Part shown: positions 1-64,000 of the stretch, piece by piece
Numbering within the stretch: the first letter of the stretch is position 1
Layout of the letters: every line of letters starts with the position of its first letter
Assembly: GCF_036347135.1 (NCBI RefSeq)
Contig: NZ_CP108938.1
Coordinates: 10,788,001-10,852,000 of the forward strand
Source of the DNA: Streptomyces sp. NBC_00775
GTDB taxonomy: Bacteria; Actinomycetota; Actinomycetes; Streptomycetales; Streptomycetaceae
DNA length: 64,000 bases
Direction of reading: 5' to 3'
Made by a program: the position numbers and the translations under genes
The notes under the pieces: generated by a model
What the model was told of the DNA's origin: nothing
The model's database searches: none
What the model saw: the letters and a program-made list of their open reading frames with translations, nothing else

Positions 1-1
1 G

Positions 2-355
2 CACCGCTGTGACGGGCACGTCGCCGCTCTCGTCGGCGCACGCATCGGCGGCACGGAGGCCCACGTGCTCAGCGCGCTGGAAATGGGCATCCACCCGCCG
101 GAGTCATTCGGGCGCATCCATCACCTGCCGAAGGAGCGGCTGGTCGCGGTCATGGACGGTCTGCGCGAGCGCGGGCTCGTCGACGCCGACGGCTGGTTCA
201 CCGACGCCGGCCGAGAGACCAAGCAACGCATCGAAGCCCTGACCGACGAGCTCGCCGCCCCGCCGTACGACGCCCTGTCTCCCGCCGAGCTCGACGAGCT
301 GGTCGCCGAGCTCGAACCCATCACCGCGACGCTGGTGGCTGCGGGGTCGCAGTGA
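2..355 (+). CDS. SCO6745-like (MarR-fold) protein, C-terminal part
   Basis: The reading frame is open from the window edge, so the N-terminus lies outside. The visible part starts HRCDGHVAALVGARIGG and continues with a winged-helix-like stretch (LPKERLVAVMDGLRERGLVD) followed by an acidic helical tail. This matches my recollection of the SCO6745/SalK-like family of streptomycete proteins with a MarR-like C-terminal winged helix. DNA binding is not demonstrated in that family. An internal GTG at 65 could be called as a start, but the family-like sequence upstream argues against it. Confidence 0.6.
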   Translation, partial: HRCDGHVAALVGARIGGTEAHVLSALEMGIHPPESFGRIHHLPKERLVAVMDGLRERGLVDADGWFTDAGRETKQRIEALTDELAAPPYDALSPAELDELVAELEPITATLVAAGSQ

Positions 356-387
356 CGAGCGGCGACTGACGGGACGAGGAGTCCGCC

Positions 388-470
388 GTGCGGTACGGCG
401 AGTTCTCGGCCCGGCGTTCGCGCCCGAGGTGCTCGACCCGACCGTCGACTTCCTGGCCGCATCCCGATGC
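388..470 (+). pseudogene. Possible methyltransferase N-terminal remnant
   Basis: A GTG at 388 gives VRYGEFSA. After a frame change, GPAFAPEVLDPTVDFLAA follows, resembling the opening of class I SAM-dependent methyltransferases (RYGE-FSA, then P-EVLDPTVDFL). No SAM-binding glycine motif is present, so this is at most a decayed start. The rest of 470-690 shows no convincing reading frame. Confidence 0.3.
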
Positions 471-727
471 CGACGAGTTGGTCGGCCTGGGCACCGCCTG
501 GCCCGCCTGCATCTGCGTGCCGCCACACGGAGCGGACCCGAGCGCTCGTTGAGCACCCGCAACGAGGCGGCCACCAACGTGCCCGAACAGCACAGATAGG
601 GAACGGTTGCCGTGACCGTTCCCCGAACGCGTGACGTTGTGTGATCCACACGCGCGTGTGATCGTGGCACGTATGTAGTTGGGGCCACGTGCGCTCTCAT
701 CTCCGGGGCCGAGGAAAGCAGGGTGTG

Positions 728-958
728 ATGGCGGCGAACGAGCCGTGGCGGATGTCGGTCGACGGTGAGGAGTTCGAGGTCAGCCAGCCGGACGGCAAGC
801 CGGGTTCCTACAACTTCACCTGGCTGACCGGACCCGACCCCCAGTACGGGTTCGGGTTCAGCAACCACCCTCCGGTGCAAGTCGGCAGGGCCGTTCTGGA
901 GGAGTCCATACGGGACTTCCTCTCGCAGGTGGACCCCGACACCGGATACATCGAGTGA
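728..958 (+). CDS. Small conserved hypothetical protein
   Basis: The 76-residue product begins MAANEPWRMSVDGEEFEV and contains YNFTWLTGPDPQYGFGFS. It is rich in aromatic and acidic residues, with no signal peptide or membrane segment. The ATG at 728 is preferred over the longer frame from 689 because a purine-rich stretch (gaggaaagcaggg) precedes it and the upstream residues are basic and atypical. I recall similar small proteins in streptomycetes but cannot assign a function. Confidence 0.65.
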   Translation: MAANEPWRMSVDGEEFEVSQPDGKPGSYNFTWLTGPDPQYGFGFSNHPPVQVGRAVLEESIRDFLSQVDPDTGYIE

Positions 959-1015
959 TGTGGTGTGGCGGAGTTCGGGGTCCGGTCGGGTCTTATCCGG
1001 AGGTCGCGACGTCGA

Positions 1016-1086
1016 ATCTCGTACCGGATCCGCTCACGAAACTGTCGCCGCTCAGCGGTCAATCCGCCGCCCTGCGCGTACCGCAT
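1016..1086 (-). pseudogene. IS630-family transposase N-terminal remnant
   Basis: On the minus strand the peptide MRYAQGGGLTAERRQFRERI is a near match to the start of Streptomyces IS630-type transposases; compare [18 protein letters not shown] in the IS630 copy at 28123. Similarity is lost after about 24 residues, so only the 5' end remains. The stretch 1087-1263 upstream holds no other recognisable gene. Confidence 0.55.
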
Positions 1087-1263
1087 ACCACCGGCCTACC
1101 GCAGGGATCAGTACCCGACAACAACCCGAAGAGATCAGTAACGGAGTCCTATTAGATCCCCAGGTCAGCACATCGCCTATCTGGTGATCGTTAGCAGATT
1201 TGTCAGAGCGAGGAGCTCCGCGGCAACGCCGAGCCTGCGCCACGGCAGGCGCCCGGGGAAGGC

Positions 1264-1899
1264 TCACTCCGACACGACCGGGGGCAGCGGTTCGCGGGCG
1301 GCGTGCCAGGCAGGGGGAAGGGCGGTGACGCCCGTTCGGGCGGCGATCACCCCGCCCGCGATGGCGCAGGTGGTGTCGATGTCGCCGCGTCCGGCGACCG
1401 TGAACCACAGGCCCTCGTGCAGGTCGTCGAGGTGACTCGCCGCGCACCACAGGGCGTACGGGACGGTGTCGGGCCCGGACATCCGGTAGCCGGAGCCCAG
1501 GATCTCCGCGGCGTGCCGGACCGAGGTGCGCTCCGACATCCGGGCCGCGACCCGCACTCCCGACCGGACGTCGCTGTCGGGGAGGCGTTCGGCGACGGCG
1601 TGGAGGAAGTCCGGGCGGGCCGGAGCGGGCTCGCCCCGGCCACGGGTTGCCAGGGCGGCGGCAAGGGCGACGGCCACCGCCGCGGCCACCGCCTCCGGGT
1701 GGTGGTGCGAGACCACGCCCTGGCGGGCGGCCTGCTCGGCGGCCGCGTCGAGGTCGGCGGCGTGCCAGGCGCCGAGCGGCGCGGTGCGCATCGCTGCACC
1801 GTTACCCCAGGAGCCCTGGCCGCCGAACTGCCCAGCGACCACCTCCCGCCAGGGCTCGCCCGCGCCGATCCGGCGGAGTACGTCGTGCATCGAGGCTCC
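1264..1899 (-). pseudogene. ADP-ribosylglycohydrolase, C-terminal half
   Basis: This is the C-terminal half of an ADP-ribosylglycohydrolase (DraG-like), a family that removes ADP-ribose from proteins or nucleic acids. The visible motif GRGDIDTTCAIAGGVIAART matches the family's metal-binding DxDT block near the C-terminus. The N-terminal half lies at 3800-4075 on the same strand. Removing 1900-3799 rejoins the frame as HRGY-GASMHDVL with no residue lost. The gene is therefore interrupted by the IS200/IS605 element. The internal ATG at 1890 is probably not a real start. Confidence 0.8.
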
Positions 1900-2045
1900 T
1901 TGACTTGCTCCTCGGGCTGAAGCCCGAGGATTCTGGCCTTCTCGTCCGTTGCTGTGCCGCTACGCGGCACGGGGTTCGGGAGAGAATCCTTGGCTTCCTG
2001 TTTCGTCGCGCTGTGCCAGGACGAGTCCTGGTCTGACCTGCGCTC
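1900..2045 (-). ncRNA. Predicted omega/reRNA of TnpB copy 1
   Basis: TnpB nucleases use a guide RNA made from the 3' end of tnpB and the element right end, with the guide read from flanking DNA. This is family knowledge. Here the segment includes the tnpB 3' end and the CTCGGGC hairpin and finishes in AAGTCAA. The predicted guide would begin GGAGCCTCGATGCACG, inside the interrupted ADP-ribosylglycohydrolase gene. The 5' boundary is a guess. Confidence 0.45.
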
Positions 2046-3195
2046 CACAGGCTGCAACCGCCAGTCCGGCGGCCGTTTTCACGTTCTTCGCGGCGTTGTG
2101 GTCCCGGTCATGGACCGCACCGCACGCGGCACAGGTCCATTCCCGGACATTCAGGGGCTTGGGTCCGTCCTTGGCCCCGCAGGCCGAGCAGGTCTGGGAG
2201 GTCGGCTCGAACCGGCCGATCTTCACCACAGTCCGGCCGTACCGGGCCGCCTTGTACTCCAGCATGGTCACGAACGCCGACCATCCGGCGTCGTGGACAC
2301 TCTTGGCCAGTCTGGTGCGCGCGAGTCCTTTGACCGCTAGGTCTTCCACGCCGATCGCTTGGTTGTCGCGGATCAGCTGGGTGGAGAGCTGGTGGTGGAA
2401 TTCTTTGCGCGCGTCGGTCACCTTCGCGTGGGCGCGGGCGACCTTGAGGCGGGCCTTCTCGCGGTTCTTGCTGCCTTTCTGCTTGCGGGACAACTCCCGC
2501 TGGGCCTTCTTGAGTTTCTTCTCCGCGCGGCGCAGGAACCTGGGGGAGTCGATCTTCGTGCCGTCGGACAGGACCGCGAAGTGGGTGAGGCCGAGGTCGA
2601 TGCCGACGATCTGGTCGGTGTCGGGCATCCGGGTGGCGTCGGTGTGCGGGTCGGCGTGCGGGTCGGTGTCGATGACGAAGGAGGCGAAGTACCGCCCGGC
2701 CGCGTCCTTGATCACGGTGACCGAGGAGGGCTGGGAGGGCAGGGCGCGTGACCACTTCACCTTCACCGCCCCGATCTTCGGCAGGTTCAGCCGCCCGGAG
2801 TCGGTGATCGACCAGCGGGCGTTGGCCGTGAAGCGGATCGACTGCCGGGTGTCCTTGCGGGACTTGAAGCGGGGCGCACCCATCTTCGCGCCCTGCCGCT
2901 GGCCCTTGAGGGAGGCGAAGAAGTTCTTGTAGGCGGCCTCCGCGTCGCGCAGCGCCTGCTGGAGCACGACGGCGGAGACCTCGCCCAGCCAGGAGCGGGC
3001 CTCGGTCCGTTTCGCCTCGGTGATCAGCCTCTTCGACAGCTCACCGGCCGCCGGGAAGGCCTCGCCCGCTGTGCGGGCGTGTTCGCGGGCGCGCACGGCG
3101 TCGTTGAACACGACGCGGGCGCACCCGAACGCCCTTGCCAGCGCGGCGCGTTGGCCGGAGTCCGGGTACAGGCGGAAGCTGTACCGAAGCTGCAT
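1960..3195 (-). CDS. tnpB: TnpB, RNA-guided endonuclease (IS605 OrfB)
   Basis: The 411-residue protein starting MQLRYSFRLYPDSGQ has the TnpB layout: N-terminal helical and wedge region, RuvC-like nuclease and zinc ribbon. The three catalytic acids are present: Asp in GIDLGLTHF (about 200), Glu in GVEDLAV (about 284) and Asp in DRDHNAAKN (about 365). Cysteine pairs TCSAC and TCAAC (about 336/339 and 355/358) form the zinc ribbon. No frameshift is seen. The ATG at 3195 aligns with copy 2; a GTG at 3204 is an alternative. The longer frame to 3318 runs into tnpA. Confidence 0.9.
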   Translation of the reverse strand: MQLRYSFRLYPDSGQRAALARAFGCARVVFNDAVRAREHARTAGEAFPAAGELSKRLITEAKRTEARSWLGEVSAVVLQQALRDAEAAYKNFFASLKGQRQGAKMGAPRFKSRKDTRQSIRFTANARWSITDSGRLNLPKIGAVKVKWSRALPSQPSSVTVIKDAAGRYFASFVIDTDPHADPHTDATRMPDTDQIVGIDLGLTHFAVLSDGTKIDSPRFLRRAEKKLKKAQRELSRKQKGSKNREKARLKVARAHAKVTDARKEFHHQLSTQLIRDNQAIGVEDLAVKGLARTRLAKSVHDAGWSAFVTMLEYKAARYGRTVVKIGRFEPTSQTCSACGAKDGPKPLNVREWTCAACGAVHDRDHNAAKNVKTAAGLAVAACGAQVRPGLVLAQRDETGSQGFSPEPRAA

Positions 3196-3229
3196 GACCG
3201 TCACGCTAGACACTTGGGTTACCGGCGGC

Positions 3230-3635
3230 ATGCAGAAGATCAGAACTGGTCGGCACTGTGTTTTCGTGATGTATGTGCACTTGGTCTTCGTGACAAAGTT
3301 CCGGCACAACGTATTCACGGACGATCACCTGACGCGGATGGAGGAGATCATGCGGTCGGTGTGCGCGGACTTCGAAGGCGAGCTGGCGGAGTCGACGGCG
3401 AGGACCACTACGTCCACCTCCTGGTGAACTTCCCGCCCAAGGTCGCCGTCACCGAACTCGTCAACTCTCTCAAGGGCGTCTCCTCCCGCCGACTGCGCCA
3501 GGAGTTCCCCGACCTGGCAGGCCACTACTGGCGGGCCAACAAGCTCTGGTCCGGGTCCTGTTTCGCCGGCACTGTCGGCGGCGCCCCGCTCTCGGTGGTC
3601 AAGCAGTAATCGAGCAGCAGAACCGGCCGGTGTGA
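3230..3635 (+). pseudogene. tnpA: tnpA (IS200/IS605 Y1 transposase), frameshifted
   Basis: The gene starts MQKIRTGRHCVFVMYVHLVF, as in copy 2. A 1-nt deletion near 3393 (gagtcgacggc against gagttcaacggc in copy 2) shifts frame before the HUH motif. The motif then reads HYVHLLVNF in the second frame. A second deletion at 3607 changes the expected CAG-TAC-ATC (the Tyr of the YIxxQ motif) into CAG-TAA, a stop at the catalytic tyrosine. Without these two deletions the protein would end QYIEQQNRPV at 3635. It cannot make active TnpA. Confidence 0.85.
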
Positions 3636-3799
3636 GCATCGCCCGGCTCCGCCGGACCGGCCATCGTGGCGCTCCGCGCCATGGTGGTGAATACGCGGCA
3701 TCCGGCTCCGCCGGACCGGAATCCGCGACGCTCCGCGTCGCCACCGTCAGATTCGCTTCACCCCCGGCCTGAAGGCCGGAGCACTGCGAATGAATCCCG

Positions 3800-4075
3800 G
3801 TAGCCGCGATGCGTGTCGCCGGCGTAGGCGGCCGCGAAGCGCCCGGCGAGGCGGTCCTGGTCGACGGCGCCGCCGCCCACGGCAAGTTCCTGGACAAGGA
3901 CGAGCGCCTGGGCGGTGTCGTCACTCCACCGCCACATCGGTTCCGCGGGCAGAGTCCGCGTCTCAAGGGCCGCCGGGCCGTCCCGGCGCAGGATGCCGAA
4001 CCATCGGTCGCCGAATGCGTCCCCGAAGGCGAGTCCGTGCAACGAGTCCAGCACGGCGGCAGGCATGGTGATCAT
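3800..4075 (-). pseudogene. ADP-ribosylglycohydrolase, N-terminal half
   Basis: The product starts MITMPAAVLDSLHGLAFGDAF and contains WRWSDDTAQALVLVQEL, the N-terminal GxAFGD and W(S/T)DDT blocks of ADP-ribosylglycohydrolases. The second holds metal-coordinating aspartates. It ends at GDTHRGY, where the IS200/IS605 element enters. The start at 4075 is chosen because the upstream frame is a transposase relic. The gene would be functional if the element were precisely excised. Confidence 0.8.
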
Positions 4076-4159
4076 CGTGGCAGTTTCGCAGCCTGGCAAT
4101 GGTGGGGGTGACGGTCGGGGACCGGCCGTCGGCCTGGGCCGCCTTGGGGGCCTCCAGGG

Positions 4160-4258
4160 CCACCGCAGCAGCACGTGGGCGGCGGTGCGGTCGCCGATGT
4201 CCGCGGCGGTGACCATCACGCCCAGCAGCAGGCCGCCCCTCGCCCGCCGTCGTGTCAA
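4160..4258 (-). pseudogene. IS5-like transposase fragment
   Basis: The minus-strand peptide GLLLGVMVTAADIGDRTAAHVLL resembles the central segment of IS5-family DDE transposases (LLLxVMVTAAxxxDRDAA). Only about 30 residues remain. It reads in frame into the ADP-ribosylglycohydrolase start, probably by chance. Confidence 0.55.
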
Positions 4259-4389
4259 TGTTTTGTGGGCGATGATCCGTGACAGAGAGTGCTGACACGC
4301 CTCACTTCCCGCCGCGGCATCGGCTTGACATCAGCATTGGGAAGTCCCGTATGGGGCATGAGTTATCCAGTGAGAGCCAGGTTGTGGAG

Positions 4390-4590
4390 CCTGGGCGATG
4401 CCGAGCATCGCCTGGTGAACGCCGTGGCCCTTGAGCCGGCAGTCCCGCAGGATCCTCCACTTCTTCAGCCGGGACAGGGCGTGTTCCACCCGGGCACGCG
4501 CCCGTCGGTGAACGGCGTTCTCCGCCTCCTGCTGCGGGCTGAGGTGCGTCTGACCGCGTCGTTTGCGGTGCGGGATGAGCAGGCCGGTTC
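4390..4590 (-). pseudogene. DDE transposase C-terminal fragment (IS5 group)
   Basis: The minus-strand sequence LLIPHRKRRGQTHLSPQQ followed by VEHALSRLKKWRIL matches the last third of DDE_Tnp_4-type transposases, including the Glu-containing R-x-x-VEHALSRLK helix with the final catalytic Glu. The rest of the gene is missing. No terminal repeats were recognised. Confidence 0.6.
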
Positions 4591-4763
4591 GTTGGCAGCC
4601 GCCGTAGGCGATGCTGAGCGGCCCGGAGTCGCGTGATGTGAGCGCAGGTCTACGACCAGGACGGTCCGTGCGTCGGCGTCCCGGTCCTGCCGCTGTTAGG
4701 CGGAAGCCAGTTGCTCGTTTGACTGAGGTGTGAAGCCCTCCGGGGCCCGAGCAGATACGACAA

Positions 4764-4791
4764 GACCGCCGCCTCGTATGAGGCAGCGGTC
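4764..4791 (-). terminator. Hairpin downstream of the GH35 gene
   Basis: A near-perfect inverted repeat (GACCGCcGCCTC-gtat-GAGGCaGCGGTC) lies about 50 nt past the beta-galactosidase stop codon. It has no U-tract, which is usual for streptomycete terminators. Confidence 0.55.
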
Positions 4792-4839
4792 TGTCTGACC
4801 TCGTTGCCGCTCTGGGCAAGATCCGTTTGAAGACGGGCC

Positions 4840-7800
4840 CTAGCCGCAGGTCAGGGTCGGCATCGCCCAGTCACCGTGGTCGTTGCCGTTGCCGTCTCCG
4901 GCGTCACCGACCTTGAGGTCGACCACTTGGGCGCCGCTGACGTCGACGTCGATGGGTACCGCGGCCTGTTTGCCGCGGATCGTCGGCGTGGTCACCAAGG
5001 TCTTGCCGTCGGCGATCACGGAGAACGTCACCGTTCCCGCACCACCCGTCTCGTCGTCGACACCGCCGTCCGCCGTCAACCGTGAGCAGTTTCCGGCGAG
5101 GTAGAGCTCGACGTCGCTGACCGAGTTGGTGCCCAGGCCCTTGGCGTAACCGACACCGGCGATACTGATCGGACGGCCGTCCCCGGCCGCCTGCTCACCG
5201 ACGCTGCTGTCGCGCTCCACCGGGCCCCACCCGTTGGTGGACGACAAGAAGGGTAGGTCGCTCACGGCGCTCTTCCCGGTCGGCGGAGCCGGCGGGATCC
5301 CGCCGACGATGCGCTCGTCACCGCCGGTGGCCTGCCGTCCGTTCTGCAGGTAGTGGACTGTCGCGGTGAGTGCCGAGGCGGACGGCAGCTTCCCCGTCGG
5401 CGGCTGGACCTTCCAGGTGAAGGTGGCCGACTGGCCGGGTTGCAGGCGCTCGACCGACGCGGGGCTCGCGGCGCTCACGTCCCAGCCGTCGGGCGCGGAG
5501 AGTGAGGCCGTCAGTCGGGAGGCGGACGGTCGGTCCTTCGGCACCCGCACCGTCGCCTCGGCTGTGAAGGCCTGTCCTGGCTGTGCGGTGTCCGGCACGT
5601 CCAGGGTGACGTCCGCTCCCGGCCGCTTGGGCATCGCGTACGTGTGGGCGTCGTAGCGGGGGCTGTCGTTCTGCGCGACGTGCAGGGACGAGGCGTAGCT
5701 GCCGTAGTTGGTGAGCGACACCTTGCCGAGGCCGCCGGTGCTGCCGTCCAGGTTCCATACGGCAATGGCGATGCTGTTGCGGCCGTTCGGGTTCAGGATC
5801 CCGTTCGGCACCGGGAACGTGTGCTGCGGCCCGAGGTAGTTGACGTAGTTGCCGACCTGCCAGCCGTTCACGAAGATCGTGGCCCGGTACTTGCGTGACG
5901 GGTCGTCGGTGAACGTCAGTCCGAGCGACGTGTCCTGGCCGTGCGGCAGATCCAGGGCGACGTCGGAGCGGTACCAGGAGACCCCGGGACGGGTGTCGGT
6001 CGTCGGAAGGGACGTCTTCTTCCACTTGCCGTCCGGGAAACCGGGCAGGGACCAGCCGGCCCGCTCGCCATACAGGCCGCCCGTCGAGAGCGGTCCGCGC
6101 ACCGTGTCCTGCAGGTCCTCGCCGCCGCGTACGCCCTGCAGCCGCCAGGTGACGGCGGTCAGCGGTGCCCCGGCGAGGGAGGCGCTGATCAGGCCGCGCG
6201 CGGTCTTGTTGCCGTTGGTCGAGTTGTAGTCCTCCTCGTGCCCCATGTTCACGGTGAGCACGGAAATGACGTTGTCACCCTTGGACTTGAGCGCATCGGC
6301 CGGGAAGGTGAAGTCGGCCCTGCCTGTGGTGGAGCTGCCCAGGAAGGTGCCGTTGAGCCAGGCGGAGAACGCCTGTGCCCCTCCGCCGGAGTCCGAGACC
6401 AGGCGGATGCCTGTCTCCTTGCCGGTGGCGTGGAAGCGGCCGCGGTACCACGTGTTGCCGGTGTGGAAGCCGTAGTCGTCCGCGTAGAGCACCGGCAGCG
6501 CGTTGACGCCGGAGACACTGTTGGTGGTCGTCTTGTCGGCCACCTGCCAGCTGGTGTCGTCGAAACCGGGGGCCGCTTCGGGCGACTCCTCGCTGTGCTT
6601 CCAGTTGGTGAGTGCCGGCAGGTGTATCGGGGCCGCCGTCGGGATCTTCCCGGTGAGGCTCCCCGTGCCGCCGGCCCGGGTGTCGACGGTCCGGCCGTTC
6701 CAGGTGATGTGGTCGGCGGAGGTGAACACCTCGATGTTCTTGTCGTCGGCGTTGTCGCCGGTGAGTGCCAAGGTGCGGTCGCCGTTCAGGCTGGTCGCCG
6801 TCCGCAGCAGGTGGCTGCCGCGCACGAGGACAGGGCCGGCCGCTGTGTCCTGACGCCAGAAGGTCTTGGCCGTGGCCTTGTCGCCGACGAGCAGTTCGAG
6901 CGGGCGCTGTCGGCCGCCGGTGATGCTGACGCGGATCAGGTCCTTGTGCGTGTAGTTCAGGCGCAGGTCGCCGGTGGCCGCGTCCCAGGTTGTCGTGACC
7001 GGGCCGCCGCTGGTGGTCACGGTGGGCTTGGAGGCGTAGCGCAGCACGGTCTCGCCGTCGCTGCCCGCATCGCCGTAGAGCACGGCGACGTCCCGGTCAC
7101 CGATGGTCGCGCTGGTCATGATCTCCGAGGTCGAGTACTGCAACTGCGAGTCGCCGAGCCGGTAGTTGGCCACGATCACGTGTGAGTCGCGTCCGTCGAG
7201 CGTGATCGCGGTGCCCGGCTGCTGGGGCACGACCGGGTAGGTCGGCTCTGCGGCGGCGGTACCCGTCGGCACGTCGATGGCGTCGATGGCCACGTAGTCG
7301 TCGGTGGAGCCCGAGCTGTGGCTGCCGTCCACGACGATCTTCAGGGTGTGCGCTCCGTCCGGCAGGCCGGTCTTCTGGAAGATCACCGCCTGGTTCTCGG
7401 CGCCGGAGTCGTCGACCGTCGCGACCTTGGTGCCGTCGAGGTAGACGTCGGCATTGCCGTGGTTGTTGGTCTTCGACCCGATCCAGCGGATCGCGGTGCC
7501 GTCGAAGGGGACGGTCACCGAGTCACCGGCCTTGTTGGAGAAGGACTCGGTGTGCTTGTAGTCGCCGCCGGTGTAGCTCTGGTCGGCCACGTGCGACCAC
7601 GAACCGGTGTACTGCAGCGCGGAGTCGGGGTCGTCCCAGGTGTAGGTGGTGTCCACGGCCGGTTGGGCGTTGAAGTCCAGCGCGATGTGGGTCTTGTCGA
7701 CCGCGGTGGACGTGGAGTTCCCGTGCCGCAGGACGTGGAACTGCGTCTTGCTGTCGGGGTTCATCCGGGCGGTGTCGACGACCGCGGAGTCGTCCGGCGG

Positions 7801-9027
7801 CGTGGCCCTGATCGACTCAGTCTTGGTCAGCGGGGCGAGGGACTGCGTGAAGTACCCGATCAGCTTGTCCTCGTAGTACTTCGGATCCAGCTGGCGGTTC
7901 TCGCGGATCGCGGCGCCGTAGTCGTACGACGTGTAGTTCTCCGGCATGCCCAGCCAGCCCCAGTTGGTGCCGCCGTACGTCATGTAGAAGCTCTGTGCGG
8001 TGGCGCCGACGGCTATGTTCTGCTTGTAGAACACGTTGGCGAACTGGTCGTTGATCAGCTCGGCGCACTTGTCGTAGCCCGGCCCGCCCCAGGGGTCGAA
8101 GGCACCGCCCTGGAACTCCGGCGAGTACAGCGGCTTGCCGGCGGGGTGGTCGTAGCTGATGTCCGGAACGCCGTTCCACTTCGAGGGGTTCGAGCAGTCG
8201 AAGCCCTGCGGGTAGGAGTCGGGGCCGTCGACGTCCAGGGCGCCGGTACCCGAGTTGAAGGTGCCGTTGTTGTTGCCGGTCAGCGGCACGGTGATGCCGT
8301 CGGCGCGGGCCTTGTCCTCCAGGTGCTTCATGTAGGAGTGGCCGGCGGCCGAGCCGTTGTAGTACTCGTTCTCGACCTGGTAGGCAATGACGGAGCCGGT
8401 CCCGTTGGTCAGTTGGTGACGGGCGATGATCCGGTCGATCTGGGTCAGCCATTCGTCCGCGTACTTCAGGAACCGCGGATCGTCACTGCGGTTGTTCCCC
8501 GCCTTGGTGGTCAGCCAGCCGGGCAGGCCGCCGCTGTCGACCTCCGCGTTGATGTACGGCGCCGGGCGGGCGATGACGTAGAGCCCGGCCTCCTCGGCCA
8601 TGTCGAGCAGCTTGTCGACGTCACGCACCCCGCTGAAGTCGTACACGCCCGGCTTCGGCGAGTGGTATCCCCAGTCGAAGTACAGCGACGTGGAGTTGAA
8701 GCCTGCGGCCTTCATCTTCTGGAAGATGTCGCGCCACAGGTCCGGGCTCGGGAGCCGGAAGTAGTGGAACTCGCCGGACCACAGGTAGGTGCGCCTGCCG
8801 TCGACGAGGAACGAGTAGCCGTCGAGACTCACCGTGTGTGCCCCCGCACTGGCGGCAGCCGCAGCGGCGGGTTGCTTCCCGCCGACGTCCTGCGCCGCGG
8901 CGGGCGCGGTCATGCCCGCGGCCAGGGCGATGGTCGCGGCCGTGGCGAGGATCACCCTCCACCACCGACGGCGGCCGGGTCTCGCAGCTTCTGAACCGAT
9001 CCGTTTACTCCGCACTGCGGCCTCCAT
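4840..9027 (-). CDS. Secreted GH35 beta-galactosidase, multidomain
   Basis: The 1395-residue exported enzyme is expected to release terminal beta-galactose from oligo- or polysaccharides outside the cell. The start MEAAVRSKRIGSE is followed by a basic stretch, a hydrophobic segment and APAAAQD (cleavage near 46). The GH35 barrel starts about residue 65. The acid/base Glu lies in YQVENEYYNG (about 221) and the nucleophile in YSPEFQGGAFDPWGG (about 304). Beta-sandwich domains follow. A NEW3-like segment (about 1150-1250) comes next, and a C-terminal NPCBM-type carbohydrate-binding domain ends GDWAMPTLTCG. It stands alone with no transporter beside it. The ATG at 9027 is preferred to the longer frame at 9087. 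Confidence 0.9.
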   Translation of the reverse strand: MEAAVRSKRIGSEAARPGRRRWWRVILATAATIALAAGMTAPAAAQDVGGKQPAAAAAASAGAHTVSLDGYSFLVDGRRTYLWSGEFHYFRLPSPDLWRDIFQKMKAAGFNSTSLYFDWGYHSPKPGVYDFSGVRDVDKLLDMAEEAGLYVIARPAPYINAEVDSGGLPGWLTTKAGNNRSDDPRFLKYADEWLTQIDRIIARHQLTNGTGSVIAYQVENEYYNGSAAGHSYMKHLEDKARADGITVPLTGNNNGTFNSGTGALDVDGPDSYPQGFDCSNPSKWNGVPDISYDHPAGKPLYSPEFQGGAFDPWGGPGYDKCAELINDQFANVFYKQNIAVGATAQSFYMTYGGTNWGWLGMPENYTSYDYGAAIRENRQLDPKYYEDKLIGYFTQSLAPLTKTESIRATPPDDSAVVDTARMNPDSKTQFHVLRHGNSTSTAVDKTHIALDFNAQPAVDTTYTWDDPDSALQYTGSWSHVADQSYTGGDYKHTESFSNKAGDSVTVPFDGTAIRWIGSKTNNHGNADVYLDGTKVATVDDSGAENQAVIFQKTGLPDGAHTLKIVVDGSHSSGSTDDYVAIDAIDVPTGTAAAEPTYPVVPQQPGTAITLDGRDSHVIVANYRLGDSQLQYSTSEIMTSATIGDRDVAVLYGDAGSDGETVLRYASKPTVTTSGGPVTTTWDAATGDLRLNYTHKDLIRVSITGGRQRPLELLVGDKATAKTFWRQDTAAGPVLVRGSHLLRTATSLNGDRTLALTGDNADDKNIEVFTSADHITWNGRTVDTRAGGTGSLTGKIPTAAPIHLPALTNWKHSEESPEAAPGFDDTSWQVADKTTTNSVSGVNALPVLYADDYGFHTGNTWYRGRFHATGKETGIRLVSDSGGGAQAFSAWLNGTFLGSSTTGRADFTFPADALKSKGDNVISVLTVNMGHEEDYNSTNGNKTARGLISASLAGAPLTAVTWRLQGVRGGEDLQDTVRGPLSTGGLYGERAGWSLPGFPDGKWKKTSLPTTDTRPGVSWYRSDVALDLPHGQDTSLGLTFTDDPSRKYRATIFVNGWQVGNYVNYLGPQHTFPVPNGILNPNGRNSIAIAVWNLDGSTGGLGKVSLTNYGSYASSLHVAQNDSPRYDAHTYAMPKRPGADVTLDVPDTAQPGQAFTAEATVRVPKDRPSASRLTASLSAPDGWDVSAASPASVERLQPGQSATFTWKVQPPTGKLPSASALTATVHYLQNGRQATGGDERIVGGIPPAPPTGKSAVSDLPFLSSTNGWGPVERDSSVGEQAAGDGRPISIAGVGYAKGLGTNSVSDVELYLAGNCSRLTADGGVDDETGGAGTVTFSVIADGKTLVTTPTIRGKQAAVPIDVDVSGAQVVDLKVGDAGDGNGNDHGDWAMPTLTCG

Positions 9028-9089
9028 ACCGCCTGAGCGATCAGTATCAAACAGACTCAGGCAAAGCCGAACAGTAAAGGTGCGCAAGG

Positions 9090-9480
9090 CTCAACACAAT
9101 GGGGCGGGAGAACACGGTCGAGGTGGCAGTGGTGGTGCGAAATCCCCACGCACGGCCGGTCACTGACCCCTCGTCACGGGATACGGCCATCAACCGCCAC
9201 GAGATGGACGGGAAGGGCACGCCGCGCATCGTGACGACGTGGCATACGGTCCACAAGCTCACCACGGAAAGGACGTGGCACCTGCGCCCGAACAACGGTC
9301 GCGAGCGCCACCCGGCCGGCGCGTAGGTGGGTATAGGGCAACTCGCTTCGCCGGCATCGGCGTTCAGGGCTGCCTGGACGTGTCTCTGCTCGTGCGGGGA
9401 GCTGGGCGGTCGACCGTGGCTTCACTCGCCCCATCCCAACTCAGTCTGATCGGTGGCCGCGTAGAGCTGTACGGGAATCG
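9090..9480. other. Gene-poor gap
   Basis: No recognisable gene is seen. Several short frames exist, including one of 104 residues from 9239, but none has family-like sequence. The segment presumably includes the promoter of the GH35 gene. It ends at the IS relic that begins about 9481. Confidence 0.4.
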
Positions 9481-9509
9481 TTATCTAGATCTGGCTCTTA
9501 GCTTCGCTT

Positions 9510-10797
9510 TTATCCCTGAGGGTGGTGGGTCGCGGGTCTTGCGGCTGTTTTGACTGCGGGGTGGCGGGGTGCGGGTCCTCGCCGGGTGCCTTGTGGACGG
9601 CCTGCGGAGCGTCCGAAGGGTTGTGGCGGCTTGGCTGGTGTTCCCACTGCTGCCTGAACGTGACGAAATCGTCGGCGGACACGGCCAGGTGTGAGCCGGG
9701 CAGGCGGCAGCGGTTTCTCCCAGGGCAGTCGGTGGTCGGCCACCAGGGTTCGGGCGAGGCGAAGTTGGGTGTAGGCGGCGATGATGAGCCAGGTCCACCG
9801 GTCGGCCTGCTCGGGAGTGCGGGGCCGGGGCAGGGTCCAGTTCAGAGTCTGGCGGGCGAAGCGGAAGGTGTGTTCGATGTCGAAGCGGCGGGTGTAGGCC
9901 CGCCAGAGCAGGTCCGGATTGGGGGTGTGGCCGGGTGGTCCTGTCCACCACAGCCACAAGGTCTTCGGTGCCCGGCTCCGGCCGGGCAGCCGGTCGACGG
10001 TGAGCCGGACCAGGGTGCCGGGGACGATGGGGCGGGGGCCGCGGCTGCCGTGGCCGTCGTGCTGCTGGGTCTTGGCGTGCAAGCGGTGCCATATCTGCAC
10101 GGTCACCGCGCCGTATTGCTCGTCCGTGCATGTGTGGACGGCGTCCGGGGCCGGCCAGGTGGTGGGGTCGGGGCAGGCGAATTTCGCGCCGTGGCGGCGC
10201 GGCCTCCCGGCAGCCGTCCTGAGCCGGGGCGGCGGTGAGCTCGAGGGCCAGGCGCACGGAGTCGTAGCCACGGTCGAACACGAACAGCGGTGTCTGCAGG
10301 CCCAGTTCAGGACTCTGTTGCAGCAGGCCGCGGATCTGGCGGGCGGCGACCGTGCTCGGGTTCTCGCCCGGGACCAGGCGCCGGGCATCGACCGGAGCGG
10401 TCCACGAGTTCGTCGTCAACTCCAGGCCGGCGAGCCAGGAGTAGGCCCAGCCGGCCACGATCGGCTGTCCCGCCGAGTGCCTCGAGGGGTGGTAGTAGTA
10501 GCCGCGTCCGGGTGAGCACTCCGCGTCGCTGCGGACCCACACACTCACGTCCACCGCGAATACCGGACACGACGCGCGAGGCAGCGAGTCGGCCAACAGC
10601 GCACGTGCCGCTTCGGCCCCCGCACGGCCGTTGGCCAGAGCCGCATAGGTGCTCCCGTGACCACGACGGTGCAGCCCGTCCAGCGACAGGTAGGGCAGGG
10701 AAATGACCGGACCGGCTGCCAGCAGGGCGTCCGTCAGCTCGAACAACGCATCCGCCCGTCGGGACAGACAGTCGTACCAACCCGTGCGGAAGCGCAT
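9510..10797 (-). pseudogene. IS4-like (NF041680-type) transposase with internal deletion
   Basis: From MRFRTGWYDCLSRRADALFE the protein follows a DDE transposase common in Streptomyces. DVSVW and LFVFDRGYDSVRLALEL lie in the first frame. The second frame holds WRAYTRRFDIEHTFRFARQ, which contains the Glu of the DDE set. Near 10200-10240 the frame breaks and an expected stretch of about 20 residues (after LTAAPAQ, before GRPRRHGAKF) is missing. The element is therefore dead. It sits on the 5' part of the adjacent NucA/NucB gene. Confidence 0.75.
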
Positions 10798-10829
10798 CAG
10801 GTTGGCCTTGCCCTGGCGGCCTGCCCCCG

Positions 10830-11214
10830 CCCCGAGCACACTGACAGGGACACCAAGCCGTACATGTCGGCGAAGAAGGTGCCCGGGCAGACGCCGGCGG
10901 ATCCGCTCCACCGGACGGTGAGCGCACGCCGCATCGACGACAACCGGAAGGCGGCGGTCAAGCAGTGCAAGCGGTACTGGGGACGCAACTACACCAACGG
11001 AGGGAAGGAGTGCGACGAGTACCCCTTTGCGAGCACGTATGAAGGGGCTGCGGAGCATGACTACGACGCGGAAGCACGAGAGTTCAACTTCTCCGCGAAG
11101 CCGATCCCGGGCGACGACAACCAGGCGGGCGGCAACATCCTGAAGAGCTCCTACGCCAAGAACCGCGTCATTGACGGAATGGATGACGGCTTCATCGTGA
11201 AGATCGTCACATGA
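10830..11214 (+). pseudogene. NucA/NucB-type DNase domain, N-terminus lost
   Basis: The frame contains ECDEYPFASTYEGAAE, then DDNQAGGNILKSSY and RVIDGMDDGFIVKIVT. These are the characteristic blocks of the NucA/NucB deoxyribonuclease domain found at the C-termini of secreted actinobacterial nucleases and toxins. The upstream frame runs into the IS4-like relic, so the exporting N-terminus has been lost. The C-terminus is intact and ends one base before the stop of the convergent gene at 11216. Confidence 0.75.
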
Positions 11215-11215
11215 C

Positions 11216-11683
11216 CTATGCTGCGGCGGGCCAGAACTGCACGAGGTAGCGCTCCACACCGTGGCCAGTGCCTTCGCCCTCCGACAGGGCCGCGGCCTCG
11301 GCCCGGCCTGCACAGTGGACACGGACGTGCCACGAACCGCCGGAATCCGCCAGCGTGATCAGGTCGTCCATCCGGCCCGTGTGCATGGACCACACGGCTA
11401 CCTGACCACTGGTCGACTCAAATTTGGCTTCGGCCATCTCGTCCCAGTCGGCCCGGTTCTGCTGAGGCGGTGGCCCATCCCACACTTCGGCGCTGACCGC
11501 GGCGGTGTGGGTATGGCCGCCGCTGGTGATATCCAGGCGCCCTGGGTGAGTGCTGAGGAACACGTGCCGGTTGAAGTCGTCCGGGAAGGGAACCGGCAGG
11601 TCCGCGTCATCGGACTCCTGCAACCCGAAGGCGTGAAAGCCCACGTACGCATTCACATCCTGCTGCCGCACAAGCTTTGCCAT
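11216..11683 (-). CDS. Hypothetical protein convergent with the DNase fragment
   Basis: The 155-residue acidic protein starts MAKLVRQQDVNAYVGFHAFG and ends VERYLVQFWPAAA. There is no signal peptide or membrane segment. The tail-to-tail position against a NucA/NucB DNase domain invites an immunity hypothesis. Immunity genes normally follow the toxin on the same strand, so this is weak. I do not recognise the family. Confidence 0.6.
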   Translation of the reverse strand: MAKLVRQQDVNAYVGFHAFGLQESDDADLPVPFPDDFNRHVFLSTHPGRLDITSGGHTHTAAVSAEVWDGPPPQQNRADWDEMAEAKFESTSGQVAVWSMHTGRMDDLITLADSGGSWHVRVHCAGRAEAAALSEGEGTGHGVERYLVQFWPAAA

Positions 11684-11689
11684 GAGCGC

Positions 11690-12080
11690 CCTTCGATATC
11701 ACACACGACTGGCCATCCCCGAGATCGTAGGCCCGTGCTGACCCGACGGGCACAGGCGCATGGCCGGGTCACCGGGCGCAGGCCAGACCACGGGCCCGAC
11801 CACGCTGTAACCGCCCCCATGTCTGGGTCCGCCAGGCAGGGCGGGGCGGCCTGCCGGTGGGTGGCGAGGGCAGGGTGGTATCCGCAACTGGCTACTCCCA
11901 TGTCTTTGCCGACGTTTTGGGCCTACGGAGCGGATGTCGCCGTACGGAGGATCGAAGGCGAAGGCGAAGGCGATCAGCAGAGGCCTCGGCGGCCTGTACT
12001 TCATGTGTCCGCTGCCAGGCTGCGTACCAACTCCCTTTGCTTGTCGTGTAGGAGCGGCCACTCACCCTGTTGTACGTGCA
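11690..12080. other. Gap without recognisable genes
   Basis: Frames are present on both strands, but their composition is proline/arginine-rich shadow sequence. The segment lies between a hypothetical gene and a truncated helicase-associated protein and may be intergenic or decayed DNA. Confidence 0.35.
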
Positions 12081-12084
12081 GCCA

Positions 12085-12322
12085 CTACCGGGTCTGGTCT
12101 TCGTCTGGTGTATCGGGCCACCAGGCGATGTCCGAGGGCAGGCCGTGGAGGTGATGGCGGGCGGCCCAGTAGTGCCGCAGCCAGTCCAGTGGCCAGGGCG
12201 GGTTCCACCAGGTGTCCAGGGCAGTGAGTTGCCGGCCGAGGCGGGTGGGTTGGGCGGCGATGCGCTGGCGGTGGCGTTGCTGGTTGAGCCATTTGCCCAG
12301 AGCGAAGCCGTCATAGATGGTG
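12085..12322 (-). pseudogene. Helicase-associated (HA) domain fragment
   Basis: The peptide DGFALGKWLNQQRHRQR followed by LTALDTWWNPPWPLDWLRHY matches one helicase-associated repeat, a small helical domain (W-x-x-QR...L--IGWWWNP) repeated at the C-termini of large actinobacterial helicase-like proteins. Its N-terminal side is cut by the IS3 element beginning about 12323. The ATG at 12348 lies inside the IS end and is not native. Confidence 0.65.
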
Positions 12323-12388
12323 TGAGGCTGATCCTTTGGAGCGGACACCCTGACAATGGATCTTGATGGTCCAGGGAGGGATGTTCAG

Positions 12389-12703
12389 GTGGGACGCAAG
12401 TCTCCGCATCCGGAGGAGTTCAGGAAGGACGCTGTCGCGCTCTACCGCGCCGCCGCCGGGAAGCGGACGTATGCGGCGGTGGCTGCGGATCTCGGTATCA
12501 CCGCGGAGTCGCTGCGGACGTGGGTCCGTAAGGACGAGGCCCAGGCCGCGCCCGAGGGCCGCGACGGCAGCGTCAGTACGGCGGAGGAGCTGGCCCGGCT
12601 GCGGGCTGAGAACGCCAGGCTGCTCAAAGCCGAGCATGAGTGGCGGCTGGAGCGCGAGATCCTGCGCCAGACAGCCGCTTATTTTGCTCGGGAGGTGAAG
12701 TGA
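12389..12703 (+). CDS. IS3-family transposase OrfA
   Basis: The protein is about 104 residues from a GTG (VGRKSPHPEEFRKDAVALYR). It has a helix-turn-helix (YAAVAADLGITAESLRTWVR) and a leucine-rich coiled coil (EELARLRAENARLLKAEHEW). The stop overlaps the orfB GTG (GTGA at 12700), typical of IS3 coupling. The gene itself looks intact. Confidence 0.8.
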   Translation: MGRKSPHPEEFRKDAVALYRAAAGKRTYAAVAADLGITAESLRTWVRKDEAQAAPEGRDGSVSTAEELARLRAENARLLKAEHEWRLEREILRQTAAYFAREVK

Positions 12704-13597
12704 GCCCCCACCGCTGGGCCTTCATCTCCGACAACCGCGCCGACTTCGGCGTCAAGCGGATCTGCCGGGTGCTCGGGTGTCCCGCGCCGGCTACTACCGG
12801 CACCTGGCCACCGAGCAGGCCCGCGCCGAGCGCCAGGCCGAGGAGGAGCGGACCGTGAGCGAGATCCGCGCCATTCACACCGAGCACCATGGTGCCTACG
12901 GCGCCCCGCGTGTCCATGCCGAGCTGCAGGCGAGGGGCCGCAAGATCAACCGCAAGCGCGTGAGCCGGCTGATGCGGATCAACCGCATCGTCGGCCGGCA
13001 CCTGCGGAAGAAGAAGCGGACGACGATCGCGGACAGGACCGCGCCGCCCGCGGCGGACCTGGTGATGCGCGACTTCACCGCGGACGCCCTGAACACCAGG
13101 TGGTGCGGCGACATTACCTATATAGCCGTCGGCCCGACCTGGCTCTATCTCGCCACGGTGATCGACATCTGCTCTAGGAAGGTCGTGGGCTGGTCGATCG
13201 CGGACCATATGCGCACCTCGCTGGTCACCGACGCGATCGAGATGGCCGTGGCCGCCCGCGGCGGCGGGGTTCACGGCGTCGTCTTCCACACGGACAGGGG
13301 CGCCCGTACAGCGCGGCCGCCTTCGCCGAGGTGTGCCGCCGGCACCGCATCCGCCGCAGCATGGGCCGGGTCGGCTCAAGCTACGACAACGCCCTGGCCG
13401 AGTCGTTCTTCCAGGGCCTCAAACCCGAGTTGCTCCACAGACGCCGCTGGACCTCGAAGGCGCAGACGCGGCTCGAGCTGTTCCGCCGGCTTTCGTACTA
13501 CAACCGGCGCCGCCGCCACTCCGCCCTCGGCTACCTCACACCAGCTGAGTTCGAACAACAACTGATCACGACACGTACGCTGTCACTCGTCGCATGA
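12700..13597 (+). pseudogene. IS3-family transposase OrfB, two frameshifts
   Basis: The DDE integrase core is recognisable: NTRWCGDITYIAVGPTWLYL (first Asp), VVFHTDRGA (second Asp), then YDNALAESFFQGLKPELL (Glu) and NRRRRHSALGYLTPAEFE. Single-base losses near 12770 (VLG/VSRAGYY) and near 13308 (HTDRGA/QYSAA) split it into three frames. It needs both corrections to be functional. Confidence 0.85.
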
Positions 13598-13629
13598 AAC
13601 CCGGTGTCCACTCCCCGGGAGCAACCTCA

Positions 13630-14168
13630 GAATTCCCGTACCCCGCGCAAGGAGACGACGCGGGAGGGGGCCGACCGCAATTACGGCGAGCTGCTCCAGG
13701 AGTTGAGGATCATCCAGCCCGGGGGGTCCAGATCCTGTTCGCGTTTTGCTGACGCTGGCCTTCACCGCCCGCTTCCCCACGCTCGATACGGCGCAGCGCA
13801 CCATGTGCATCACCACGCTGCTGCTCGCGGTGCTCGCTGCGGCCCTGTTCACTGCGTCGGCCGCCTTGCATCGCACGCTGTTTCAGCGCGGGGCCAAGCC
13901 CGAGATCGTGCGGACCTCGTCACGGCTCGCGGGGGCGGGCATGAGCGTCTTGATGCTGGCTCTCACCGGCTCCGTGCTGCTCGTCGTCGACGTGGTGCTC
14001 GGCCGGGTCGAGGGCGTGATAGCGGGGAGCGCGACGCTGCTGGTGTGCGGCGGCCTGTGGGGGCTGTTTCCACAGCTCGTCAGGCGGCACGCCGCACGGT
14101 CCGAGGCCCGAGTGGCCCTGGGACCGCCGACCGGAGCGAACCAGGTGGGCGCCAGGCACCACGAGTGA
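13630..14168 (+). pseudogene. DUF6328-type membrane protein, truncated and frameshifted
   Basis: The C-terminal part (13746 onward) has about four hydrophobic segments (TMCITTLLLAVLAAALFTAS; GMSVLMLALTGSVLLVVDVV; VIAGSATLLVCGGLWGLFP). An upstream frame gives ETTREGADRNYGELLQELRI, the soluble N-terminal motif of this family. Frame breaks occur near 13723 and 13749. The true start is lost at the IS3 end. The family is widespread in streptomycetes, often near stress genes; its function is unknown to me. Confidence 0.7.
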
Positions 14169-14322
14169 TGCCCGTCATGCCGAACCTCGTTGCCGACCGT
14201 GACTGCGATGCGGGCGACCGTTCGGATCCCCCTGATTCCAGAACACAGCCGCCGCAGTCAGACCGGTGTGGTCCAGGCACCGGTTTCCTGTGGCGGCTGT
14301 GCTTCCTGCAGGGAGGGCGGTG

Positions 14323-14763
14323 TTACTGGCTGGCGGGTGCTGCCATGTGCAGCAGCCGTTCGGTGATCTCCCGGTACTGCCGGAACGCAAGCCGTAGTTC
14401 CTCGGTCTGCGCATCGGTGTCCTGGTCCTGCCAGCTTGCGCGCAGGACGCGGCGCCGTTCTGTGAGGCTGTTGGTGAACTGGGTGGCGGCCTTGTCGAAG
14501 ACGGTGTCGGCTTCTTCCACGGCCTGGCGCGGGCTGTCGACGAAGGTGCTGAGAGCCTGCTGGAGGCGCAGGGTGAGCTTGTCCCGGTCGCCCCGCGGGA
14601 TCAGGTCCGGGCCGGGTTTGCGGTCGGGGCTGTCGGTGCTGGTGCCGGGCTCACGCGGTGCGTGAGCGGGTTCGGTGCGGGGTGCCTGTGGGGCGCGCTG
14701 CATCGCGGGATCCGGGGTTCCGGGCTGGGGGTGCGGTGCGTGTTCGGCATTGTGCGACATCAT
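14323..14763 (-). CDS. Conserved hypothetical protein, coiled-coil type
   Basis: The 146-residue protein begins MMSHNAEHAPHPQPG, has a proline-rich disordered N-terminus, then a helical core (RLQQALSTFVDSPRQAVEEA ... SLTERRRVLRASW). The start ATG overlaps the stop of the upstream gene (ATGATG/TGA), so the two are translationally coupled. Both share an FVDSP-(R/Q)-AV-EAD motif, which suggests they are paralogues. Confidence 0.65.
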   Translation of the reverse strand: MMSHNAEHAPHPQPGTPDPAMQRAPQAPRTEPAHAPREPGTSTDSPDRKPGPDLIPRGDRDKLTLRLQQALSTFVDSPRQAVEEADTVFDKAATQFTNSLTERRRVLRASWQDQDTDAQTEELRLAFRQYREITERLLHMAAPASQ

Positions 14764-15131
14764 GTGCTGCTTCCCTTCGCGTGGCGTCGGGTCAGTGCCC
14801 ACGCGTGGCCGTTGTCGTCGGGGGACGGCGGACGGTGCCGGTCGAAGTCGCCGGCTTGTTCGGTGACCAACGTCTCGAAGAGGCTTCGGGCTTCGACCAT
14901 GGCCTCCCGCATTTCCTCGGTACCGCTCTGGTCGCGGGCCGCTGCGTGCACGCTGCGGTAGCCGTGGACATGGGCGGCGTGGTGGACGGAGAGGGCGGCG
15001 ATCTGCTCCTCGAACTGCTCGCCGTCGGGGAAGCTGCGGTCCCCTGCCAGGCGCGCCAGCAGCGCGTCCGCCTCGGTGACGGCCTTCTGTGGCGAGTCGA
15101 CGAACTGTTCCTGAATGTCGGCCCACTGAGC
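14760..15131 (-). pseudogene. Paralogue of the downstream hypothetical, 5' end cut by IS5 remnant
   Basis: The frame reads IQEQFVDSPQKAVTEADALL, then HHAAHVHGYRSVHAAARDQS, and ends HAKGSST. The core resembles the downstream gene (QQALSTFVDSPRQAVEEADT). The N-terminus is replaced at about 15131 by the truncated IS5 copy. The stop overlaps the next start by 4 nt. Function unknown. Confidence 0.6.
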
Positions 15132-15361
15132 GTTTTCAGCGTTGCCTCTCCAGGGTGAGGACGGCTTTGGCGATGACGGTCATGCGGTTGGGGCTGATGT
15201 GGGATCTGCGGAAGATCTGCCAGGACTTCAGCCGTGCCATGGCGCGCTCGACCGGAGCCCTGGCTTGGGCAAGGGCCCGGTTGACGGTGTGCTGGGTCGG
15301 GGTCAGCTCTCCGCATGGTGGCCGTTTGAGGCCGGTGGTGACCCAGGTGCCGGCGCCCGTG
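15131..15361 (-). mobile_element. Truncated IS5-type element (3' part)
   Basis: This is a nearly identical, inverted copy of 17100-17322, including the terminal GAGCGTTTTCAGCG and the transposase C-terminus ([20 protein letters not shown]). The 5' part of the element is missing. With the full copy at 16440-17322 it forms a long inverted repeat. Confidence 0.8.
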
Positions 15362-15469
15362 ACGGGCCGCCATCTCGCGCGCCACGGGTTGAGGAGGTGT
15401 CTGTCGAGGAGTGCAGCTGTCCATACGTGGCAGCGACAGGGTGTCCCCGGCCCCTCAGGAGCGCCAGGT

Positions 15470-15889
15470 TCAGGCCGAGCCGGTCGAGCCGGGCCTCGCT
15501 CCGGCGGGCCCGCCCACGACCGTGAGTAGGTCCACGACGAAGATCAGCGTCGAGCCCGCCGGGATCAACGGAGAGGGTGACTGCTTGCCGTAACCGAGAC
15601 GCGGGGGAACGATGATCTCGCGCCGGCCGCCGACCTTCATTCCCCTTACTCCCCGGTCCCAGCCCTTGATGACCCTGCCACCGCCCACGGCGAACTTGAA
15701 CGGCCGGTCCCGCTCCCAGGAGGAGTCGAACTCTCTTCCGGACGCGAACGTGACCCCTACATAGTGAACCTGGACGACCCTGCCCGGCTGCGCCTCGGGG
15801 CCGTCCCCAACCACGAGGTCCCGGATCGTCAGCTCGGTGGGCGCGTCACCCTCCGGAACCTCGATTCTGGGCTTCGTCAGTTCGCTCAT
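15470..15889 (-). CDS. FKBP-type peptidyl-prolyl isomerase
   Basis: The 139-residue cytoplasmic protein catalyses cis-trans isomerisation of prolyl bonds. The FKBP core is clear: VVQVHYVGVTFASGREFDSS, FAVGGGRVIKGWDRGVRGMK, REIIVPPRLGYG and LIFVVDLL. MSELTKPRIEVPEG (ATG 15889) is the usual start for streptomycete homologues, so the longer frame at 15940 is not used. The tail after VVDLL is longer than I expect (GGPAGARPGSTGSA), perhaps because the 3' end was altered. Confidence 0.85.
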   Translation of the reverse strand: MSELTKPRIEVPEGDAPTELTIRDLVVGDGPEAQPGRVVQVHYVGVTFASGREFDSSWERDRPFKFAVGGGRVIKGWDRGVRGMKVGGRREIIVPPRLGYGKQSPSPLIPAGSTLIFVVDLLTVVGGPAGARPGSTGSA

Positions 15890-16079
15890 CGCGGTCCCAT
15901 CGCTCGCCACCGGAATCCCTCGCACGGGCCGGCCGGACACATGGACATTCCATGCGGCAGGCGATCACGCTACCGGCAATGCCCATGCTCCGAGGTGCAC
16001 CCCGTGCCACGGAACACGGCTCTCGCGTCCGGGGGATGTACCGGAGGGAGAGCCGGCCAAACCAGGGCGCGTCTCGGGC

Positions 16080-16439
16080 CGTGTTTCGTCTGCGCGTTCC
16101 TCAAGGGAGACCCTGACTACAGACACGAGTTGGTCTACGCCACGCTGACCACGCGCGTTTATGGATCAGTGGCCCACGGTGCCGGAAAAGGTTCTCGTCG
16201 CACCCACGGCGCACGTGAAAGACGTCGTCAGCGGGTTCTCCGAGGACGGCTACGTGCTGATGATGCAGCCGTGCGCCATGTGGCGCTCGCGGTTGAAGAA
16301 GTGCTGGCGCCGGAGCGGGTGTATCTGCTGTCGCTGGGGTCGCAGCAAGGAAACACTCATGTCCACTGGCATGTTGCGGCCCTACCGCCCGGGGTCCCTT
16401 ACGAGCAGCAGCAGTTCCATGCGCTCATGGCCGAACACG
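16080..16439 (+). pseudogene. HIT-family hydrolase, frameshifted and truncated
   Basis: Segments in two frames assemble into a HIT protein: CFVCAFLKGDPDYRHELVYA, then (other frame) VPEKVLVAPTAHVKDVVSGF, then (first frame) GNTHVHWHVAALPPGVPYEQ. The last contains the histidine triad H-x-H-x-H. At least two frameshifts are needed. The C-terminus is cut at MAEHG by the IS5 element beginning at 16440. Confidence 0.75.
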
Positions 16440-17322
16440 GAGCGTTTTCAGCGTGGTCACCGGTCGGATGACGGAAGCGGCGTGAGATGGTTTCGCAACA
16501 GACAGTGCTCCTGTGCCGTTGAGGGAGGTGTTCGACGTCTCAACCCACCGGCACAGGAGCCCTGTTGGTTCCCTATCCTGCCGCACTCGACCTCCCGCAC
16601 GCCCTGGTCGAGTGGGTCACCATGCTCATCGTCACCCGCGAAGGTGACCGGCGGTGCAAGCTCCCGCCGCACCAGCGCGCACTCGTCGCTCTGGTGTACC
16701 TGCGCCGCCACGACAGCCTCGTAAGGATCGCGGCTGGTTTCTGCATATCCGTCGGCACCGCGCACGCCTACGTCACCACCGTGACGAACCTGCTCCCCGA
16801 CCGGGCCCCGGGTCTGCTGAAGACCCTGCGCGAGAACGACCCGGACTTCGTCCTCCTCGACGGAACCCTCGCCGAGTGCGACCGCGTCGGCGACAGCCGC
16901 GCGGACTACTCGGCCAAGCACCGCCGGCACGGAGTGAACGTCCAGGTCCTCACCGATCCGACAGGCGAGCTGCTGTGGTTCTCGCCCGCCCTGCCGGGCG
17001 GCACCCACGATCTCACCGCAGCCCGCACCCACCAGATCATCCGGATCTGCGAACGCCAGGGTGTCCCCGTCCTCGCCGACCGCGCCTACACGGGCGCCGG
17101 CACCTGGGTCACCACCGGCCTCAAACGGCCACCATGCGGAGAGCTGACCCCGACCCAGCACACCGTCAACCGGGCCCTTGCCCAAGCCAGGGCTCCGGTC
17201 GAGCGCGCCATGGCACGGCTGAAGTCCTGGCAGATCTTCCGCAGATCCCACATCAGCCCCAACCGCATGACCGTCATCGCCAAAGCCGTCCTCACCCTGG
17301 AGAGGCAACGCTGAAAACGCTC
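16440..17322 (+). mobile_element. IS5-type element, apparently intact
   Basis: The 883-bp element has perfect 14-bp terminal inverted repeats (GAGCGTTTTCAGCG at the left, CGCTGAAAACGCTC at the right) around one intact transposase frame. No clear target duplication is visible. It is inserted in a HIT-family gene. A second, truncated copy lies inverted at 15131-15361. Confidence 0.85.
16565..17314 (+). CDS. IS5-type transposase (DDE_Tnp_4)
   Basis: The 249-residue protein has an N-terminal HTH ([20 protein letters not shown]) and a DDE core: [12 protein letters not shown] (first Asp), [13 protein letters not shown] (second Asp) and [17 protein letters not shown] (Glu). No frame break is seen, so it is probably functional. 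The listed TTG start follows the 5' inverted repeat; GTG or ATG codons slightly downstream are alternatives. Confidence 0.85.
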
Positions 17323-17491
17323 ACTGAGCCCTGTATTGCGCGCGGGCCTCGGGCGACAACGGCTGCTCAAGACCGTGTCGCGGAGCGACGGGCCTGCGGT
17401 GATAGCGCACGGTGACGGTTCAGGATGCGAGGGTGATCGGGCACTGATTGGCTGATGGGGCCCGCTCTTCCCGACAGTCCAAGGAGTGACT

Positions 17492-17701
17492 ATGAGCGCC
17501 GCAGGCGAATCCGGCAACCGAGCACAGCAGATGCGCGAGAAGGCCCAGAAGCTGACCGAAGCCGCGGAGCGTACGACCGACCTGCAGGAGCGTCAGAAGC
17601 TTCAGGAGCAGGCCCGTGGCCTGCAGGAGCAGATCAAGCAGCAGGGCCAGCCTGGTGAGAGCAGGTCGAAGGGCACTCCTGGCGGCGGGCGGAACCAGTA
17701 G
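17492..17701 (+). CDS. DUF6381-like small coiled-coil protein
   Basis: The 69-residue hydrophilic protein (MSAAGESGNRAQQMREKAQK ... LQEQARGLQEQIKQQGQ) is almost all helix-forming with heptad-like repeats. A strong ribosome site (aaggag) sits 7 nt before the ATG at 17492. It matches my recollection of the DUF6381 family of streptomycete stress-region proteins. Function unknown. Confidence 0.7.
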   Translation: MSAAGESGNRAQQMREKAQKLTEAAERTTDLQERQKLQEQARGLQEQIKQQGQPGESRSKGTPGGGRNQ

Positions 17702-17730
17702 CCCCCTGAATGAGGCACGGCCACTCAATC

Positions 17731-17772
17731 GCAGATGGTCTCCAGCCCCGGCCGGGGCTGGAGACCATCTGC
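17731..17772 (+). terminator. Perfect 21-bp inverted repeat
   Basis: Positions 17731-17751 and 17752-17772 are exact reverse complements with no loop (core CAGCCCCGGCCGGGGCTG). It lies 30 nt after the preceding stop. It probably acts as a terminator or transcript-stabilising hairpin. Confidence 0.7.
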
Positions 17773-17948
17773 GACCGGTTTGTGTCGCACGGGCAAGGAG
17801 TAGGGCCAGGGCAGTACTTCTCGCATGTCCGTCCTTGTCGTGACCAGAAGTCGCTGCTCTCTCAGCCTCCCCGCACCCGGTTTCAGAAATGGATTCACCG
17901 ATCGGTGCAGTCTTCATCTTCGTGTCACGCGAAGGAAGGGATTCTGTT

Positions 17949-18293
17949 GTGAGTGAAAGCATTTGGGGCTACCACCCAGCGTCGGGACATCAGATGGGAA
18001 CCGATCTGATCGGTTTCAAGGTCGAGGCGACCGATGGCGGCATCGGCAAGATCGACAAGCACTCTGACGATGTCGGCGCCGCCCACCTTGTCGTCGACAC
18101 CGGTGCTTGGATCTTCGGCAAGCACGTGCTTCTCCCGGCCGGGATCATCACGCGCGTCGACACTGCCGAGAAGAAGGTCTACGTCGACCGCACCAAGGAC
18201 GAGATCAAGAACGCACCCGAGTTCGACAGGGACAAGCACACGGGCGACCCCCGCTACCTTGAGCAACTCGGCAAGTACTACGGGCACATGTGA
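17949..18293 (+). CDS. PRC-barrel domain protein
   Basis: The 114-residue protein from GTG 17949 (VSESIWGYHPASGHQMG) contains TDLIGFKVEATDGGIGKIDK and a VDTGAWIFGKHVLLPAGIIT segment typical of PRC-barrel domains, and ends YLEQLGKYYGHM. A purine-rich ribosome site (aaggaaggg) precedes the GTG by about 9 nt. Streptomycetes carry many such proteins near stress genes; the biochemical role is not established. Confidence 0.8.
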   Translation: MSESIWGYHPASGHQMGTDLIGFKVEATDGGIGKIDKHSDDVGAAHLVVDTGAWIFGKHVLLPAGIITRVDTAEKKVYVDRTKDEIKNAPEFDRDKHTGDPRYLEQLGKYYGHM

Positions 18294-18509
18294 CCCCTCG
18301 TTCGCTTTTGGTACGGCTCCCGCCGGTAGCTGGTCACCGGCCAGATCAGACCGCTCACGGGCGCTGCCTGGTTTTCGTTAGCAGGACGGTGCGTTCTGCC
18401 GGTCGCACCGTCAAGTCGTCTGCAACAAGTGGCTGGTGAAGGCAACACAGGCGAACCGTAACGAGCCCGCCGTCGAGAGTGGCCCCTCCACCCGAGGAGG
18501 CGAAGCGCC

Positions 18510-18674
18510 ATGGTCCCGGTCCTGGTCCTGCTTGTCGTCGCGATCGTGCTGGGCATCATCGGCGTGGCCGTCGAGGGCATGTTGTGCCTCCTTTCCATCG
18601 GCGTACTGCTCCTCATCGCCGACGTGGGGTATCTCGCCGTGCGCTCGGCAGCGCGCCGACACCGCACCCGCTGA
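18510..18674 (+). CDS. Small hydrophobic membrane protein (54 aa)
   Basis: MVPVLVLLVVAIVLGIIGVA followed by MLCLLSIGVLLLIADVGYLA gives two membrane helices with a short basic tail (RSAARRHRTR). A good ribosome site (gaggagg) lies 9 nt upstream. It resembles the tiny hydrophobic proteins that cluster with CsbD and PRC-barrel genes. Function unknown. Confidence 0.7.
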   Translation: MVPVLVLLVVAIVLGIIGVAVEGMLCLLSIGVLLLIADVGYLAVRSAARRHRTR

Positions 18675-18872
18675 CCTGCCACCCTCACACCGTCCGGCGG
18701 CCCTGCGGCTGGCGCCCGAAAACCGCACGGCGATCAAGGCCACCCTGCGGCTCCGGCACACGCAAGCGGCCTGCGATCGCCCAGCCAAGGCGACCCGGCA
18801 GGGGAACGAGGAACGCTCCACACATCGGGTCGTGCGAGGAACGGATCATGACGATCCCCAGGTTCAGAGCGT

Positions 18873-18965
18873 CTACCAGTAGTGCCGACGTCCACGGACC
18901 GCGTGACCCAGCGATCCCAAGATCCACAGGATGACCCCGATGATGACCAGGATGTCCTCCGATCT
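18873..18965 (-). pseudogene. DUF6131-like small membrane protein, C-terminal piece
   Basis: The minus strand reads EDILVIIGVILWILGSLGHA then VRGRRHYW and a stop, the conserved C-terminus of DUF6131-type hydrophobic proteins (…VLWILGS-G---GRRHYW). No matching N-terminal helix or start codon is present in frame, so it looks truncated. Confidence 0.55.
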
Positions 18966-19190
18966 CGCGGAGTGATCCCCCTGTCCGCAGGTCCCCGGCG
19001 GCCTTCAGCACAAACCCACACCTGGATGCGTGGACGTTGGCACGGGTCACGGCCGAGCGGCATCTCGCCCGGTCGATGGACTCCAGCGAGTGGGCCACCA
19101 GTCCCGGCGAGCCTGCCGTCCCTGCCGCCGTGGCTTTGTGGACGGTGCGGTTCTACTGTGGGAACAGGTAGATCCCTGGAGCGCGTCATA

Positions 19191-19634
19191 ATGTTCATCC
19201 TCGGACTCATCATCTTGATCGCCGCGGTGGTCGTCGGCGTGGCTGGTGTTCTCACCAACAGCGGCAGCGGGCATGAACTCACCGGCGCGTTCTCGATATT
19301 CAGCCACGACGTGACCGGCTCCACCGGCACGCTGTTCCTGTACGGCATCGTCGTCGGAGCGGCGGCCCTGCTCGGGCTGGTCCTGCTCTTGACCGGTGTA
19401 CGCGGCCGTCCTTCTCGCCGTGGCAGCAGCTCGCGCCGCGGACTGAAGCAGTCGCGCTGCGATACGGCCTCTGCCGGGAGAGGCCGCGACGACCTGGTCG
19501 ACCAACGCGAGCCCGCCCGCGCGGACAACGCGAGTGCGCGGGGGAACGGCTCACCCCCGGGTGATCGCACTCCCGCCCCGGACGGCGGTCATCGGAGCAG
19601 ACTGCACTTGTTCGGGCACCGTGCAGAACGGTGA
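19191..19634 (+). CDS. Small two-helix membrane protein
   Basis: MFILGLIILIAAVVVGVAGV and LFLYGIVVGAAALLGLVLLL form two membrane helices separated by a Gly/Ser-rich loop. A long basic, disordered tail ends RSRLHLFGHRAER. I recognise the type from streptomycete genomes (the RDDLVDQRE-AR and LHLFG motifs recur) but not its function. The ATG at 19191 is chosen because the hydrophobic helix begins there. Confidence 0.7.
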   Translation: MFILGLIILIAAVVVGVAGVLTNSGSGHELTGAFSIFSHDVTGSTGTLFLYGIVVGAAALLGLVLLLTGVRGRPSRRGSSSRRGLKQSRCDTASAGRGRDDLVDQREPARADNASARGNGSPPGDRTPAPDGGHRSRLHLFGHRAER

Positions 19635-19701
19635 CCGGCTCAGCGCCGCGGATGCCCCTCCCATCGAAACCCAGCAGACAACTCACCCAGGGCGGCCTCT
19701 C

Positions 19702-19875
19702 ATGAGTATCGCGAAGAAGATCGCGCACAAAGCCGAAGCGATGAAGGGCGGTGCCAAGAAGACGACCGGCCGCGCCACCGGCAGCTGGCGCCTGCAAGCC
19801 GAAGGCCGCGGAGACCAAGTCAAGGGCAACATCAAGCAGGCCGGGGCAAAGATCAGGGACGCCTTCAAACACTGA
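19702..19875 (+). CDS. CsbD-family stress protein
   Basis: The 57-residue hydrophilic protein (MSIAKKIAHKAEAMKGGAKK ... AEGRGDQVKGNIKQAGAKIR) carries the repeated KG-xK-xTG and KGN-KQAG motifs of CsbD proteins, which are induced by general stress in many bacteria. It closes a run of stress-associated small genes starting at 17492. Confidence 0.85.
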   Translation: MSIAKKIAHKAEAMKGGAKKTTGRATGSWRLQAEGRGDQVKGNIKQAGAKIRDAFKH

Positions 19876-20103
19876 CCCCCTCCGTCAACCCGACTAGGGC
19901 CACGCGCGTGTCAGTGCGCGCGGGCCCGGGCCAAGGCCATCGGGGTTCCGGGCATCGACGTCGTCCTCGCCCGCGGCCTGCGTGAGCGGGCGGCGGGCGC
20001 ACGAGCCTCTCAGAAGCCTTGGTCCGCCCCGAGCGGATCCGTGGCCCATTCCCCGTCCTGATGTCCTGCCCGACGACCAGGTCGATGGCCGCGTTCAGGA
20101 CCC

Positions 20104-20200
20104 GCTCCGGTGCAGCAAAGTCCACCCGCCCAGGGCGTACTCGACGCCGTACCGGCGGCGTACGACCTCGGCGGATCCTCGCGAGAGTCCAGCATCGGTC
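20104..20200 (-). pseudogene. IS630 transposase internal fragment
   Basis: The minus-strand peptide AEVVRRRYGVEYALGGWTLL resembles the winged segment of IS630 transposases; compare [20 protein letters not shown] in the IS630 copy at 28123. No other part of the element is recognisable. Confidence 0.55.
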
Positions 20201-20255
20201 AGGCGGGTCGACGGCAGCCAGGACAGCACCCAACACTGCTTACAGCAGTCGCAGT

Positions 20256-20347
20256 TAAACCCCGAACGCGCCACCCGACGGGCCATCAACCAACTCAACC
20301 AGCTTGGCTACACCGTCACCCTCAACCCCAGGCAGGACGCGGCCTGA
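20256..20347 (+). pseudogene. IS110-family transposase C-terminal fragment
   Basis: The peptide RRAINQLNQLGYTVTLNPRQ then DAA and a stop matches the conserved end of IS110 transposases (QL---GY-VTL-P-EAA). A second such tail lies at 26333. Only about 30 residues remain. Confidence 0.55.
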
Positions 20348-20349
20348 CC

Positions 20350-20945
20350 GACAGCCCGGCACTCGACGGTCCTCTGCGACCACCGGGCACCCTGCCCTGC
20401 CCACACCCAACCTGACCAGGCTCTATTTACGCGTCAGTGGTGGGGGATTAGGTGGGCGGGGCAGTGGTGGCCGCGGACGTGGGCGCCGTCGGCCCGGGTT
20501 GCTCAGGGGGCTGGCCTGTGGTGGGCGGATCCGCGGCGCGGGTCACCGTCGGCCTGCAGGAGCTTGCGGCGGTCGAAGGCGACCCGGACGCGGGTGATGC
20601 GGCCAACCTCCATGCGGGCCGGCCGGCGACGGGGAAGGGCTCGCCGGCCCCGCGGGTGTCGCCCTGCCCCCGAATGAGTTCCGTCCTGCCTCCACCGGGA
20701 CAGCTCGCGTTTGCCCCTCACACTGAGGCCCCGTTCACCCCGGTTCTCCCCGACGTACGAGGGTGAACGGGCGGGTTCCGCCGCATCCGCCGGCTCGGCT
20801 CGCCGGGGCTTCTTCCGACAGTCGGGGAGCCTGGCTCCGTTCAGCACGGGCCTTCGTGAGCCGAGTGCGCTGCGGCACTGTCCACTTCGCGGGAACGCCG
20901 GAAACGATTCGCACTCCAGGTTGGACCGGGGTGCAGGCCGAGGGG
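20350..20945. other. Gap without recognisable genes
   Basis: There are GC-rich frames on both strands but no family-like sequence. It lies downstream of the marR stop and may contain that operon's terminator. I see no repeat array or RNA gene. Confidence 0.35.
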
Positions 20946-20947
20946 AG

Positions 20948-21427
20948 TTACTCGGACTCCTCCGCCGCAACGTCACGGCTGTTGATCGCGTCGGTGATGG
21001 CGTAGGCGATACGGACGAAGGACTCTGCCTGCTGCGCCGACAGGTTCAGCGCGGAGGTCTCCTCCAGGGCCCGCCACATGGCTGCCAGAGGCTCGCGCAT
21101 GGCACGGCCCTTGTCGGTGAGGTGGACGACCATGACGCGTCGGTCGTGTTCGGCCGGCTCGCGGTTGAGCAGGCCGGCGTCCTGCATGCGGCGTAGGGAT
21201 TTGGAGATGGTGGAGTGGTCCACGTCGACGCTTTCGAGCAGCTCGGACTGGGTCTGGCCGTCCCGGTCGAGGAGTTGCATCAGCAGCAGTTCCTGACCGG
21301 GATGCAGGTCCATCTCGCGGAGCATGGCGGCGGCGCGGGCGCGGTGAGCGCGGGCGAGCTGGAAGATCGCGTAGCTCATCGGCCCCTCGCTGGCCGTCGT
21401 GGGGATGCGGGGTGTGGGGGCGGCCAT
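20948..21427 (-). CDS. MarR-family transcriptional regulator
   Basis: The 159-residue protein has the MarR winged-helix signature: QTQSELLESVDVDHSTISKS (recognition helix) and GLLNREPAEHDRRVMVVHLT (wing with the DxR motif). It is the last gene of a three-gene minus-strand operon, 11 nt behind the ene-reductase. Such operons are commonly autorepressed and induced by electrophiles or quinones. A palindrome upstream of the first gene is a candidate operator. Confidence 0.9.
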   Translation of the reverse strand: MAAPTPRIPTTASEGPMSYAIFQLARAHRARAAAMLREMDLHPGQELLLMQLLDRDGQTQSELLESVDVDHSTISKSLRRMQDAGLLNREPAEHDRRVMVVHLTDKGRAMREPLAAMWRALEETSALNLSAQQAESFVRIAYAITDAINSRDVAAEESE

Positions 21428-21438
21428 GGTTCGGTTCC

Positions 21439-22500
21439 TCAGACGGTGTGGGTGGGGTAGTCGGTGTAGCCGGCCACTCCGCCACCGTAGAAGGTCGCCG
21501 GATCGGGGGTGTTCAGCGGCGCGTCAGAGCGTAGCCGCTCGACCAGGTCCGGGTTGGCGAGCGCGAGGGCGCCGACGGAGACAAGGTCGGCCGTGCCGTT
21601 GTCGACGTCCTTGGCGCGGGTGGGCAGGTCGGTGCCGCCCCGGTTGAGGATCAGCGTGGTCGGCCACAGCGAGCGCAGGGTGCCCAGCAGCTCCTCGTCG
21701 CCCGCGTGCATCACGTGGAGGTAGGCGAGGCCGAGCGGGCTGAGGGCGCGCAGGAGCGCCGGATACAGCTCGGCGGTGTCGGACTCGGCGATGTCGTTGT
21801 AGGGGTTGCCGGGGGAGATGCGCAGGCCGGTGCGGTCGGCGCCGATCTCGTCGGCCACGGCAGCGGCCACCTCGACGGCGAAGCGGATGCGGTTGTCGAG
21901 GGAACCGCCGTAGCGGTCGGTGCGCTGGTTGGTGTTGTCGGACAGGAACTGGTGCACCAGGTAGCCGTTGGCGCCGTGGATCTCCACGCCGTCGGCGCCT
22001 GCCGCGACGGCGGACGCTGCGGCGCGGCGGAAGTCGTCGACGGTCGCCGCGACCTCCTGCGTCGACAGCGCACGGGGGGTCGGCATCTCCTGGGGCCCGG
22101 ACGCCGTGAACATCACGCCCTGCGGCCGGATCTCCGAAGGGGCGATCGGTCGGCGTCCGTGGGGGGTGTTGTTTGGGTGGGAGATGCGTCCGGTGTGCAT
22201 CAGCTGGATGACGATCCGACCGTCGGCCGCGTGCACGGCGTCGGTGACCTTGCGCCACCCGGCGATCTGCTCGTCATTGTGGATGCCGGGGGTGAGGAGG
22301 TAGCCCTGGCCGTCGGTGGAGGGCTGGGTTCCCTCGGTGATGATGAGCGCGTGCGAGGCCCTCTGGGCGTAGTACTCGGCGTTCAGCTCGGTCGGTACGC
22401 CTTCAGGTGTGGAGCGGTCACGGGTCATGGGGGCCATGACCAGACGGTGCGGGAGGGAGATGCCACCGACGGTGGTCGGCGTCCACAGGGCGTTGAGCAT
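21439..22500 (-). CDS. Old-yellow-enzyme family ene-reductase
   Basis: The 353-residue FMN-dependent NAD(P)H:flavin oxidoreductase probably reduces activated C=C bonds in unsaturated carbonyl compounds. Features: PHRLVMAPMTRDRSTPEG (FMN site), GRIVIQLMHTGRISHP, ADGVEIHGANGYLVHQFLSD with the conserved H-x-x-N, and RYGGSLDNRIRFAVEV. It lies between a quinone-reductase-like gene and marR, fitting an electrophile detoxification operon. Confidence 0.9.
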   Translation of the reverse strand: MLNALWTPTTVGGISLPHRLVMAPMTRDRSTPEGVPTELNAEYYAQRASHALIITEGTQPSTDGQGYLLTPGIHNDEQIAGWRKVTDAVHAADGRIVIQLMHTGRISHPNNTPHGRRPIAPSEIRPQGVMFTASGPQEMPTPRALSTQEVAATVDDFRRAAASAVAAGADGVEIHGANGYLVHQFLSDNTNQRTDRYGGSLDNRIRFAVEVAAAVADEIGADRTGLRISPGNPYNDIAESDTAELYPALLRALSPLGLAYLHVMHAGDEELLGTLRSLWPTTLILNRGGTDLPTRAKDVDNGTADLVSVGALALANPDLVERLRSDAPLNTPDPATFYGGGVAGYTDYPTHTV

Positions 22501-22577
22501 GAATGGTCCTTCGGTGCGGTGATGAACAGATGGTGATCGGGAAAGCGGGGGCGTGGCGGAAGGAGAGGCGGGCGTGA

Positions 22578-23483
22578 TCAGTCGACGGTTAGGACGAGCT
22601 TGCCCCGGACATGCCCGGCGTCGCTGACCTGCTGGGCCGCGGCGGCCTGGGCGAGCGGGTAGGCGGTGACGGTGGTGACGACCTTGCCGGTCGCGGCGTC
22701 CTGGGCCAGGGCGGCCAGGCCGGCGGCCGAGCGTTCCGGGGAACCGCTGGAGAAGGTGATGCCGAGCTGGTACGCGCTGAGGTCGGCGATGGTGACGATG
22801 CGCTCGGTGCCGCCGCGCAGGGTGATGGAGTCCTCCAGGGCGCCCTTTCCGGCCAGGTCGAACACCGCGTCCACGCCGTCGGGGGCGAGTGCCCGGACCC
22901 GCTCGACCAGGCCCTCGCCGTAGAGGGTCGCGGTGGCGCCGAGCGAGGTGAGGTAGTCCTGATTGGCGGGGCCGGCGGTGCCGATGACACGCGCTCCGCG
23001 GGCTGTGGCGAGCTGGACCGCCAGGGTGCCGACCGCTCCGGCCGCGCCGTGCATCAGTACGGTCTCCCCGGCGACGACACCCAGCAGGTTCAGGACCCGC
23101 TCGGCCGTCGCACCCGCCACTGGCAGCGCGACCGCGTGCTGCCAGTCGAGACCGGCGGGCTTGGGGGCCACGGTGGTGGCCAGCGCGTACTGGGCGTACG
23201 AGCCGGTGTCCGACCAGCCCAGCACCTCATCGCCCACCTTCACGTCCTGCACGCCCTCACCCAGGGCGTCCACCACGCCGGCGAGCTCGCCACCGGGGAT
23301 GGCGGGCAGCGGCGTCGGGAACCTGGCCTCCAGGGCCCCGGAGCGGATCTTGCCGTCCAACGCGTTCAGCCCGGCCGCCTTGACGCGGACGCGGACCTGT
23401 CCGGGGCCGGGCTGCGGGACCTCGACGTCCGCCTCGTGCAGCACTTCCGTGCCTCCGAAACGGTCGAACAGGATGGCTTTCAT
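22578..23483 (-). CDS. NADP-dependent quinone oxidoreductase (MDR family)
   Basis: The 301-residue medium-chain reductase starts MKAILFDRFGGTEVLHE and has the GroES-like fold followed by the cofactor motif VLMHGAAGAVGTLAVQLATA. It lacks zinc-binding cysteines, as usual for zeta-crystallin-type enzymes. It is the first gene of the operon with the ene-reductase and MarR. The ATG at 23483 replaces the longer frame because homologues begin MKAI. Confidence 0.9.
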   Translation of the reverse strand: MKAILFDRFGGTEVLHEADVEVPQPGPGQVRVRVKAAGLNALDGKIRSGALEARFPTPLPAIPGGELAGVVDALGEGVQDVKVGDEVLGWSDTGSYAQYALATTVAPKPAGLDWQHAVALPVAGATAERVLNLLGVVAGETVLMHGAAGAVGTLAVQLATARGARVIGTAGPANQDYLTSLGATATLYGEGLVERVRALAPDGVDAVFDLAGKGALEDSITLRGGTERIVTIADLSAYQLGITFSSGSPERSAAGLAALAQDAATGKVVTTVTAYPLAQAAAAQQVSDAGHVRGKLVLTVD

Positions 23484-23545
23484 GACGACTCCTCTCGTGT
23501 CACCACCCATTTAGGTGGCTGGACACATAATCAACGTAACAGCAA

Positions 23546-23565
23546 ACATGTGGCTAGCCAAGTAT
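23546..23565. promoter_or_regulatory. Candidate MarR operator
   Basis: The sequence ACATG-TGGCTAGCCA-AGTAT contains a perfect 10-bp palindrome about 70 nt upstream of the quinone-reductase start. MarR proteins bind such short AT-flanked palindromes and often regulate their own operon. No footprint evidence is available. Confidence 0.4.
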
Positions 23566-24040
23566 TTGCTGTTGCTCGGGCTGCGCAAGATCGGTCGCGG
23601 TCGCGTCGGTCACCTCGGGGGGGGGAGAGAGGGGGAGGGGGCGCCCCGCAGGAGCGCGCGTTCCGTGGTCAAGGGCTACCTCGGCTGGAAGCTGGACGAC
23701 CGGGCCGGCCGGACCCTAGCGGTGCGCGGCTTCCTTCTGGTTCGGGCCGGCGTTGACTCGCGGTTGGCCGCCCGGGCAACCTCCAGCTCCGCGTCCCTCT
23801 CTCCAGCCGCGCCAACAGCTCGGTGTTCGCCTGTTCCAGGCGGGAGACCTGGCGCCCCCCCGTACGGCCCGACCTGGTTGCGGAGTTCCCTGCCGCCGAG
23901 CGGTCGTCCAGGGCCAGTACCGTCACCCCGTCCGCTTCCTGTGCTTGCGCGACGACCTCACAGTCCAGCAGGCTTCGCCCTTCGGCAGCTGACAGAATCC
24001 AGGCCGCCCTTCTCGCGGAGCGTGTGGCCGAGCGCGCCTG
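23566..24040. other. Gap with a G/GA-rich tract
   Basis: No gene is recognised. A run of G interrupted by GA (about 23618-23644, followed by GCGCCCC) could form G-quadruplexes on the plus strand. The minus strand has one helical peptide (SRLEQANTELLARLERG, about 23820) that may be a relic of a larger protein. Confidence 0.35.
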
Positions 24041-24092
24041 AACGGCTCCTCGGTCAGGAGGGGCAGCGGCGCGTCGTTGGTTCGGCAGCTCG

Positions 24093-24308
24093 GTGCTGTC
24101 GAACCTCAAGGAGCTCCGCCCCGGCTCGGCAGGGCCGACTGAAGTGCGGTTGCTGTTCGTGTTCGACCCGGACCGCCAGGCCGTGATCCTGGTCGGCGGT
24201 GACAAGGCGGGCAACTGGTCCGGCTGGTATCGCGTCGCGGTACCTCAGGCGGAGCAGGCATACGCCGAGCATCTGAAGCGAATCGATGGAGAGGACGGGG
24301 CACGATGA
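24093..24308 (+). pseudogene. HigB/RelE-type toxin, N-terminus lost
   Basis: The frame SNLKELRPGSAGPTEVRLLF then AVILVGGDKAGNWSGWYRVA, ending EHLKRIDGEDGAR, is the C-terminal two thirds of a HigB-like mRNA interferase (phage Gp49-like). The expected N-terminal strand and helix (about 40 residues) are absent or out of frame upstream. The stop overlaps the antitoxin ATG by 4 nt. The toxin is probably inactive; the GTG at 24093 could still start a short product. Confidence 0.65.
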
Positions 24309-24643
24309 CTGATCACCTCAAGGACCCGCAGGCCGTCTCCTGGGGAGGCCTGGCCGAGGATTTCGCCTTCACTGATGCCGAAAAGGACCAGATCCAGAAG
24401 GGGGCGCAGGTGATGGTCCTGGCCTCCCGTGTGCACCGCCTCGCCGGGTTGCGGAAGCGGCAGCACACCACGCAGGTCCAGGTCGCCGAAGCCATGGGCG
24501 TCACCCAGGCCCGCGTCTCACGCATCGAGAAGGGCCAACTGGAGCGCAGTGAGGTCGACACCCTCGCTGCCTACGTCAAGGCGCTCGGCGGCAAGCTGAA
24601 GATCGTCGCTGACTTCGGTGATGAGACCTACGTCCTCGGCTGA
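24305..24643 (+). CDS. HigA-type antitoxin, XRE helix-turn-helix
   Basis: The 112-residue protein has a Cro/CI-type HTH (TTQVQVAEAMGVTQARVSRI, then EKGQLERSEVDTLAAYVKAL) and a C-terminal strand GGKLKIVADFGDETYVLG. It follows the damaged toxin in ATGA overlap, the toxin-first order of HigBA. It looks intact and may persist as an autorepressor without a partner. Confidence 0.85.
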   Translation: MTDHLKDPQAVSWGGLAEDFAFTDAEKDQIQKGAQVMVLASRVHRLAGLRKRQHTTQVQVAEAMGVTQARVSRIEKGQLERSEVDTLAAYVKALGGKLKIVADFGDETYVLG

Positions 24644-24884
24644 CCCGATCGGCAAGCTGTGACCCAGGTTCATGCGCAGTCCCGTGGGCAAGTTCGCCTC
24701 TTGACGTCAGGGACGAGGCTCCGCCCCGGGACCAGGGGTGGAGCATCGTCGCGTCGGTAAGAGAATCCGCTGTGCGAAGGTTCCGTTCCCTCAGCGGAAC
24801 TGGGCGCGGACGCGCCTGCTGCTGTGGTGGGCGCCTGACTCAAAGACCCTCAGGGGCCATTGAGGGGCCACAAGGACAGGAAGG

Positions 24885-24971
24885 GATCGACAAGGACCGT
24901 ACAGGGCTGACATCGATCAACCCGATTGACCTGCGGAAACGTCACAGATCGGCGTTGATCGACAAGGACCG
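24885..24971 (+). repeat. Direct repeat pair A (GATCGACAAGGACCG)
   Basis: A 15-bp sequence occurs at 24885-24899 and 24957-24971. It is interleaved with repeat pair B around a tRNA-like segment, an arrangement like the arm-type integrase sites of integrative elements. Confidence 0.6.
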
Positions 24972-25058
24972 CCAAGATCCCCAAAGGACTCATCATCCGT
25001 CGGCCGTGGGTTCGAGTCCCACCGCCCCACCTCGGTACTGCCCTGACCTGCGGAAACG
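24927..25058 (+). repeat. Direct repeat pair B (TGACCTGCGGAAACG)
   Basis: A 15-bp sequence occurs exactly at 24927-24941 and 25044-25058, on both sides of the tRNA 3'-half. It may be an integrase- or excisionase-binding repeat left from an integrated element. Confidence 0.6.
24983..25031 (+). other. tRNA 3'-half, probable attachment-site remnant
   Basis: The sequence carries a T-arm (GTGGGTTCGAGTCCCAC, 25006-25022) and an acceptor strand end (CGCCCCACC), with a plausible anticodon arm before it (GGACTCATCATCC, possibly CAT). No 5' half of a tRNA lies upstream. This is what remains when a tyrosine-integrase element recombines into a tRNA gene, so I read it as an attL/attR-like site. It should not be counted as a functional tRNA. 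Confidence 0.55.
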
Positions 25059-25326
25059 CCTCTCTTGGGGTGCTGGAACGCGAAGTTGGGCTCAACGGAG
25101 AGAATCCGCTGCTCAACACTTTGGAGCGAGTCTCCGCCTGAGCTCGTCAGGAAGCAGAGGGGCTTCTGGGCTGCGGGAGCCGTCTGAGCGTCCCGTACCG
25201 GGGCGCAAGGCGCATGCATCGCTCGCCCCCGGCGGCCGATTCCTCTGAGCGGCGGGGCCCCGGCCCCCGTACGGCGAATGGGCGGGCCGGGTGGCGGTCA
25301 CGTGGACGCCACGGTGGGATGGGACG

Positions 25327-26272
25327 ATGAGTCGTCGGACGGTTCGCTGGGATCCCGAATTGCCCGCAGCGGCCGGTGCCGCGGCCATGGCCACCGGCAT
25401 CGTGTCCGTCGGGCTCCAACTGGCCGGCCACCGGACGCTCTCATTGATTGCCCTCGCCGTCGACATGGCCCTGTGGCTCCTGCTCGCCACGGCTTTCACC
25501 AACGAGCTGCTCCGGCACCGGGACCGCTGGACCGCGCAGGCCGCCACCCCGCCCGCGCTCACCGCGGTGGCGGCCACCACCGTGCTGGGCACTCGGCTGT
25601 CACTCCTCGGGTGGCAGGAGGTCGCGGCGGCCCTGCTGGCGATGGCGGCGCTGGTGTGGCCATTGCTGCTGGTGGACGTCCTATGGCACGAGGGGCGCCG
25701 GATGCCGGGTGCCGTCTTCCTCATCTGCGTCGCCACTCAGGGACTTGCGGTGCTCTGCGGGAGGCTGTCCGCCGCGGAGGGCGGTACCTGGCTCGGCTGG
25801 GCGGCCCTGGTCTTCTTCTGCCTCGGCCTGCCGCTGTACGGGGTCGCGCTGGCCCATTTCGACTTCCGGCAGGTCTATGAGGGGACGGGCGACCAGTGGG
25901 TGGCCGGGCAGTGCGCTGGCCATCTCGGCCCTCGCCGGGTCGTACCTGACCGGTTCCACGCTGTGGACCGGGGGGCGCGCACACCGTGCTGCGGGCCGCC
26001 GCGCTGGTGCTCCTTGCCGTTTCCCTCGGCTGGTACGCCGTGCTGATGTGTGCGGAGATCCGACGGCCGCGCCACATGTACGGCATCCTGCGCTGGTCCA
26101 CGGTCTTCCCGCTCGGCATGACCGCGGTGGCGTGCCTGTCCCTGTCCACGTCGGCCGACGTGGACTGGCTGGAGCCTCTGGGACGCGTCCTGCTGTGGAT
26201 CGCGGTGGGCGCCTGGCTCCTGACGTGCGCCGCGCTGATCCGGATGCGCACCCGGGCGCGGCGAACATCACA
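25327..26272 (+). pseudogene. TDT-family (tellurite-resistance/dicarboxylate) transporter, frameshifted
   Basis: The gene starts MSRRTVRWDPELPAAAGAAA and shows about eight to ten hydrophobic segments. One frame runs to GDQWVAGQ (about 25910). Frame 2 holds ALAISALAGSYLTGSTLW. Frame 3 (25986 on) holds LVLLAVSLGWYAVLMCAEIR and HMYGILRWSTVFPLGMTAVA. Two frameshifts are required, near 25910 and 25975. The tail is cut near 26272. Confidence 0.7.
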
Positions 26273-26332
26273 GGGGCGAGGGCCGCCCCGAGCGCATACG
26301 AATATACCCGGCTTGTTGTCCGTTTCCGCAGG

Positions 26333-26737
26333 TCATGCGGCCTGTTCTGTTTGGAGGGTCACTTGGTCGCCGAGTTGGTTGAGCTGGCTCACCAGTCGTC
26401 GGGTCCGGCGGGTTCGGCCGGTGCGTTCGAGGAAGTAGCCGCCGCTGAGGTCGGCGTACTCGATGTCGTGGGCGAACGTGCGCCAGACCGCGATGAGGAT
26501 GGAGTGTTCCACGACGACCAGGGCGCGTTTCTTGCCCCGGCGGTAGCCGATGCGTCGGTACCGGGCAGCGAGGCAGGTGTCCTTGGTGCGCGAGGCGCTG
26601 ACGGCGGCCTGGCCGAGCGCCGCCTTCAGCCGTGGATCGCCGTGACGGGTCTTGCCGGTGGGCTGCCTGCCCGCGGACGCGTGGTTGCCGGGGCGGACGC
26701 CGACCCAGGCCGCGATCCGATCCCGAGCGGCAGCCGA
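26333..26737 (-). pseudogene. IS110-family transposase, C-terminal third
   Basis: The minus strand reads AAWVGVRPGNHASAGRQPTG, KTRHGDPRLKAALGQAAVSA, RRGKKRALVVVEHSILIAVW and ends QLGDQVTLQTEQAA. This is the Transposase_20 domain of IS110 elements (serine-type recombination domain next to the RuvC-like DEDD part). No start codon is in frame, so it does not appear as an ordinary ORF. The first two thirds are absent. Confidence 0.8.
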
Positions 26738-26739
26738 CC

Positions 26740-27420
26740 ATGATCGGACACCACCCCTCCCATACGAACGATGCGAGCAATCCGCACTCCGAGGCCCGCT
26801 GGCCGATGGCCGGAGCCGTCATCGCCGCCGTGGTGTTGACTCTGGTGCTGCCTGACGACCTGCGCCTGGGACCCCGCTGGGCGCTCCCTCTCGTCGAAGG
26901 ACTGCTCCTGGTGGCGCTGGTCGCGGGCGACCCCGTTCGGATCAGCCGCCGCTCGGATGCCCTGCGCGCAGTATCGATCGCCCTGGTCAGCGTGCTGATC
27001 TGCGGCGCCGTCTGGTCGACCGTCCGGTTGATCGACGACCTCATCAGCGGCGGGACCGAGACCAACTCCGCTTCCGCCCTGTTGCAGGCAGGCGGCAGCG
27101 TCTGGGCCTCCACCGTCCTCGCGTTTTCCCTGCTGTACTTCGAACTCGACAGTGGCGGAGCAGCCGCCCGGGCCCACCACATGCCCCCCACCCCCGCCCT
27201 CGCCTTTCCCCAGCACATGAGCCCCGAACTGAACGCCGCGCACTGGCGCCCCCGCTACATCGACTACCTCTACCTCGGACTCACCAACTCCACCGCCTTC
27301 AGCCCCACCGACGTCATGCCACTGGCCCCTTGGGCCAAGATCGTCATGGCCGTCCAGTCCCTCGTCTCCCTGCTCGTCCTCGGACTCGTCATCGCCCGAG
27401 CCGTCAACGTTCTCGCCTGA
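26740..27420 (+). CDS. Conserved integral membrane protein (DUF1345-like)
   Basis: The 226-residue protein has about five membrane segments: MAGAVIAAVVLTLVLP, WALPLVEGLLLVALVAGD, ALRAVSIALVSVLICGAVW, VWASTVLAFSLLYFELD, and IVMAVQSLVSLLVLGLVIAR. The central block YIDYLYLGLTNSTAFSPTDV is highly conserved in actinobacterial homologues as I recall them. The start directly abuts the IS110 fragment, but the sequence from SEARWP onward is typical, so it is probably complete. Transport function is unknown. Confidence 0.75.
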   Translation: MIGHHPSHTNDASNPHSEARWPMAGAVIAAVVLTLVLPDDLRLGPRWALPLVEGLLLVALVAGDPVRISRRSDALRAVSIALVSVLICGAVWSTVRLIDDLISGGTETNSASALLQAGGSVWASTVLAFSLLYFELDSGGAAARAHHMPPTPALAFPQHMSPELNAAHWRPRYIDYLYLGLTNSTAFSPTDVMPLAPWAKIVMAVQSLVSLLVLGLVIARAVNVLA

Positions 27421-27624
27421 CAACCCGCCGCGGCAGACCACCGCACGGCGAACCGCTACCGGGATTCATTCGTAGTGCTCCGGCCTTCAGGCCGGGGGTG
27501 AAGCGAATCTGATGGTGGCGACGCGGAGCGTCGCGGACTCTGGTCCGGCGGAGCCGGACGCCGCGTGTACACCACCGTGGCGCGGAGCGCCGCGATGACT
27601 GGTCGCAGCGGAGCCGGGCGATGC

Positions 27625-28032
27625 TCACACGCGCCGGTTCTGATGTTCGATGGACTGCTTGACCACGAAGAGTGGGGCACCGCCGACTGTGCCCGCGAAG
27701 CAGGAACCGGACCAGAGCTTGCTGGCGCGCCAGTAGTGGCGTACCAGGTCGGGGAATTCCTGGCGCAGACGGCGGGAGGAGACGCCCTTGAAGGAGTTGA
27801 CGAGTTTGGTGACGGCGACCTTGGGCGGGAAGTTCACCAGGAGGTGGACGTGGTTGTCTTCGCCGTTGAACTCCACCAGCTCGCACCCGAAGTCCGCGCA
27901 CACCGACCGCATGATCTCCTCCATGCGGGTCAGGTGAGTATGGGTGAACACCTTGTGCCGGAGCTTGGTCACGAAGATCAAGTGGACATGCGTCACGAAA
28001 ACACAGTGCCGGCCAGTTCTGGTCTTCCGCAT
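27625..28032 (-). CDS. tnpA: TnpA (Y1 HUH transposase) with Tyr-to-Ser at the active site
   Basis: The 135-residue open frame starts MRKTRTGRHCVFVTHVHLIF. The HUH motif is intact (HVHLLVNF, His61 and His63). The C-terminal catalytic helix should read QYIxxQ but reads VVKQSIEHQNRRV. The nucleophilic Tyr (about residue 127, codon TCC at 27654-27652) is Ser, while the metal-ligand Gln131 remains. IS200/IS605 chemistry needs this Tyr to form the 5'-phosphotyrosine, so the protein should bind DNA but not transpose it. Confidence 0.85.
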   Translation of the reverse strand: MRKTRTGRHCVFVTHVHLIFVTKLRHKVFTHTHLTRMEEIMRSVCADFGCELVEFNGEDNHVHLLVNFPPKVAVTKLVNSFKGVSSRRLRQEFPDLVRHYWRASKLWSGSCFAGTVGGAPLFVVKQSIEHQNRRV

Positions 28033-28122
28033 CCTGCCGGTAACCCAAGTGTCTAGAGATCTTTAACGGTGTGGGTTACGTGGGGTCGTGACGGTTGGTG
28101 GGGGCCGCGCTATGCCGGAGGG

Positions 28123-29216
28123 ATGAGGTATCCCGATGGGGGTGGGCTGACGGCCGAGGAGCGCGATCGGCGTGAGCAAGTCCGGCTCGCGGCAGCTGAC
28201 TTGATCGATGCGGGGGCCAGTGACCGGGAGGTGGCCCGGCGGTTCAGGGTGACCCGGATGTCGGCGAACCGCTGGCGCCGGGCTCTGGCTTCGGGCGGCC
28301 GCCAGGCGCTGGTCTCCAAGGGTCCCGGTGGCGCCCGCTGCAAGCTCGATGCCGGCCAACTACGTGCCCTGGAGGCGATGTTGGAGGCCGGGCCGGCCGC
28401 GTGCGGATGGAGTGACCAGTGCTGGACGCCGGCCCGCATCGGCGAGGTCGTGCGCCGCCGGTTCGGCGTCGAGTACACCCTGGCCGGGCTGGATCTGCTG
28501 CTGCACCGCATCGGCTGGAGCGTGCAGGTCCCGGCCCGGAAGGCCAGCGAGCGCAACGAGGCGCAGATCGCCGCCTGGAAGGACGAGCAGTGGCCCGTCA
28601 TAAAAAGAGGGCGGCGGACCTGGGCGCCTGGCTCTGCTTTGAGGACGAGGCAGGTCAGGGCCTGAGGCCGCCCAAGGGCCGCACCTGGGGCCGCCGGGCC
28701 TGCACCCCGGTCGTGAAGGTCACCGCCGCGGGCACCAAACGGGTCTCCATGGCGGCGCTGATCTGCACGAAGGCCGGCCGCAGGCCACGGCTCATCTACC
28801 GCATCCACCTGGACCGCGGCCCCGCCAAAGGCCGGCGCAAGGGCTTCACCGAGACCGACTACGCCCGCCTGCTCGATGCCGCACACCAGCAGCTCGGCGG
28901 TCCCATTGTCTTGGTCTGGGACAATTTGAACACACACGTCAGCCGCACCATGCACGGTCTGATCGCCGCCCGATTATGGCTGACCGTCTACCAGCTGCCC
29001 CCGTACGCTCCCGAGTTCAACCCGGTCGAGGGCGTGTGGTCGCACCTGAAGAGATCACTGGCCAACCTCACCAAACACAGCCTCGATCAACTCACCACGT
29101 TGGTGAAGACGCGGCTGAAACGGATGCAGTACCGACCCCACCTCATCGAAGGGCTCATCGCCAAAACCGGACTCGACCTCCAACCACCGCAGCCTCAGCC
29201 GTTAAAGATCTTCTAG
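28123..29216 (+). CDS. IS630 transposase, two frames joined by -1 frameshift
   Basis: Frame 1 (28123-28665) gives the HTH part ([38 protein letters not shown]). The catalytic part continues in the -1 frame to 29216. The motifs are [10 protein letters not shown] (Asp), [13 protein letters not shown] (Asp) and [15 protein letters not shown] (Glu). The switch lies at a slippery run ATAAAAAGAG (28602-28607), the type used by IS630 elements for programmed -1 frameshifting. The final stop TAG is formed at the internal right end. Probably functional. Confidence 0.8.
28602..28607 (+). promoter_or_regulatory. Candidate -1 ribosomal frameshift site
   Basis: A5G in the context GTCATAAAAAGAGGGCGG. The zero frame reads V-I-K-R and the -1 frame reads H-K-K-R-A-A-D, which restores the transposase sequence. 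The shift is required to make a full DDE protein. Confidence 0.65.
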
Positions 29217-29641
29217 AGGGCGCCAGGCGGCAGCAGGCGTGGGGCGCGGATGCCGAGGATGCCGAAGACCTCATCCTTCGCCAGGCTGCGCAGTTCCGCC
29301 AGGAAGGCGGGGTCCACGTGGCCCTCCCTGGCCCAGATTCCGGCGAGGGACTCGGCGCAGCTCTGGGCCAAGTCGCTGCGGAAGTCCCCCGCCCGGATGG
29401 CCCGGATCAGGGCCGCCTCGACGAACGGACCGGAGAGGAACTCCAGAGCCGACGCCGCGTCGTCTTGCTCGTCCTCGCGCGCCGTGGGGTCTTCGATGAG
29501 GCGTACGAGCAGAACCGCGCGCTCTTCGTCCGGGATCTCCGGATCGCTCCATACCGGGCCCGGCGACGAGACCGCCGCCGCGTCCTCATTCACGCTGCGG
29601 GGCCGCTCCTTCCTGAACAGCCTGTCCAGCCAAGTCCTCAT
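29213..29641 (-). CDS. Putative immunity protein, helical repeat type
   Basis: The 142-residue acidic protein (MRTWLDRLFRKERPRSVNED ... VDPAFLAELRSLAKDEVFGI) is entirely helical by composition, with HEAT-like pairs (ALEFLSGPFVEAALIRAIRA). Its ATG follows the stop of the toxin-tail frame directly (TAG-ATG), the usual toxin-immunity arrangement. The stop codon TAG lies in the CTAG next to the IS630 internal end, so a few C-terminal residues may have been lost. Confidence 0.5.
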   Translation of the reverse strand: MRTWLDRLFRKERPRSVNEDAAAVSSPGPVWSDPEIPDEERAVLLVRLIEDPTAREDEQDDAASALEFLSGPFVEAALIRAIRAGDFRSDLAQSCAESLAGIWAREGHVDPAFLAELRSLAKDEVFGILGIRAPRLLPPGAL

Positions 29642-29972
29642 CTACGACAGATCCTCGATCCCGTCCACGATGCCGATGCCGACCACGCCACCGACGACAC
29701 CTCCCAAGATCCCGCCGACCGCGGGTCCGACAGTCCGGAGGTCTGCCCCGAACCCGGAACCGCAACCCGCGCCCGCGAGGCCGCCCGCCGTGCTGACACC
29801 GTCGTGGAGGCCGCCTGGATCCGCTCGGTGCGGACACCACATCGTAGACGTGCAAGGCGACGGTCGCAGCGATCAGCAGCATGCCGCCGATCTTGGCGGT
29901 CGACTTCCCCAGAGCGATGGCTCCGCGCGGCATCCACAGCCCTTCCAAGGGGATGTGCTCCTTCGTAATCCC
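29642..29972 (-). pseudogene. C-terminal tail of a polymorphic-toxin-like protein, frameshifted
   Basis: From the right IS630 end inward, one frame gives GKSTAKIGGMLLIAATVALH then VYDVVS. After a frame change near 29800-29830 the other gives GGLAGAGCGSGFGADLRTVG then PAVGGILGGVVGGVVGIGIV and IEDLS. Glycine-zipper hydrophobic segments of this kind (KI-G---VALDVYDV, GGLAGA, GGIVGG) end many actinobacterial Rhs/WXG-type toxins. It is cut at its 5' side by the IS630 end. Confidence 0.5.
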
Positions 29973-30001
29973 AGCCGTTAAAAATCTCTAGCGTGGCTGT
30001 C

Positions 30002-31225
30002 ATGCAGCTTCGGTACGGCTTTCGCCTGTACTCGGATTCCGGCCAACGCGCCGCGCTGGCAAGGGCGTTCGGGTGCGCCCGCGTCGTGTTCAACGACGCC
30101 GTGCGCGCCCGCGAACACGCCCGCACAGCGGGCGAGGCCTTCCCGGCGGCCGGTGTGCTGTCGAAGAGGCTGGTCACCGAGGCGAAACGGACCGAGGCCC
30201 GCTCCTGGCTGGGCGAGGTCTCCGCCGTCGTGCTCCAGCAGGCGCTGCGCGACGCGGAGGCCGCCTACAAGAACTTCTTCGCCTCCCTCAAGGGCCAGCG
30301 GCAGGGCGCGAAGATGGGTGCGCCCCGCTTCAAGTCCCGCAAGGACAACCGGCAGTCGATCCGCTTCACGGCCAACGCCCGCTGGTCGATCACCGATTCC
30401 GGGCAGCTGAACCTGCCCAAGGTCGGGGCGGTGAAGGTGAAGTGGTCACGGACTCTGCCCACCCAGCCCTCCTCGGTCACCGTGATCAAGGACGCGGCCG
30501 GACGGTACTTCGCCCCGTTCGTCATCGACACCGACCCGGCCGCCGACGCCGCCCGGATGCCCGAGTCCGACCAGGCCATCGGCATCGACCTGGGGCTCAC
30601 CCACTTCGCGGTCCTGTCCGACGGCACGAAGATCGACTCCCCGCGGTTCCTGCGCCGCGCGGAGAAGAAGCTCAAAAGAGCGCAGCGGGAGTTGTCCCGC
30701 AAGCAGAAAGGCAGCAAGAACCGCGAGAAGGCCCGCCTCAAGGTCGCCCGCGCCCACGCGAAGGTGACCGACGCGCGCAAAGAATTCCACCACCAGCTCT
30801 CCACCCAGCTGATCCGCGACAACCAAGCGATCGGTGTGGAAGACCTGGCGGTCAAAGGACTCGCGCGCACCAGACTGGCCAAGAGTGTGCACGATGCGGG
30901 CTGGGCGCAGTTCGTGGCCATGCTGGATTACAAAGCGGTCAGGTACGGCCGGACCCTGGTCAAGATCGGCCGGTTCGAGCCCACCAGCCAGGTCTGCTCG
31001 GAGTGCGGGGTCAAGGACGGCCCCAAGCCCCTGCACATCGGGTCATGGACCTGTGCCGCGTGCGGTGCGGTCCATGACCGGGACCACAACGCCGCGAAGA
31101 ACGTGAAAACGGCCGCCGGACTGGCGGTTGCAGCCTGTGGAGCGCAGGTAAGACCAGGACTCGTCCTGGCACAGCGCGAAGAAACAGGAAGCCACGGATT
31201 CTCTCCCGAACCCCGTGCCGCGTAG
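30002..31225 (+). CDS. tnpB: TnpB, RNA-guided endonuclease, copy 2
   Basis: The 407-residue protein is closely similar to copy 1 (MQLRYGFRLYSDSGQRAALA). All three RuvC acids are kept (IGIDLGLTHF, GVEDLAVKGL, DRDHNAAKN) with zinc-ribbon cysteines (VCSEC, TCAAC). It lacks a small DPHADPHT-type insertion found in copy 1. The native promoter region is displaced by the IS630 unit, which ends only 13 nt before the ATG; transcription may start from IS630 sequence or not at all. Confidence 0.9.
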   Translation: MQLRYGFRLYSDSGQRAALARAFGCARVVFNDAVRAREHARTAGEAFPAAGVLSKRLVTEAKRTEARSWLGEVSAVVLQQALRDAEAAYKNFFASLKGQRQGAKMGAPRFKSRKDNRQSIRFTANARWSITDSGQLNLPKVGAVKVKWSRTLPTQPSSVTVIKDAAGRYFAPFVIDTDPAADAARMPESDQAIGIDLGLTHFAVLSDGTKIDSPRFLRRAEKKLKRAQRELSRKQKGSKNREKARLKVARAHAKVTDARKEFHHQLSTQLIRDNQAIGVEDLAVKGLARTRLAKSVHDAGWAQFVAMLDYKAVRYGRTLVKIGRFEPTSQVCSECGVKDGPKPLHIGSWTCAACGAVHDRDHNAAKNVKTAAGLAVAACGAQVRPGLVLAQREETGSHGFSPEPRAA

Positions 31226-31285
31226 CGGCACAGCAACGGACGAGAAGGCCAGAATCCTCGGGCTTCAGCCCGAGGAGCAAGTCAA
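31140..31285 (+). ncRNA. Predicted omega/reRNA of TnpB copy 2
   Basis: The segment is the equivalent of the copy 1 region: the tnpB 3' end plus right end, with the CTCGGGC hairpin, ending AAGTCAA. The guide would begin CACTCCACCTGGCCGC in the flanking convergent gene. The 5' end is unknown. Confidence 0.45.
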
Positions 31286-31959
31286 CACTCCACCTGGCCG
31301 CTCAACTCCGCCCAGGTATAGCTGTCCATACTGTCGTGAGGGCCGATCCTGGAGAGTTCCGAGCCATCGCACCCCACAGCGACGATGAGCGGTCGTATCC
31401 CCCCGCGGCCCGTGGATGGGGACTTCCAGACCACGACGAGCCTGCCTTGCCTGGGCACCTCGATCCGTCGGTCGCCGAGGAGGAGATGATCCACCTCGGC
31501 CGCCACCCGGAGTTCGCTGGACCCGACCCATGAGCCCATCCCGCTGGAGTCCGGATGACGATGCCGCAGGCGATCAGCATGACTCAGGCAACCTGCGCCT
31601 CCGCCGAGCTCGATCATGCCGACCTGCCCCGGCTGGCCCACCGCCAGCCTCTCGGCTGGCAGATCACCACCCAACGCACTCCCACGACCTGGGCACTGCC
31701 ACTTCTCCCCGCAGCGCTCGATCAATGCGGTATGCGTCTCTTCTCCCGCGGATCCGGGACGCCAGACGAGCCAGACTGCGCCGACGCCTGCATCCAGGTC
31801 GATGTCCCCCGACACCAGGGTCAGCCACCGGCGAGGCAACCAACCGGGCTGCGACACCGTGCCGTTGATCACGCGCCGGACCACTCTCGGCAGAATGATC
31901 TCCATCCAACGGTCGATCTGGCGCATGCGACGCAACTCGGCACGAGTGGACATGTACAC
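31282..31959 (-). CDS. Hypothetical protein with IS-altered C-terminus
   Basis: The 225-residue protein starts MYMSTRAELRRMRQIDRWME and contains PRRWLTLVSGDIDLDAGVGA. Family not recognised. The IS200/IS605 right end supplies its stop. Joining the flanks across the element gives ...GQVEW and TAG, whereas now it reads ...GQVEC and TGA. Only the last residue changes, so function may be unaffected. Confidence 0.55.
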   Translation of the reverse strand: MYMSTRAELRRMRQIDRWMEIILPRVVRRVINGTVSQPGWLPRRWLTLVSGDIDLDAGVGAVWLVWRPGSAGEETHTALIERCGEKWQCPGRGSALGGDLPAERLAVGQPGQVGMIELGGGAGCLSHADRLRHRHPDSSGMGSWVGSSELRVAAEVDHLLLGDRRIEVPRQGRLVVVWKSPSTGRGGIRPLIVAVGCDGSELSRIGPHDSMDSYTWAELSGQVEC

Positions 31960-32000
31960 ACGGTACCCAGCGGCGAAGCCCGTGACGACGGATCACAGCC

Positions 32001-32329
32001 TTGGATCACACTCGTTCAGGTGAAGTGCAGATAAGCACTGGCTCCCTGCGCGCCACCCTGGCCGCCTCCAAACCCGGCGGGCACCTCGTGGAACTCGGAA
32101 CAGGAGTCGGCGCAGGCGCGGCTTGGCTCCTGCACGGCATGCACCCGGACGCCCGCCTCATCAGCATCGAGGCCGACGAAGCCGTCCAGGCCATCGCCAC
32201 CAAACGTCTCGCCGCCGACCCCGGCGTCACCTTCGAGACAACCGACGAAGACCAGTGGCTGGACACCTACGAAGGCCCAGGCCTCGCGCTCGCCTACGTC
32301 GACTGCCGCCCGGGCAAGTTCCACCTTGC
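32001..32329 (+). pseudogene. O-methyltransferase-like protein, truncated by IS
   Basis: LAASKPGGHLVELGTGVGAG, ISIEADEAVQAIATKRLA and LALAYVDCRPGKFHL are the SAM-binding blocks of a class I O-methyltransferase. The frame then runs into IS end sequence (AFGQGARSF), so the C-terminal half is missing. The N-terminal boundary is uncertain; the TTG at 32001 is only a frame limit. Confidence 0.65.
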
Positions 32330-32352
32330 TTTCGGGCAGGGTGCCCGGTCCT

Positions 32353-32562
32353 TCAGGGCCGGGGTGAATGCCCGCTCCCGCGTAGCGGGGCAGGGGAAGC
32401 CGGATCGCCGCCGGGGCGATCCGGCGTTCCGGGAGAGATGACGCTGAGGCCGGCCTCGAGCAGGTGCAGCATCTCGGAGTTGAGGGACCGCCGGTCGGTG
32501 TCTGCCTGGTCGGTCAGCCGTTGGTGGAGTTCTTCGGGGAGACGGAGCGTGAACTTGACCAT
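32353..32562 (-). CDS. Ribbon-helix-helix (Arc-type) DNA-binding protein
   Basis: The 69-residue protein starts MVKFTLRLPEELHQRLTDQA and continues RRSLNSEMLHLLEAGL. The beta strand KFTLRLP and the two helices match Arc/MetJ-fold repressors. It is divergent from tnpB with only 28 nt between start codons and probably represses both. The basic, proline-rich tail is likely read into the IS left end. Confidence 0.75.
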   Translation of the reverse strand: MVKFTLRLPEELHQRLTDQADTDRRSLNSEMLHLLEAGLSVISPGTPDRPGGDPASPAPLRGSGHSPRP

Positions 32563-32593
32563 GCCGTCATTCTGCCGCCATTATGACGGCATG
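32560..32593. promoter_or_regulatory. Symmetrical operator covering both start codons
   Basis: CATGCCGTCAT (32560-32570) and ATGACGGCATG (32583-32593) are perfect 11-bp inverted repeats 12 nt apart. Each arm contains a start codon: the RHH gene's ATG (complement of CAT at 32560-32562) and tnpB's ATG at 32591-32593. The arrangement suggests cooperative RHH dimer binding and possibly leaderless transcripts. Confidence 0.65.
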
Positions 32594-33879
32594 TCACGTT
32601 TCCGGATGTACCCGACGGGCGAGCAGGCGGGCATCATGCTCGATCACCGCGCGCACGCCCGGTACGTGTGGAACCTCGCCGTGGAGCAGCATTCGCACTG
32701 GTACCGGGGCCGCAGGGCCGCGCCCGGCTTCGCGGAGCAGTGCCGCCAGCTCACCGAGGCCCGGCGTGACAACGAATGGCTGCGTGCGGGTAATGCTGAT
32801 GTGCAGCAGCAGGCCCTGAAGGACTTCGCCCAGGCCAAGAACGCCCGCTTCACCTCCGGCTTCGGTGAGCCGACGTGGCGCAGGAAGTACGTGCACGAGG
32901 GATTCCGGGTCATCGGCACCGACCGGGTTGGGGAGTTCGAGGTGGACGGGTCGCCGAAGCTGAACCCGAAGACGGGCAAGCAGGTCATGGGCCGCTCGGT
33001 AGTCGTGCAGAAGCTGAACCGGCGGTGGGCTCAGGTCAGGGTGCCCGGCTGTGGGTGGGTGCGCTTCAGGCTCACCCGCGCCGGGCTGCCGAAGGCGAAG
33101 ACGTTCCGCGTCACCTTCCGAGGCGGTCAGTGGCACATTGCGTTCGCCGTCATCCCCGAGCCGATCGATGCCCCGGGCGCAGGCGAGATCATCGGTATCG
33201 ACCGGGGCGTGAAGATCACTGCCGCTCTGTCGGACGGGCGGAAGCTGAACTGCCCGCAGCTCACGGTCAAGGAGCGGGCCCGGATCCGCAAGCACGAGCG
33301 GCGGGCAGCTCGCGCGCCGAAGGGCAGCGAGCGGAAACGGCCGAGTACGTCAAGGTTGCCAAGCTCAAGGCACGCGAAGCTGACCGGCGCAAGGACTGGT
33401 GCGAGAAGACCAGCACCATGCTCGCCCGCACCTATGACCTGGTGCGCTTCGAGAAGCTGAACATCAAGAACATGACCGCCTCCGCGAAGGGGACGGTCGA
33501 GAAGCCCGGCAAGAACGTCAGGCAGAAGGCCGGGCTGAACCGGGCGATCCTCGCCCAGGGCTGGGGCCTGCTCCGGCAACGCACGGAGCACAAAGCCCCT
33601 GGCCGGGTCGAGGACGTACCCGCCCCCTATACGAGTCTGCGGTGCAGCGCCTGCGGATGGATCGAGAAGAACTCGCGCAAGAGCCAAGCCGAGTTCGTCT
33701 GCGTGTCCTGCGGGTTCACCTGCAACGCGGACACCAACGCAGCAGTCAACGTCGCGGCAGGACAGGGCGGGATTCCCCGCCCCCGGCGCTCAGCCGGTGC
33801 CGGAGGGATGACAGCGGCCACCAGCCGTTCGAGCGTCCGTGAACCTCAACCCGCCTGGGTTGGAATCCCCCTCTTTTAA
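32591..33879 (+). pseudogene. tnpB: TnpB of a different subgroup, one frameshift
   Basis: It starts MSRFRMYPTGEQAGIMLDHR. The RuvC-I acid lies in IIGIDRGVKITAAL. The frame breaks near 33340 (KGSERKR then, in another frame, AEYVKVAKLKAREADRRKDW). The second part has RFEKLNIKNM, a zinc ribbon (RCSACGW, CVSCGF) and NADTNAAVNVA. One indel separates it from a complete protein of about 420 residues. It is clearly divergent from copies 1 and 2. Confidence 0.8.
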
Positions 33880-34036
33880 GAGGGGGAGGATGTCAAAGAT
33901 CCGCGATTGTGAGCCGCAGGCGTCGGTCTGGCCGCCTCCACGGCCAGCACCCGCACGGACAAGCCGCTGCTGACGTTCAAGCAGATCGCCGTGGTGGTCG
34001 CGTGGATGTAGGGGTGAAGCGGCCGGACGGCGCCGA

Positions 34037-34942
34037 CTACGACGCTCCGCACAGGGCCAGCGCGGTTCGCGCCAGCCCGCGCAGCCAGGCGTGGGCGTGG
34101 TCGGTGTCGTAGCGCTGATGCCACGACAGGTATATCGGTGCCGACGGCAGTTCGAGCGGGAGGGGGAGCACGACCAGGCCGAGGTCGGCGACCGCGGACC
34201 GCGTGGTGGCTTCGGGGACGCTGATCAGGAGATCGGAGCCGCGCGCGAACTCCAACGCGGCCGCTTCCGTGGGCGCGGTCGCCACCACGCGGCGGGTGAG
34301 GCCGAGCCGCGCGAGGGCGTCGTCGAGGGCATTGCTGAGGTTTCCACGTCGCGAGACGGTGACGTGCTCAGCGGCGGCGTACCGCTTTGCGGTGACGGTC
34401 CTGACGCGGGTGAGGGGGTGCCCCTGCCTCACGACGATGACGAGGCGGGTCTCGCCCACGTTCTCGGCACGGATGTCCGGTGCGCTCGGGCGGTTGGCGT
34501 TCGCCTCCAGGTCGACCTCGCCGCGCCGCAACTCGGGGGTGTCGATGCTCGATTCGGCGACGAAGCGCAAGCGCACGCCCGGGGCCTGTTCGCGGACAGC
34601 CGCGAGCAGTGCGGGGCCGCTCAAGGCGACCAGGGAATCGTGCCAGCGGAGTGTGAACGTGCGCTCCAGCGTTGCCAGATCGAGTTCACGGCTCGGTGCC
34701 AGCACCCCGTGGACCTGGTGCAGCAGCTCGTGCACCTGTTCCCGGACGGCGATCGCATACGGCGTCGGGGTCATCGTGCGGCCGGTGCGCACCAGGATCT
34801 GATCTCCGGTGGTGCGCCGGATTCGGCCCAGACTCCGGCTCATCGCGGGGGCGGTGACGTGCAGGCGCGCGGCGGCCCCGGCCACACTCCCCTCCTCAAG
34901 GAGTGCGTCGAGCGCGGTGAGCAGGTTCAAATCCAATTGCAT
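34037..34942 (-). CDS. LysR-family transcriptional regulator
   Basis: The 301-residue protein has an N-terminal HTH (MQLDLNLLTALDALLEEGSV, AARLHVTAPAMSRSLGRIRR) and a periplasmic-binding-like effector domain. It is divergent from the IMPase-like gene at 35081, across about 140 nt that should hold a LysR box. The start at 34942 replaces a longer frame because LysR proteins begin just before the first helix. Likely effector unknown. Confidence 0.9.
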   Translation of the reverse strand: MQLDLNLLTALDALLEEGSVAGAAARLHVTAPAMSRSLGRIRRTTGDQILVRTGRTMTPTPYAIAVREQVHELLHQVHGVLAPSRELDLATLERTFTLRWHDSLVALSGPALLAAVREQAPGVRLRFVAESSIDTPELRRGEVDLEANANRPSAPDIRAENVGETRLVIVVRQGHPLTRVRTVTAKRYAAAEHVTVSRRGNLSNALDDALARLGLTRRVVATAPTEAAALEFARGSDLLISVPEATTRSAVADLGLVVLPLPLELPSAPIYLSWHQRYDTDHAHAWLRGLARTALALCGAS

Positions 34943-35080
34943 GTGAGTAATCCTAGCCGTGCTTGACATGCATTTGAAGTTAATGACGGGGCTCTATACC
35001 TTCGAGAGCAGAGCGCAAGACGGAACGCACAGCTCGATCCGACCGGCCTCAACACCCCTTCCTCACACGGGAGTACCGCC

Positions 35081-35899
35081 ATGTCCGAAACGCTTCAGAC
35101 CACTGACCTCGCCGCCTCCGACGCCGACCTGCTCGGCCAGACCGCGATCGCCGTGCGCGCGGCTGGTTCGGCGCTGCGCGAGCGCTTCGGCGAGGTGGTC
35201 CGCTACCAGACCCGCGAGGAGCTGATGCGCGCGCTCGCCGCCAACGACGACACGGCCCTCGACATCCTGCGCCCCCGCCTCACGCGCCTGCGCCCGGACG
35301 CCGGCTGGGTGGAGGACGAACTGGACGGCGGGGCGCTGCCGCCCGGCGAATGGTGGGTCGTGGATCCGGCCGAAGGCAACGTCAACCACCTGCACGCCCT
35401 GCCGGAGTGGGCGGTGACCGCCACCCTCGTGCGTGAGAACCAGCCGGTACTCACCGCGGTCCACCTGCCGTTGACCGGCGAGACCTACACCGCGCTCACC
35501 GGCGCGGGCGCCCACCTCGACGGCCGGCCGCTGCACGTCTCCCAGACCGCGGACCTCGGCCTGAGCATCGTGGCCACCAGCCAGGCCCGGCCGGACGAGG
35601 ACGAGAAGGTCGTGCGGCGCGTCGGCTCCTCGATCACCGCGATGCTCTTCGACGCGCTCGTCGTCCGCACCGCCGTGCCCGCGACCCTGCACCTGACGAA
35701 CGTGGCCGCCGGCCGGATCGACGCCTTCTGGCAGTTCGCCGGCGCCCGCGCGGACCTGCTGCCCGGGGCGCTGCTCGTCACCGAGGCCGGCGGACAGATC
35801 TCCGACGCCGAGGGCCGCCCCTGGACCCCGCAGAGCGAGAGCTTCCTGGCCGCCGCGCCCGGCGTCCACGCCGAGGCCGTCGCCACGCTCTCACGCTGA
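35081..35899 (+). CDS. Inositol-monophosphatase-family protein, atypical
   Basis: The 272-residue protein has an IMPase-like fold. The metal site WVVDPAEGNVNHLHALPEWA corresponds to the family's DP-DG-xN motif, but Glu replaces the second Asp. The C-terminal WDxAAG equivalent is GARADLLPGALLVTEAGG. These changes make phosphatase activity uncertain. It is followed 41 nt later by an NADP-reductase-like gene and divided from LysR, suggesting a small regulon. Confidence 0.8.
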   Translation: MSETLQTTDLAASDADLLGQTAIAVRAAGSALRERFGEVVRYQTREELMRALAANDDTALDILRPRLTRLRPDAGWVEDELDGGALPPGEWWVVDPAEGNVNHLHALPEWAVTATLVRENQPVLTAVHLPLTGETYTALTGAGAHLDGRPLHVSQTADLGLSIVATSQARPDEDEKVVRRVGSSITAMLFDALVVRTAVPATLHLTNVAAGRIDAFWQFAGARADLLPGALLVTEAGGQISDAEGRPWTPQSESFLAAAPGVHAEAVATLSR

Positions 35900-35940
35900 C
35901 CGCGCACCACAACCTGCACGCACGGAAGGACCAGATCATC

Positions 35941-36537
35941 ATGACCACGATCGCAGTACTCGGAAACGGCCGCGTCGGCGGCAACCTGGCCACAGCCCTC
36001 ATCCGGGCGGGGCATGAGGTGACCGTGGCGGACCGCGCGCCGGGCGCCGCCGCCGGCGCTGCCCGGACGGCCCGGATCGTCATCAACGCCACCCCGGGCG
36101 CCGGCTCGCTGGAGCGGCTCGTTGCCCTGCGCGAGGAACTGCGCGACAAGATTCTCGTCGACGTCTCCAACGCCACCGTCGACGGACCGGACGGACTGCC
36201 CGCCGACCTGATCTACCCCGGCTCGAGCCTCGCCGAGCAACTCCAGGAAGCGCTCCCCGAAACGCGCGTCGTCAAGACACTCAACACCATGCTCTTCCCG
36301 GTGATGACCGCGCCGGCCACGCTCACCCAGGCGCCCGACGCCTTCCTCTCCGGCGAGGACCCGCAGGCCAAGCAGACCGTCCGTGAACTGCTCATCAACC
36401 TCGGCTGGCGCAAGGAGTGGATCACTGATCTCGGCGGGATCCAGACCGCCCGCGCCACGGAGGCCGCAATACTGTTCGTACCGCACGTGATTCGGTCCAG
36501 CGGATTCGCGCCCTTCGCGATCTCGATCGCCCGCTGA
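35941..36537 (+). CDS. NAD(P)-binding F420-reductase-like protein
   Basis: The 198-residue protein has an N-terminal Rossmann motif (TIAVLGNGRVGGNLATALIR, with GHEVTVADR) and the segment RVVKTLNTMLFPVMT typical of NADPH-dependent F420 oxidoreductases and their relatives. It is the third gene of the LysR-linked group. Cofactor F420 use cannot be decided from the sequence. Confidence 0.85.
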   Translation: MTTIAVLGNGRVGGNLATALIRAGHEVTVADRAPGAAAGAARTARIVINATPGAGSLERLVALREELRDKILVDVSNATVDGPDGLPADLIYPGSSLAEQLQEALPETRVVKTLNTMLFPVMTAPATLTQAPDAFLSGEDPQAKQTVRELLINLGWRKEWITDLGGIQTARATEAAILFVPHVIRSSGFAPFAISIAR

Positions 36538-36539
36538 TC

Positions 36540-36840
36540 CGCACACAGTGCACCGCCCTCGGCGGGCCCACATCCAGAACGGATACGACAGCGCAGCCAG
36601 GGCCGTCGATTCAGCGCCGGACGGCGACCCGTGGCCACCCTTCCCGGGGCCGTCGGCCTCGCACCGAGGAATCGGCCCATCTCACGGCGGACGCGCTTGC
36701 GGAGCTGGTCGCGAATCTGCCCGCCGATACCCGCGACGGCCGCCGGCACCGGCCTCACACTCGCCGATCCAAGTGCGTGTGCATGGTGCCGGCGCCGGAC
36801 GGCATCACGCTGCCGCTGAAGTAGTGACCTGGCATCGATG
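36540..36840. other. Gap, possible short fragment
   Basis: One plus-strand frame reads HLTADALAELVANLPADTRD and ends TLPLK with a TAG near 36823. Its composition is protein-like but I cannot name it. Otherwise nothing is recognised between the reductase and a Tn3 fragment. Confidence 0.3.
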
Positions 36841-36841
36841 G

Positions 36842-37030
36842 TCACGCTGCCTGGCCGTAGCCGTCCGCGCCGGGGCCGTCGCCGCGCAGCGGGCTGAAGT
36901 CGACGTCCTGGTGCGGGTCGTACGCCTCGGGCTCAAGGTCGAGTTCGTGGGTGGAGTACTCGCCGAAGCGGCGGATGTGCTCGGTCACGTACGGCGAGAT
37001 GTGGGCCAGGTCCGACCCGCCTCCCGGCAC
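36842..37030 (-). pseudogene. Tn3-family transposase C-terminal fragment
   Basis: The minus-strand end SDLAHISPYVTEHIRRFGEY then STHELDLEPEAYDPHQDVDF resembles the terminus of Tn3-type transposases (HLSPY-TEHI-RFGEY). Upstream residues in the frame are Gly/Arg-rich and unrelated. A central Tn3 fragment occurs separately at 47633. Confidence 0.55.
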
Positions 37031-37206
37031 GCCCGGACCCCCACAGCAGTGCCCCGCGGGATGTCGCCCACCCCTTCGACCGCCCTTCCTCCGCCGTACC
37101 CCCCCGAGACGATGCATCGACAGGTGGGAAAGACCGCCACACGGTGACCCACCGGCGGGGCCAGGCTCGCCTTGAAGTTTCCCCGTGATCTTGGGCACGT
37201 TGTTGT

Positions 37207-37270
37207 TACGCCGCGAGGGCTTGGTCTTGCCGGTAGCGGAGGCGTGTTTCGTGGGGCGTGAGGTAGCCCC
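37207..37270 (-). pseudogene. IS3 transposase extreme C-terminus
   Basis: The minus strand reads GYLTPHETRLRYRQDQALAA and a TAA stop, matching the end of IS3 OrfB proteins (HSALGYLTP-E). Only about 20 codons remain. Confidence 0.5.
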
Positions 37271-37383
37271 CGTGGATGTGCCTGCGCAGGCGAGGGCTTC
37301 GATCGTGTCGGGACCGGAGGTGAGGGTGGGATGATCCTGTCCTCTCCGGTACGCCTGGCGACGCCACGTTTACCGGATCACCG

Positions 37384-37806
37384 GTGACCGACGAGGAAGA
37401 CGAAGGATCGATGACGCTGAACGTGGGTCAACGGGTGCGGCTGGCGGCGGATCTGCGGTTGGCCGGATCGGTGACCCCGGCCGGGGAGCCCCCGGAGGAG
37501 ACGGGTGCCTTCGCCGTCTCTGTGGCCCTGGCAGCAGGCATCGAGGGCACCGTCGAGCGTGTGGACGAGCATCACCGGCAGCAGAGCCACGAGGTCCGTG
37601 AGTACCTGCGCCTCAAGTCGCTCCTCGACGACTTCGGCCACCAGATGCCGTCGGCGAGCAGAGAGCAACTGGAGGAGCAGGTGGGGGCCTTGGAGGAGCA
37701 GTGGGTCGCCTACCAGCGACGGATGCTCCGCGTCACGGTCCGTGTCCGGCTCGACAACGGATTCGTCCTCGACGACGCCCCCGAGGAGGCTTTCGCCTCC
37801 GCCTGA
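37384..37806 (+). CDS. Conserved hypothetical protein with coiled coil
   Basis: The product has 140 residues from GTG 37384, or 131 from ATG 37411 (MTLNVGQRVRLAADLRLAGS). The N-terminal part looks like a small beta-barrel (TVERVDEHHR). The middle is a coiled coil (LKSLLDDFGHQMPSASREQL, EEQVGALEEQWVAYQRRML). The C-terminus (LRVTVRVRLDNGFVLDDAPE) is probably the second half of the barrel. Family not named by me. Confidence 0.6.
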   Translation: MTDEEDEGSMTLNVGQRVRLAADLRLAGSVTPAGEPPEETGAFAVSVALAAGIEGTVERVDEHHRQQSHEVREYLRLKSLLDDFGHQMPSASREQLEEQVGALEEQWVAYQRRMLRVTVRVRLDNGFVLDDAPEEAFASA

Positions 37807-37844
37807 CCAGGCGTTGCGGCGCTCCCTTTCCGCGTGCCGGCCTG

Positions 37845-37955
37845 TCAGCCGGGCAGGACACCCGGATTGAGGATGTGGTGCGGGGTGAGACGGTTCTTGG
37901 CGGCTCGCAGCGCCGGTGCGAAGGGTTCGGGGGCTGGAGGTCGAAGGCGGGACGG
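37845..37955 (-). pseudogene. FAD-linked oxidase C-terminal fragment
   Basis: The minus strand reads EPFAPALRAAKNRLTPHHIL then NPGVLPG and a stop. LxPHHILNPGV is the conserved end of FAD-binding oxidases of the alkyl-DHAP-synthase/glycolate-oxidase type. No further family sequence is found upstream. Confidence 0.5.
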
Positions 37956-37959
37956 TGGT

Positions 37960-38435
37960 CGCGGCCGTCGTCACGCTCGATCGCTCGGCGGGCCGGCTGT
38001 GCCCGTCGTCTCCGCGAGACGGTGTTCGAGGCTGCCGCGACGTTGGACCTGCACGGCATCCTCGGCCCCATGCTGGAGGAGACCAGCGCCCCGACGACGA
38101 ACGACCCTTGTGGGGCGGTCCGTAGGACAGGCAGATCGCTTTGCTTGCATCCGCGTCCTCGCGTGCGGGCGCTGTCCGGTGGTCGTGCAGTGATGCCGAC
38201 GGCCCCCGGTGTCCCGGTAGTGGCTTGACCTGTGCTGACGGTTCGGGTGTGTCAGCGGGTGCTGTTGGCGAGGGCTGCGGTGCAGCCGCCCGCTGCCTCC
38301 AGTTCGCGTGGGGATCCGAGGAAGATCTTCCGCGAGGCGTGGAGGACGATCGCGGTGTCGCAGGACGCTCGGACCGCGAATGAGGACTGGCGAAGCGCGA
38401 GTCGACACCTCTTATTCCACCCCACAAGGGCTGGA
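37960..38435. other. Gap without recognisable genes
   Basis: Arg/Pro-rich frames occur on both strands and nothing is convincing. It separates the FAD-oxidase fragment from an IS630 pseudogene. Confidence 0.3.
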
Positions 38436-38439
38436 TGAT

Positions 38440-39331
38440 CTGGGCGGTCAGGGCCGCAAGCGACGGATCACCGAGGAGGAACGGTCGAGGATCGTTTCCC
38501 TGGTCAAGACTGTGCCGCCGGGGCGGCTGCGGTGGGAGCCGGTCGGGGAGCTGTGGGCCTTCGACGAGTCCGGGCCACCCGAGTGGACTCTGGATTCTCT
38601 GGCCGCGGCGGCGCGGGCCGCAGGGATCGAGGTGAGGCGCTCGCAGGTCAGGCGTATCTTGCTCGCCGAAGGCGTGTGCTGGCGCCGCCCCCGGTCCTGG
38701 ACGCGCTCGAAGGACCCGGACTTCGTCCCAAAAGGACACGGATCATCGGCCTCTACACCCGCCCGACGACGCGACGGTGATCTGCGCTGACGAGCTGGGG
38801 CCAGTGATCCGGCGGACCTTCCTGCCCGCACCCGCCTGGTCACCCGACGGGCACCGGGTCAAAGCGGAACTCGACTACAGCCGCGGTCCCGAGGAAACCT
38901 GGGTCTACGGCGGTCTGCGACCAGCGGACGGTCAGGCAGTCACGATGACCGCTTCCTCCCGCAACAGCGTCTTCTACCAGCAGTTCCTGCAACTGCTCGA
39001 GGACGCCAATCCGGACGGGGAGATCTGGATCGTCACCGACAACCTGTCCAGTCACAACAGCGTGTCCACACGGACCTGGCTCGAGGACCATCCCCGCATC
39101 CACCACACCTTCATCCCTGTGGGCGCGTGCTGGCTCAACCTGCAGGAAGGCTGATGGCGCATCTTCCGCAAGGCCGCCCTCGCCGGCCAGTCATTCGGCA
39201 ACCGCGACGACATCGACCAGGCCACCGCCCTGGCGACCGACCAGCTCAACGCCCATGCCAACCCCTGGATCTGGGGCAGGCCCGCACCGCCAACCCGCTC
39301 ACTACGGCGCCGATACGTGTACACCGTTTGA
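38440..39331 (+). pseudogene. IS630-family transposase, second subgroup, decayed
   Basis: Frame 1 reads GRKRRITEEERSRIVSLVKT then EVRRSQVRRILLAEGVCWRR. Frame 2 has DDATVICADELGPV, the DDE block DGEIWIVTDNLSSHNSVSTR and VGACWLNLQEG. An in-frame TGA at 39152 interrupts what should be QEGWWRIFRKAAL. The end is RRRYVYTV. The N-terminal HTH is missing, and there is at least one frameshift and one nonsense codon. Confidence 0.75.
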
Positions 39332-39342
39332 GGAACCCAGCA

Positions 39343-39912
39343 TTAGACGCCCTTGGGAGCAGTGCGGCGGTGAATGGGACCGCCGGGCGTGTACCAGCCC
39401 GCCTTCTTGCGCACGGCCGGGGACGGATCCTCGTCGCGGGAGCGGAGCAGCGCGGCGACGGCGTCCGCGTCTTCGTGCACCCACAGTCCTAGGAGTTCGG
39501 CCGCTCTCATCCTGACCTGCGGGTCCACGTCCTCCTGGAGGAGACGGACGGCGCGCGGCAGAAGCCGGACGCGGTCGGGACGGCAGGCATCCGCGTCCGG
39601 CTTGCACCGCAGACAGGAAAGGGCGTGCAGGGCTGCCACCCGCACCCGGGCGTCGGGGTCGTCGAGCCTCGCGATCAGCTCGTCCATGGCCTCCGGGGCG
39701 AGCAGTTCGTCCAGCAGGTTGCAGCACTGCTCCCGTACCCGTGGTTCGGGGTGGGTCAGTCCGCGCCGGATGGCCGAAAGAGCCGCGGGGCCGCGCCGCA
39801 GGAGTGCCCGGAAGGCGTCCGGGCGGCGTGGCTCGCTGCCCAGCGCGTCGATGAGTACGCCGTCTTCGACCGTCACGGACCAAGCGTGCGCGCTCGCGGC
39901 CTTCGACCCCAA
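39343..39912 (-). CDS. HEAT-repeat protein
   Basis: The 189-residue protein has helical repeats with the HEAT pattern: HPEPRVREQCCNLLDELLAP, DPDARVRVAALHALSCLRCK and DPQVRMRAAELLGLWV, each with the D-x-x-VR turn. About four repeats are visible. Such proteins are usually binding scaffolds. The 3' end abuts the IS630 relic, so the last residues may not be native. Confidence 0.75.
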   Translation of the reverse strand: MGSKAASAHAWSVTVEDGVLIDALGSEPRRPDAFRALLRRGPAALSAIRRGLTHPEPRVREQCCNLLDELLAPEAMDELIARLDDPDARVRVAALHALSCLRCKPDADACRPDRVRLLPRAVRLLQEDVDPQVRMRAAELLGLWVHEDADAVAALLRSRDEDPSPAVRKKAGWYTPGGPIHRRTAPKGV

Positions 39913-39942
39913 CTCCTTTTTGAATGCGGCGAGTTCAGGACC

Positions 39943-41493
39943 TCACACGGTGAACTCCCGTATCACTGTGTTCCGGAACACCGCCGTGCCCCCGATCGAG
40001 AACAGCGCGAGCCCCGTGTCGATCAGATACGGGAACGCCTCCGCGGAGTGCACGTACCGGCCGTCGTCGATGAACATCTCGACGGACGTGCGGTCGACCA
40101 GGATCCGCAGCCTCACCGTGCGGGCCGACGGGTCGAAGGGGCTGTGACTCTCCTGCCACTTACCGGAGTTGTCGGGGTTGACGGTGGTGCGGCGGTTGAC
40201 GAACGCGAAGTCGTCGTAGATCCCGGCGTCGATGTGACGCCCCCCGTCGGGAGAACGGCGCAGCTGGAGGCCGGCGCCGGTCACTCTGTCCCAGGTGATC
40301 TCGGTCGTCACCTCGTAGGACGTGCCGGTGTAGTCGAGGACGCGGGTGCCGTCGACCTCCAGGTCGCCCAGGTCCACGGTGCGCGAGACGTGGTCGTCCA
40401 GGGCGGAGACCGGGCGCGAGGCAAGGTAGTACGTCCCGTTCGAGGCCCGCTTCAGGGTGATCTCTCGGACGATCGAGTCGGTGCCGTTGAAACCGTCGCA
40501 GTCGATGGTGGGGGTGGTGTTGGCGTAGTCCCAGTTGTTGAGCCAGCCGATCGCGTGCCGGACGGAGGGATCAACCGAACCGTCGTCCCGGCGCTTCTCG
40601 AACGTGACGGCCCCGTACCAGTCCCACCCGTGGTCGAGCCACTGCGGATCGCTCGCGTCGGCGGTGAACGCGGTGCCGTCGAAGGAACCGGTCCAGTACG
40701 CGTACGTGTTGGGCAGCCCGGCCGCTTTGCCGTTGGCGCTCGCGCCCAGCACCCACTTCGTCGTGCCGTCGTCCGCGGTGCTGCGGAACAGGTCGGGGCA
40801 CTCCAGGACGCCGAGGCCGTCCTTGATGAATCCGCCGGCGTACGTCCAGGACTTCAGGTCCGCCGAGTGGTAGAAGCCGATCTTGTTGTTCTCGGCGAGG
40901 GCCATCACCCAGCGACCGTGTTCCTCGTCACGGACGACCTTGGGATCGCGGAAGTCGGGCACGCCGGGGTTGGCCAGCACCGGGTCGGTGCCGTGGTTGC
41001 GGAAGGTGCGGCCGCCGTCGGTGGAGTAGTACAGGTACTGCGCCTGAGTGACCTCGTCGGGCGCCATGGTGGCGATGACGATCACCGCGCCCGCGCCGAA
41101 GCCGGCCGTGTTGTCGGTGTCGACCACCGCCGACCCCGACCAGACGTCGCCGCCCGCGGTGGTGTCCTTCGGCACGGCGATCCCGCGGTCGGTGAACGCG
41201 ACCAGGTCGGTGCTGGTGGCCAGCCGCCAGGCGGTGCCCGCGGTCGTGCCGCCCGTCAGGTAGTCGGCGTTGTAGAGGTAGTAGTAGTGGTACTCGCCGT
41301 CGATCCACAGCGGTCGCTGCGGATCGTTCTTCCACTGGTCGGGGACCGTGAAGTGGTACGCGGCGCGGTAACTGGCGCAACCGGTCGCGGACTTGGGTTT
41401 CGCGGCGGCCGGGGGCGCGGCCTGCAGCAGCACGGCTGCCGCGCCCCCGGCCGATCCGGCGAAGAGCGCTCTCCTGGACATCCCACGCATCAC
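39943..41493 (-). CDS. Secreted GH32 levanase/fructanase
   Basis: The 516-residue extracellular enzyme hydrolyses beta-fructans. The Tat-type signal MSRRALFAGSAGGAAAVLLQ ends near APPAAAKP. The GH32 active site is complete: nucleophile in QWKNDPQ (Asp57), transition-state Asp in FRDPK (Asp183) and acid/base in LECPDLF (Glu231). A C-terminal beta-sandwich follows (GAGLQLRRSP...RILVDRTSVEMFIDDG). It is divergent from the sugar ABC operon and shares LacI-type operators. The product pattern (fructose or levanbiose) cannot be told from sequence. Confidence 0.9.
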   Translation of the reverse strand: MMRGMSRRALFAGSAGGAAAVLLQAAPPAAAKPKSATGCASYRAAYHFTVPDQWKNDPQRPLWIDGEYHYYYLYNADYLTGGTTAGTAWRLATSTDLVAFTDRGIAVPKDTTAGGDVWSGSAVVDTDNTAGFGAGAVIVIATMAPDEVTQAQYLYYSTDGGRTFRNHGTDPVLANPGVPDFRDPKVVRDEEHGRWVMALAENNKIGFYHSADLKSWTYAGGFIKDGLGVLECPDLFRSTADDGTTKWVLGASANGKAAGLPNTYAYWTGSFDGTAFTADASDPQWLDHGWDWYGAVTFEKRRDDGSVDPSVRHAIGWLNNWDYANTTPTIDCDGFNGTDSIVREITLKRASNGTYYLASRPVSALDDHVSRTVDLGDLEVDGTRVLDYTGTSYEVTTEITWDRVTGAGLQLRRSPDGGRHIDAGIYDDFAFVNRRTTVNPDNSGKWQESHSPFDPSARTVRLRILVDRTSVEMFIDDGRYVHSAEAFPYLIDTGLALFSIGGTAVFRNTVIREFTV

Positions 41494-41561
41494 ACATCGT
41501 TCCTCTCGTCATTGAGCTCGTCGAGCTCGGAACGGCGGCTCATGGGGTCAGGACTGTGCGG

Positions 41562-41577
41562 CCTAACTCGTTAAAGG
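41562..41577. promoter_or_regulatory. LacI-type operator half-site, levanase side
   Basis: CCTAACTCGTTAAAGG shares the 9-mer CCTAACTCG with the operator at 41645, in inverted orientation. It lies 69 nt upstream of the levanase start. Confidence 0.55.
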
Positions 41578-41595
41578 TCAAGGGGTGCACGACTC

Positions 41596-41625
41596 TTGAC
41601 AGCGCCGTCGCGCACTTCCCATCAT
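41596..41625 (+). promoter_or_regulatory. Candidate promoter of the fructan ABC operon
   Basis: TTGACA (41596-41601) is followed after 18 nt by CATCAT (41620-41625). The start would fall just before the operator at 41645, allowing LacI repression. Confidence 0.45.
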
Positions 41626-41644
41626 CTGGGGCATCAACCCTGAA

Positions 41645-41661
41645 CTAACACGAGTTAGGCC
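41645..41661. promoter_or_regulatory. LacI-type operator, ABC operon side
   Basis: CTAAC-ACGA-GTTAG is a perfect 5-bp inverted repeat with a 4-nt spacer directly upstream of the binding-protein start. LacI-family sugar regulators of actinobacteria typically bind such sites. The LacI gene at the end of the locus is the obvious candidate. Confidence 0.6.
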
Positions 41662-41667
41662 CGTTGG

Positions 41668-43077
41668 ATGACCGACTCGCACGTCTCCCGCCGCACGCTG
41701 CTGCGGTACGGCGCCTACGGCGCGGGTGCCGCCGCCCTGACCGGTACCGCAGCGAGCTGGGACCGGCTCACCGGAGCCGACATACCCGGCCGCGACGACG
41801 GGTCCCTCGTCGTCGCCACCCTCGGCCCCGCCTACGGGCCGGAGGCCATTCGCACCCTCACCGAGGGCTTCCGCGAGGTGCACCCCGACATCAAGCTCCG
41901 GATCAACGCGGTGCAGGCCGTCGACTGGTCGGACTTCTTCGCGAAGATCCTCACCCAGATCGCGGCGGGTACCGCCCCCGACCTCGTCTACGTCGCCACC
42001 GAGGGCGTCCAGCTCTTCGCCCAGCGCCTCGGTGTCGCGCTGGACCAGTGGGTGAAGCGGGACGCGGCCGAACTGCGCGAGTACTTCGCCGACGTCCATC
42101 CCTCGCTGGTGGAGTCGATGATGTACGAGGGCAGCCTCTACCAGCTGCCGGTCGAGTTCAACGCGGCCGACATGTACCTGAACAACCAGGTCCTGAAGCG
42201 GGCGGGCGCGAGCTTCCCCGCGGCCGACTGGACCCGCGACGACTTCACCGCGCTGCTGCGGGACATGAAGAAGTCCAGCGGCAGCCAGTTCACCCCGTAC
42301 TTCTGGACCAACCGCCTGTGGGGCGGCGTGGTGCCCTGGCTCTTCGCCAACGGCACGAACCTGCTCACCGAGTCCAAGGCGCCCGGCGGCGCCTGGCTGT
42401 GGGACTCCTTCTACCCGGCCGCCGAACGGCAGGGCCGCGGGGGCGGCTTCCGGTGGACGACCCCGCAGGCCACACACGACCGCGTGGAGGAGGCGTACGA
42501 CTATCTCGCCTCCCTCATCCAGGAGGACCTGTGCACCCGCCCCGAGGGCGGCAACGGCCAGAACCTCGTCGGCGTGTTCTCCACCGGCCGGGTCGGCGTG
42601 ACGCCGGCCGGCGGCTTCTGGGCGGGCGGTCTGCATCTCGCGGGCATGCAGGCGGCCGACTACGACGTGCAGTACTTCCCGCGCTGGCGCACCCAGCGCA
42701 TGCAGTTCGGCGCTGCCGGCTACGCCCTGCTGCGCACGTCGAAGCGGCAGGAGGAGGCCTGGGAGTTCATCAAGTACGCCGCCCGAAGGGACACCCTGAT
42801 GCGGCTGTTCACGACCAACCAGACCACCCCGGCCCGCCGTTCGATGCTGACCGCCGACCGCTACCGGGAGACCGGCCCGAACCACTGGCAGACCTTCTAC
42901 GACACCCTCGACAAGTTCCCCGACACCGGGCCGATCCCCGCGCCGCCGCAGGTCGCCGAGGTCGAGCAAGTGCTGCTCAAGCACACCGGAACCGCGCTCG
43001 CCGCACGGCGCTCGGTGGGTCCCGCGCTGCGCCGGATGCAGGGCGATCTGGAGAAGGCCATGGAGCGTGACGTATGA
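41668..43077 (+). CDS. ABC sugar-binding lipoprotein/Tat protein (fructan oligomers)
   Basis: The 469-residue extracytoplasmic solute-binding protein is of the family used for oligosaccharides. The N-terminus SHVSRRTLLRYGAYGAGAAA is a twin-arginine signal. The core shows LVVATLGPAYGPEAIRTLTE, PDLVYVATEGVQLFAQ and RQEEAWEFIKYAARRDTLMR, typical of family 1 binding proteins. It overlaps the first permease by 4 nt (ATGA). The fructan substrate is inferred from the flanking GH32 genes. Confidence 0.9.
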   Translation: MTDSHVSRRTLLRYGAYGAGAAALTGTAASWDRLTGADIPGRDDGSLVVATLGPAYGPEAIRTLTEGFREVHPDIKLRINAVQAVDWSDFFAKILTQIAAGTAPDLVYVATEGVQLFAQRLGVALDQWVKRDAAELREYFADVHPSLVESMMYEGSLYQLPVEFNAADMYLNNQVLKRAGASFPAADWTRDDFTALLRDMKKSSGSQFTPYFWTNRLWGGVVPWLFANGTNLLTESKAPGGAWLWDSFYPAAERQGRGGGFRWTTPQATHDRVEEAYDYLASLIQEDLCTRPEGGNGQNLVGVFSTGRVGVTPAGGFWAGGLHLAGMQAADYDVQYFPRWRTQRMQFGAAGYALLRTSKRQEEAWEFIKYAARRDTLMRLFTTNQTTPARRSMLTADRYRETGPNHWQTFYDTLDKFPDTGPIPAPPQVAEVEQVLLKHTGTALAARRSVGPALRRMQGDLEKAMERDV

Positions 43078-44024
43078 CGAACACTTCGACTCCCGCCCGG
43101 ACAAGGACGGTGGCTCCTTCGCCCGTGGCCCCCGCGCGGCCGTCCGCCCGCGACCGCGGCACCCGCCTGCTGGCCACTTTGTTCCTGGCCCCGACGATCG
43201 TCGGCATCGTTGTCTTCACGGTCGTCCCGATCGTCGGCTCGGTGGTGCTCAGCCTCTTCCACTGGAACGTGATCGACGACCCGAGCTTCGCGGGGGCCGC
43301 CAACTACCGCGAGATGCTGAGCGATTCGACCGTTCTGGTGTCCTTCCGCAACACGCTCGTGTTCATGGTGCTCGCGGTCGCCCTCCAACTGCTGATCGCG
43401 CTGGTGCTGGCGCTCGCGGTGAACGGGCGGATGCCGGTGTGGCTGCGCTCGGTGTTCCGTTCGGCGTTCTTCTTCCCGCTGGTGCTGTCCGCCGCGTCGA
43501 TCTCGGTGGTGATGAAGTACCTGTTCAACCAGGACTTCGGTGTCGTCAACTGGCTGCTCGGGCTGATCGGCATCGCTCCGGTGCCGTGGCTCACCTCCGA
43601 GAACTCGGCGATGGCGGCGGTCATCCTCGTCTACGTCTGGCAGCAGTTCGGCTTCTCCTTCCTGCTGTTCGTCGGGGGCCTGAACAACATCCCCAAGGAG
43701 ATCCACGAGGCCGCCTCCCTCGACGGCGCGACCGGTCTGCGCAAGCACCTCAACGTCACGCTGCCGCTGCTGTCACCCACCCTGCTGGTCGCGTCGGTGG
43801 TCGGCATCATCAACGCCCTGCAGGTCTTCGAACAGCCGTACGTCCTCACCAACGGCGGGCCCGGCGACTCCACCCGCACCGTCGTGATGGTCATCTACGA
43901 GAGCGCGTTCGAGCAGCTCCGCTTCGGCGAGGCGTCCGCGGTGGGCGTGCTGCTGTTCGTGCTGATCATGGCGGTCACCGCCCTCCAGTTCCGGCTCAGC
44001 CGGCGTTTCGTCCACTACCAGTGA
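43074..44024 (+). CDS. ABC sugar permease 1 (MalF/UgpA type)
   Basis: The 316-residue protein has six membrane helices, starting LLATLFLAPTIVGIVVFTVV. The EAA loop is EIHEAASLDGATGLRKHLNV, which contacts the ATPase. Its start overlaps the binding-protein stop. No ATPase gene is present; streptomycete sugar systems commonly borrow the shared MsiK-type ATPase. Confidence 0.9.
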   Translation: MTNTSTPARTRTVAPSPVAPARPSARDRGTRLLATLFLAPTIVGIVVFTVVPIVGSVVLSLFHWNVIDDPSFAGAANYREMLSDSTVLVSFRNTLVFMVLAVALQLLIALVLALAVNGRMPVWLRSVFRSAFFFPLVLSAASISVVMKYLFNQDFGVVNWLLGLIGIAPVPWLTSENSAMAAVILVYVWQQFGFSFLLFVGGLNNIPKEIHEAASLDGATGLRKHLNVTLPLLSPTLLVASVVGIINALQVFEQPYVLTNGGPGDSTRTVVMVIYESAFEQLRFGEASAVGVLLFVLIMAVTALQFRLSRRFVHYQ

Positions 44025-44039
44025 GCCGGTGAATCCCCT

Positions 44040-44894
44040 ATGACCCAAGCGACTTCGACCGTGAGCCGGGCCCGTCACTCGCTCGCTCCGTGGGCGCGGA
44101 TCACCGGACTGGCGGTGTGCGCCCTGCTGACGCTCGGTCCGGTCATCTGGACCGTCTCCACCTCGCTGCGCACGCCGGCCGAGTCCTTCGACCTGCCGCC
44201 GAGGATCATTCCGACCAGCCCGACCCTGGAGTCGTACCGCGGGGTCTTCGACCAGATCGATGTGTGGCTGCTCGCTCTGAACTCCACACTCGTGACCGCT
44301 TTGATCGCGGTCGGCCAGATGATCACCGCAGGTCTCGCCGGTTACGCGTTCGCTCGTCTCGAATTCCGTTTCAAGAAGCCGCTGTTCGCACTGGTCCTCG
44401 CGACCATGATGGTCCCCTTGCAGGTCACGATCGTTCCGGTGTTCCTGGTGCTCAAGTCGATGAATCTGACCGACACGCTGCTCGGTCTGATCATTCCGGC
44501 GTTTCCGACCGCGTTCGGCACCTTCCTGATGCGCCAGTACTTCCTCGGCATGCCGAAGGACCTGGGCGAGGCGGCGATGCTGGACGGCTGCGGGCCCTGG
44601 CGCATCTTCCGCTCGGTCTACGCCCCGCTGGCCGCGCCCGGCCTCGCGATCGTCGGCGTGCTGGCCTTCAACTACCACTGGAACGAGTTCTTCCGGCCGC
44701 TGATCCTGGAGACCTCCGGCCAGAACTACACCCTGCCGCTGGGCCTCGTCTCCCTCCAGGGCAATCTCGGCACCGGCTCCATCTCGGTCGTCCTCGCCGG
44801 TGTCGTCCTTTCCATGATCCCCGCCGTCGCCGTGTTCGTCGTCGGCCAGCGCCCTCTGCGCGAGGGCATCACGTCCGCAGGAGTCAACCGTTGA
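44040..44894 (+). CDS. ABC sugar permease 2 (MalG/UgpE type)
   Basis: The 284-residue protein has six membrane helices, starting ITGLAVCALLTLGPVIWTVS. The EAA loop is DLGEAAMLDGCGPWRIFRSV. It follows permease 1 by 15 nt and its stop overlaps the TTG start of the GH32 gene (TTGA at 44891). It forms the transmembrane heterodimer with permease 1. Confidence 0.9.
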   Translation: MTQATSTVSRARHSLAPWARITGLAVCALLTLGPVIWTVSTSLRTPAESFDLPPRIIPTSPTLESYRGVFDQIDVWLLALNSTLVTALIAVGQMITAGLAGYAFARLEFRFKKPLFALVLATMMVPLQVTIVPVFLVLKSMNLTDTLLGLIIPAFPTAFGTFLMRQYFLGMPKDLGEAAMLDGCGPWRIFRSVYAPLAAPGLAIVGVLAFNYHWNEFFRPLILETSGQNYTLPLGLVSLQGNLGTGSISVVLAGVVLSMIPAVAVFVVGQRPLREGITSAGVNR

Positions 44895-46273
44895 AGCACG
44901 ACCCCGACGCCCCGCGTTTCAGGGTCCGTCCGCCCGCCCACTGGATCAACGACCCGAACGGGCCCTTCCGCTGGCGCGACCGCTACCACCTCTTCTACCA
45001 GCACAACCCCGACGCCCCGCGCCACGAGAACATCCACTGGGGCCATGTCTCCAGCCCCGACCTCGCCCACTGGGAACACCACCCCGTCGCGCTCACCCCG
45101 ACACCCGGCGGCCCCGACGAGGCGGGCTGCTGGTCCGGGTGCGTGGTCGACGACGACGGCGTACCGACCGCCGTCTACACCGGCATCGACCGCCACCACA
45201 GCGGCCTCGGCACCATCTGCCTGGCCCGGGCGGTCGTCCCGGACGACGAGACCCTCACCGACTGGAAGCCCCTGCCCACACCGGTCGTGACCGGCCCGCC
45301 GGCCGGCCTGGACGTCGTGATGTTCCGCGACCCGTTCGTCTTCCGCAGCGGTGGGCGGCGCTGGGCACTGGTCGGGGCGGGCCACGCCGACGGCGCGCCG
45401 TCGGTCCTGCTGTACGACTGCGACGACCTGGCCGACTGGCGGTTCGCCGGTGTGCTGCTCGACGGCAACGACCCTGTGGCGACGGACGTGTTCGGCGACA
45501 AGGCGGTCGGCTGGGAGTGCCCGCAGCTGTTCGCGACGGCGGGCGGGCAGTGGGTGCTCGTGGTGTCGCTGTGGGACGGCGACCCGATGGCCACGGGCTT
45601 TCTGACGGGCCGTCTGGAGCCGGACAGCGAAGGTGGGTTGCGGTTTGGGGCACGCACCGGCGGCCGGCTCGACCACGGGCGGGACTTCTACGCACCCGCC
45701 GTCCTCCAGGAGGCGGACCGGGCCCTGATGTGGGGCTGGTCCTGGGAGGCCCGTGAGCAGGGCGAGGTGGACGCTGCGGGCTGGGCCGGTGTCCTCACCG
45801 CGCCGAGGGTCGTGGACGTCCGTCCGGACGGCGCGCTGAGCGTCGTACCGGCTCCGGAGCTGCAACTGCTGCGCGCGGCCGAGCCGTTCGCCACCGCACC
45901 CGAACGCACCCCGCTGCCGCAGTCGTACGACCTGACGGTCACCGCCCGCACACCGACCACCGTCAGTCTGCTGCGCTCTGCCTCCGGCGCGGAGCTGACG
46001 ATCCGGCTGGACCCGGACGAAGGCACCGTGACCCTGGATCGCAGCGACTGGCCGCGGACCCGGAGCGAGCAGTCGGCGCCCCTCGTCGTGCGGGCGCCCG
46101 CACGGGAGGTGCGCATCCTCGTCGACGGCTCCCTGTTCGAGCTGTTCGCCGACGATCGCGCCACCGTCACCGAGCGGATCTACCGACGTCCGGGCGACGT
46201 GCCCGAGCTCGTCGTGACCGGAGCCGGGGCCACCGTCATCGGATGGGAGCAGGTCCCACCGACGAGCGGCTGA
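44891..46273 (+). CDS. Cytoplasmic GH32 beta-fructosidase
   Basis: The 460-residue protein has no signal peptide. Active site: HWINDPNG (Asp21), FRDPF (Asp147) and WECPQLF (Glu209). It ends with a GH32 beta-sandwich (VRILVDGSLFELFADDRATV). It would cleave imported fructo-oligosaccharides or sucrose to free fructose. The start is the TTG overlapping the permease stop (MKHDPDAPRFRVRPPAHW); longer open frames upstream are shadows. The 3' end overlaps the convergent lacI by 38 nt. Confidence 0.9.
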   Translation: MKHDPDAPRFRVRPPAHWINDPNGPFRWRDRYHLFYQHNPDAPRHENIHWGHVSSPDLAHWEHHPVALTPTPGGPDEAGCWSGCVVDDDGVPTAVYTGIDRHHSGLGTICLARAVVPDDETLTDWKPLPTPVVTGPPAGLDVVMFRDPFVFRSGGRRWALVGAGHADGAPSVLLYDCDDLADWRFAGVLLDGNDPVATDVFGDKAVGWECPQLFATAGGQWVLVVSLWDGDPMATGFLTGRLEPDSEGGLRFGARTGGRLDHGRDFYAPAVLQEADRALMWGWSWEAREQGEVDAAGWAGVLTAPRVVDVRPDGALSVVPAPELQLLRAAEPFATAPERTPLPQSYDLTVTARTPTTVSLLRSASGAELTIRLDPDEGTVTLDRSDWPRTRSEQSAPLVVRAPAREVRILVDGSLFELFADDRATVTERIYRRPGDVPELVVTGAGATVIGWEQVPPTSG

Positions 46274-47318
46274 TCACCGGGCAGGCGAGACGCCGTACCG
46301 TCGCGGGCGGCGTCTTGCCGGTCTCGATGGCGTCGAGGAGGAGCCGGGTGGCCGCCTCGCCCATCGCCCGGTGCGGGAGGGCGACGGTGGTGAGGGGCGG
46401 GGACAGGAAGGCGGCCATGTGCTCCTGGTCGTCGTAGCCGACCACGGACAGCTCTTCGGGGACGGTGATCCCGAGCCGGGTAGCGGCGTGCAGTGCGCCC
46501 GCGGCGACGCGGTCGTTGTAGCAGAAGATCCCGGTGGGGCGGCGGTCGGCGGGCACGCCGTCGAGCAGCCGCAGCGCTCCCTCGTAGCCGCCGGAGATCT
46601 CGCCGCCGGTCCGCACGACCCACTCCTTGGGGACGGTGATCCCCTCGGCGCGCAGCGCGTCACGAAAGCCGCGCAGCCGCTCGACCGAGGCGACGTCATC
46701 GAGGCCGCCGACGTGGGCGATCCTGCGGTGCCCCTCGTCGAGGAGCAGGCGGGCGGCCGTACGGCCTCCGGCGCGTTCGGCGGGGATGACGGCAGGCAGC
46801 GAGTCGTCCTCGGGGACGCAGTTGGCGAGGACGGAGTGGGTGCGGTGCAGGCCCTCTGGAACGCGGACGCGGCGCAGGGAGAAGGCGGCGTAGATGATGC
46901 CGTCCACGCGTCGGTCCAGGAGCTCGGCGACCGCGGCGTCCTCCTTGGCGGGGTCGCCGCCGGAGTCGACGGTCAGGACGAGGTGCTCGTTGTCCCAGGC
47001 GGTGTCCATCGCGCCGCGCAGCAGCCGGCCGGCGAAGGGCGAGGAGGCGATCTCGTCGGTGACCAGGCCGATCACGGCCGTACGACGGCGGCGCAGGCCG
47101 CGGGCGACGGGGTCGGGGCGGTAGCCGAGCTGGGCGGCGGCCTGGCGGATGCGTTCCTGGGTGGCAGGCGAGAGGTTGCCCTCGGCCCGGCCGTTGAACA
47201 CGAAGGAGACCGCGGTGTGCGACACACCGGCGAGCCGCGCAACGTCCCGGGACGTGGGGCGTCCATGGCCTGCCGGCTGCTTCTCCTCGGTGCTGCCCAT
47301 GCCGTCCGCTGCCTTCAT
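46236..47318 (-). CDS. LacI-family regulator of the fructan locus
   Basis: The 360-residue protein has the LacI HTH (TSRDVARLAGVSHTAVSFVF) and hinge (RIRQAAAQLGYRPDPVARGL), followed by a periplasmic-binding-type sugar domain (GYDDQEHMAAFLSPPLTTVA). Tail-to-tail with the GH32 gene; probably represses the divergent levanase and ABC operon by the CTAAC/GTTAG operators. MGSTEEKQ (ATG 47300) is an alternative start. Confidence 0.9.
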   Translation of the reverse strand: MKAADGMGSTEEKQPAGHGRPTSRDVARLAGVSHTAVSFVFNGRAEGNLSPATQERIRQAAAQLGYRPDPVARGLRRRRTAVIGLVTDEIASSPFAGRLLRGAMDTAWDNEHLVLTVDSGGDPAKEDAAVAELLDRRVDGIIYAAFSLRRVRVPEGLHRTHSVLANCVPEDDSLPAVIPAERAGGRTAARLLLDEGHRRIAHVGGLDDVASVERLRGFRDALRAEGITVPKEWVVRTGGEISGGYEGALRLLDGVPADRRPTGIFCYNDRVAAGALHAATRLGITVPEELSVVGYDDQEHMAAFLSPPLTTVALPHRAMGEAATRLLLDAIETGKTPPATVRRLACPVISRSSVGPAPIR

Positions 47319-47366
47319 CCCCCGCCAGTTCCCCGCCCGTCCACTTGATCACTGCTCACCCTATCC

Positions 47367-47632
47367 GTGACGCTGGGCGGACGACACAGCCGAAGGGAAG
47401 GTCCGATAGTCATCAGCATCCCGGTACACACGCTCAACGACGGCACCAGGTTCCCGGCGATCGGCCTGGGCACCTGGCCCATGAGCGACGCGGAGGCGGA
47501 AGGGGCGGTGGCGGAGGGCCTGCGCCTGGGCGACCGCCTGGTCGACACGGCGACGAGCTACCACAACGAGGCCGGTGTTGGGCTCGGCGTCGCCCGCAGC
47601 GGCGCCCCCCGCGAGGAGGTCGTGGTGACGAC
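47367..47632 (+). pseudogene. Aldo/keto reductase, N-terminal fragment
   Basis: IPVHTLNDGTRFPAIGLGTW and DRLVDTATSYHNEAGVGLGV are the first strands of an aldo/keto reductase, with the catalytic D-x-A (DTA) motif. At VVVTT the frame enters Tn3-like sequence and stops. About two thirds of the enzyme is missing. Confidence 0.7.
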
Positions 47633-48205
47633 AAGCTGCTGACGGTGCGGGCGATCGGGCTGCCGCCGGATCTGTTCATCGACGTCGCGCCGAAGGTGGT
47701 GGCCGGCTGGCGGGCGCGGGCCGCAGTGGAGTCGCCTTCCCACCTGCGGACGCACCCGGTGCCGCTGCGGGTGACCTTGCTGGCAGCGCTGCTGTACGAG
47801 CGGGAGCGGGAAATCACCGACACGCTGGTGGAGCTGCTGATCTCCACGGTGCACCGGATCGGGGCGCGGGCGGAGAAGAAGGTCACCGAGCAGTTCATCA
47901 ACGCGTTCAAGAAGGTGTCGGGCAAGGAGAACATCCTCTTCAAGCTCGCCGAGGCGTCGCTGGGCACCCCGGAGGGGACGGTCCGCCAGGTCGTGTTCCC
48001 GGCGGTGTCCGGGGGCGAGGCGACGCTGCGGGAGCTGGTGCACGAGTTCAAGACCCGGGGGCCGGTCTACCGGCGTACGGTGCAGACCACGTTGAAGGGG
48101 TCGTACACCAACCACTACCGGCGCGGGCTGATCAAGCTGCTGGACGTGCTGGAGTTCCGTTCCTCCAACCATGCTCACCGGCCCGTGATCGAAGCGTTGG
48201 GTGAG
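47633..48205 (+). pseudogene. Tn3-family transposase, central fragment
   Basis: The frame contains GLPPDLFIDVAPKVVAGWRA, RAAVESPSHLRTHPVPLRVT, REITDTLVELLISTVHRIGA and FPAVSGGEATLRELVHEFKT, then TLKGSYTNHYRRGLIKLLDV. This is the N-terminal/central helical region of a Tn3 transposase. Neither the start nor the DDE catalytic domain is present. No 38-bp-type terminal repeat was identified. Confidence 0.75.
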
Positions 48206-48238
48206 TGCCCGATTCTGAACCTGGAGGGTTGCCGGGGT

Positions 48239-48545
48239 TCAGGCTTCGGTGTGGTGGGCGAGCGCGGCGTCTGGTTTGCCGTGGCCGTCGGTCAAATCGG
48301 TGTGGACGGTGGCGGCAGTCAGCCGGGGGACGGCGTGGATGAGGCATGTTCGGCGGCGACCGCGAGTTCGTGGGCCTGGACCACGGTGAGCTGCGGGGCG
48401 ACGACCAAGTCGGCTTCGGCACGCAGTGTGTGGCCGATCCACGCGCATGCGGACCTGTCCGACGTCTCGGCCGCCGTCGACATCGCGCAGGGCGTGCTCG
48501 GCCGTGACGACCAGATTGGGGTCGACGGAATCCATCAGTCGCCGG
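48239..48545 (-). pseudogene. CDF cation transporter, C-terminal domain, frameshifted
   Basis: The minus strand gives VDPNLVVTAEHALRDVDGGR DVGQVRMR, then in another frame WIGHTLRAEADLVV and VQAHELAVAAEHA, and finally IHAVPRLTAATVHTDLTDGH. This is the ferredoxin-like cytoplasmic domain of cation-diffusion-facilitator transporters. At least two frame changes are needed. A membrane-domain fragment of a similar protein lies at 52020. Confidence 0.6.
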
Positions 48546-48559
48546 TAGCCTCACGGGCT

Positions 48560-48965
48560 CCTCGAACGGCGCGGGGGGCCTCGTGCGTTGCAGCCACCTT
48601 CCCCCCCCCAAACGCCTCGGCCGACCAAACGCTCGACCGCCCCGCCGTCCGCCCCCTGACATGGAGAGCCTTCTCGTGTATTGGTGCGGCCTGCCCACAA
48701 CCGCCCGCCATACGCGTAGCGACGCCGCGAGAGGCGTCACTGACGCTGCCGGCCTGCTCAGCCGTGGAAAAGTTATGCGTTCCCCGCAGTGTCCCACCGT
48801 CACGACGCGCGTGTGCTCGCATAGTTGGCGACAAGAGTCATGCTGGAACACGCGCCGCCTTCGAAGTGCCACCGGCCCGCTGTGCCATCAACGTTCACCA
48901 CGCTCAGCTCACTCAATGGCGGAGTCGATGAGATGCGGCATCCCCGGTATCAGCTCCGTCCGCCT
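48560..48965. other. Gap without recognisable genes
   Basis: No family-like frame is seen. It contains a run of nine C residues (48601-48609). It presumably includes the 3' flank of the 827-aa gene that follows. Confidence 0.35.
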
Positions 48966-48969
48966 CCGC

Positions 48970-51453
48970 TTAATCTCCCAACAGGTGCGCCGCTCTCAGC
49001 TTGGCAAGAAGTGCGTTGAAATCCTCCTTCAGTTTGGCAAAGTCCGTCGCGTTCGAGTCCAGCTGATCTGGCACGCGCCGTGGAATCGGTTCAATGTACT
49101 TTCTGTTTGCGGGAACATCCAAGTCATAGAGCGTCTCCCACACTAGGCAATTGTCCTCAGTCTCACCACCAACACTCTGACTCCAGGGCGGCTGCTGACT
49201 TTGAGGACCGGAGACGTTGAGGTGCGGGTCAAACGGGCCACCGGACTTGTACTCCTTCAGCCGATATATGAAACGATTGGCGGGCGTCGGCTTGACGGTT
49301 TGCCCTATGTGGTAGTGCGTGTTGGGAGCCCAGTCTTTACAAGACTTCGCTGACCTCCTTCCACACGCAGCCTTCACCGTCCACCCGATCTCGTCTGGGG
49401 CCGTTGGATCTCTGACGGCATTGACAAGGAGATCACCCGGGCGATAGAAGTTGCAGCTACCCACAGGATTATCGTAGGGGGTTCCGCCAGTCACAACACA
49501 GATTCGCCGCTCACTGTAGACCCAGTTTCCAATCCAAGCTTCCGGAAGCATCAGCGCGCCGGGAAACGGACCGTTTTCGTACGCGGTTTGATAGTACGTA
49601 TGGAAAGACCCATTACTCAGCAGGGACGTTTCAATCCTGCCCTTGATATCCGGGGGAGCTGTCTGGACTTGGGTACGGAAGAGGGAAGACCCATCGACGG
49701 TATTCAAATGACTGTCCAGCGGGACAGAATCAAAATCCTGAATGATCGTGGAATCCGAATTGTTTCCGAGGGTGTTGGACGTTATGACCATTGGGACGGC
49801 GCCGGTGCCCGGCTTCAGTTCACCCAAGCATAGCCAATTCACATCGCCATCTTCTGTCAGGCTCCCGGCCGTTTTCTTCCAATCAGGCTCACCACTCGGG
49901 TGGTCAGGACGAACAACCCCGCGAGTACGCCCGGCATTTTGCGCTTGATATAGATATCCTTGCGCTTTAGATCCTTCCCCGCCCGTCTTCAGCTCGTCCT
50001 TGTCGATGTCGATCCCACCGGAGACGATCCGATACAATTGCACTTTGGAAAAGTTATTTAGCACTTTCAGGGCAGAGGGTCCAGATCCTCCTCTGACGGC
50101 GCCATAGCCCCAGTACGTTGAGTCCGGGGTGATATCCATGTCCCCTCCGACTACAGCGATATTCCCTCCCTTGAATACCGCTGGCGCATCCCCTTCGGCG
50201 TAGCAGCCGACGTACACAGAGCGCGCGATTGAACTGTGTTCGGAGCTGATGTTTCGGTGTTTGTTTGCTGCGGTGCGACACGCAATAAAGGTGCAGCCCA
50301 AAAATGAATTATCATGAATTCCATCACGCCCATTACCGGAGGCATCAACACTCATGACCAGCATAGCATTGGTCTCCATGTTGCCCTCGCTGCCGATGTC
50401 GAGCCCATGTTGGCCATTATTATCGAGAACGCAATCACGTATCTGCGTGAGGCTGGCATCAACTTGCGGCGTAAAGAAAGGCACATCGCTTGCGTATATC
50501 GTTATTCCGTTACGCCTGAAGCCAGAAACCCCAATCGACGCGATCAATGAGCCGGGCGCCAGAACCCGTACGGCGTCCATCTGCGGGGCCTGATAAAAGG
50601 TTTTAGCAGATATCCCTTGGTCGGGGCACGACTCGAGGGTAAACTGACGAAGCTCGGCATAGTCCGCACGAGCACGAGAGGGCACTACAGCCGATCCGGA
50701 GGTGGTGGTCCAAGCACCCGTCAAGGCAATTGCGCAATAGACAGTCTCCCCTCCCACTGGACCGATACCGGTCGCCCTGGAGAGGTTGAAATCTGCCGGC
50801 TTCGGATCGTCGGTTTTACCTACGACATCTGCGAGTATGCGAGTATTTTGAGTGCCACTAAGGACACGCCCCCCAGCTCCCTCCAGAATGCAATGCTGCC
50901 TGACGACAAGAGGGCTGGTAATCCGATAGTCTCCTGGAGGAAGATAGACGACTTTTCCGTCGGACACCTGCTCCGTATCGAATCCCGTTTTGCATTCCAG
51001 CGCTTTGAATCGCGTTGCGCAGTCCAGGGCTGCTTGGAGTGGGCCCGTGTCGTTGGCCTTTCCGTCCCCTACCGCTCCAAAGTCGAGCACGTTCAGCCGC
51101 GTGTCGCGGCGGGGTCGGATTGTCACCATTCCCGAATTATCGCAGTCACCTATCCAGTTCGGAGCGCTCATGCACTTTGAATCCGAAGCGCGCACTATTC
51201 GTCCCGAGCTGTCGACGCCAACCGCGCCAGCCCGACCGGAGTCAAGGGGGACATTGAAAACGCCGCCTATTTGAACTGTAACGTTATGTCCAACATCCGC
51301 CCTTTCCAGAGCAACCCCAAAGAACGGACTGGTATGCAACTTTTCCTTCTCGACAGCAGGGGTGACGGTGGTCGGTGATCCGGTGGTGCGGACCACCTGG
51401 CCGCCGGCTGTAATGGCCTGTGCGGCTCGCATGGTGACGGTGACGATGTCCAT
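48970..51453 (-). CDS. Phage-like beta-helix protein (DUF2190-like + Pectate_lyase_3)
   Basis: The protein has 827 residues. Residues about 1-110 (QAITAGGQVVRTTGSPTTVT ... FGVALERADVGHNVTVQIGG) resemble DUF2190-type phage capsid-decoration domains. Residues about 115-500 start LNVLDFGAVGDGKANDTGPL, the entry of the Pectate_lyase_3 beta-helix, as in tailspikes. A unique region follows, and the C-terminus (DFAKLKEDFNALLAKLRAAH) is a helix like those ending phage fibre proteins. By eye its GC content is far below its neighbours'. No signal peptide, and no other phage gene adjoins it. The start has a weak ribosome site (agaag). Confidence 0.75.
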   Translation of the reverse strand: MDIVTVTMRAAQAITAGGQVVRTTGSPTTVTPAVEKEKLHTSPFFGVALERADVGHNVTVQIGGVFNVPLDSGRAGAVGVDSSGRIVRASDSKCMSAPNWIGDCDNSGMVTIRPRRDTRLNVLDFGAVGDGKANDTGPLQAALDCATRFKALECKTGFDTEQVSDGKVVYLPPGDYRITSPLVVRQHCILEGAGGRVLSGTQNTRILADVVGKTDDPKPADFNLSRATGIGPVGGETVYCAIALTGAWTTTSGSAVVPSRARADYAELRQFTLESCPDQGISAKTFYQAPQMDAVRVLAPGSLIASIGVSGFRRNGITIYASDVPFFTPQVDASLTQIRDCVLDNNGQHGLDIGSEGNMETNAMLVMSVDASGNGRDGIHDNSFLGCTFIACRTAANKHRNISSEHSSIARSVYVGCYAEGDAPAVFKGGNIAVVGGDMDITPDSTYWGYGAVRGGSGPSALKVLNNFSKVQLYRIVSGGIDIDKDELKTGGEGSKAQGYLYQAQNAGRTRGVVRPDHPSGEPDWKKTAGSLTEDGDVNWLCLGELKPGTGAVPMVITSNTLGNNSDSTIIQDFDSVPLDSHLNTVDGSSLFRTQVQTAPPDIKGRIETSLLSNGSFHTYYQTAYENGPFPGALMLPEAWIGNWVYSERRICVVTGGTPYDNPVGSCNFYRPGDLLVNAVRDPTAPDEIGWTVKAACGRRSAKSCKDWAPNTHYHIGQTVKPTPANRFIYRLKEYKSGGPFDPHLNVSGPQSQQPPWSQSVGGETEDNCLVWETLYDLDVPANRKYIEPIPRRVPDQLDSNATDFAKLKEDFNALLAKLRAAHLLGD

Positions 51454-51774
51454 CGGAACTTCTCTTCCGTTGAGACTTCGTTGGCAAACGCAGGTCCAGG
51501 GAACACAGTAGTTCCGGGAGCGGCCTCAGCGGTGGCCGGGCGGTGGTCCGCGTTAATCGGCGCCGGAGGTATTGCTGAATCCTTTATGGACGCGTCCTCT
51601 AAGGATAGGCGCGCCAAGCCGTTTCAGCGATTTCAAGCGCCTCTTGGAGATCGCGCACCACCGCCGGTGCCCTGGTCCGGGGCACCGCAAAGGACGACGC
51701 CAACGCGCCCGTACGCGACGCCCTAGTTTCCATGAACTCAGGCCCCTCTTCCACGTCCCGGCTCGACGCGGCCG

Positions 51775-51920
51775 GCCAGTTCGCAGGGTGAGCGGTCGGC
51801 GGGCGTCGCGGGCATTGTGCCGACGGGCGGAAGCGGTGCTGGTCTTGCCGGTCAGGCGGCGGGCACGGATGGCCAGGTTGCGCCAGGTCGCCATCCCGGC
51901 GTGGGAATTGAGATCCAGGC
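51775..51920 (-). pseudogene. ISAs1-like transposase C-terminal fragment
   Basis: The minus-strand peptide MATWRNLAIRARRLTGKTST then ASARRHNARDARRPLTL resembles the terminus of ISAs1-type transposases (LRNLAIG-LRL-G--NIA-A-RHHARD--RPL). No other part is found. The flanks 51460-51770 and 51925-52015 contain nothing I recognise. Confidence 0.5.
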
Positions 51921-52019
51921 CGCTTGCTTCGAGACGTGATTTTCGAAGCCATGTTGGAAAGGGCTGGCCGTGGGTGGAGCCGCTGGCCAGCCGTAGCCGC
52001 CCGGTGTCCTGCCGAGTGG

Positions 52020-52444
52020 CGTACGAGCTGTCCGGCACCGGCGAGGCCCGCCAGAAGCGCGCGCCACGGCTGATCGGCGCCAGCTTCGCGCTACTCGCTC
52101 TCTACCTGCTCGCGCAGTCCGTCCTGGTCCTGGGCACCGGCTTCCGCCCCCACCACTCTTCCCTCGGTATCGCCTGGACCGCCGTGACCGCGGCCGTGAT
52201 GTTCGCTCTGGCGGCGGGCAAGGCCCGCGCCGGGGCCGCGCTGGACAACCCGGTGCTCAAGACCGAAGGCCGGGTCACCCTCATCGACGGCCTGCTGGCC
52301 GCCGCGGTCCTCGTGGGCCTGGTCCTCAACAGCGCCCTGGGCTGGTGGTGGGCAGATCCGCTGGCCTCTCTGGTGCTGGTCTACTACGCGATCCGCGAGG
52401 TCCGGGAGATCTTCGCCGGGCGCGGCGCCGTACCGGCTGGCTGA
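52020..52444 (+). pseudogene. CDF-like cation transporter, membrane-domain fragment
   Basis: GTGEARQKRAPRLIGASFAL then LALYLLAQSVLVLGTGF, WTAVTAAVMFALAAGKA, GLLAAAVLVGLVLNSALGWW and DPLASLVLVYYAIREVREIF give four membrane helices with the WADP motif of CDF-type transporters. The first helices are missing on the 5' side. It may belong with the CDF C-terminal piece at 48239, but the strands differ. Confidence 0.65.
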
Positions 52445-52485
52445 CCGTCGAGCGCGCAGCCTCCGGCGGGCAGTTGCCACTACCG

Positions 52486-52885
52486 GTATGAGCTGGGGGA
52501 GCCGTTGGAGGACCTGGCGTGCACGCCAGGCGCGATCTCCCCGGCGGTCACGCAGGCGAATCTGACGTCGACGATCTGCCGCAAGGGCGGCTACACCTTC
52601 GGCATCCGGTCGTCCACGTCCACCACGGGCAAGGAGAAGGAGCTGAACGCCGCCTCCTACGGCTTCACGGGCAGCATGCGGGATGCCGAGTACGACCACC
52701 TCATCAGCCTTCAACTCGGCGGCGACCCCAACGACTCCCGCAACCTGTGGGTGGAGCCGGCCGACCCCGGCCACCGCAAGGGTTCCGGGGTCAACGCCAA
52801 GAAGGACCCGGTGGAGACGAAGCTGCACACCGCGGTCTGCAAGGGCCAGGTCACCCTCGCCGCCGCCCAGCAGGCAATCGCCCCG
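52486..52885 (+). pseudogene. HNH-nuclease-like secreted protein, fragment
   Basis: The frame reads YELGEPLEDLACTPGAISPA, AVTQANLTSTICRKGGYT, then AEYDHLISLQLGGDPNDSRN LWVEPAD, NAKKDPVETKLHTAVCKGQV. The DH...LGG(D)xxxxxNLW block is the HNH-type motif of secreted streptomycete nuclease-like proteins. The N-terminal signal and the last residues after QQAIA are missing. Function not demonstrated. Confidence 0.6.
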
Positions 52886-53119
52886 GCGCAGAGGCGACTT
52901 CAGGGGAGACAGCGTGCCGGGGCGGCGGGTAGGACACCGTGGCGGTCAGCTGGCCCGTCGCAGCGGGCGAGGGCGGCGACAAGCTCACAGCCATACCCAA
53001 AACCCCCGGGTCCGACGATCTTATGAATGACCGCCTCAGACCCACGCTTGGAAGGTAGGACAAGCTCAACTTCCGTGGCAGAGACGGATTTCGCTCAGCG
53101 AAGCCGTCGCGCACAACAC

Positions 53120-53242
53120 CCCTGCGTGGCCATACTGCCGGGAGGTGCTCAACAGGACAGCGGTGACTGCCGGTCCGGCGGCACCACGTTCTTCCAGCCG
53201 GTTACCGAGGCTCTGGCCAGGTATAACGTGTCGGTGTTCTGA
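53120..53242 (+). pseudogene. Streptogrisin-like S1 serine protease, C-terminal fragment
   Basis: [20 protein letters not shown] then [13 protein letters not shown] and a stop matches the end of chymotrypsin-like streptogrisins ([22 protein letters not shown]). The catalytic residues lie upstream in the family and are absent here. The rest of 52890-53325 shows no gene. Confidence 0.6.
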
Positions 53243-53325
53243 CTCGGAACCGACGGTGCGGCGCCGGCGGGTGATTCCCCGTCGGCGCCGCCGACAACCG
53301 TTGTGGCACAGCGAATTGGCGGGTG

Positions 53326-56300
53326 CTACACCGTGCTCGGTGGTTCGGCGCGGTCGAACACCACGAGGTCCCAACCTGTGCCGACCACGATCTCCCCGCG
53401 CGGGCCGAGGCACAGCGCACCGCGGATCATGCCGGCGACATCGAGCGCGTCACGCTGCGTGCCGGTCCGCAGGTCCCAGAACCGCACCGACCCTCCGCTG
53501 TCGACGGTGAGCGCGGTGGGTACGCCGTCGAGTGCGCGGCAGTCGATCGCGGCAATCGGGTGCTCGTGCCCGGCGAGGGCGTGCAGGGCGGCACCGGTCG
53601 TCAGGTCCCACACTCGGACGTACGTGTCCTGGCCGCCGGTGACCGCCACGGGACGGCCGTCGACCGATCCGCATGCCACTGCTTCCACGGTGCCGTCGTG
53701 TCCCGTCAGCGCCGCGCGCCGGGTGCCCGTGGTCAGGTCCCACACCCACGCGGCTCCGTCGTAGCCGACCGAGACCGCGAGCGGCCGCCCGCCGACGACC
53801 GAGCACGCGACGCCGTTCACCGCGATCTCGTGTCCGGTGTGGATCTCGCGGCACACCTCGCCGGTGTCGAGCCACCAGACGAACAGCGAGTCGTGGTACG
53901 CCCCGGCGCTGACTGCCACGGGCCGTCCCGCCAGAGTCGTGCACGCGATCCCCCTCACCGGTCCCCGGTGACCGGTGAAGGTGGACGTCGGCGTCCCGCT
54001 GTCCAGGTCCCAGACCCTCACGGTCTCGTCGTCCCCGCCGGTGATCGCTACGGGCCGTCCGGCCACGACGGCGCACGCGGCAGCATAGACGGCGCTCGTG
54101 TGCCCGGTGAGGGTGACGCGGAGGCGCCCGGTGCCGAGTTCCCACACACGCACGACGTCGTCGTGCCCGGCGGTGACTGCCACGGCAACGCCGTCCACGA
54201 CCGCGGTCGCGACCGCGCCGATGTCCGAGGTGTGGCCGGCGGCGGGCAGGCGGGCGCGCACGGACGCGGTGAGGTCCCACACCCGCACCGTGCCGTCGAG
54301 CCCGGTACTCACCGCCACCGGCTGTCCGCTGTGGACGGTGCAGGTCACCGACGACACGAAGTGCTCGTGGCCGGCCATGACCGCGTGCGACTCGCCCGTG
54401 ACCAGGCCCCACACCCGGACTGTGCCGTCGATCCCGCCGGTGACCGCGACGGTCTCGCCGTCGATCACCGTGCAGTCCACCGAGGTCACCGTGTTCTCGT
54501 GACCGACGAGGGCAAGCACCTCCTCGGCGGTGTGAAGGTCCCACACCCGGGCACTGCCGTCGGTGCTGCCGGCCACCGCGACCGGACGCCCATGGAGGAC
54601 GGCGCAGGCCACCGCGCGGAACCTGTGACCGCCGAGGAAGTCGTCGGTGATCCTGCGTTGCGCGCCGGTGGCCAGGTCCACCACGAGGACGGCCGAGTGG
54701 CTCGCGACGACGGCCACCGGCCGGCCATCGAGGACCGTGCACGCCAGCGCGTCGACGAAACAGTCATAGGCGGCGACGCGAGTGCTGCTGCGGACGTCCC
54801 ACACCTCAAGCGCCGGTCCGCCCACCACCGCGACGGGACGGCCGTCGAGTTCGGCGCACGCGACCGCGTTCAGGTGGCGGCCGTGGCCGGTGGGCATGCT
54901 CCGCACCGCGCCCGTGGCCGGGTTCCACACCCGCAGCTCAGCGTCGCGGCCCGCGGTCACCACGAGCGGACGCCCGTCCACGAACGTGCACGCGACCGCG
55001 TCCACCGTGTCCGTGTGACCGGTGAGCGTGGCACGGACGGCCCCGGTGTCGAGGTCCCACAGCCGGACCACGCAGTCGTGGCCCGTGGTGACCGCGACGG
55101 GGCGACCGTCGAGGACGGTGCACGCGCTCGCCGTCACCGGCTTGTCGCCGCCGACGAGCGTCGCGCGGAGGGCGGGGCTGATCTGCTGCCCGGTCGCCCA
55201 GCGCGGGAACCACCGCAGGGGCGGCACGAGCGCCCGGTGCAGTTCGGTCGCGCCGAACCTCGCCGCGTCCGTGGCGAGCACCAGGCGGCGCCGCTGCGGC
55301 GGCAGGCGCCGGTGCACGCCCGAGGAGGCGCGGTAGACCGAGCGCACCAGGCGGGCGCCGGGCGTGGTGACGTGGTCGAGCGCGGGGAGCAGCTCGTCGG
55401 GTTCCGCGTGGGCCAGGTAGCCGGGGTCGGCGACGAGCTCGTCCAGCCGCCCGCACCGCGCGGCGTGGGTCGCGAGGTGCCGCAGCAGGTACGGGTGCGC
55501 TCGCGACCAGAGCCGCTCGCCGGTGTGGTCGAGCGGGACCCGCGACATCAGCACCTCGGTGAACGCGCCGTGCGCCGCGACGGCGTCGACGCCCTCGCGC
55601 AGGTGCTCGGCCAGCGCCTGGTGGTACAGGCGGTAGGCGGAGCGGTGCGCCTCGACCGCCTCGACGACGTACGAGCCGGCGTGGCGGCGCAGCCACAGCA
55701 GGTCGTCGTCGCCGTACCCCGTCCCGGCCAGCCGGGCGGCGAGTGGTGCCCAGATGTCCTCCCACGGCAGGCCCTGCCCCTCGGCGAACGCCAGCGGCCG
55801 CAACAGGTCGCACACGCGTTCGGCGTCGCCGCCGAGCCTGGTCACGAGGTCGTGGCGCATCGCCGGCCCGGGCAGTCGCGGCAGCGCCGCGCGCCACGCC
55901 GGGTCGCGCCAGTCGGGGATCGCTGTGTCCGCCGCGAGGGTACCGCTGGTGATGCGGGCGACCAGGAACGACGGGGTGGCGGCCGCCGCGACCGCCGCGG
56001 CCACGGCGGCGGTCGCGTGGGGTCGGTCCCGGTAGGGGCTCTCGGCCGCCGACTCCCGCAGGCAGCGCGCCGAGTACGCGGTCAGGGCGTCGAGGTCGGC
56101 GTAGCGGGACGCGTCGAGGTCGACGCTGTCGTCCCGCCGCAGCCCGAGGTCCGCCAGCAGGTGCGGCCGCGTGCCGACGAGCAGGCGCAGCCGGCCCGCC
56201 GCGTGGTCGGCCAGCGGCCGCAGCAGCCGCAGGACGAGGTCGTGCGGGTAGGCCGCCTCGTCGAGCGCGTCGATGAGGACGGTGACCGGCGTGGTCAGCG

Positions 56301-57489
56301 CGTCGAGCAGCGCACCCGGCGTCTCGGCGTGCACGCGGGCGCCGGCGGCGATCCCCCGCAGCACCTGGTCGGTGGTCAGGTTCTGCGCGTACACGGCGAC
56401 GTCGACCGCTCCGACGGCGGGGACGGCGTCCGGCGGCAGGCCGATCGTGTCGACGGGCACCATGGGCCGCCGGTCCGGGTGGGTCAGCGTCGAGACGAGG
56501 CCGAGGACCGCGGTCTTGCCGGACCCGGGCGCGGCGGTCACCGTGAGGAGCGGTCGCGCCGGGTCGGGCTCGGCGAGCCAGCGTGCGATGTCGCGCAGGG
56601 CGGCCACCCGCCCGGAGAACCACCACCCGTCCCCGCCCTTGGCCCGGACCAGCAGGGTGGCGCGGAACTCGCCGTCCCGCCGCCGCGCCTCGGCGTCCCA
56701 CTCGACGGCCTGCTGGATCGCGAGGTCCACGCCCGACGGGCGGGTGTCGCGGCGTGGGTTGGGCAGGAACGGCGGCACTTCGCCGGTGAGCCCGGCCATC
56801 GCCGAGCCGATCATCTGGAAGCGCGGCCGGGCGGGGTTGGCGTTCATCGCCTTGACCACTGTGTCCAGCGGCAGGGTGGGTGGCGCGTGGCCCGCGGTCG
56901 AGACGTCCACGACAGCGTCACCCAGCAGTTGCGGGAACGTGCCGACGCTGGCCTGTTCCACGGGCTGGGCGGAGGTGATGACCACGAGCCCTGTGCCGGC
57001 CTCGCCCGCCCAGTGCCGGGTCATCCTGGTAAGCGCTGCGGCCGTCAGCTCGTTGCCGCCCTGGCCGGAGTAGCAGGTGTCGAGCATCAGCAGCAGCCGC
57101 CGCACGGGGGTGTCGAGCAGCATTCGCCGGGCCAGTTCCACCGTGGGCAGGGCGTCGGCGACGTCGTCCGGGTCGGTGTCCGCGGTGAGCAGGACGTGGT
57201 CCTCGCTGCCCTCGAGCACCTCGCCGTGCGCCGCGACGTACACCGCGAGCACGTCGTCCGGCCGCCGGTCGGGGGCGCGGCAGAAGGCGCGGAGCCGGCT
57301 GGTGAGCTGCTCGCGGGTCGGGTCGAGGCCGAGGTCGTCGACGTGGGTGTAGCCGAGGGTGCCGGTGAACAGCTCGACGATCCGCTCCCGCGCGTGCACG
57401 AGGCCGGGCCGGTCCCACCGCGGCGCCTTCGCGTAGTGCGCCACCGCGGTCGCGATCAGGAACCGCCGGACCGGGTCGTCATGGTCCAC
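53326..57489 (-). CDS. Caspase-STAND-WD40 protein (1387 aa)
   Basis: Residues about 1-240 form a caspase-fold protease: His88 in VYVAAHGE, Cys139 in LLMLDTCYSGQGGNEL. About 285-760 is a STAND/NACHT-like ATPase: P-loop TAAPGSGKTAVLG (322-327), Walker B TVLIDALDEAA (about 403-412), then helical, winged-helix-like sequence. About 775-1387 holds 14 WD40 blades (consensus DGRPVAVTGG-D-TVRVWDL-TG), enough for two seven-bladed propellers. The start overlaps the alpha/beta hydrolase by 11 nt. Such sensor-ATPase-protease architectures act in conflict or cell-death pathways; the role here is inferred. Confidence 0.9.
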   Translation of the reverse strand: MDHDDPVRRFLIATAVAHYAKAPRWDRPGLVHARERIVELFTGTLGYTHVDDLGLDPTREQLTSRLRAFCRAPDRRPDDVLAVYVAAHGEVLEGSEDHVLLTADTDPDDVADALPTVELARRMLLDTPVRRLLLMLDTCYSGQGGNELTAAALTRMTRHWAGEAGTGLVVITSAQPVEQASVGTFPQLLGDAVVDVSTAGHAPPTLPLDTVVKAMNANPARPRFQMIGSAMAGLTGEVPPFLPNPRRDTRPSGVDLAIQQAVEWDAEARRRDGEFRATLLVRAKGGDGWWFSGRVAALRDIARWLAEPDPARPLLTVTAAPGSGKTAVLGLVSTLTHPDRRPMVPVDTIGLPPDAVPAVGAVDVAVYAQNLTTDQVLRGIAAGARVHAETPGALLDALTTPVTVLIDALDEAAYPHDLVLRLLRPLADHAAGRLRLLVGTRPHLLADLGLRRDDSVDLDASRYADLDALTAYSARCLRESAAESPYRDRPHATAAVAAAVAAAATPSFLVARITSGTLAADTAIPDWRDPAWRAALPRLPGPAMRHDLVTRLGGDAERVCDLLRPLAFAEGQGLPWEDIWAPLAARLAGTGYGDDDLLWLRRHAGSYVVEAVEAHRSAYRLYHQALAEHLREGVDAVAAHGAFTEVLMSRVPLDHTGERLWSRAHPYLLRHLATHAARCGRLDELVADPGYLAHAEPDELLPALDHVTTPGARLVRSVYRASSGVHRRLPPQRRRLVLATDAARFGATELHRALVPPLRWFPRWATGQQISPALRATLVGGDKPVTASACTVLDGRPVAVTTGHDCVVRLWDLDTGAVRATLTGHTDTVDAVACTFVDGRPLVVTAGRDAELRVWNPATGAVRSMPTGHGRHLNAVACAELDGRPVAVVGGPALEVWDVRSSTRVAAYDCFVDALACTVLDGRPVAVVASHSAVLVVDLATGAQRRITDDFLGGHRFRAVACAVLHGRPVAVAGSTDGSARVWDLHTAEEVLALVGHENTVTSVDCTVIDGETVAVTGGIDGTVRVWGLVTGESHAVMAGHEHFVSSVTCTVHSGQPVAVSTGLDGTVRVWDLTASVRARLPAAGHTSDIGAVATAVVDGVAVAVTAGHDDVVRVWELGTGRLRVTLTGHTSAVYAAACAVVAGRPVAITGGDDETVRVWDLDSGTPTSTFTGHRGPVRGIACTTLAGRPVAVSAGAYHDSLFVWWLDTGEVCREIHTGHEIAVNGVACSVVGGRPLAVSVGYDGAAWVWDLTTGTRRAALTGHDGTVEAVACGSVDGRPVAVTGGQDTYVRVWDLTTGAALHALAGHEHPIAAIDCRALDGVPTALTVDSGGSVRFWDLRTGTQRDALDVAGMIRGALCLGPRGEIVVGTGWDLVVFDRAEPPSTV

Positions 57490-58336
57490 CGAGCCCTCCG
57501 GCGATGGCGGCGCCGGTGAACCGGTCGGTCAGGTACGCGGCGGCGTCGTGCGCGTGGGAGCCGTTGTGCACGACGACGTTGCGCACCCGGTCGCCGAACC
57601 GGCAGCGGAGGTCCTTCTCCAGTGCGACCACGTCGCCGCGGTCCACGATGTTCGTCCACACCAGGTCGTCCGGGCCCGGCCAGGCCCCCAGCCTGTCGAC
57701 GGGCGCGGGTTCGAGCCGGTCGAAGATCAGGTTCCGGATCCCGAGCGGCGACCCGAGCGTCACCAGCGCCCTCACGCTGTGCGGCCGCGCGCACAACGCC
57801 TCGTACGCCACGAGCGTGCCCAGCGAGTGTGCGACCACCACCCGGGTGTCCGGCCCGATCAGCGCCGCCAGCCGGGACCGGGCCGCCGCCCGCAGCTCGG
57901 GATCGGTCAGGTAGCGGTGCACCTGCTTGAGGTCGAAGACCAGCGCGCGTGTCGCGATCCCGGCGAAGAACCCCGAGCGCGACAGCTGGCGCAGCGCCGC
58001 CTGCACGGATCCAGGCACGCGCGCCAGCGTGTCGGCGCCGGGTGGCGCCACCGCCGGATCGGCCTCGGCAGCCGCGCGCCACCACGCGAGGAGCTGCTCC
58101 TGCTCCCACCCCGGCTCGACGTCCTGGGGTCCGAGGAGGGGGTCGCCGACGGCCAGGGATTCACCGGGCGGGCGGAACAGGTCGCCGTAGAACGCCATGG
58201 CGCCGTCGCCGGCGGCCGCCTCGTCGCCACCCGCCCTGGTCAGGCCGTCCAGCAACGCAGGCCACCAGTCCCGCAGCAGCATGCGTTCCCCCAGCAGCTG
58301 CTTGCCCACTCCGTGCACGCAAACGACGCGAGCCAC
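57479..58336 (-). CDS. Alpha/beta hydrolase (PGAP1/lipase-like)
   Basis: The 285-residue protein starts MARVVCVHGVGKQLLGERML; the VHGVG oxyanion-side strand is followed by nucleophile elbow VVVAHSLGTLVAYEA (Ser171), acid candidate NIVDRGDVVA (Asp232 or 235) and His in GSHAHDAAAYL (His263). No signal peptide, so cytoplasmic. It overlaps the caspase-STAND-WD40 gene by 11 nt, indicating coupled expression. It may be the lipase-type effector or a partner of the sensor. Confidence 0.85.
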   Translation of the reverse strand: MARVVCVHGVGKQLLGERMLLRDWWPALLDGLTRAGGDEAAAGDGAMAFYGDLFRPPGESLAVGDPLLGPQDVEPGWEQEQLLAWWRAAAEADPAVAPPGADTLARVPGSVQAALRQLSRSGFFAGIATRALVFDLKQVHRYLTDPELRAAARSRLAALIGPDTRVVVAHSLGTLVAYEALCARPHSVRALVTLGSPLGIRNLIFDRLEPAPVDRLGAWPGPDDLVWTNIVDRGDVVALEKDLRCRFGDRVRNVVVHNGSHAHDAAAYLTDRFTGAAIAGGLGGP

Positions 58337-58529
58337 ACCGCCCCCTCAGCCCTTGCGGACGCAATTGTCACACAGCCCTGCCCGCCACTCGTCGAGCTGA
58401 AGAGCCGCACGCTGGCGGCCTCCCGCCAACTGGCCGCGCGGCGCAGGCTCCCACGACTCCGACGGCCCAACGCGCCAGCATCGTCAGGGCCTTCAATCAG
58501 GCACGGGAAGCCAGGGACAAACCCAGTTA

Positions 58530-58754
58530 TCACCGGATCCCGTTCCGGATCACTCCGAACTTCGGATCGTCCGGGGCGCGCTGGCGGCGTCCCCGCCGTC
58601 GGCTGGATCTCGGCCTCGGCCCCGCGAGACTGATCTCTAATCCCTTGATCTCGCCGAAGATGCCTTCGCGCTCGGCTTCGGCGATCCGGGCTCGGAGGCG
58701 GGTAATGAATGCGCGGTGGGCCCCGACCGCTTTCGCGGGGCCATCGTGCTTCAT
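58530..58754 (-). pseudogene. Recombinase-associated helical fragment
   Basis: MKHDGPAKAVGAHRAFITRL followed by RARIAEAEREGIFGEIKGLE ISLAGPR resembles a C-terminal helical segment often seen next to site-specific recombinases in streptomycetes (RI-EAEREG-LGEIEGL-VSLAGA). The tail is Arg-rich and frame-shifted. Low confidence. Confidence 0.4.
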
Positions 58755-58798
58755 GCCGCAGGGCTACCCGTCAACGCCGGTTACGACAACCGACTTGC

Positions 58799-59362
58799 CT
58801 AGTGAACGGTCCACAGATCGCCGGTGAGCAGCTGGGGTTCGGTGATCTCGTCCAGGACCTTGTGGTGTTCGTCGGCGAGTTCAGCGACCTTGCGTACGTC
58901 CGCGGCGTCCAGCCCGACGCGGCTGACATCGTCCGCAATGGCGGACAGGGAGGCCAGCACGGCCTCGCTCCACGCGGCGTAGCCGGGTCCGGCGACGTGC
59001 CAGAAGCGCGGGTCGTATACGGCGTGGATGTCCTTCGCATCGTGCCGAGCCGGGCGAAGAAGCCCGGCCAGAGAGTGCGGGGGTAGTCGCCGAGACGGTC
59101 GGGGGCGGACGTGCCGTCGAGGTGGCTCTGCACCATCCAGTCCCGGCCGGTGATCTCCTGCGACCAGTCCGCGAACAGGACCCGCGGAACGAGGTCGGCG
59201 ATGGGGGAGAGGTAGGGGGACGGTGGCGTACTCGTTACGCATCAGCTCCCGCTCGGAGGCGAACTGCCGTTTTGGAGCGGGGGCGATACACAGGATGACC
59301 GGTCCGCCGAGGCCGTCCGCGGAGAGCCGGTAGGTGTGCGATCCCGCGATGACGGCCTTCAC
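58799..59362 (-). pseudogene. Aminoglycoside-phosphotransferase-like protein, frameshifted
   Basis: SHTYRLSADGLGGPVILCIA and FASERELMRNEYATVP lie in one frame; RDWMVQSHLDGTSAPDRLGD in a second; VYDPRFWHVAGPGYAAWSEA and ITEPQLLTGDLWTVH in the first. The last block leads to the family's HGDLxxxN catalytic loop, where the frame stops early. Two frame changes and truncation at both ends make it non-functional. Confidence 0.6.
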
Positions 59363-60142
59363 CGACCGCGAACGCGAACAGGCCGCGCACTACGACGAAT
59401 TCCATGCCGCCCGCGCCGCCAGCCCCCTCGTCTCCCGGCTGTACGCCCAGGCGATGGGCGACGCCTACCCGGCCGAGGTCGCCCCCAACAGCTCCTGCGA
59501 CTGGACGCTCCTGGGCGCCATGGTCGCCCGCCTGCAGCTGCGTCCCGGCCAGGTCCTGGCCGATATCGGCTGCGGCACCGGCGGCGTCGGCCTGTGGCTG
59601 GCCCGCGCCCTGAACGTGCAGCTCGTCGGCATCGACATCTCGACCACCGCCGTCCGGCTCGCCACCGAGCGTCAGGGCAACTTCGTCCCGGTCGACCGCG
59701 CCCGATTCAATGTCGGCAGCCTGGAGGCCACCGGACTGCCCGACGGGCACGTTCACGGCCTGGTGTGCGTCGACGCCCTCTTCAACGCCAGTGATCGCGT
59801 CGCGGCCCTCACGGAGTTCCACCGCGTCCTCGCTGCTGGCGGTCGCGCCGTCATGACCCGCGTCCTGCCCGTCGGTGTCCGCCACGCCATCGGATCACAG
59901 GCACGATCGGCGGGGTTCAAGTCGAGTTCATCGAGAGGCGGCGGGACGAACCGGAGCTGTGGCGCCGGGCATACCGGCTCTGGATCAGCCACGAAGCCGA
60001 CCTGCGCAGCGAGGTCGGTCACGACCAAACCGACAACATGCTGGCCGAGGCCCACCGCATGCTGCCCCGCCTCGATGCCCGCCGCGCCGTCGTCGTCACG
60101 CTGCGCCGTCCCGCACCGACCGCTCCCTCGGCCGCCGGTTAG
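59349..60142 (+). pseudogene. Class I SAM-dependent methyltransferase, one frameshift
   Basis: MTAFTDREREQAAHYDEFHA starts a protein with the SAM motif VLADIGCGTGGVGLWLA and VQLVGIDISTTAVRLATE, motif IV VHGLVCVDALFN. Near 59918 one base is missing (GF-K where GFQVEFIER is expected). The other frame continues RRRDEPELWRRAYRLWISHE to the TAG at 60142. A single base restores about 263 residues, so the mutation could be recent or a sequencing error. Confidence 0.75.
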
Positions 60143-60176
60143 GCTCGCCGGACACAATTGAAGGAGAAAGAGCAGG

Positions 60177-61184
60177 ATGAACCGGATCGCGGTGCTTTCC
60201 GCCGGCTCCTGGGGTACCACCATGGCGATGGTGATGGCCGACGCCGGCAACGCCGTCACGGTGCACGCCCGGCGGCCCGAGATCACCGACGCCATCAACA
60301 CCCGCCACCACAACCCGGCCTACCTGCCGAACGTCGCCCTTCCCACCTCGCTCCGCGCGACGACCGACCCGGGCGAGGCGCTGGACGGCGCTGCCCACGT
60401 CATCGTGTCCATCCCCGCCCAGACACTGCGCGCCAATCTGTCCGCCTGGGCGCCCCTCATCCCCGCGAACGCCGTGGTGGTCAGCCTCATGAAGGGCATC
60501 GAGACCGACACGGGCCTGCGGATGAGCCAGGTCATCACCGAGGTGACCGGAATCCCCGAGGCACGCGTGGCGGTCATCTCCGGCCCCAACCTCGCCCGCG
60601 AAATCGCCGCCCGGCAGCCCGCCGCCTCCGTCATCGCCTGCACCGACGAGGCCGCCGCCAAGGCGCTCCAAACCGCCTGCCTCGCCCCGTACTTCCGGCC
60701 CTACAGCGCCACCGACGTCGTCGGCTGTGAGCTCGGGGGCGCCGTGAAGAACGTCATCGCGCTCGCCGTCGGTCTCGCCTCTGGAATGGGCCTCGGCGAC
60801 AACGCGAAAGCTCTGCTCATCACCCGCGGTCTCGCCGAGACCGCCCGCCTGGGCAGCGTCCTGGGCGCCGACCCGCTCACGTTCTCCGGTCTCGCCGGTG
60901 CCGGCGACCTCTACGCGACGTGCGCTTCGCCGCTGTCGAGGAACAGGACCTTCGGCGAGCGTCTGGGCCAGGGCATGACCGTCGCCGAGGCCACCGCCGC
61001 GACCCGCCAGACCGCCGAAGGCGTGAAGTCCTGCCGGGCCATCCTCGCGCTGGCCCATCGCAACGGCGTCGAGATGCCCATCACCGAAGTCGTCGCGGCC
61101 GTCATCGACGGCAGGTCCACCGTCCACGAAGCGGCGAGCCTGCTCATGGCACGCACGCCGAAGCCTGAGCTCTACGGCATCTGA
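60177..61184 (+). CDS. gpsA: NAD(P)H-dependent glycerol-3-phosphate dehydrogenase
   Basis: The 335-residue protein reduces dihydroxyacetone phosphate to sn-glycerol 3-phosphate for phospholipid synthesis. Features: the Rossmann motif RIAVLSAGSWGTTMAMVMAD, VISGPNLAREIA, the catalytic Lys block CELGGAVKNVIALAVGLASG, and AGAGDLYATCASPLSRNRTF GERLGQG. A good ribosome site (gaaggag) precedes it. LSAGSWG replaces the usual GAGSWG, a mild change. Its position among accessory genes suggests a second, specialised copy. Confidence 0.9.
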   Translation: MNRIAVLSAGSWGTTMAMVMADAGNAVTVHARRPEITDAINTRHHNPAYLPNVALPTSLRATTDPGEALDGAAHVIVSIPAQTLRANLSAWAPLIPANAVVVSLMKGIETDTGLRMSQVITEVTGIPEARVAVISGPNLAREIAARQPAASVIACTDEAAAKALQTACLAPYFRPYSATDVVGCELGGAVKNVIALAVGLASGMGLGDNAKALLITRGLAETARLGSVLGADPLTFSGLAGAGDLYATCASPLSRNRTFGERLGQGMTVAEATAATRQTAEGVKSCRAILALAHRNGVEMPITEVVAAVIDGRSTVHEAASLLMARTPKPELYGI

Positions 61185-61200
61185 TACGAAGCCTCGGAGG

Positions 61201-61218
61201 GGGTACGAGTGCGTACCC
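61201..61218 (+). terminator. Hairpin after gpsA
   Basis: GGGTACG-agtg-CGTACCC starts 17 nt after the gpsA stop. It is a perfect 7-bp stem with no U-run; a partial repeat GTACCC follows. Confidence 0.5.
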
Positions 61219-61439
61219 GTACCCTGATCGAGTCAGTGGAGCTGGCTTGAGGGCGGGCGCGACGGGGTGGGTCTCCCGGACGTACTTGAAAGCCCAGGTC
61301 GGCACGAGGTTGGACTGACGGCCGGCCGTGAGGCAGGACCGGTCGCCGCCCGGCGCCGGTCCCTCTCCGCTGTTGTCCCCAAGCAAGGGTATGGATCCGG
61401 AACTCCCCGAAACTGCTACCACCCTGCTACCTTCACTCT

Positions 61440-61697
61440 ATGGCCTCCACGAAGAAGCAGACGCAGGTCCGACTGGAGCCCGACGTGCTCGCCGCCGGCA
61501 AGGATGCCGCGGCCGCCCGAGGCCTCGACTTCAACCGGTACGTCGAGCGCCTCATCGTCGAGGACACCACCGGCGCCCGCGCCGCTGGCATGGCCGCCGC
61601 GCAACGCTTCATCGACCAGCACGGAGCCTTCCTCGACGACCTGGAGCAGCAGCTCGACCAGCCGTACGGCCATCCGCAGTCAGGCGCCGCCGCGTGA
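61440..61697 (+). CDS. Ribbon-helix-helix antitoxin
   Basis: The 85-residue protein (MASTKKQTQVRLEPDVLAAG KDAAAARGLDFNRYVERLI) has the strand QVRLEPD and two helices of a CopG/MetJ-type antitoxin. It ends with an acidic helical tail (FLDDLEQQLDQPYG) that would wrap the toxin. Its stop overlaps the toxin start (GTGA at 61694). The repeat CTGCTACC just upstream may be its operator. Confidence 0.75.
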   Translation: MASTKKQTQVRLEPDVLAAGKDAAAARGLDFNRYVERLIVEDTTGARAAGMAAAQRFIDQHGAFLDDLEQQLDQPYGHPQSGAAA

Positions 61698-62065
61698 TCG
61701 TGCACATCGACGAGTCCTGGGTCCTGGAAGTCGCCGAGCGGGCCGGTCAAAGCGACCCCGGCGTCGACGACTACGGGGTGCCAGTCGCAGCCGTCGCCCG
61801 CCACCGCGGCGAGCTCCTCGATCACCCCGTCTACGACGGCCCCTATGCCCGGGCCGCTGCCCTGGTGCACACCCTGGGCCGCTGTCGCTGGCTGGAGCGC
61901 TCCAACCTCACCGTCGCGTGCGCCGTCGCCGTCCTGTACCTCGAAGCCAGCAACGTCCCTGTCAACCCCACTCGCGAGCAGCTGACTGCGCTCGCGCATG
62001 AGCTGAACAGCCCGCGCTGCACAGCGGTCCGGATCGCCGAATTCCTGCGTACCTGGAAGCCCTGA
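61694..62065 (+). CDS. Doc/Fic-like toxin lacking the canonical Fic motif
   Basis: The 123-residue protein (VIVHIDESWVLEVAERAGQS ... ARAAALVHTLGRCRWLERSN LTVACAVAVLYL) follows the Doc fold in its helices and matches streptomycete proteins annotated as Fic-type toxin components. The HPFxDGN(K/R) catalytic loop of Fic/Doc enzymes is absent; LGRCRWLERSNLTVACAVAV occupies its place. The toxin role is inferred from operon structure with the RHH gene. Confidence 0.65.
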   Translation: MIVHIDESWVLEVAERAGQSDPGVDDYGVPVAAVARHRGELLDHPVYDGPYARAAALVHTLGRCRWLERSNLTVACAVAVLYLEASNVPVNPTREQLTALAHELNSPRCTAVRIAEFLRTWKP

Positions 62066-62113
62066 CGCGCTCGCCGCGCAGTAGCCGGCACATCGTCGAA
62101 TCCCTCGGGTCCC

Positions 62114-62312
62114 GTGCGTAACACCGTCCCCCTTCCCAAGCCTGCTCAGGTCACCAGACTGCTTCGTCTGGGCGAAGGCCTGCGCCAGGCCCACCGCAAC
62201 GTTGACCGCACCCAGCTCAGACGCCTGAACCGCCGGCAGCACACCCTCGTCGGCGCACTGACACGGCAGGCCCGCGACCTGGCGGCTGAGGCCGGACAAC
62301 CGCGCTCAACCG
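62114..62312 (+). pseudogene. Hypothetical protein, 5' fragment
   Basis: A GTG start gives RNTVPLPKPAQVTRLLRLGE then GLRQAHRNVDRTQLRRLNRR QHTLVGAL, a helical basic protein. After GQPRSTAEE the composition changes and an opposite-strand fragment begins. The C-terminus is apparently lost at a junction near 62312. Not recognised. Confidence 0.35.
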
Positions 62313-62314
62313 CG

Positions 62315-62580
62315 GAAGAGTCGTCGTCGCCCTCGTACTGCATCGGCCAGTCGGCGGCCGCCTCGGAGGTGCTCCATGGAGGCGTCTGCGGGACCGGCCC
62401 GTCGCCGAACAGCGAGTCGGGAGCGACGGTGTCAGGCCAGATCACGTAGCCGAGCATGACGAGTTCGCACCCCGCCGCATGCGCGGCGTCGACCGGGAAT
62501 GTCGGCCAGTCGGGCCAGTGTGAGAGGTCCTTCTGGGCTACCGACGCTACGGATTGACCTGCGGCTTTGCGGCACTTCAT
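62315..62580 (-). pseudogene. Hypothetical protein, fragment
   Basis: MKCRKAAGQSVASVAQKDLS then HWPDWPTFPVDAAHAAGCEL VMLGYVIWPD ends ADWPMQYEGDDDSSA at the junction. It is acidic and aromatic-rich with normal protein composition but no family I can name. The rest of 62580-63137 holds no clear gene. Confidence 0.35.
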
Positions 62581-63137
62581 GAGTGAAGGTCCGGTGATGT
62601 CGTGGGGAGATTCCTGGAGCACGCTGGGGTCCGGTCGCTGATTTCGGATGGATCGAGGCGGATCCCAGATTGGGCGTCGGCGCGGAGCGCAGCCTTCTCG
62701 CGTGTCGGCACAGTCGAAGAAGCCGCGTCCAAAGCGGCCTGATCCGTCGTGAACATCAGGCAGGGGTGCACTACGGTGGAATAGTCGCGCCGACGAGGGT
62801 GGATACGCTGGCGCCACTTTGACGTCGGTGCTGGCGGAGGGCGCCGCGAACCGATGAGAACCAGCTGGGTCGGGCGTGCCTCGGCGGGCGCCAGGTTGCG
62901 AATGTCGCAGACCCGAGGTCAACGTACCTGGCGGTCAAAGGGCCGTGGGCTGGGGCGTGTAGGGACGTTCAGAACGTCTCGGCAGCGTGGCGTCGGACAG
63001 TACCGGGCCCTGTCGGGTGTCATGGCGGGGTGAGGAGCAACTCCGGCAACGGACGACTGAGGCGGATTGCACATCGACGGATCGACAGGCAAGGGCAGCG
63101 CAGTAGCCGCGGCTCTGGTCGGCGCGGCGACGGCGGC

Positions 63138-64000
63138 ATGGGCCAGGTGCAGCGGCTGAGCTTGTTGGCGGCAGCTTTGCCGGGCTTGACTGCACTGGTC
63201 GCGCTGCTGTTCACATGGATGTCGGTCGGGCAGACGCGGTCTGAGCTGCGGATCGCTGAGCAGGGCCAGATCACCAACCGCTTCAATGCCGCGATCAACA
63301 ATCTCGGCTCGGGCTCCGAGGATGTGCGCCTGGGTGGGATTCACGCCCTGCAGCGCATCATGCAGGACTCCCCACGCGACCAGCCCACGATCGTCTCGGT
63401 GCTGTCGGCGTACGCACGCCGGCATGCCCGGGTGCCGGCCAGTGGCTTCGTCAAGGAGCAAGAAGACATTGCGGAGAGTCTGGAATCCCCGGTCAGGCCG
63501 GCCACTGATGTAGAGGCCGTTCTGAGTGTGCTGGCCGATCGATCGGCCGACCATGACGAGCGGGCCAGGCTGGACCTCAGGCGCACGGATCTCCGCGGAG
63601 CCGAGGTGATTGCACGGGTCGAAACACCCAAGAGCGGTGCACCGTTCCGTGCTGCTAGCTTCAACGAAGCGGATCTCCGGCACTCGACGTTCGACGGCGT
63701 AGACCTGCGCAATGTCGGCTTCTTCCGTTCAAACCTGGCAGCAGCAAGGTTGGACGACGTGGACCTGTCCAGCGCCTCGATGGAGGGGGCGGACCTGACG
63801 CGCACAACGATCTGGCACGCCAATCTGACGAGGGCGGATCTCAACTACGCGAAACTTCATGAAGCCCAGCTGAACTGGGCCGTCAATCTCACCAAGGCGA
63901 CCCTCCTGACGGCGGATCTCACCGGTGCAAACCTGGAAGGCGCAAACCTGCGCAACGCCGCTCTCATTGGAGCGAATCTGAGGGACGCGTACCTCGCCAA
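63138..64000 (+). CDS. Membrane-anchored pentapeptide-repeat protein, partial
   Basis: The frame runs off the window. MGQVQRLSLLAAALPGLTAL VALLFTWMSVGQT is a membrane helix. A conserved block follows: AEQGQITNRFNAAINNLGSG, then DVRLGGIHALQRIMQDSPRD. From about residue 150 come pentapeptide repeats of the A(D/N)Lxx type (RTDLRGAEV; GADLTRTTIWHANLTRADLN; LTGANLEGANLRNAALIGAN), which form a right-handed quadrilateral beta-helix. Such proteins are common in streptomycetes; function unknown. There is no stop codon inside the window. Confidence 0.8.
   Translation, partial: MGQVQRLSLLAAALPGLTALVALLFTWMSVGQTRSELRIAEQGQITNRFNAAINNLGSGSEDVRLGGIHALQRIMQDSPRDQPTIVSVLSAYARRHARVPASGFVKEQEDIAESLESPVRPATDVEAVLSVLADRSADHDERARLDLRRTDLRGAEVIARVETPKSGAPFRAASFNEADLRHSTFDGVDLRNVGFFRSNLAAARLDDVDLSSASMEGADLTRTTIWHANLTRADLNYAKLHEAQLNWAVNLTKATLLTADLTGANLEGANLRNAALIGANLRDAYLA

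Follow-up and report, generated by a model that had tools for sequence, protein, structure and literature searches.

Bacteria possess gasdermin-protease operons, whose protease presumably activates a partner that damages membranes, and animals possess the apoptosome of Apaf-1 and caspase-9, in which a STAND NTPase core is joined to WD40 propellers. For the VMAP ternary conflict systems, the sections of Kaur et al. 2020 (PMC7159879) devoted to them describe an N-terminal caspase domain and state that an alpha/beta-hydrolase gene invariably lies next to the caspases linked to VMAP. An earlier note on the DNA studied here had held that such a pairing corresponds to no defence type that could be named, which does not stand, since the pair was thus already in print for VMAP systems. 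The EACC1-caspase systems, which the same paper calls prevalent in actinobacteria, consist of two genes, the 5' one encoding a membrane EACC1 protein and the second one a caspase with variable domains, STAND NTPases included. Metacaspase-NACHT-WD40 proteins are called widely distributed in Asplund-Samuelsson et al. 2012 (PMC3501461), whose passages on them do not mention an alpha/beta-hydrolase partner and refer in general terms to operon neighbours that include hydrolytic enzymes. As for fungal NLRs, the relevant parts of PMC9815663 place alpha/beta hydrolases (SesB-like effectors) among the four largest effector families, as N-terminal NLR domains, and describe allorecognition NLRs with hypervariable WD40 repeats, e.g., HET-E.

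The window, that is, the whole stretch of 64,000 nucleotides that was analysed, comes from the chromosome of Streptomyces sp. NBC_00775 (NZ_CP108938.1, positions 10,788,001 to 10,852,000), and carries on its minus strand two ORFs overlapping by 11 nt that encode a hydrolase and a caspase-STAND-14xWD40 protein. Residue counts below refer to the hydrolase alignment A2 (the window plus 78 of 80 loci, L144 and L167 being excluded for their odd length) and to the caspase-STAND alignment A3 (the window plus 55 of the 76 loci having the caspase frame).

57479..58336 (-), alpha/beta hydrolase gene, GTG start, 285 aa, lipase-like fold
57824..57826 (-), hydrolase nucleophile Ser171 (AHSLG), 79/79 in A2
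57632..57634 (-), hydrolase Asp235, candidate triad acid, 79/79 in A2
57548..57550 (-), hydrolase His263, candidate triad base, 78/79 in A2
57479..57489 (-), gene overlap of 11 nt, probably with translational coupling
53326..57489 (-), caspase-STAND-WD40 gene, GTG start, 1387 aa
56755..57468 (-), caspase (C14) domain, about residues 8-245 (Pfam, AF2 model, fold match, alignment)
57226..57228 (-), caspase His88, 56/56 in A3
57073..57075 (-), caspase Cys139, 56/56 in A3
56050..56733 (-), STAND NTPase core, about residues 253-480 (Pfam, AF2 model, fold match, alignment)
56512..56538 (-), P-loop, residues 318-326
56257..56283 (-), Walker B, residues 403-411
55180..56022 (-), winged-helix and helical arm region, about residues 490-770 (AF2 model and Apaf-1 match; domains named by analogy with Apaf-1)
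53329..55110 (-), 14 WD40 blades, residues 794-1387, probably two propellers

The architecture proposed in the earlier note was recovered in all its parts: both reading frames of the overlapping genes were verified, the AHSLG elbow falls on an invariant serine within a confident alpha/beta-hydrolase model, and the large protein has the caspase His/Cys dyad, the P-loop, the Walker B motif and the 14 blade motifs, the last of them partial (repeats of the relatives were split with an HMM). The caspase domain exceeds the Pfam cut-off (C14, E 4.3e-8), its model matches MALT1 and caspases in fold, and an Asp137 sits two residues before Cys139, from which a basic P1 preference would be predicted by analogy with MALT1 and metacaspases; by fold and dyad it belongs to the caspase (C14) class. 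The Pfam scores of the NTPase are weak (NPHP3_N at 1.1e-5, above the cut-off, and nSTAND1 at 0.013, below it); its residues G322, G324, K325, D407 and E411 are each found in 56/56 sequences of A3, and Apaf-1 is the best Foldseek match of the caspase-STAND model. The predicted caspase-STAND fold agrees with the caspase and NTPase assignments, and its likeness to Apaf-1 lends indirect support to the claim that the ATPase is a switch. With an N-terminal effector, Walker A and B, a winged-helix region and C-terminal repeats, the protein is of the STAND/NLR-like class (AP-ATPase or NACHT type).

Regarding the hydrolase, its Pfam matches are weak and both below the cut-off (Abhydrolase_1 at 1.2e-4, PGAP1 at 1.7e-3), and its model retrieves nothing from the PDB with Foldseek at E<=0.001, with low TM scores. 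The VIA list ranks many lipases and esterases within some one and a half Z units of each other, and neither it nor the Foldseek list excludes any family. Fold and Ser-Asp-His triad place it in the alpha/beta-hydrolase class, Asp232 (76/79 in A2) being an alternative triad acid, and it resembles lipases and esterases in fold; an activity on lipid esters is putative. The protein is presumably cytoplasmic, judging by a sequence that opens straight into the first strand.

Compared with the described systems, the Streptomyces pair has an N-terminal caspase domain and a neighbouring hydrolase gene in common with the VMAP systems; unlike in those, its switch and its sensor form one STAND-WD40 chain. 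Membership in the VMAP ternary systems, which are marked by VMAP-M and VMAP-C regions with adjacent MoxR and vWA genes, was rejected: neither of the two proteins, and none of eight ORFs scanned around them (44.1 to 63.7 kb), matched MoxR, vWA or VMAP. Two genes and a caspase fused to domains that can include STAND NTPases are also what the EACC1-caspase systems have, whereas the 5' gene is here a hydrolase, which has no match in NCBIfam; membership was likewise rejected, the caspase scoring 53 bits against the NF047832 cut-off of 140. The domain order is identical to that of the single-chain metacaspase-NACHT-WD40 proteins, and STAND with WD40, as well as the hydrolase as an effector type, are shared with the fungal NLRs; in these, the hydrolase is part of the NLR chain itself, while in Streptomyces it is a separate gene and the caspase is fused instead. 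With the apoptosome, the STAND core and the propellers are shared and the lipase-like partner gene is not, an apoptosome-like ring being here putative, on the likeness of the fold; the caspase domain is fused at what we take to be the place where Apaf-1 has its CARD. A protease and a partner share an operon as in the gasdermin systems, the partner being an alpha/beta hydrolase and no gasdermin. As far as our searches reach, what is new is the caspase-hydrolase pair on a stand-alone Apaf-1-like switch, on STAND-TPR and on other NTPases; no description of the STAND variant was found in open-licence PMC papers, and the source data of Kaur et al. may list it.

The hydrolase and caspase-STAND-WD40 genes are conserved together as an operon-like unit of two. 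When 297 genomes of the family, the window included, were surveyed from the caspase side, the hydrolase was seen to adjoin the caspase on the same strand at 40 of 49 caspase places, in either gene order (39/48 and 20/21 are the survey figures excluding the window's own genome). The refuting condition of the earlier note, a hydrolase gene that is not conserved beside the caspase gene in other genomes, did not hold. In each genome the scoring covered eight first-look candidates. The count used all 49 caspase matches and the best-scoring hydrolase matches, which reach E 4.6e-33 and omit one second fragment, so that pairing could only be under-counted. Chance adjacency was rejected, since matching genomes (6-12 Mb) have 1-4 hydrolase matches each and far less than one pair would be expected among the 49. 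That a housekeeping esterase merely lies next to a large repeat protein would fit the size of the hydrolase superfamily, the weak Pfam scores and those relatives that have no adjoining caspase; nonetheless, this is largely refuted by adjacency in both gene orders and across many genera, and is thought very improbable indeed.

Presence is patchy (45/297 genomes at E<=1e-10 in the same survey). The loci fetched with the hydrolase (L101-L180, the best 80 of at least 487 confirmed stretches) come from many genera, mostly actinomycetes such as Streptomyces, five being cyanobacterial; they are biased to pairing and to hydrolase identity, and the identity tables favour the hydrolase, which served to rank the loci. 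In relatives, the genes most frequently overlap by 4 or 11 nt (gene calls come from a home-made caller, with approximate starts and breaks). Across 65 loci, hydrolase distances correlate with those of the caspase (0.80), the NTPase (0.78) and the arm (0.77), and the partial distance correlation weakly favours hydrolase-caspase coupling, by a slight difference (0.40 vs 0.29). In a quick tree, the hydrolases of the cyanobacterial L161, L163, L171 and L179 group among the STAND-paired ones. The caspase tree leaves out eight duplicate records and L167, and the hydrolase tree uses a thinned set; each comes from a quick search, has long branches and is rooted at the midpoint.

Taken as a whole, the locus probably encodes a two-gene NLR-like conflict or allorecognition system, in which a one-chain apoptosome look-alike has a lipase-like partner and caspase and hydrolase make up an execution pair. 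The propellers would bind a foreign or non-self molecule, and NTP-driven oligomerisation would gather the caspases and thereby activate them. Caspase and hydrolase would then kill or halt the cell as a single execution pair, the damage falling most likely on lipids or acyl esters after the hydrolase has been released, cut or recruited. If this is true, bacteria run a one-protein apoptosome with a lipase-like executioner partner, and both the origin of the caspase-NLR link and the targets of bacterial caspases become testable with two genes.

How the two enzymes are connected admits several arrangements. That the caspase regulates the hydrolase is tentatively held to be the likelier one, given that the hydrolase accompanies the caspase when the switch is another. 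A search covering two flexible hydrolase loops gave Arg55 (77/79 in A2) as a candidate caspase cleavage site, or perhaps a structural residue, and position 106 is Lys or Arg in 50/79. Alternatively, the STAND oligomer could recruit both enzymes, the hydrolase being a direct co-effector and no caspase substrate. L137, from a Catenulispora MAG, keeps hydrolase and STAND-WD40 with no caspase at all, which means that the hydrolase need not act through the caspase, and the prominence of hydrolases among fungal NLR effectors in PMC9815663 points the same way; however, L137 is a single MAG contig, and the company that the hydrolase keeps with the caspase on VMAP proteins and on the NTPase of L108 makes this arrangement possible at best, and rather doubtful. 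An apparent 1343-aa hydrolase-STAND fusion in the same record as L137 (G050:C534, L063) was rejected, there being a stop codon between the two. The overlap of the genes and their frequent pairing would suit a toxin-and-control pair as well, with the hydrolase regulating or inhibiting the caspase or being its guarded target; against this, the triad is kept in nearly all of the 79 sequences, and among the nine of 49 caspase places that have no same-strand hydrolase, L215 and L216 look like intact caspase-STAND-WD40 genes, so that the hydrolase is not an obligatory inhibitor. Such a role is considered improbable. Extending the caspase-regulated arrangement, caspase and hydrolase might be a transferable "execution cassette", a caspase-activated lipase that is cut or released by the caspase and kills through lipid damage, placed in at least three NTP-driven switches (STAND-WD40, STAND-TPR and MoxR-vWA-VMAP) with a replaceable sensor array. 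This extension is speculative and rather unlikely, and if true, one protease-hydrolase pair would serve several unrelated molecular switches.

Two relatives from one gene neighbourhood have caspases that are 87% identical and WD40 arrays with a windowed identity of 28-66%, mostly out of register. They show that turnover can affect the WD40 array and leave caspase, NTPase and hydrolase in place, and a sensor that differs between close relatives with like enzymes is what one would expect if the system served immunity or self-recognition. The related alleles L107, L149, L125 and L172 likewise combine similar enzymes with different WD40 arrays. Together with the variable positions, which fall in line with the propellers as sensor, this turnover gives indirect support to the sensing role that had been claimed for them. 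Furthermore, since it is mainly the sensor that varies in this Streptomyces neighbourhood, its natural allele pairs could be used to find the ligands of WD40 NLRs. From sensor turnover and patchy presence we infer a possible anti-phage role. The same machine could instead exert self/non-self or developmental control of cell death in hyphae, as suggested by the likeness of the turnover to that of the fungal allorecognition NLRs in PMC9815663, by the predominance of actinomycetes, alongside the five cyanobacterial loci, among the best 80 of at least 487, and by the neighbourhood, where no known defence system was recognised beside the operon (33 window ORFs against PADLOC, 20 of them rechecked singly). 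Patchy presence fits defence equally well, however, and both roles can coexist; hyphal control is quite conceivable, somewhat short of an even chance, and its likelihood overlaps with that of the favoured conflict or allorecognition reading.

Searches of the surroundings complete the picture. No PADLOC family (2023 release) matched either protein at E<=0.1, the hydrolase had no match among 50,697 phage records (E<=1e-5), and Rfam gave no match at gathering scores. The phage result, like the lack of a recognised defence system beside the operon, weighs against the favoured reading. Among 72,556 plasmid records, 38 matched, seven of them over 80% or more of the query; several lie on very large replicons. 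The sole partial PADLOC match of the ten neighbouring ORFs is a methyltransferase (59349-60158, about 1 kb from the hydrolase), which matches the mad2 model over just 117/492 positions. Csa3, CARF3 and HEAT-ARM models were matched among the window ORFs at about 1e-6, and two imperfect inverted repeats (74-77%) between 46 and 64 kb were taken as chance. Cas12f-type and "Csx1" PADLOC models match the ORFs at 1963-3204, 30002-31222 and 32606-33457, which were taken for IS605 OrfB-type transposases rather than Cas12f or Csx1; the Pfam tally of the window contains two IS605 OrfB-type matches.

The gene pair under study is a conserved caspase-hydrolase unit set on an Apaf-1-like switch of the STAND type, and it is encoded by two overlapping genes on the minus strand of the window:

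58336..57479, minus strand, alpha/beta hydrolase, 285 aa
57489..53326, minus strand, caspase-STAND-WD40 protein, 1387 aa

The earlier note had read here a two-gene arrangement with an 11-nt overlap and 14 WD40 blades, and this is borne out by both frames, the Pfam domains and the blade motifs (14 placed, the last one partial). In the 1387-aa protein, Pfam matches the caspase domain at 4.3e-8, the NTPase families weakly and the WD40 families strongly. The host sequence is a single 11.1-Mb contig, with the window at 10788001-10852000, and the top hydrolase relative among the scored database candidates (95% identity) comes under the name Streptomyces mirabilis, which points to a Streptomyces host.

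The hydrolase-driven genome scan kept the best 80 of at least 487 loci, from Streptomyces (38), Nocardia, Saccharothrix, Kitasatospora, Amycolatopsis, Micromonospora and others, five being cyanobacterial; in this set, selected for the hydrolase, 74/80 loci have a same-strand caspase frame no more than 200 nt away, 76/80 have a caspase within 7 kb, and 70/80 have both caspase and NTPase. The caspase-driven test, which is less selected, found caspases (E<=1e-10) at 49 places, spread over 45 of the 297 family genomes (window included), and a same-strand hydrolase stands beside 40 of them, either upstream within 264 nt (30 places) or downstream, 3.4-4.7 kb beyond the caspase domain (10 places). 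At the stricter E<=1e-40, this rises to 21/22. The two genes are, then, a unit that other genomes conserve, as the earlier reading required of the hydrolase.

Among the nine caspase places with no same-strand hydrolase, L218 has a relative encoded on the other strand, L210, L211, L214 and L217 appear shortened or incomplete on approximate gene calls, one is divided into two overlapping genes (L212), one encodes a 1113-aa protein with no WD40 match (L213), and two appear intact yet have no hydrolase (L215, L216). Eight unpaired hydrolase loci were inspected (L219-L226): a divergent caspase adjoins in L223, L224 and L226, just a caspase or WD40 piece is nearby in L219, L220 and L222, and no caspase was seen in L221 and L225. 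The weaker hydrolase loci L227-L229 all adjoin caspases. Within the best 80 of at least 487 loci, no own caspase was found for the hydrolases of L123, L136, L143 and the second copy in L102, and the caspase of L174 lies 1.3 kb from its hydrolase in a shortened frame. L219 also carries a single frame (6902-8167) in which a hydrolase remnant runs into WD40 repeats, possibly a deletion scar. A separate hydrolase clade (L067, L068, L069, L070), whose neighbourhoods appear similar by gene lengths and gave no caspase match nearby, possibly has another function.

The pair persists through rearrangement. Over 110 hydrolase places, some of them records present twice, the hydrolase comes first in 72, the caspase in 17, and 21 are unpaired, the most frequent spacings being overlaps of 4 or 11 nt. 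In L226 (5910-10884) the unit is split into three genes with overlapping ends (WD40 protein, hydrolase and caspase-NTPase). A three-gene variant was also seen, in which the hydrolase is accompanied by a caspase-NTPase (1026-1074 aa) and by a third protein that extends past the end of the sequence covered and so measures at least 1366-1490 aa:

L223, 7701-16001, three-gene variant
L224, 7472-16000, three-gene variant
L227, 7868-15999, three-gene variant
L229, 1-8348, three-gene variant

In the two that were scanned (L223 and L229), the third protein has a weak P-loop NTPase match of its own.

To judge from the sequences, the hydrolase goes with the caspase onto different switches, the counter-case being L137 (1178-5173, a Catenulispora MAG), where hydrolase and STAND-WD40 protein occur with the caspase absent. 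In the cyanobacterial loci L163 and L171, domain scans place VMAP-M14 and VMAP-C (domains of vWA-MoxR-associated proteins) on the caspase protein, next to which L163 encodes an AAA ATPase; judged by gene order or sequence, L179 and L161 resemble these. In four Streptomyces loci (L077, L080, L099, L100) the hydrolase neighbour carries VMAP-M2; the caspase motifs GHG ... DTCH in it were spotted by eye and went unreported by Pfam C14. The neighbour in Lyngbya (L177) is a caspase-AAA-TPR protein. The caspases of L108 and L114 share 53% identity over the part ending at residue 243, and blastp aligns nothing beyond it, the L108 protein having a different AAA domain and no WD40 in Pfam, and their hydrolases are sisters in a quick tree. 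Cyanobacterial VMAP caspases cluster with STAND caspases in the quick trees, and so do their hydrolases; Streptomyces VMAP caspases stand apart, and so do theirs. These matching placements suggest that caspase and hydrolase moved together, a reading that is suggestive only because both trees have midpoint roots and long branches.

The sensor, as far as the alignments indicate, can turn over fast. Six Streptomyces loci (L107, L116, L122, L125, L149, L172) share a neighbourhood, with common flanking genes in all 14 pairs listed (of 15) and local inversions among the flanks. Within it, the L107 and L172 caspases are 87% identical, whereas their WD40 repeats average 45% on the best diagonal and 38% over all repeat pairs, with the best match in register for just 0.15 of repeats; identity in 50-residue windows runs at 74-94% across the first 650 residues and at 28-66% after. 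For L125 and L172, with caspases equally close, the repeats reach 75% and the register is fully kept. Over 421 protein pairs, 0.10-0.14 of repeats are in register at 45-65% caspase identity, and 0.38-0.67 above 65%. Repeat positions 35, 37, 11 and 43 are the most variable in 96 full-length repeats from 20 proteins picked from the window's clade; such positions probably lie on the ligand face of WD40 propellers.

Parts of this picture have precedents in the literature. The amplification and disruption of propellers has been published for STAND proteins regarded as part of bacterial innate immunity (PMC9218822), fungal NLRs have hypervariable WD40 sensors and alpha/beta-hydrolase effectors (PMC9815663), and bacterial conflict systems have sensors under targeted hypermutation (PMC10907252). 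In VMAP systems, Kaur et al. (2020) describe the caspase domain as always having an adjacent alpha/beta-hydrolase gene and suggest that the two work jointly (PMC7159879); the likeness to our pair is the caspase with its hydrolase neighbour, whereas the switch here is a stand-alone STAND-WD40 protein. A follow-up paper lists membrane-lipid alpha/beta-hydrolases among effectors fused to death-like domains (PMC8195603), and metacaspase-NACHT-WD40 chains have been published since 2012 (PMC3501461). Caspase-hydrolase pairing and such chains are thus known already; the stand-alone STAND-WD40 plus hydrolase operon is new as far as searched, no description being found in open-licence PMC papers, though the supplementary data to Kaur et al. 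could include it. The earlier interpretation (propellers sensing a ligand, an oligomerising ATPase, an activated caspase and the hydrolase as second effector or caspase substrate) is right in outline, and gains the conserved unit, the Apaf-1-like switch and a sensor able to turn over. We infer that the unit would kill the cell; it may act against phage rather than in self-recognition.

No defence island was found around the operon in 10 ORFs at 44.1-63.7 kb; none can be claimed because the sole nearby PADLOC match is a methyltransferase (59349-60158, plus strand, about 1 kb from the hydrolase; mad2 at 1.4e-18 over 117 of 492 model positions), taken for a shared methyltransferase domain, and the Cas12f-type matches sit on distant transposase-like ORFs, at least 20 kb from the operon:

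1963-3204, minus strand, Cas12f-type PADLOC match
30002-31222, plus strand, Cas12f-type PADLOC match
32606-33457, plus strand, Cas12f-type PADLOC match

The window does contain mobile elements, since its Pfam tally includes two IS605 OrfB-type transposases together with DDE and rve transposase families. An 827-aa ORF (48970-51453, minus strand) combines a pectate-lyase-like domain (Pfam 5.1e-13) with matches to phage cement (3.5e-6) and, weakly, to a head fibre, and around it, at 48-52 kb, GC dips to 59-61% against about 70% on either side. At 1264-1887 (minus strand) there is an ADP-ribosylglycohydrolase family match (3.1e-39).
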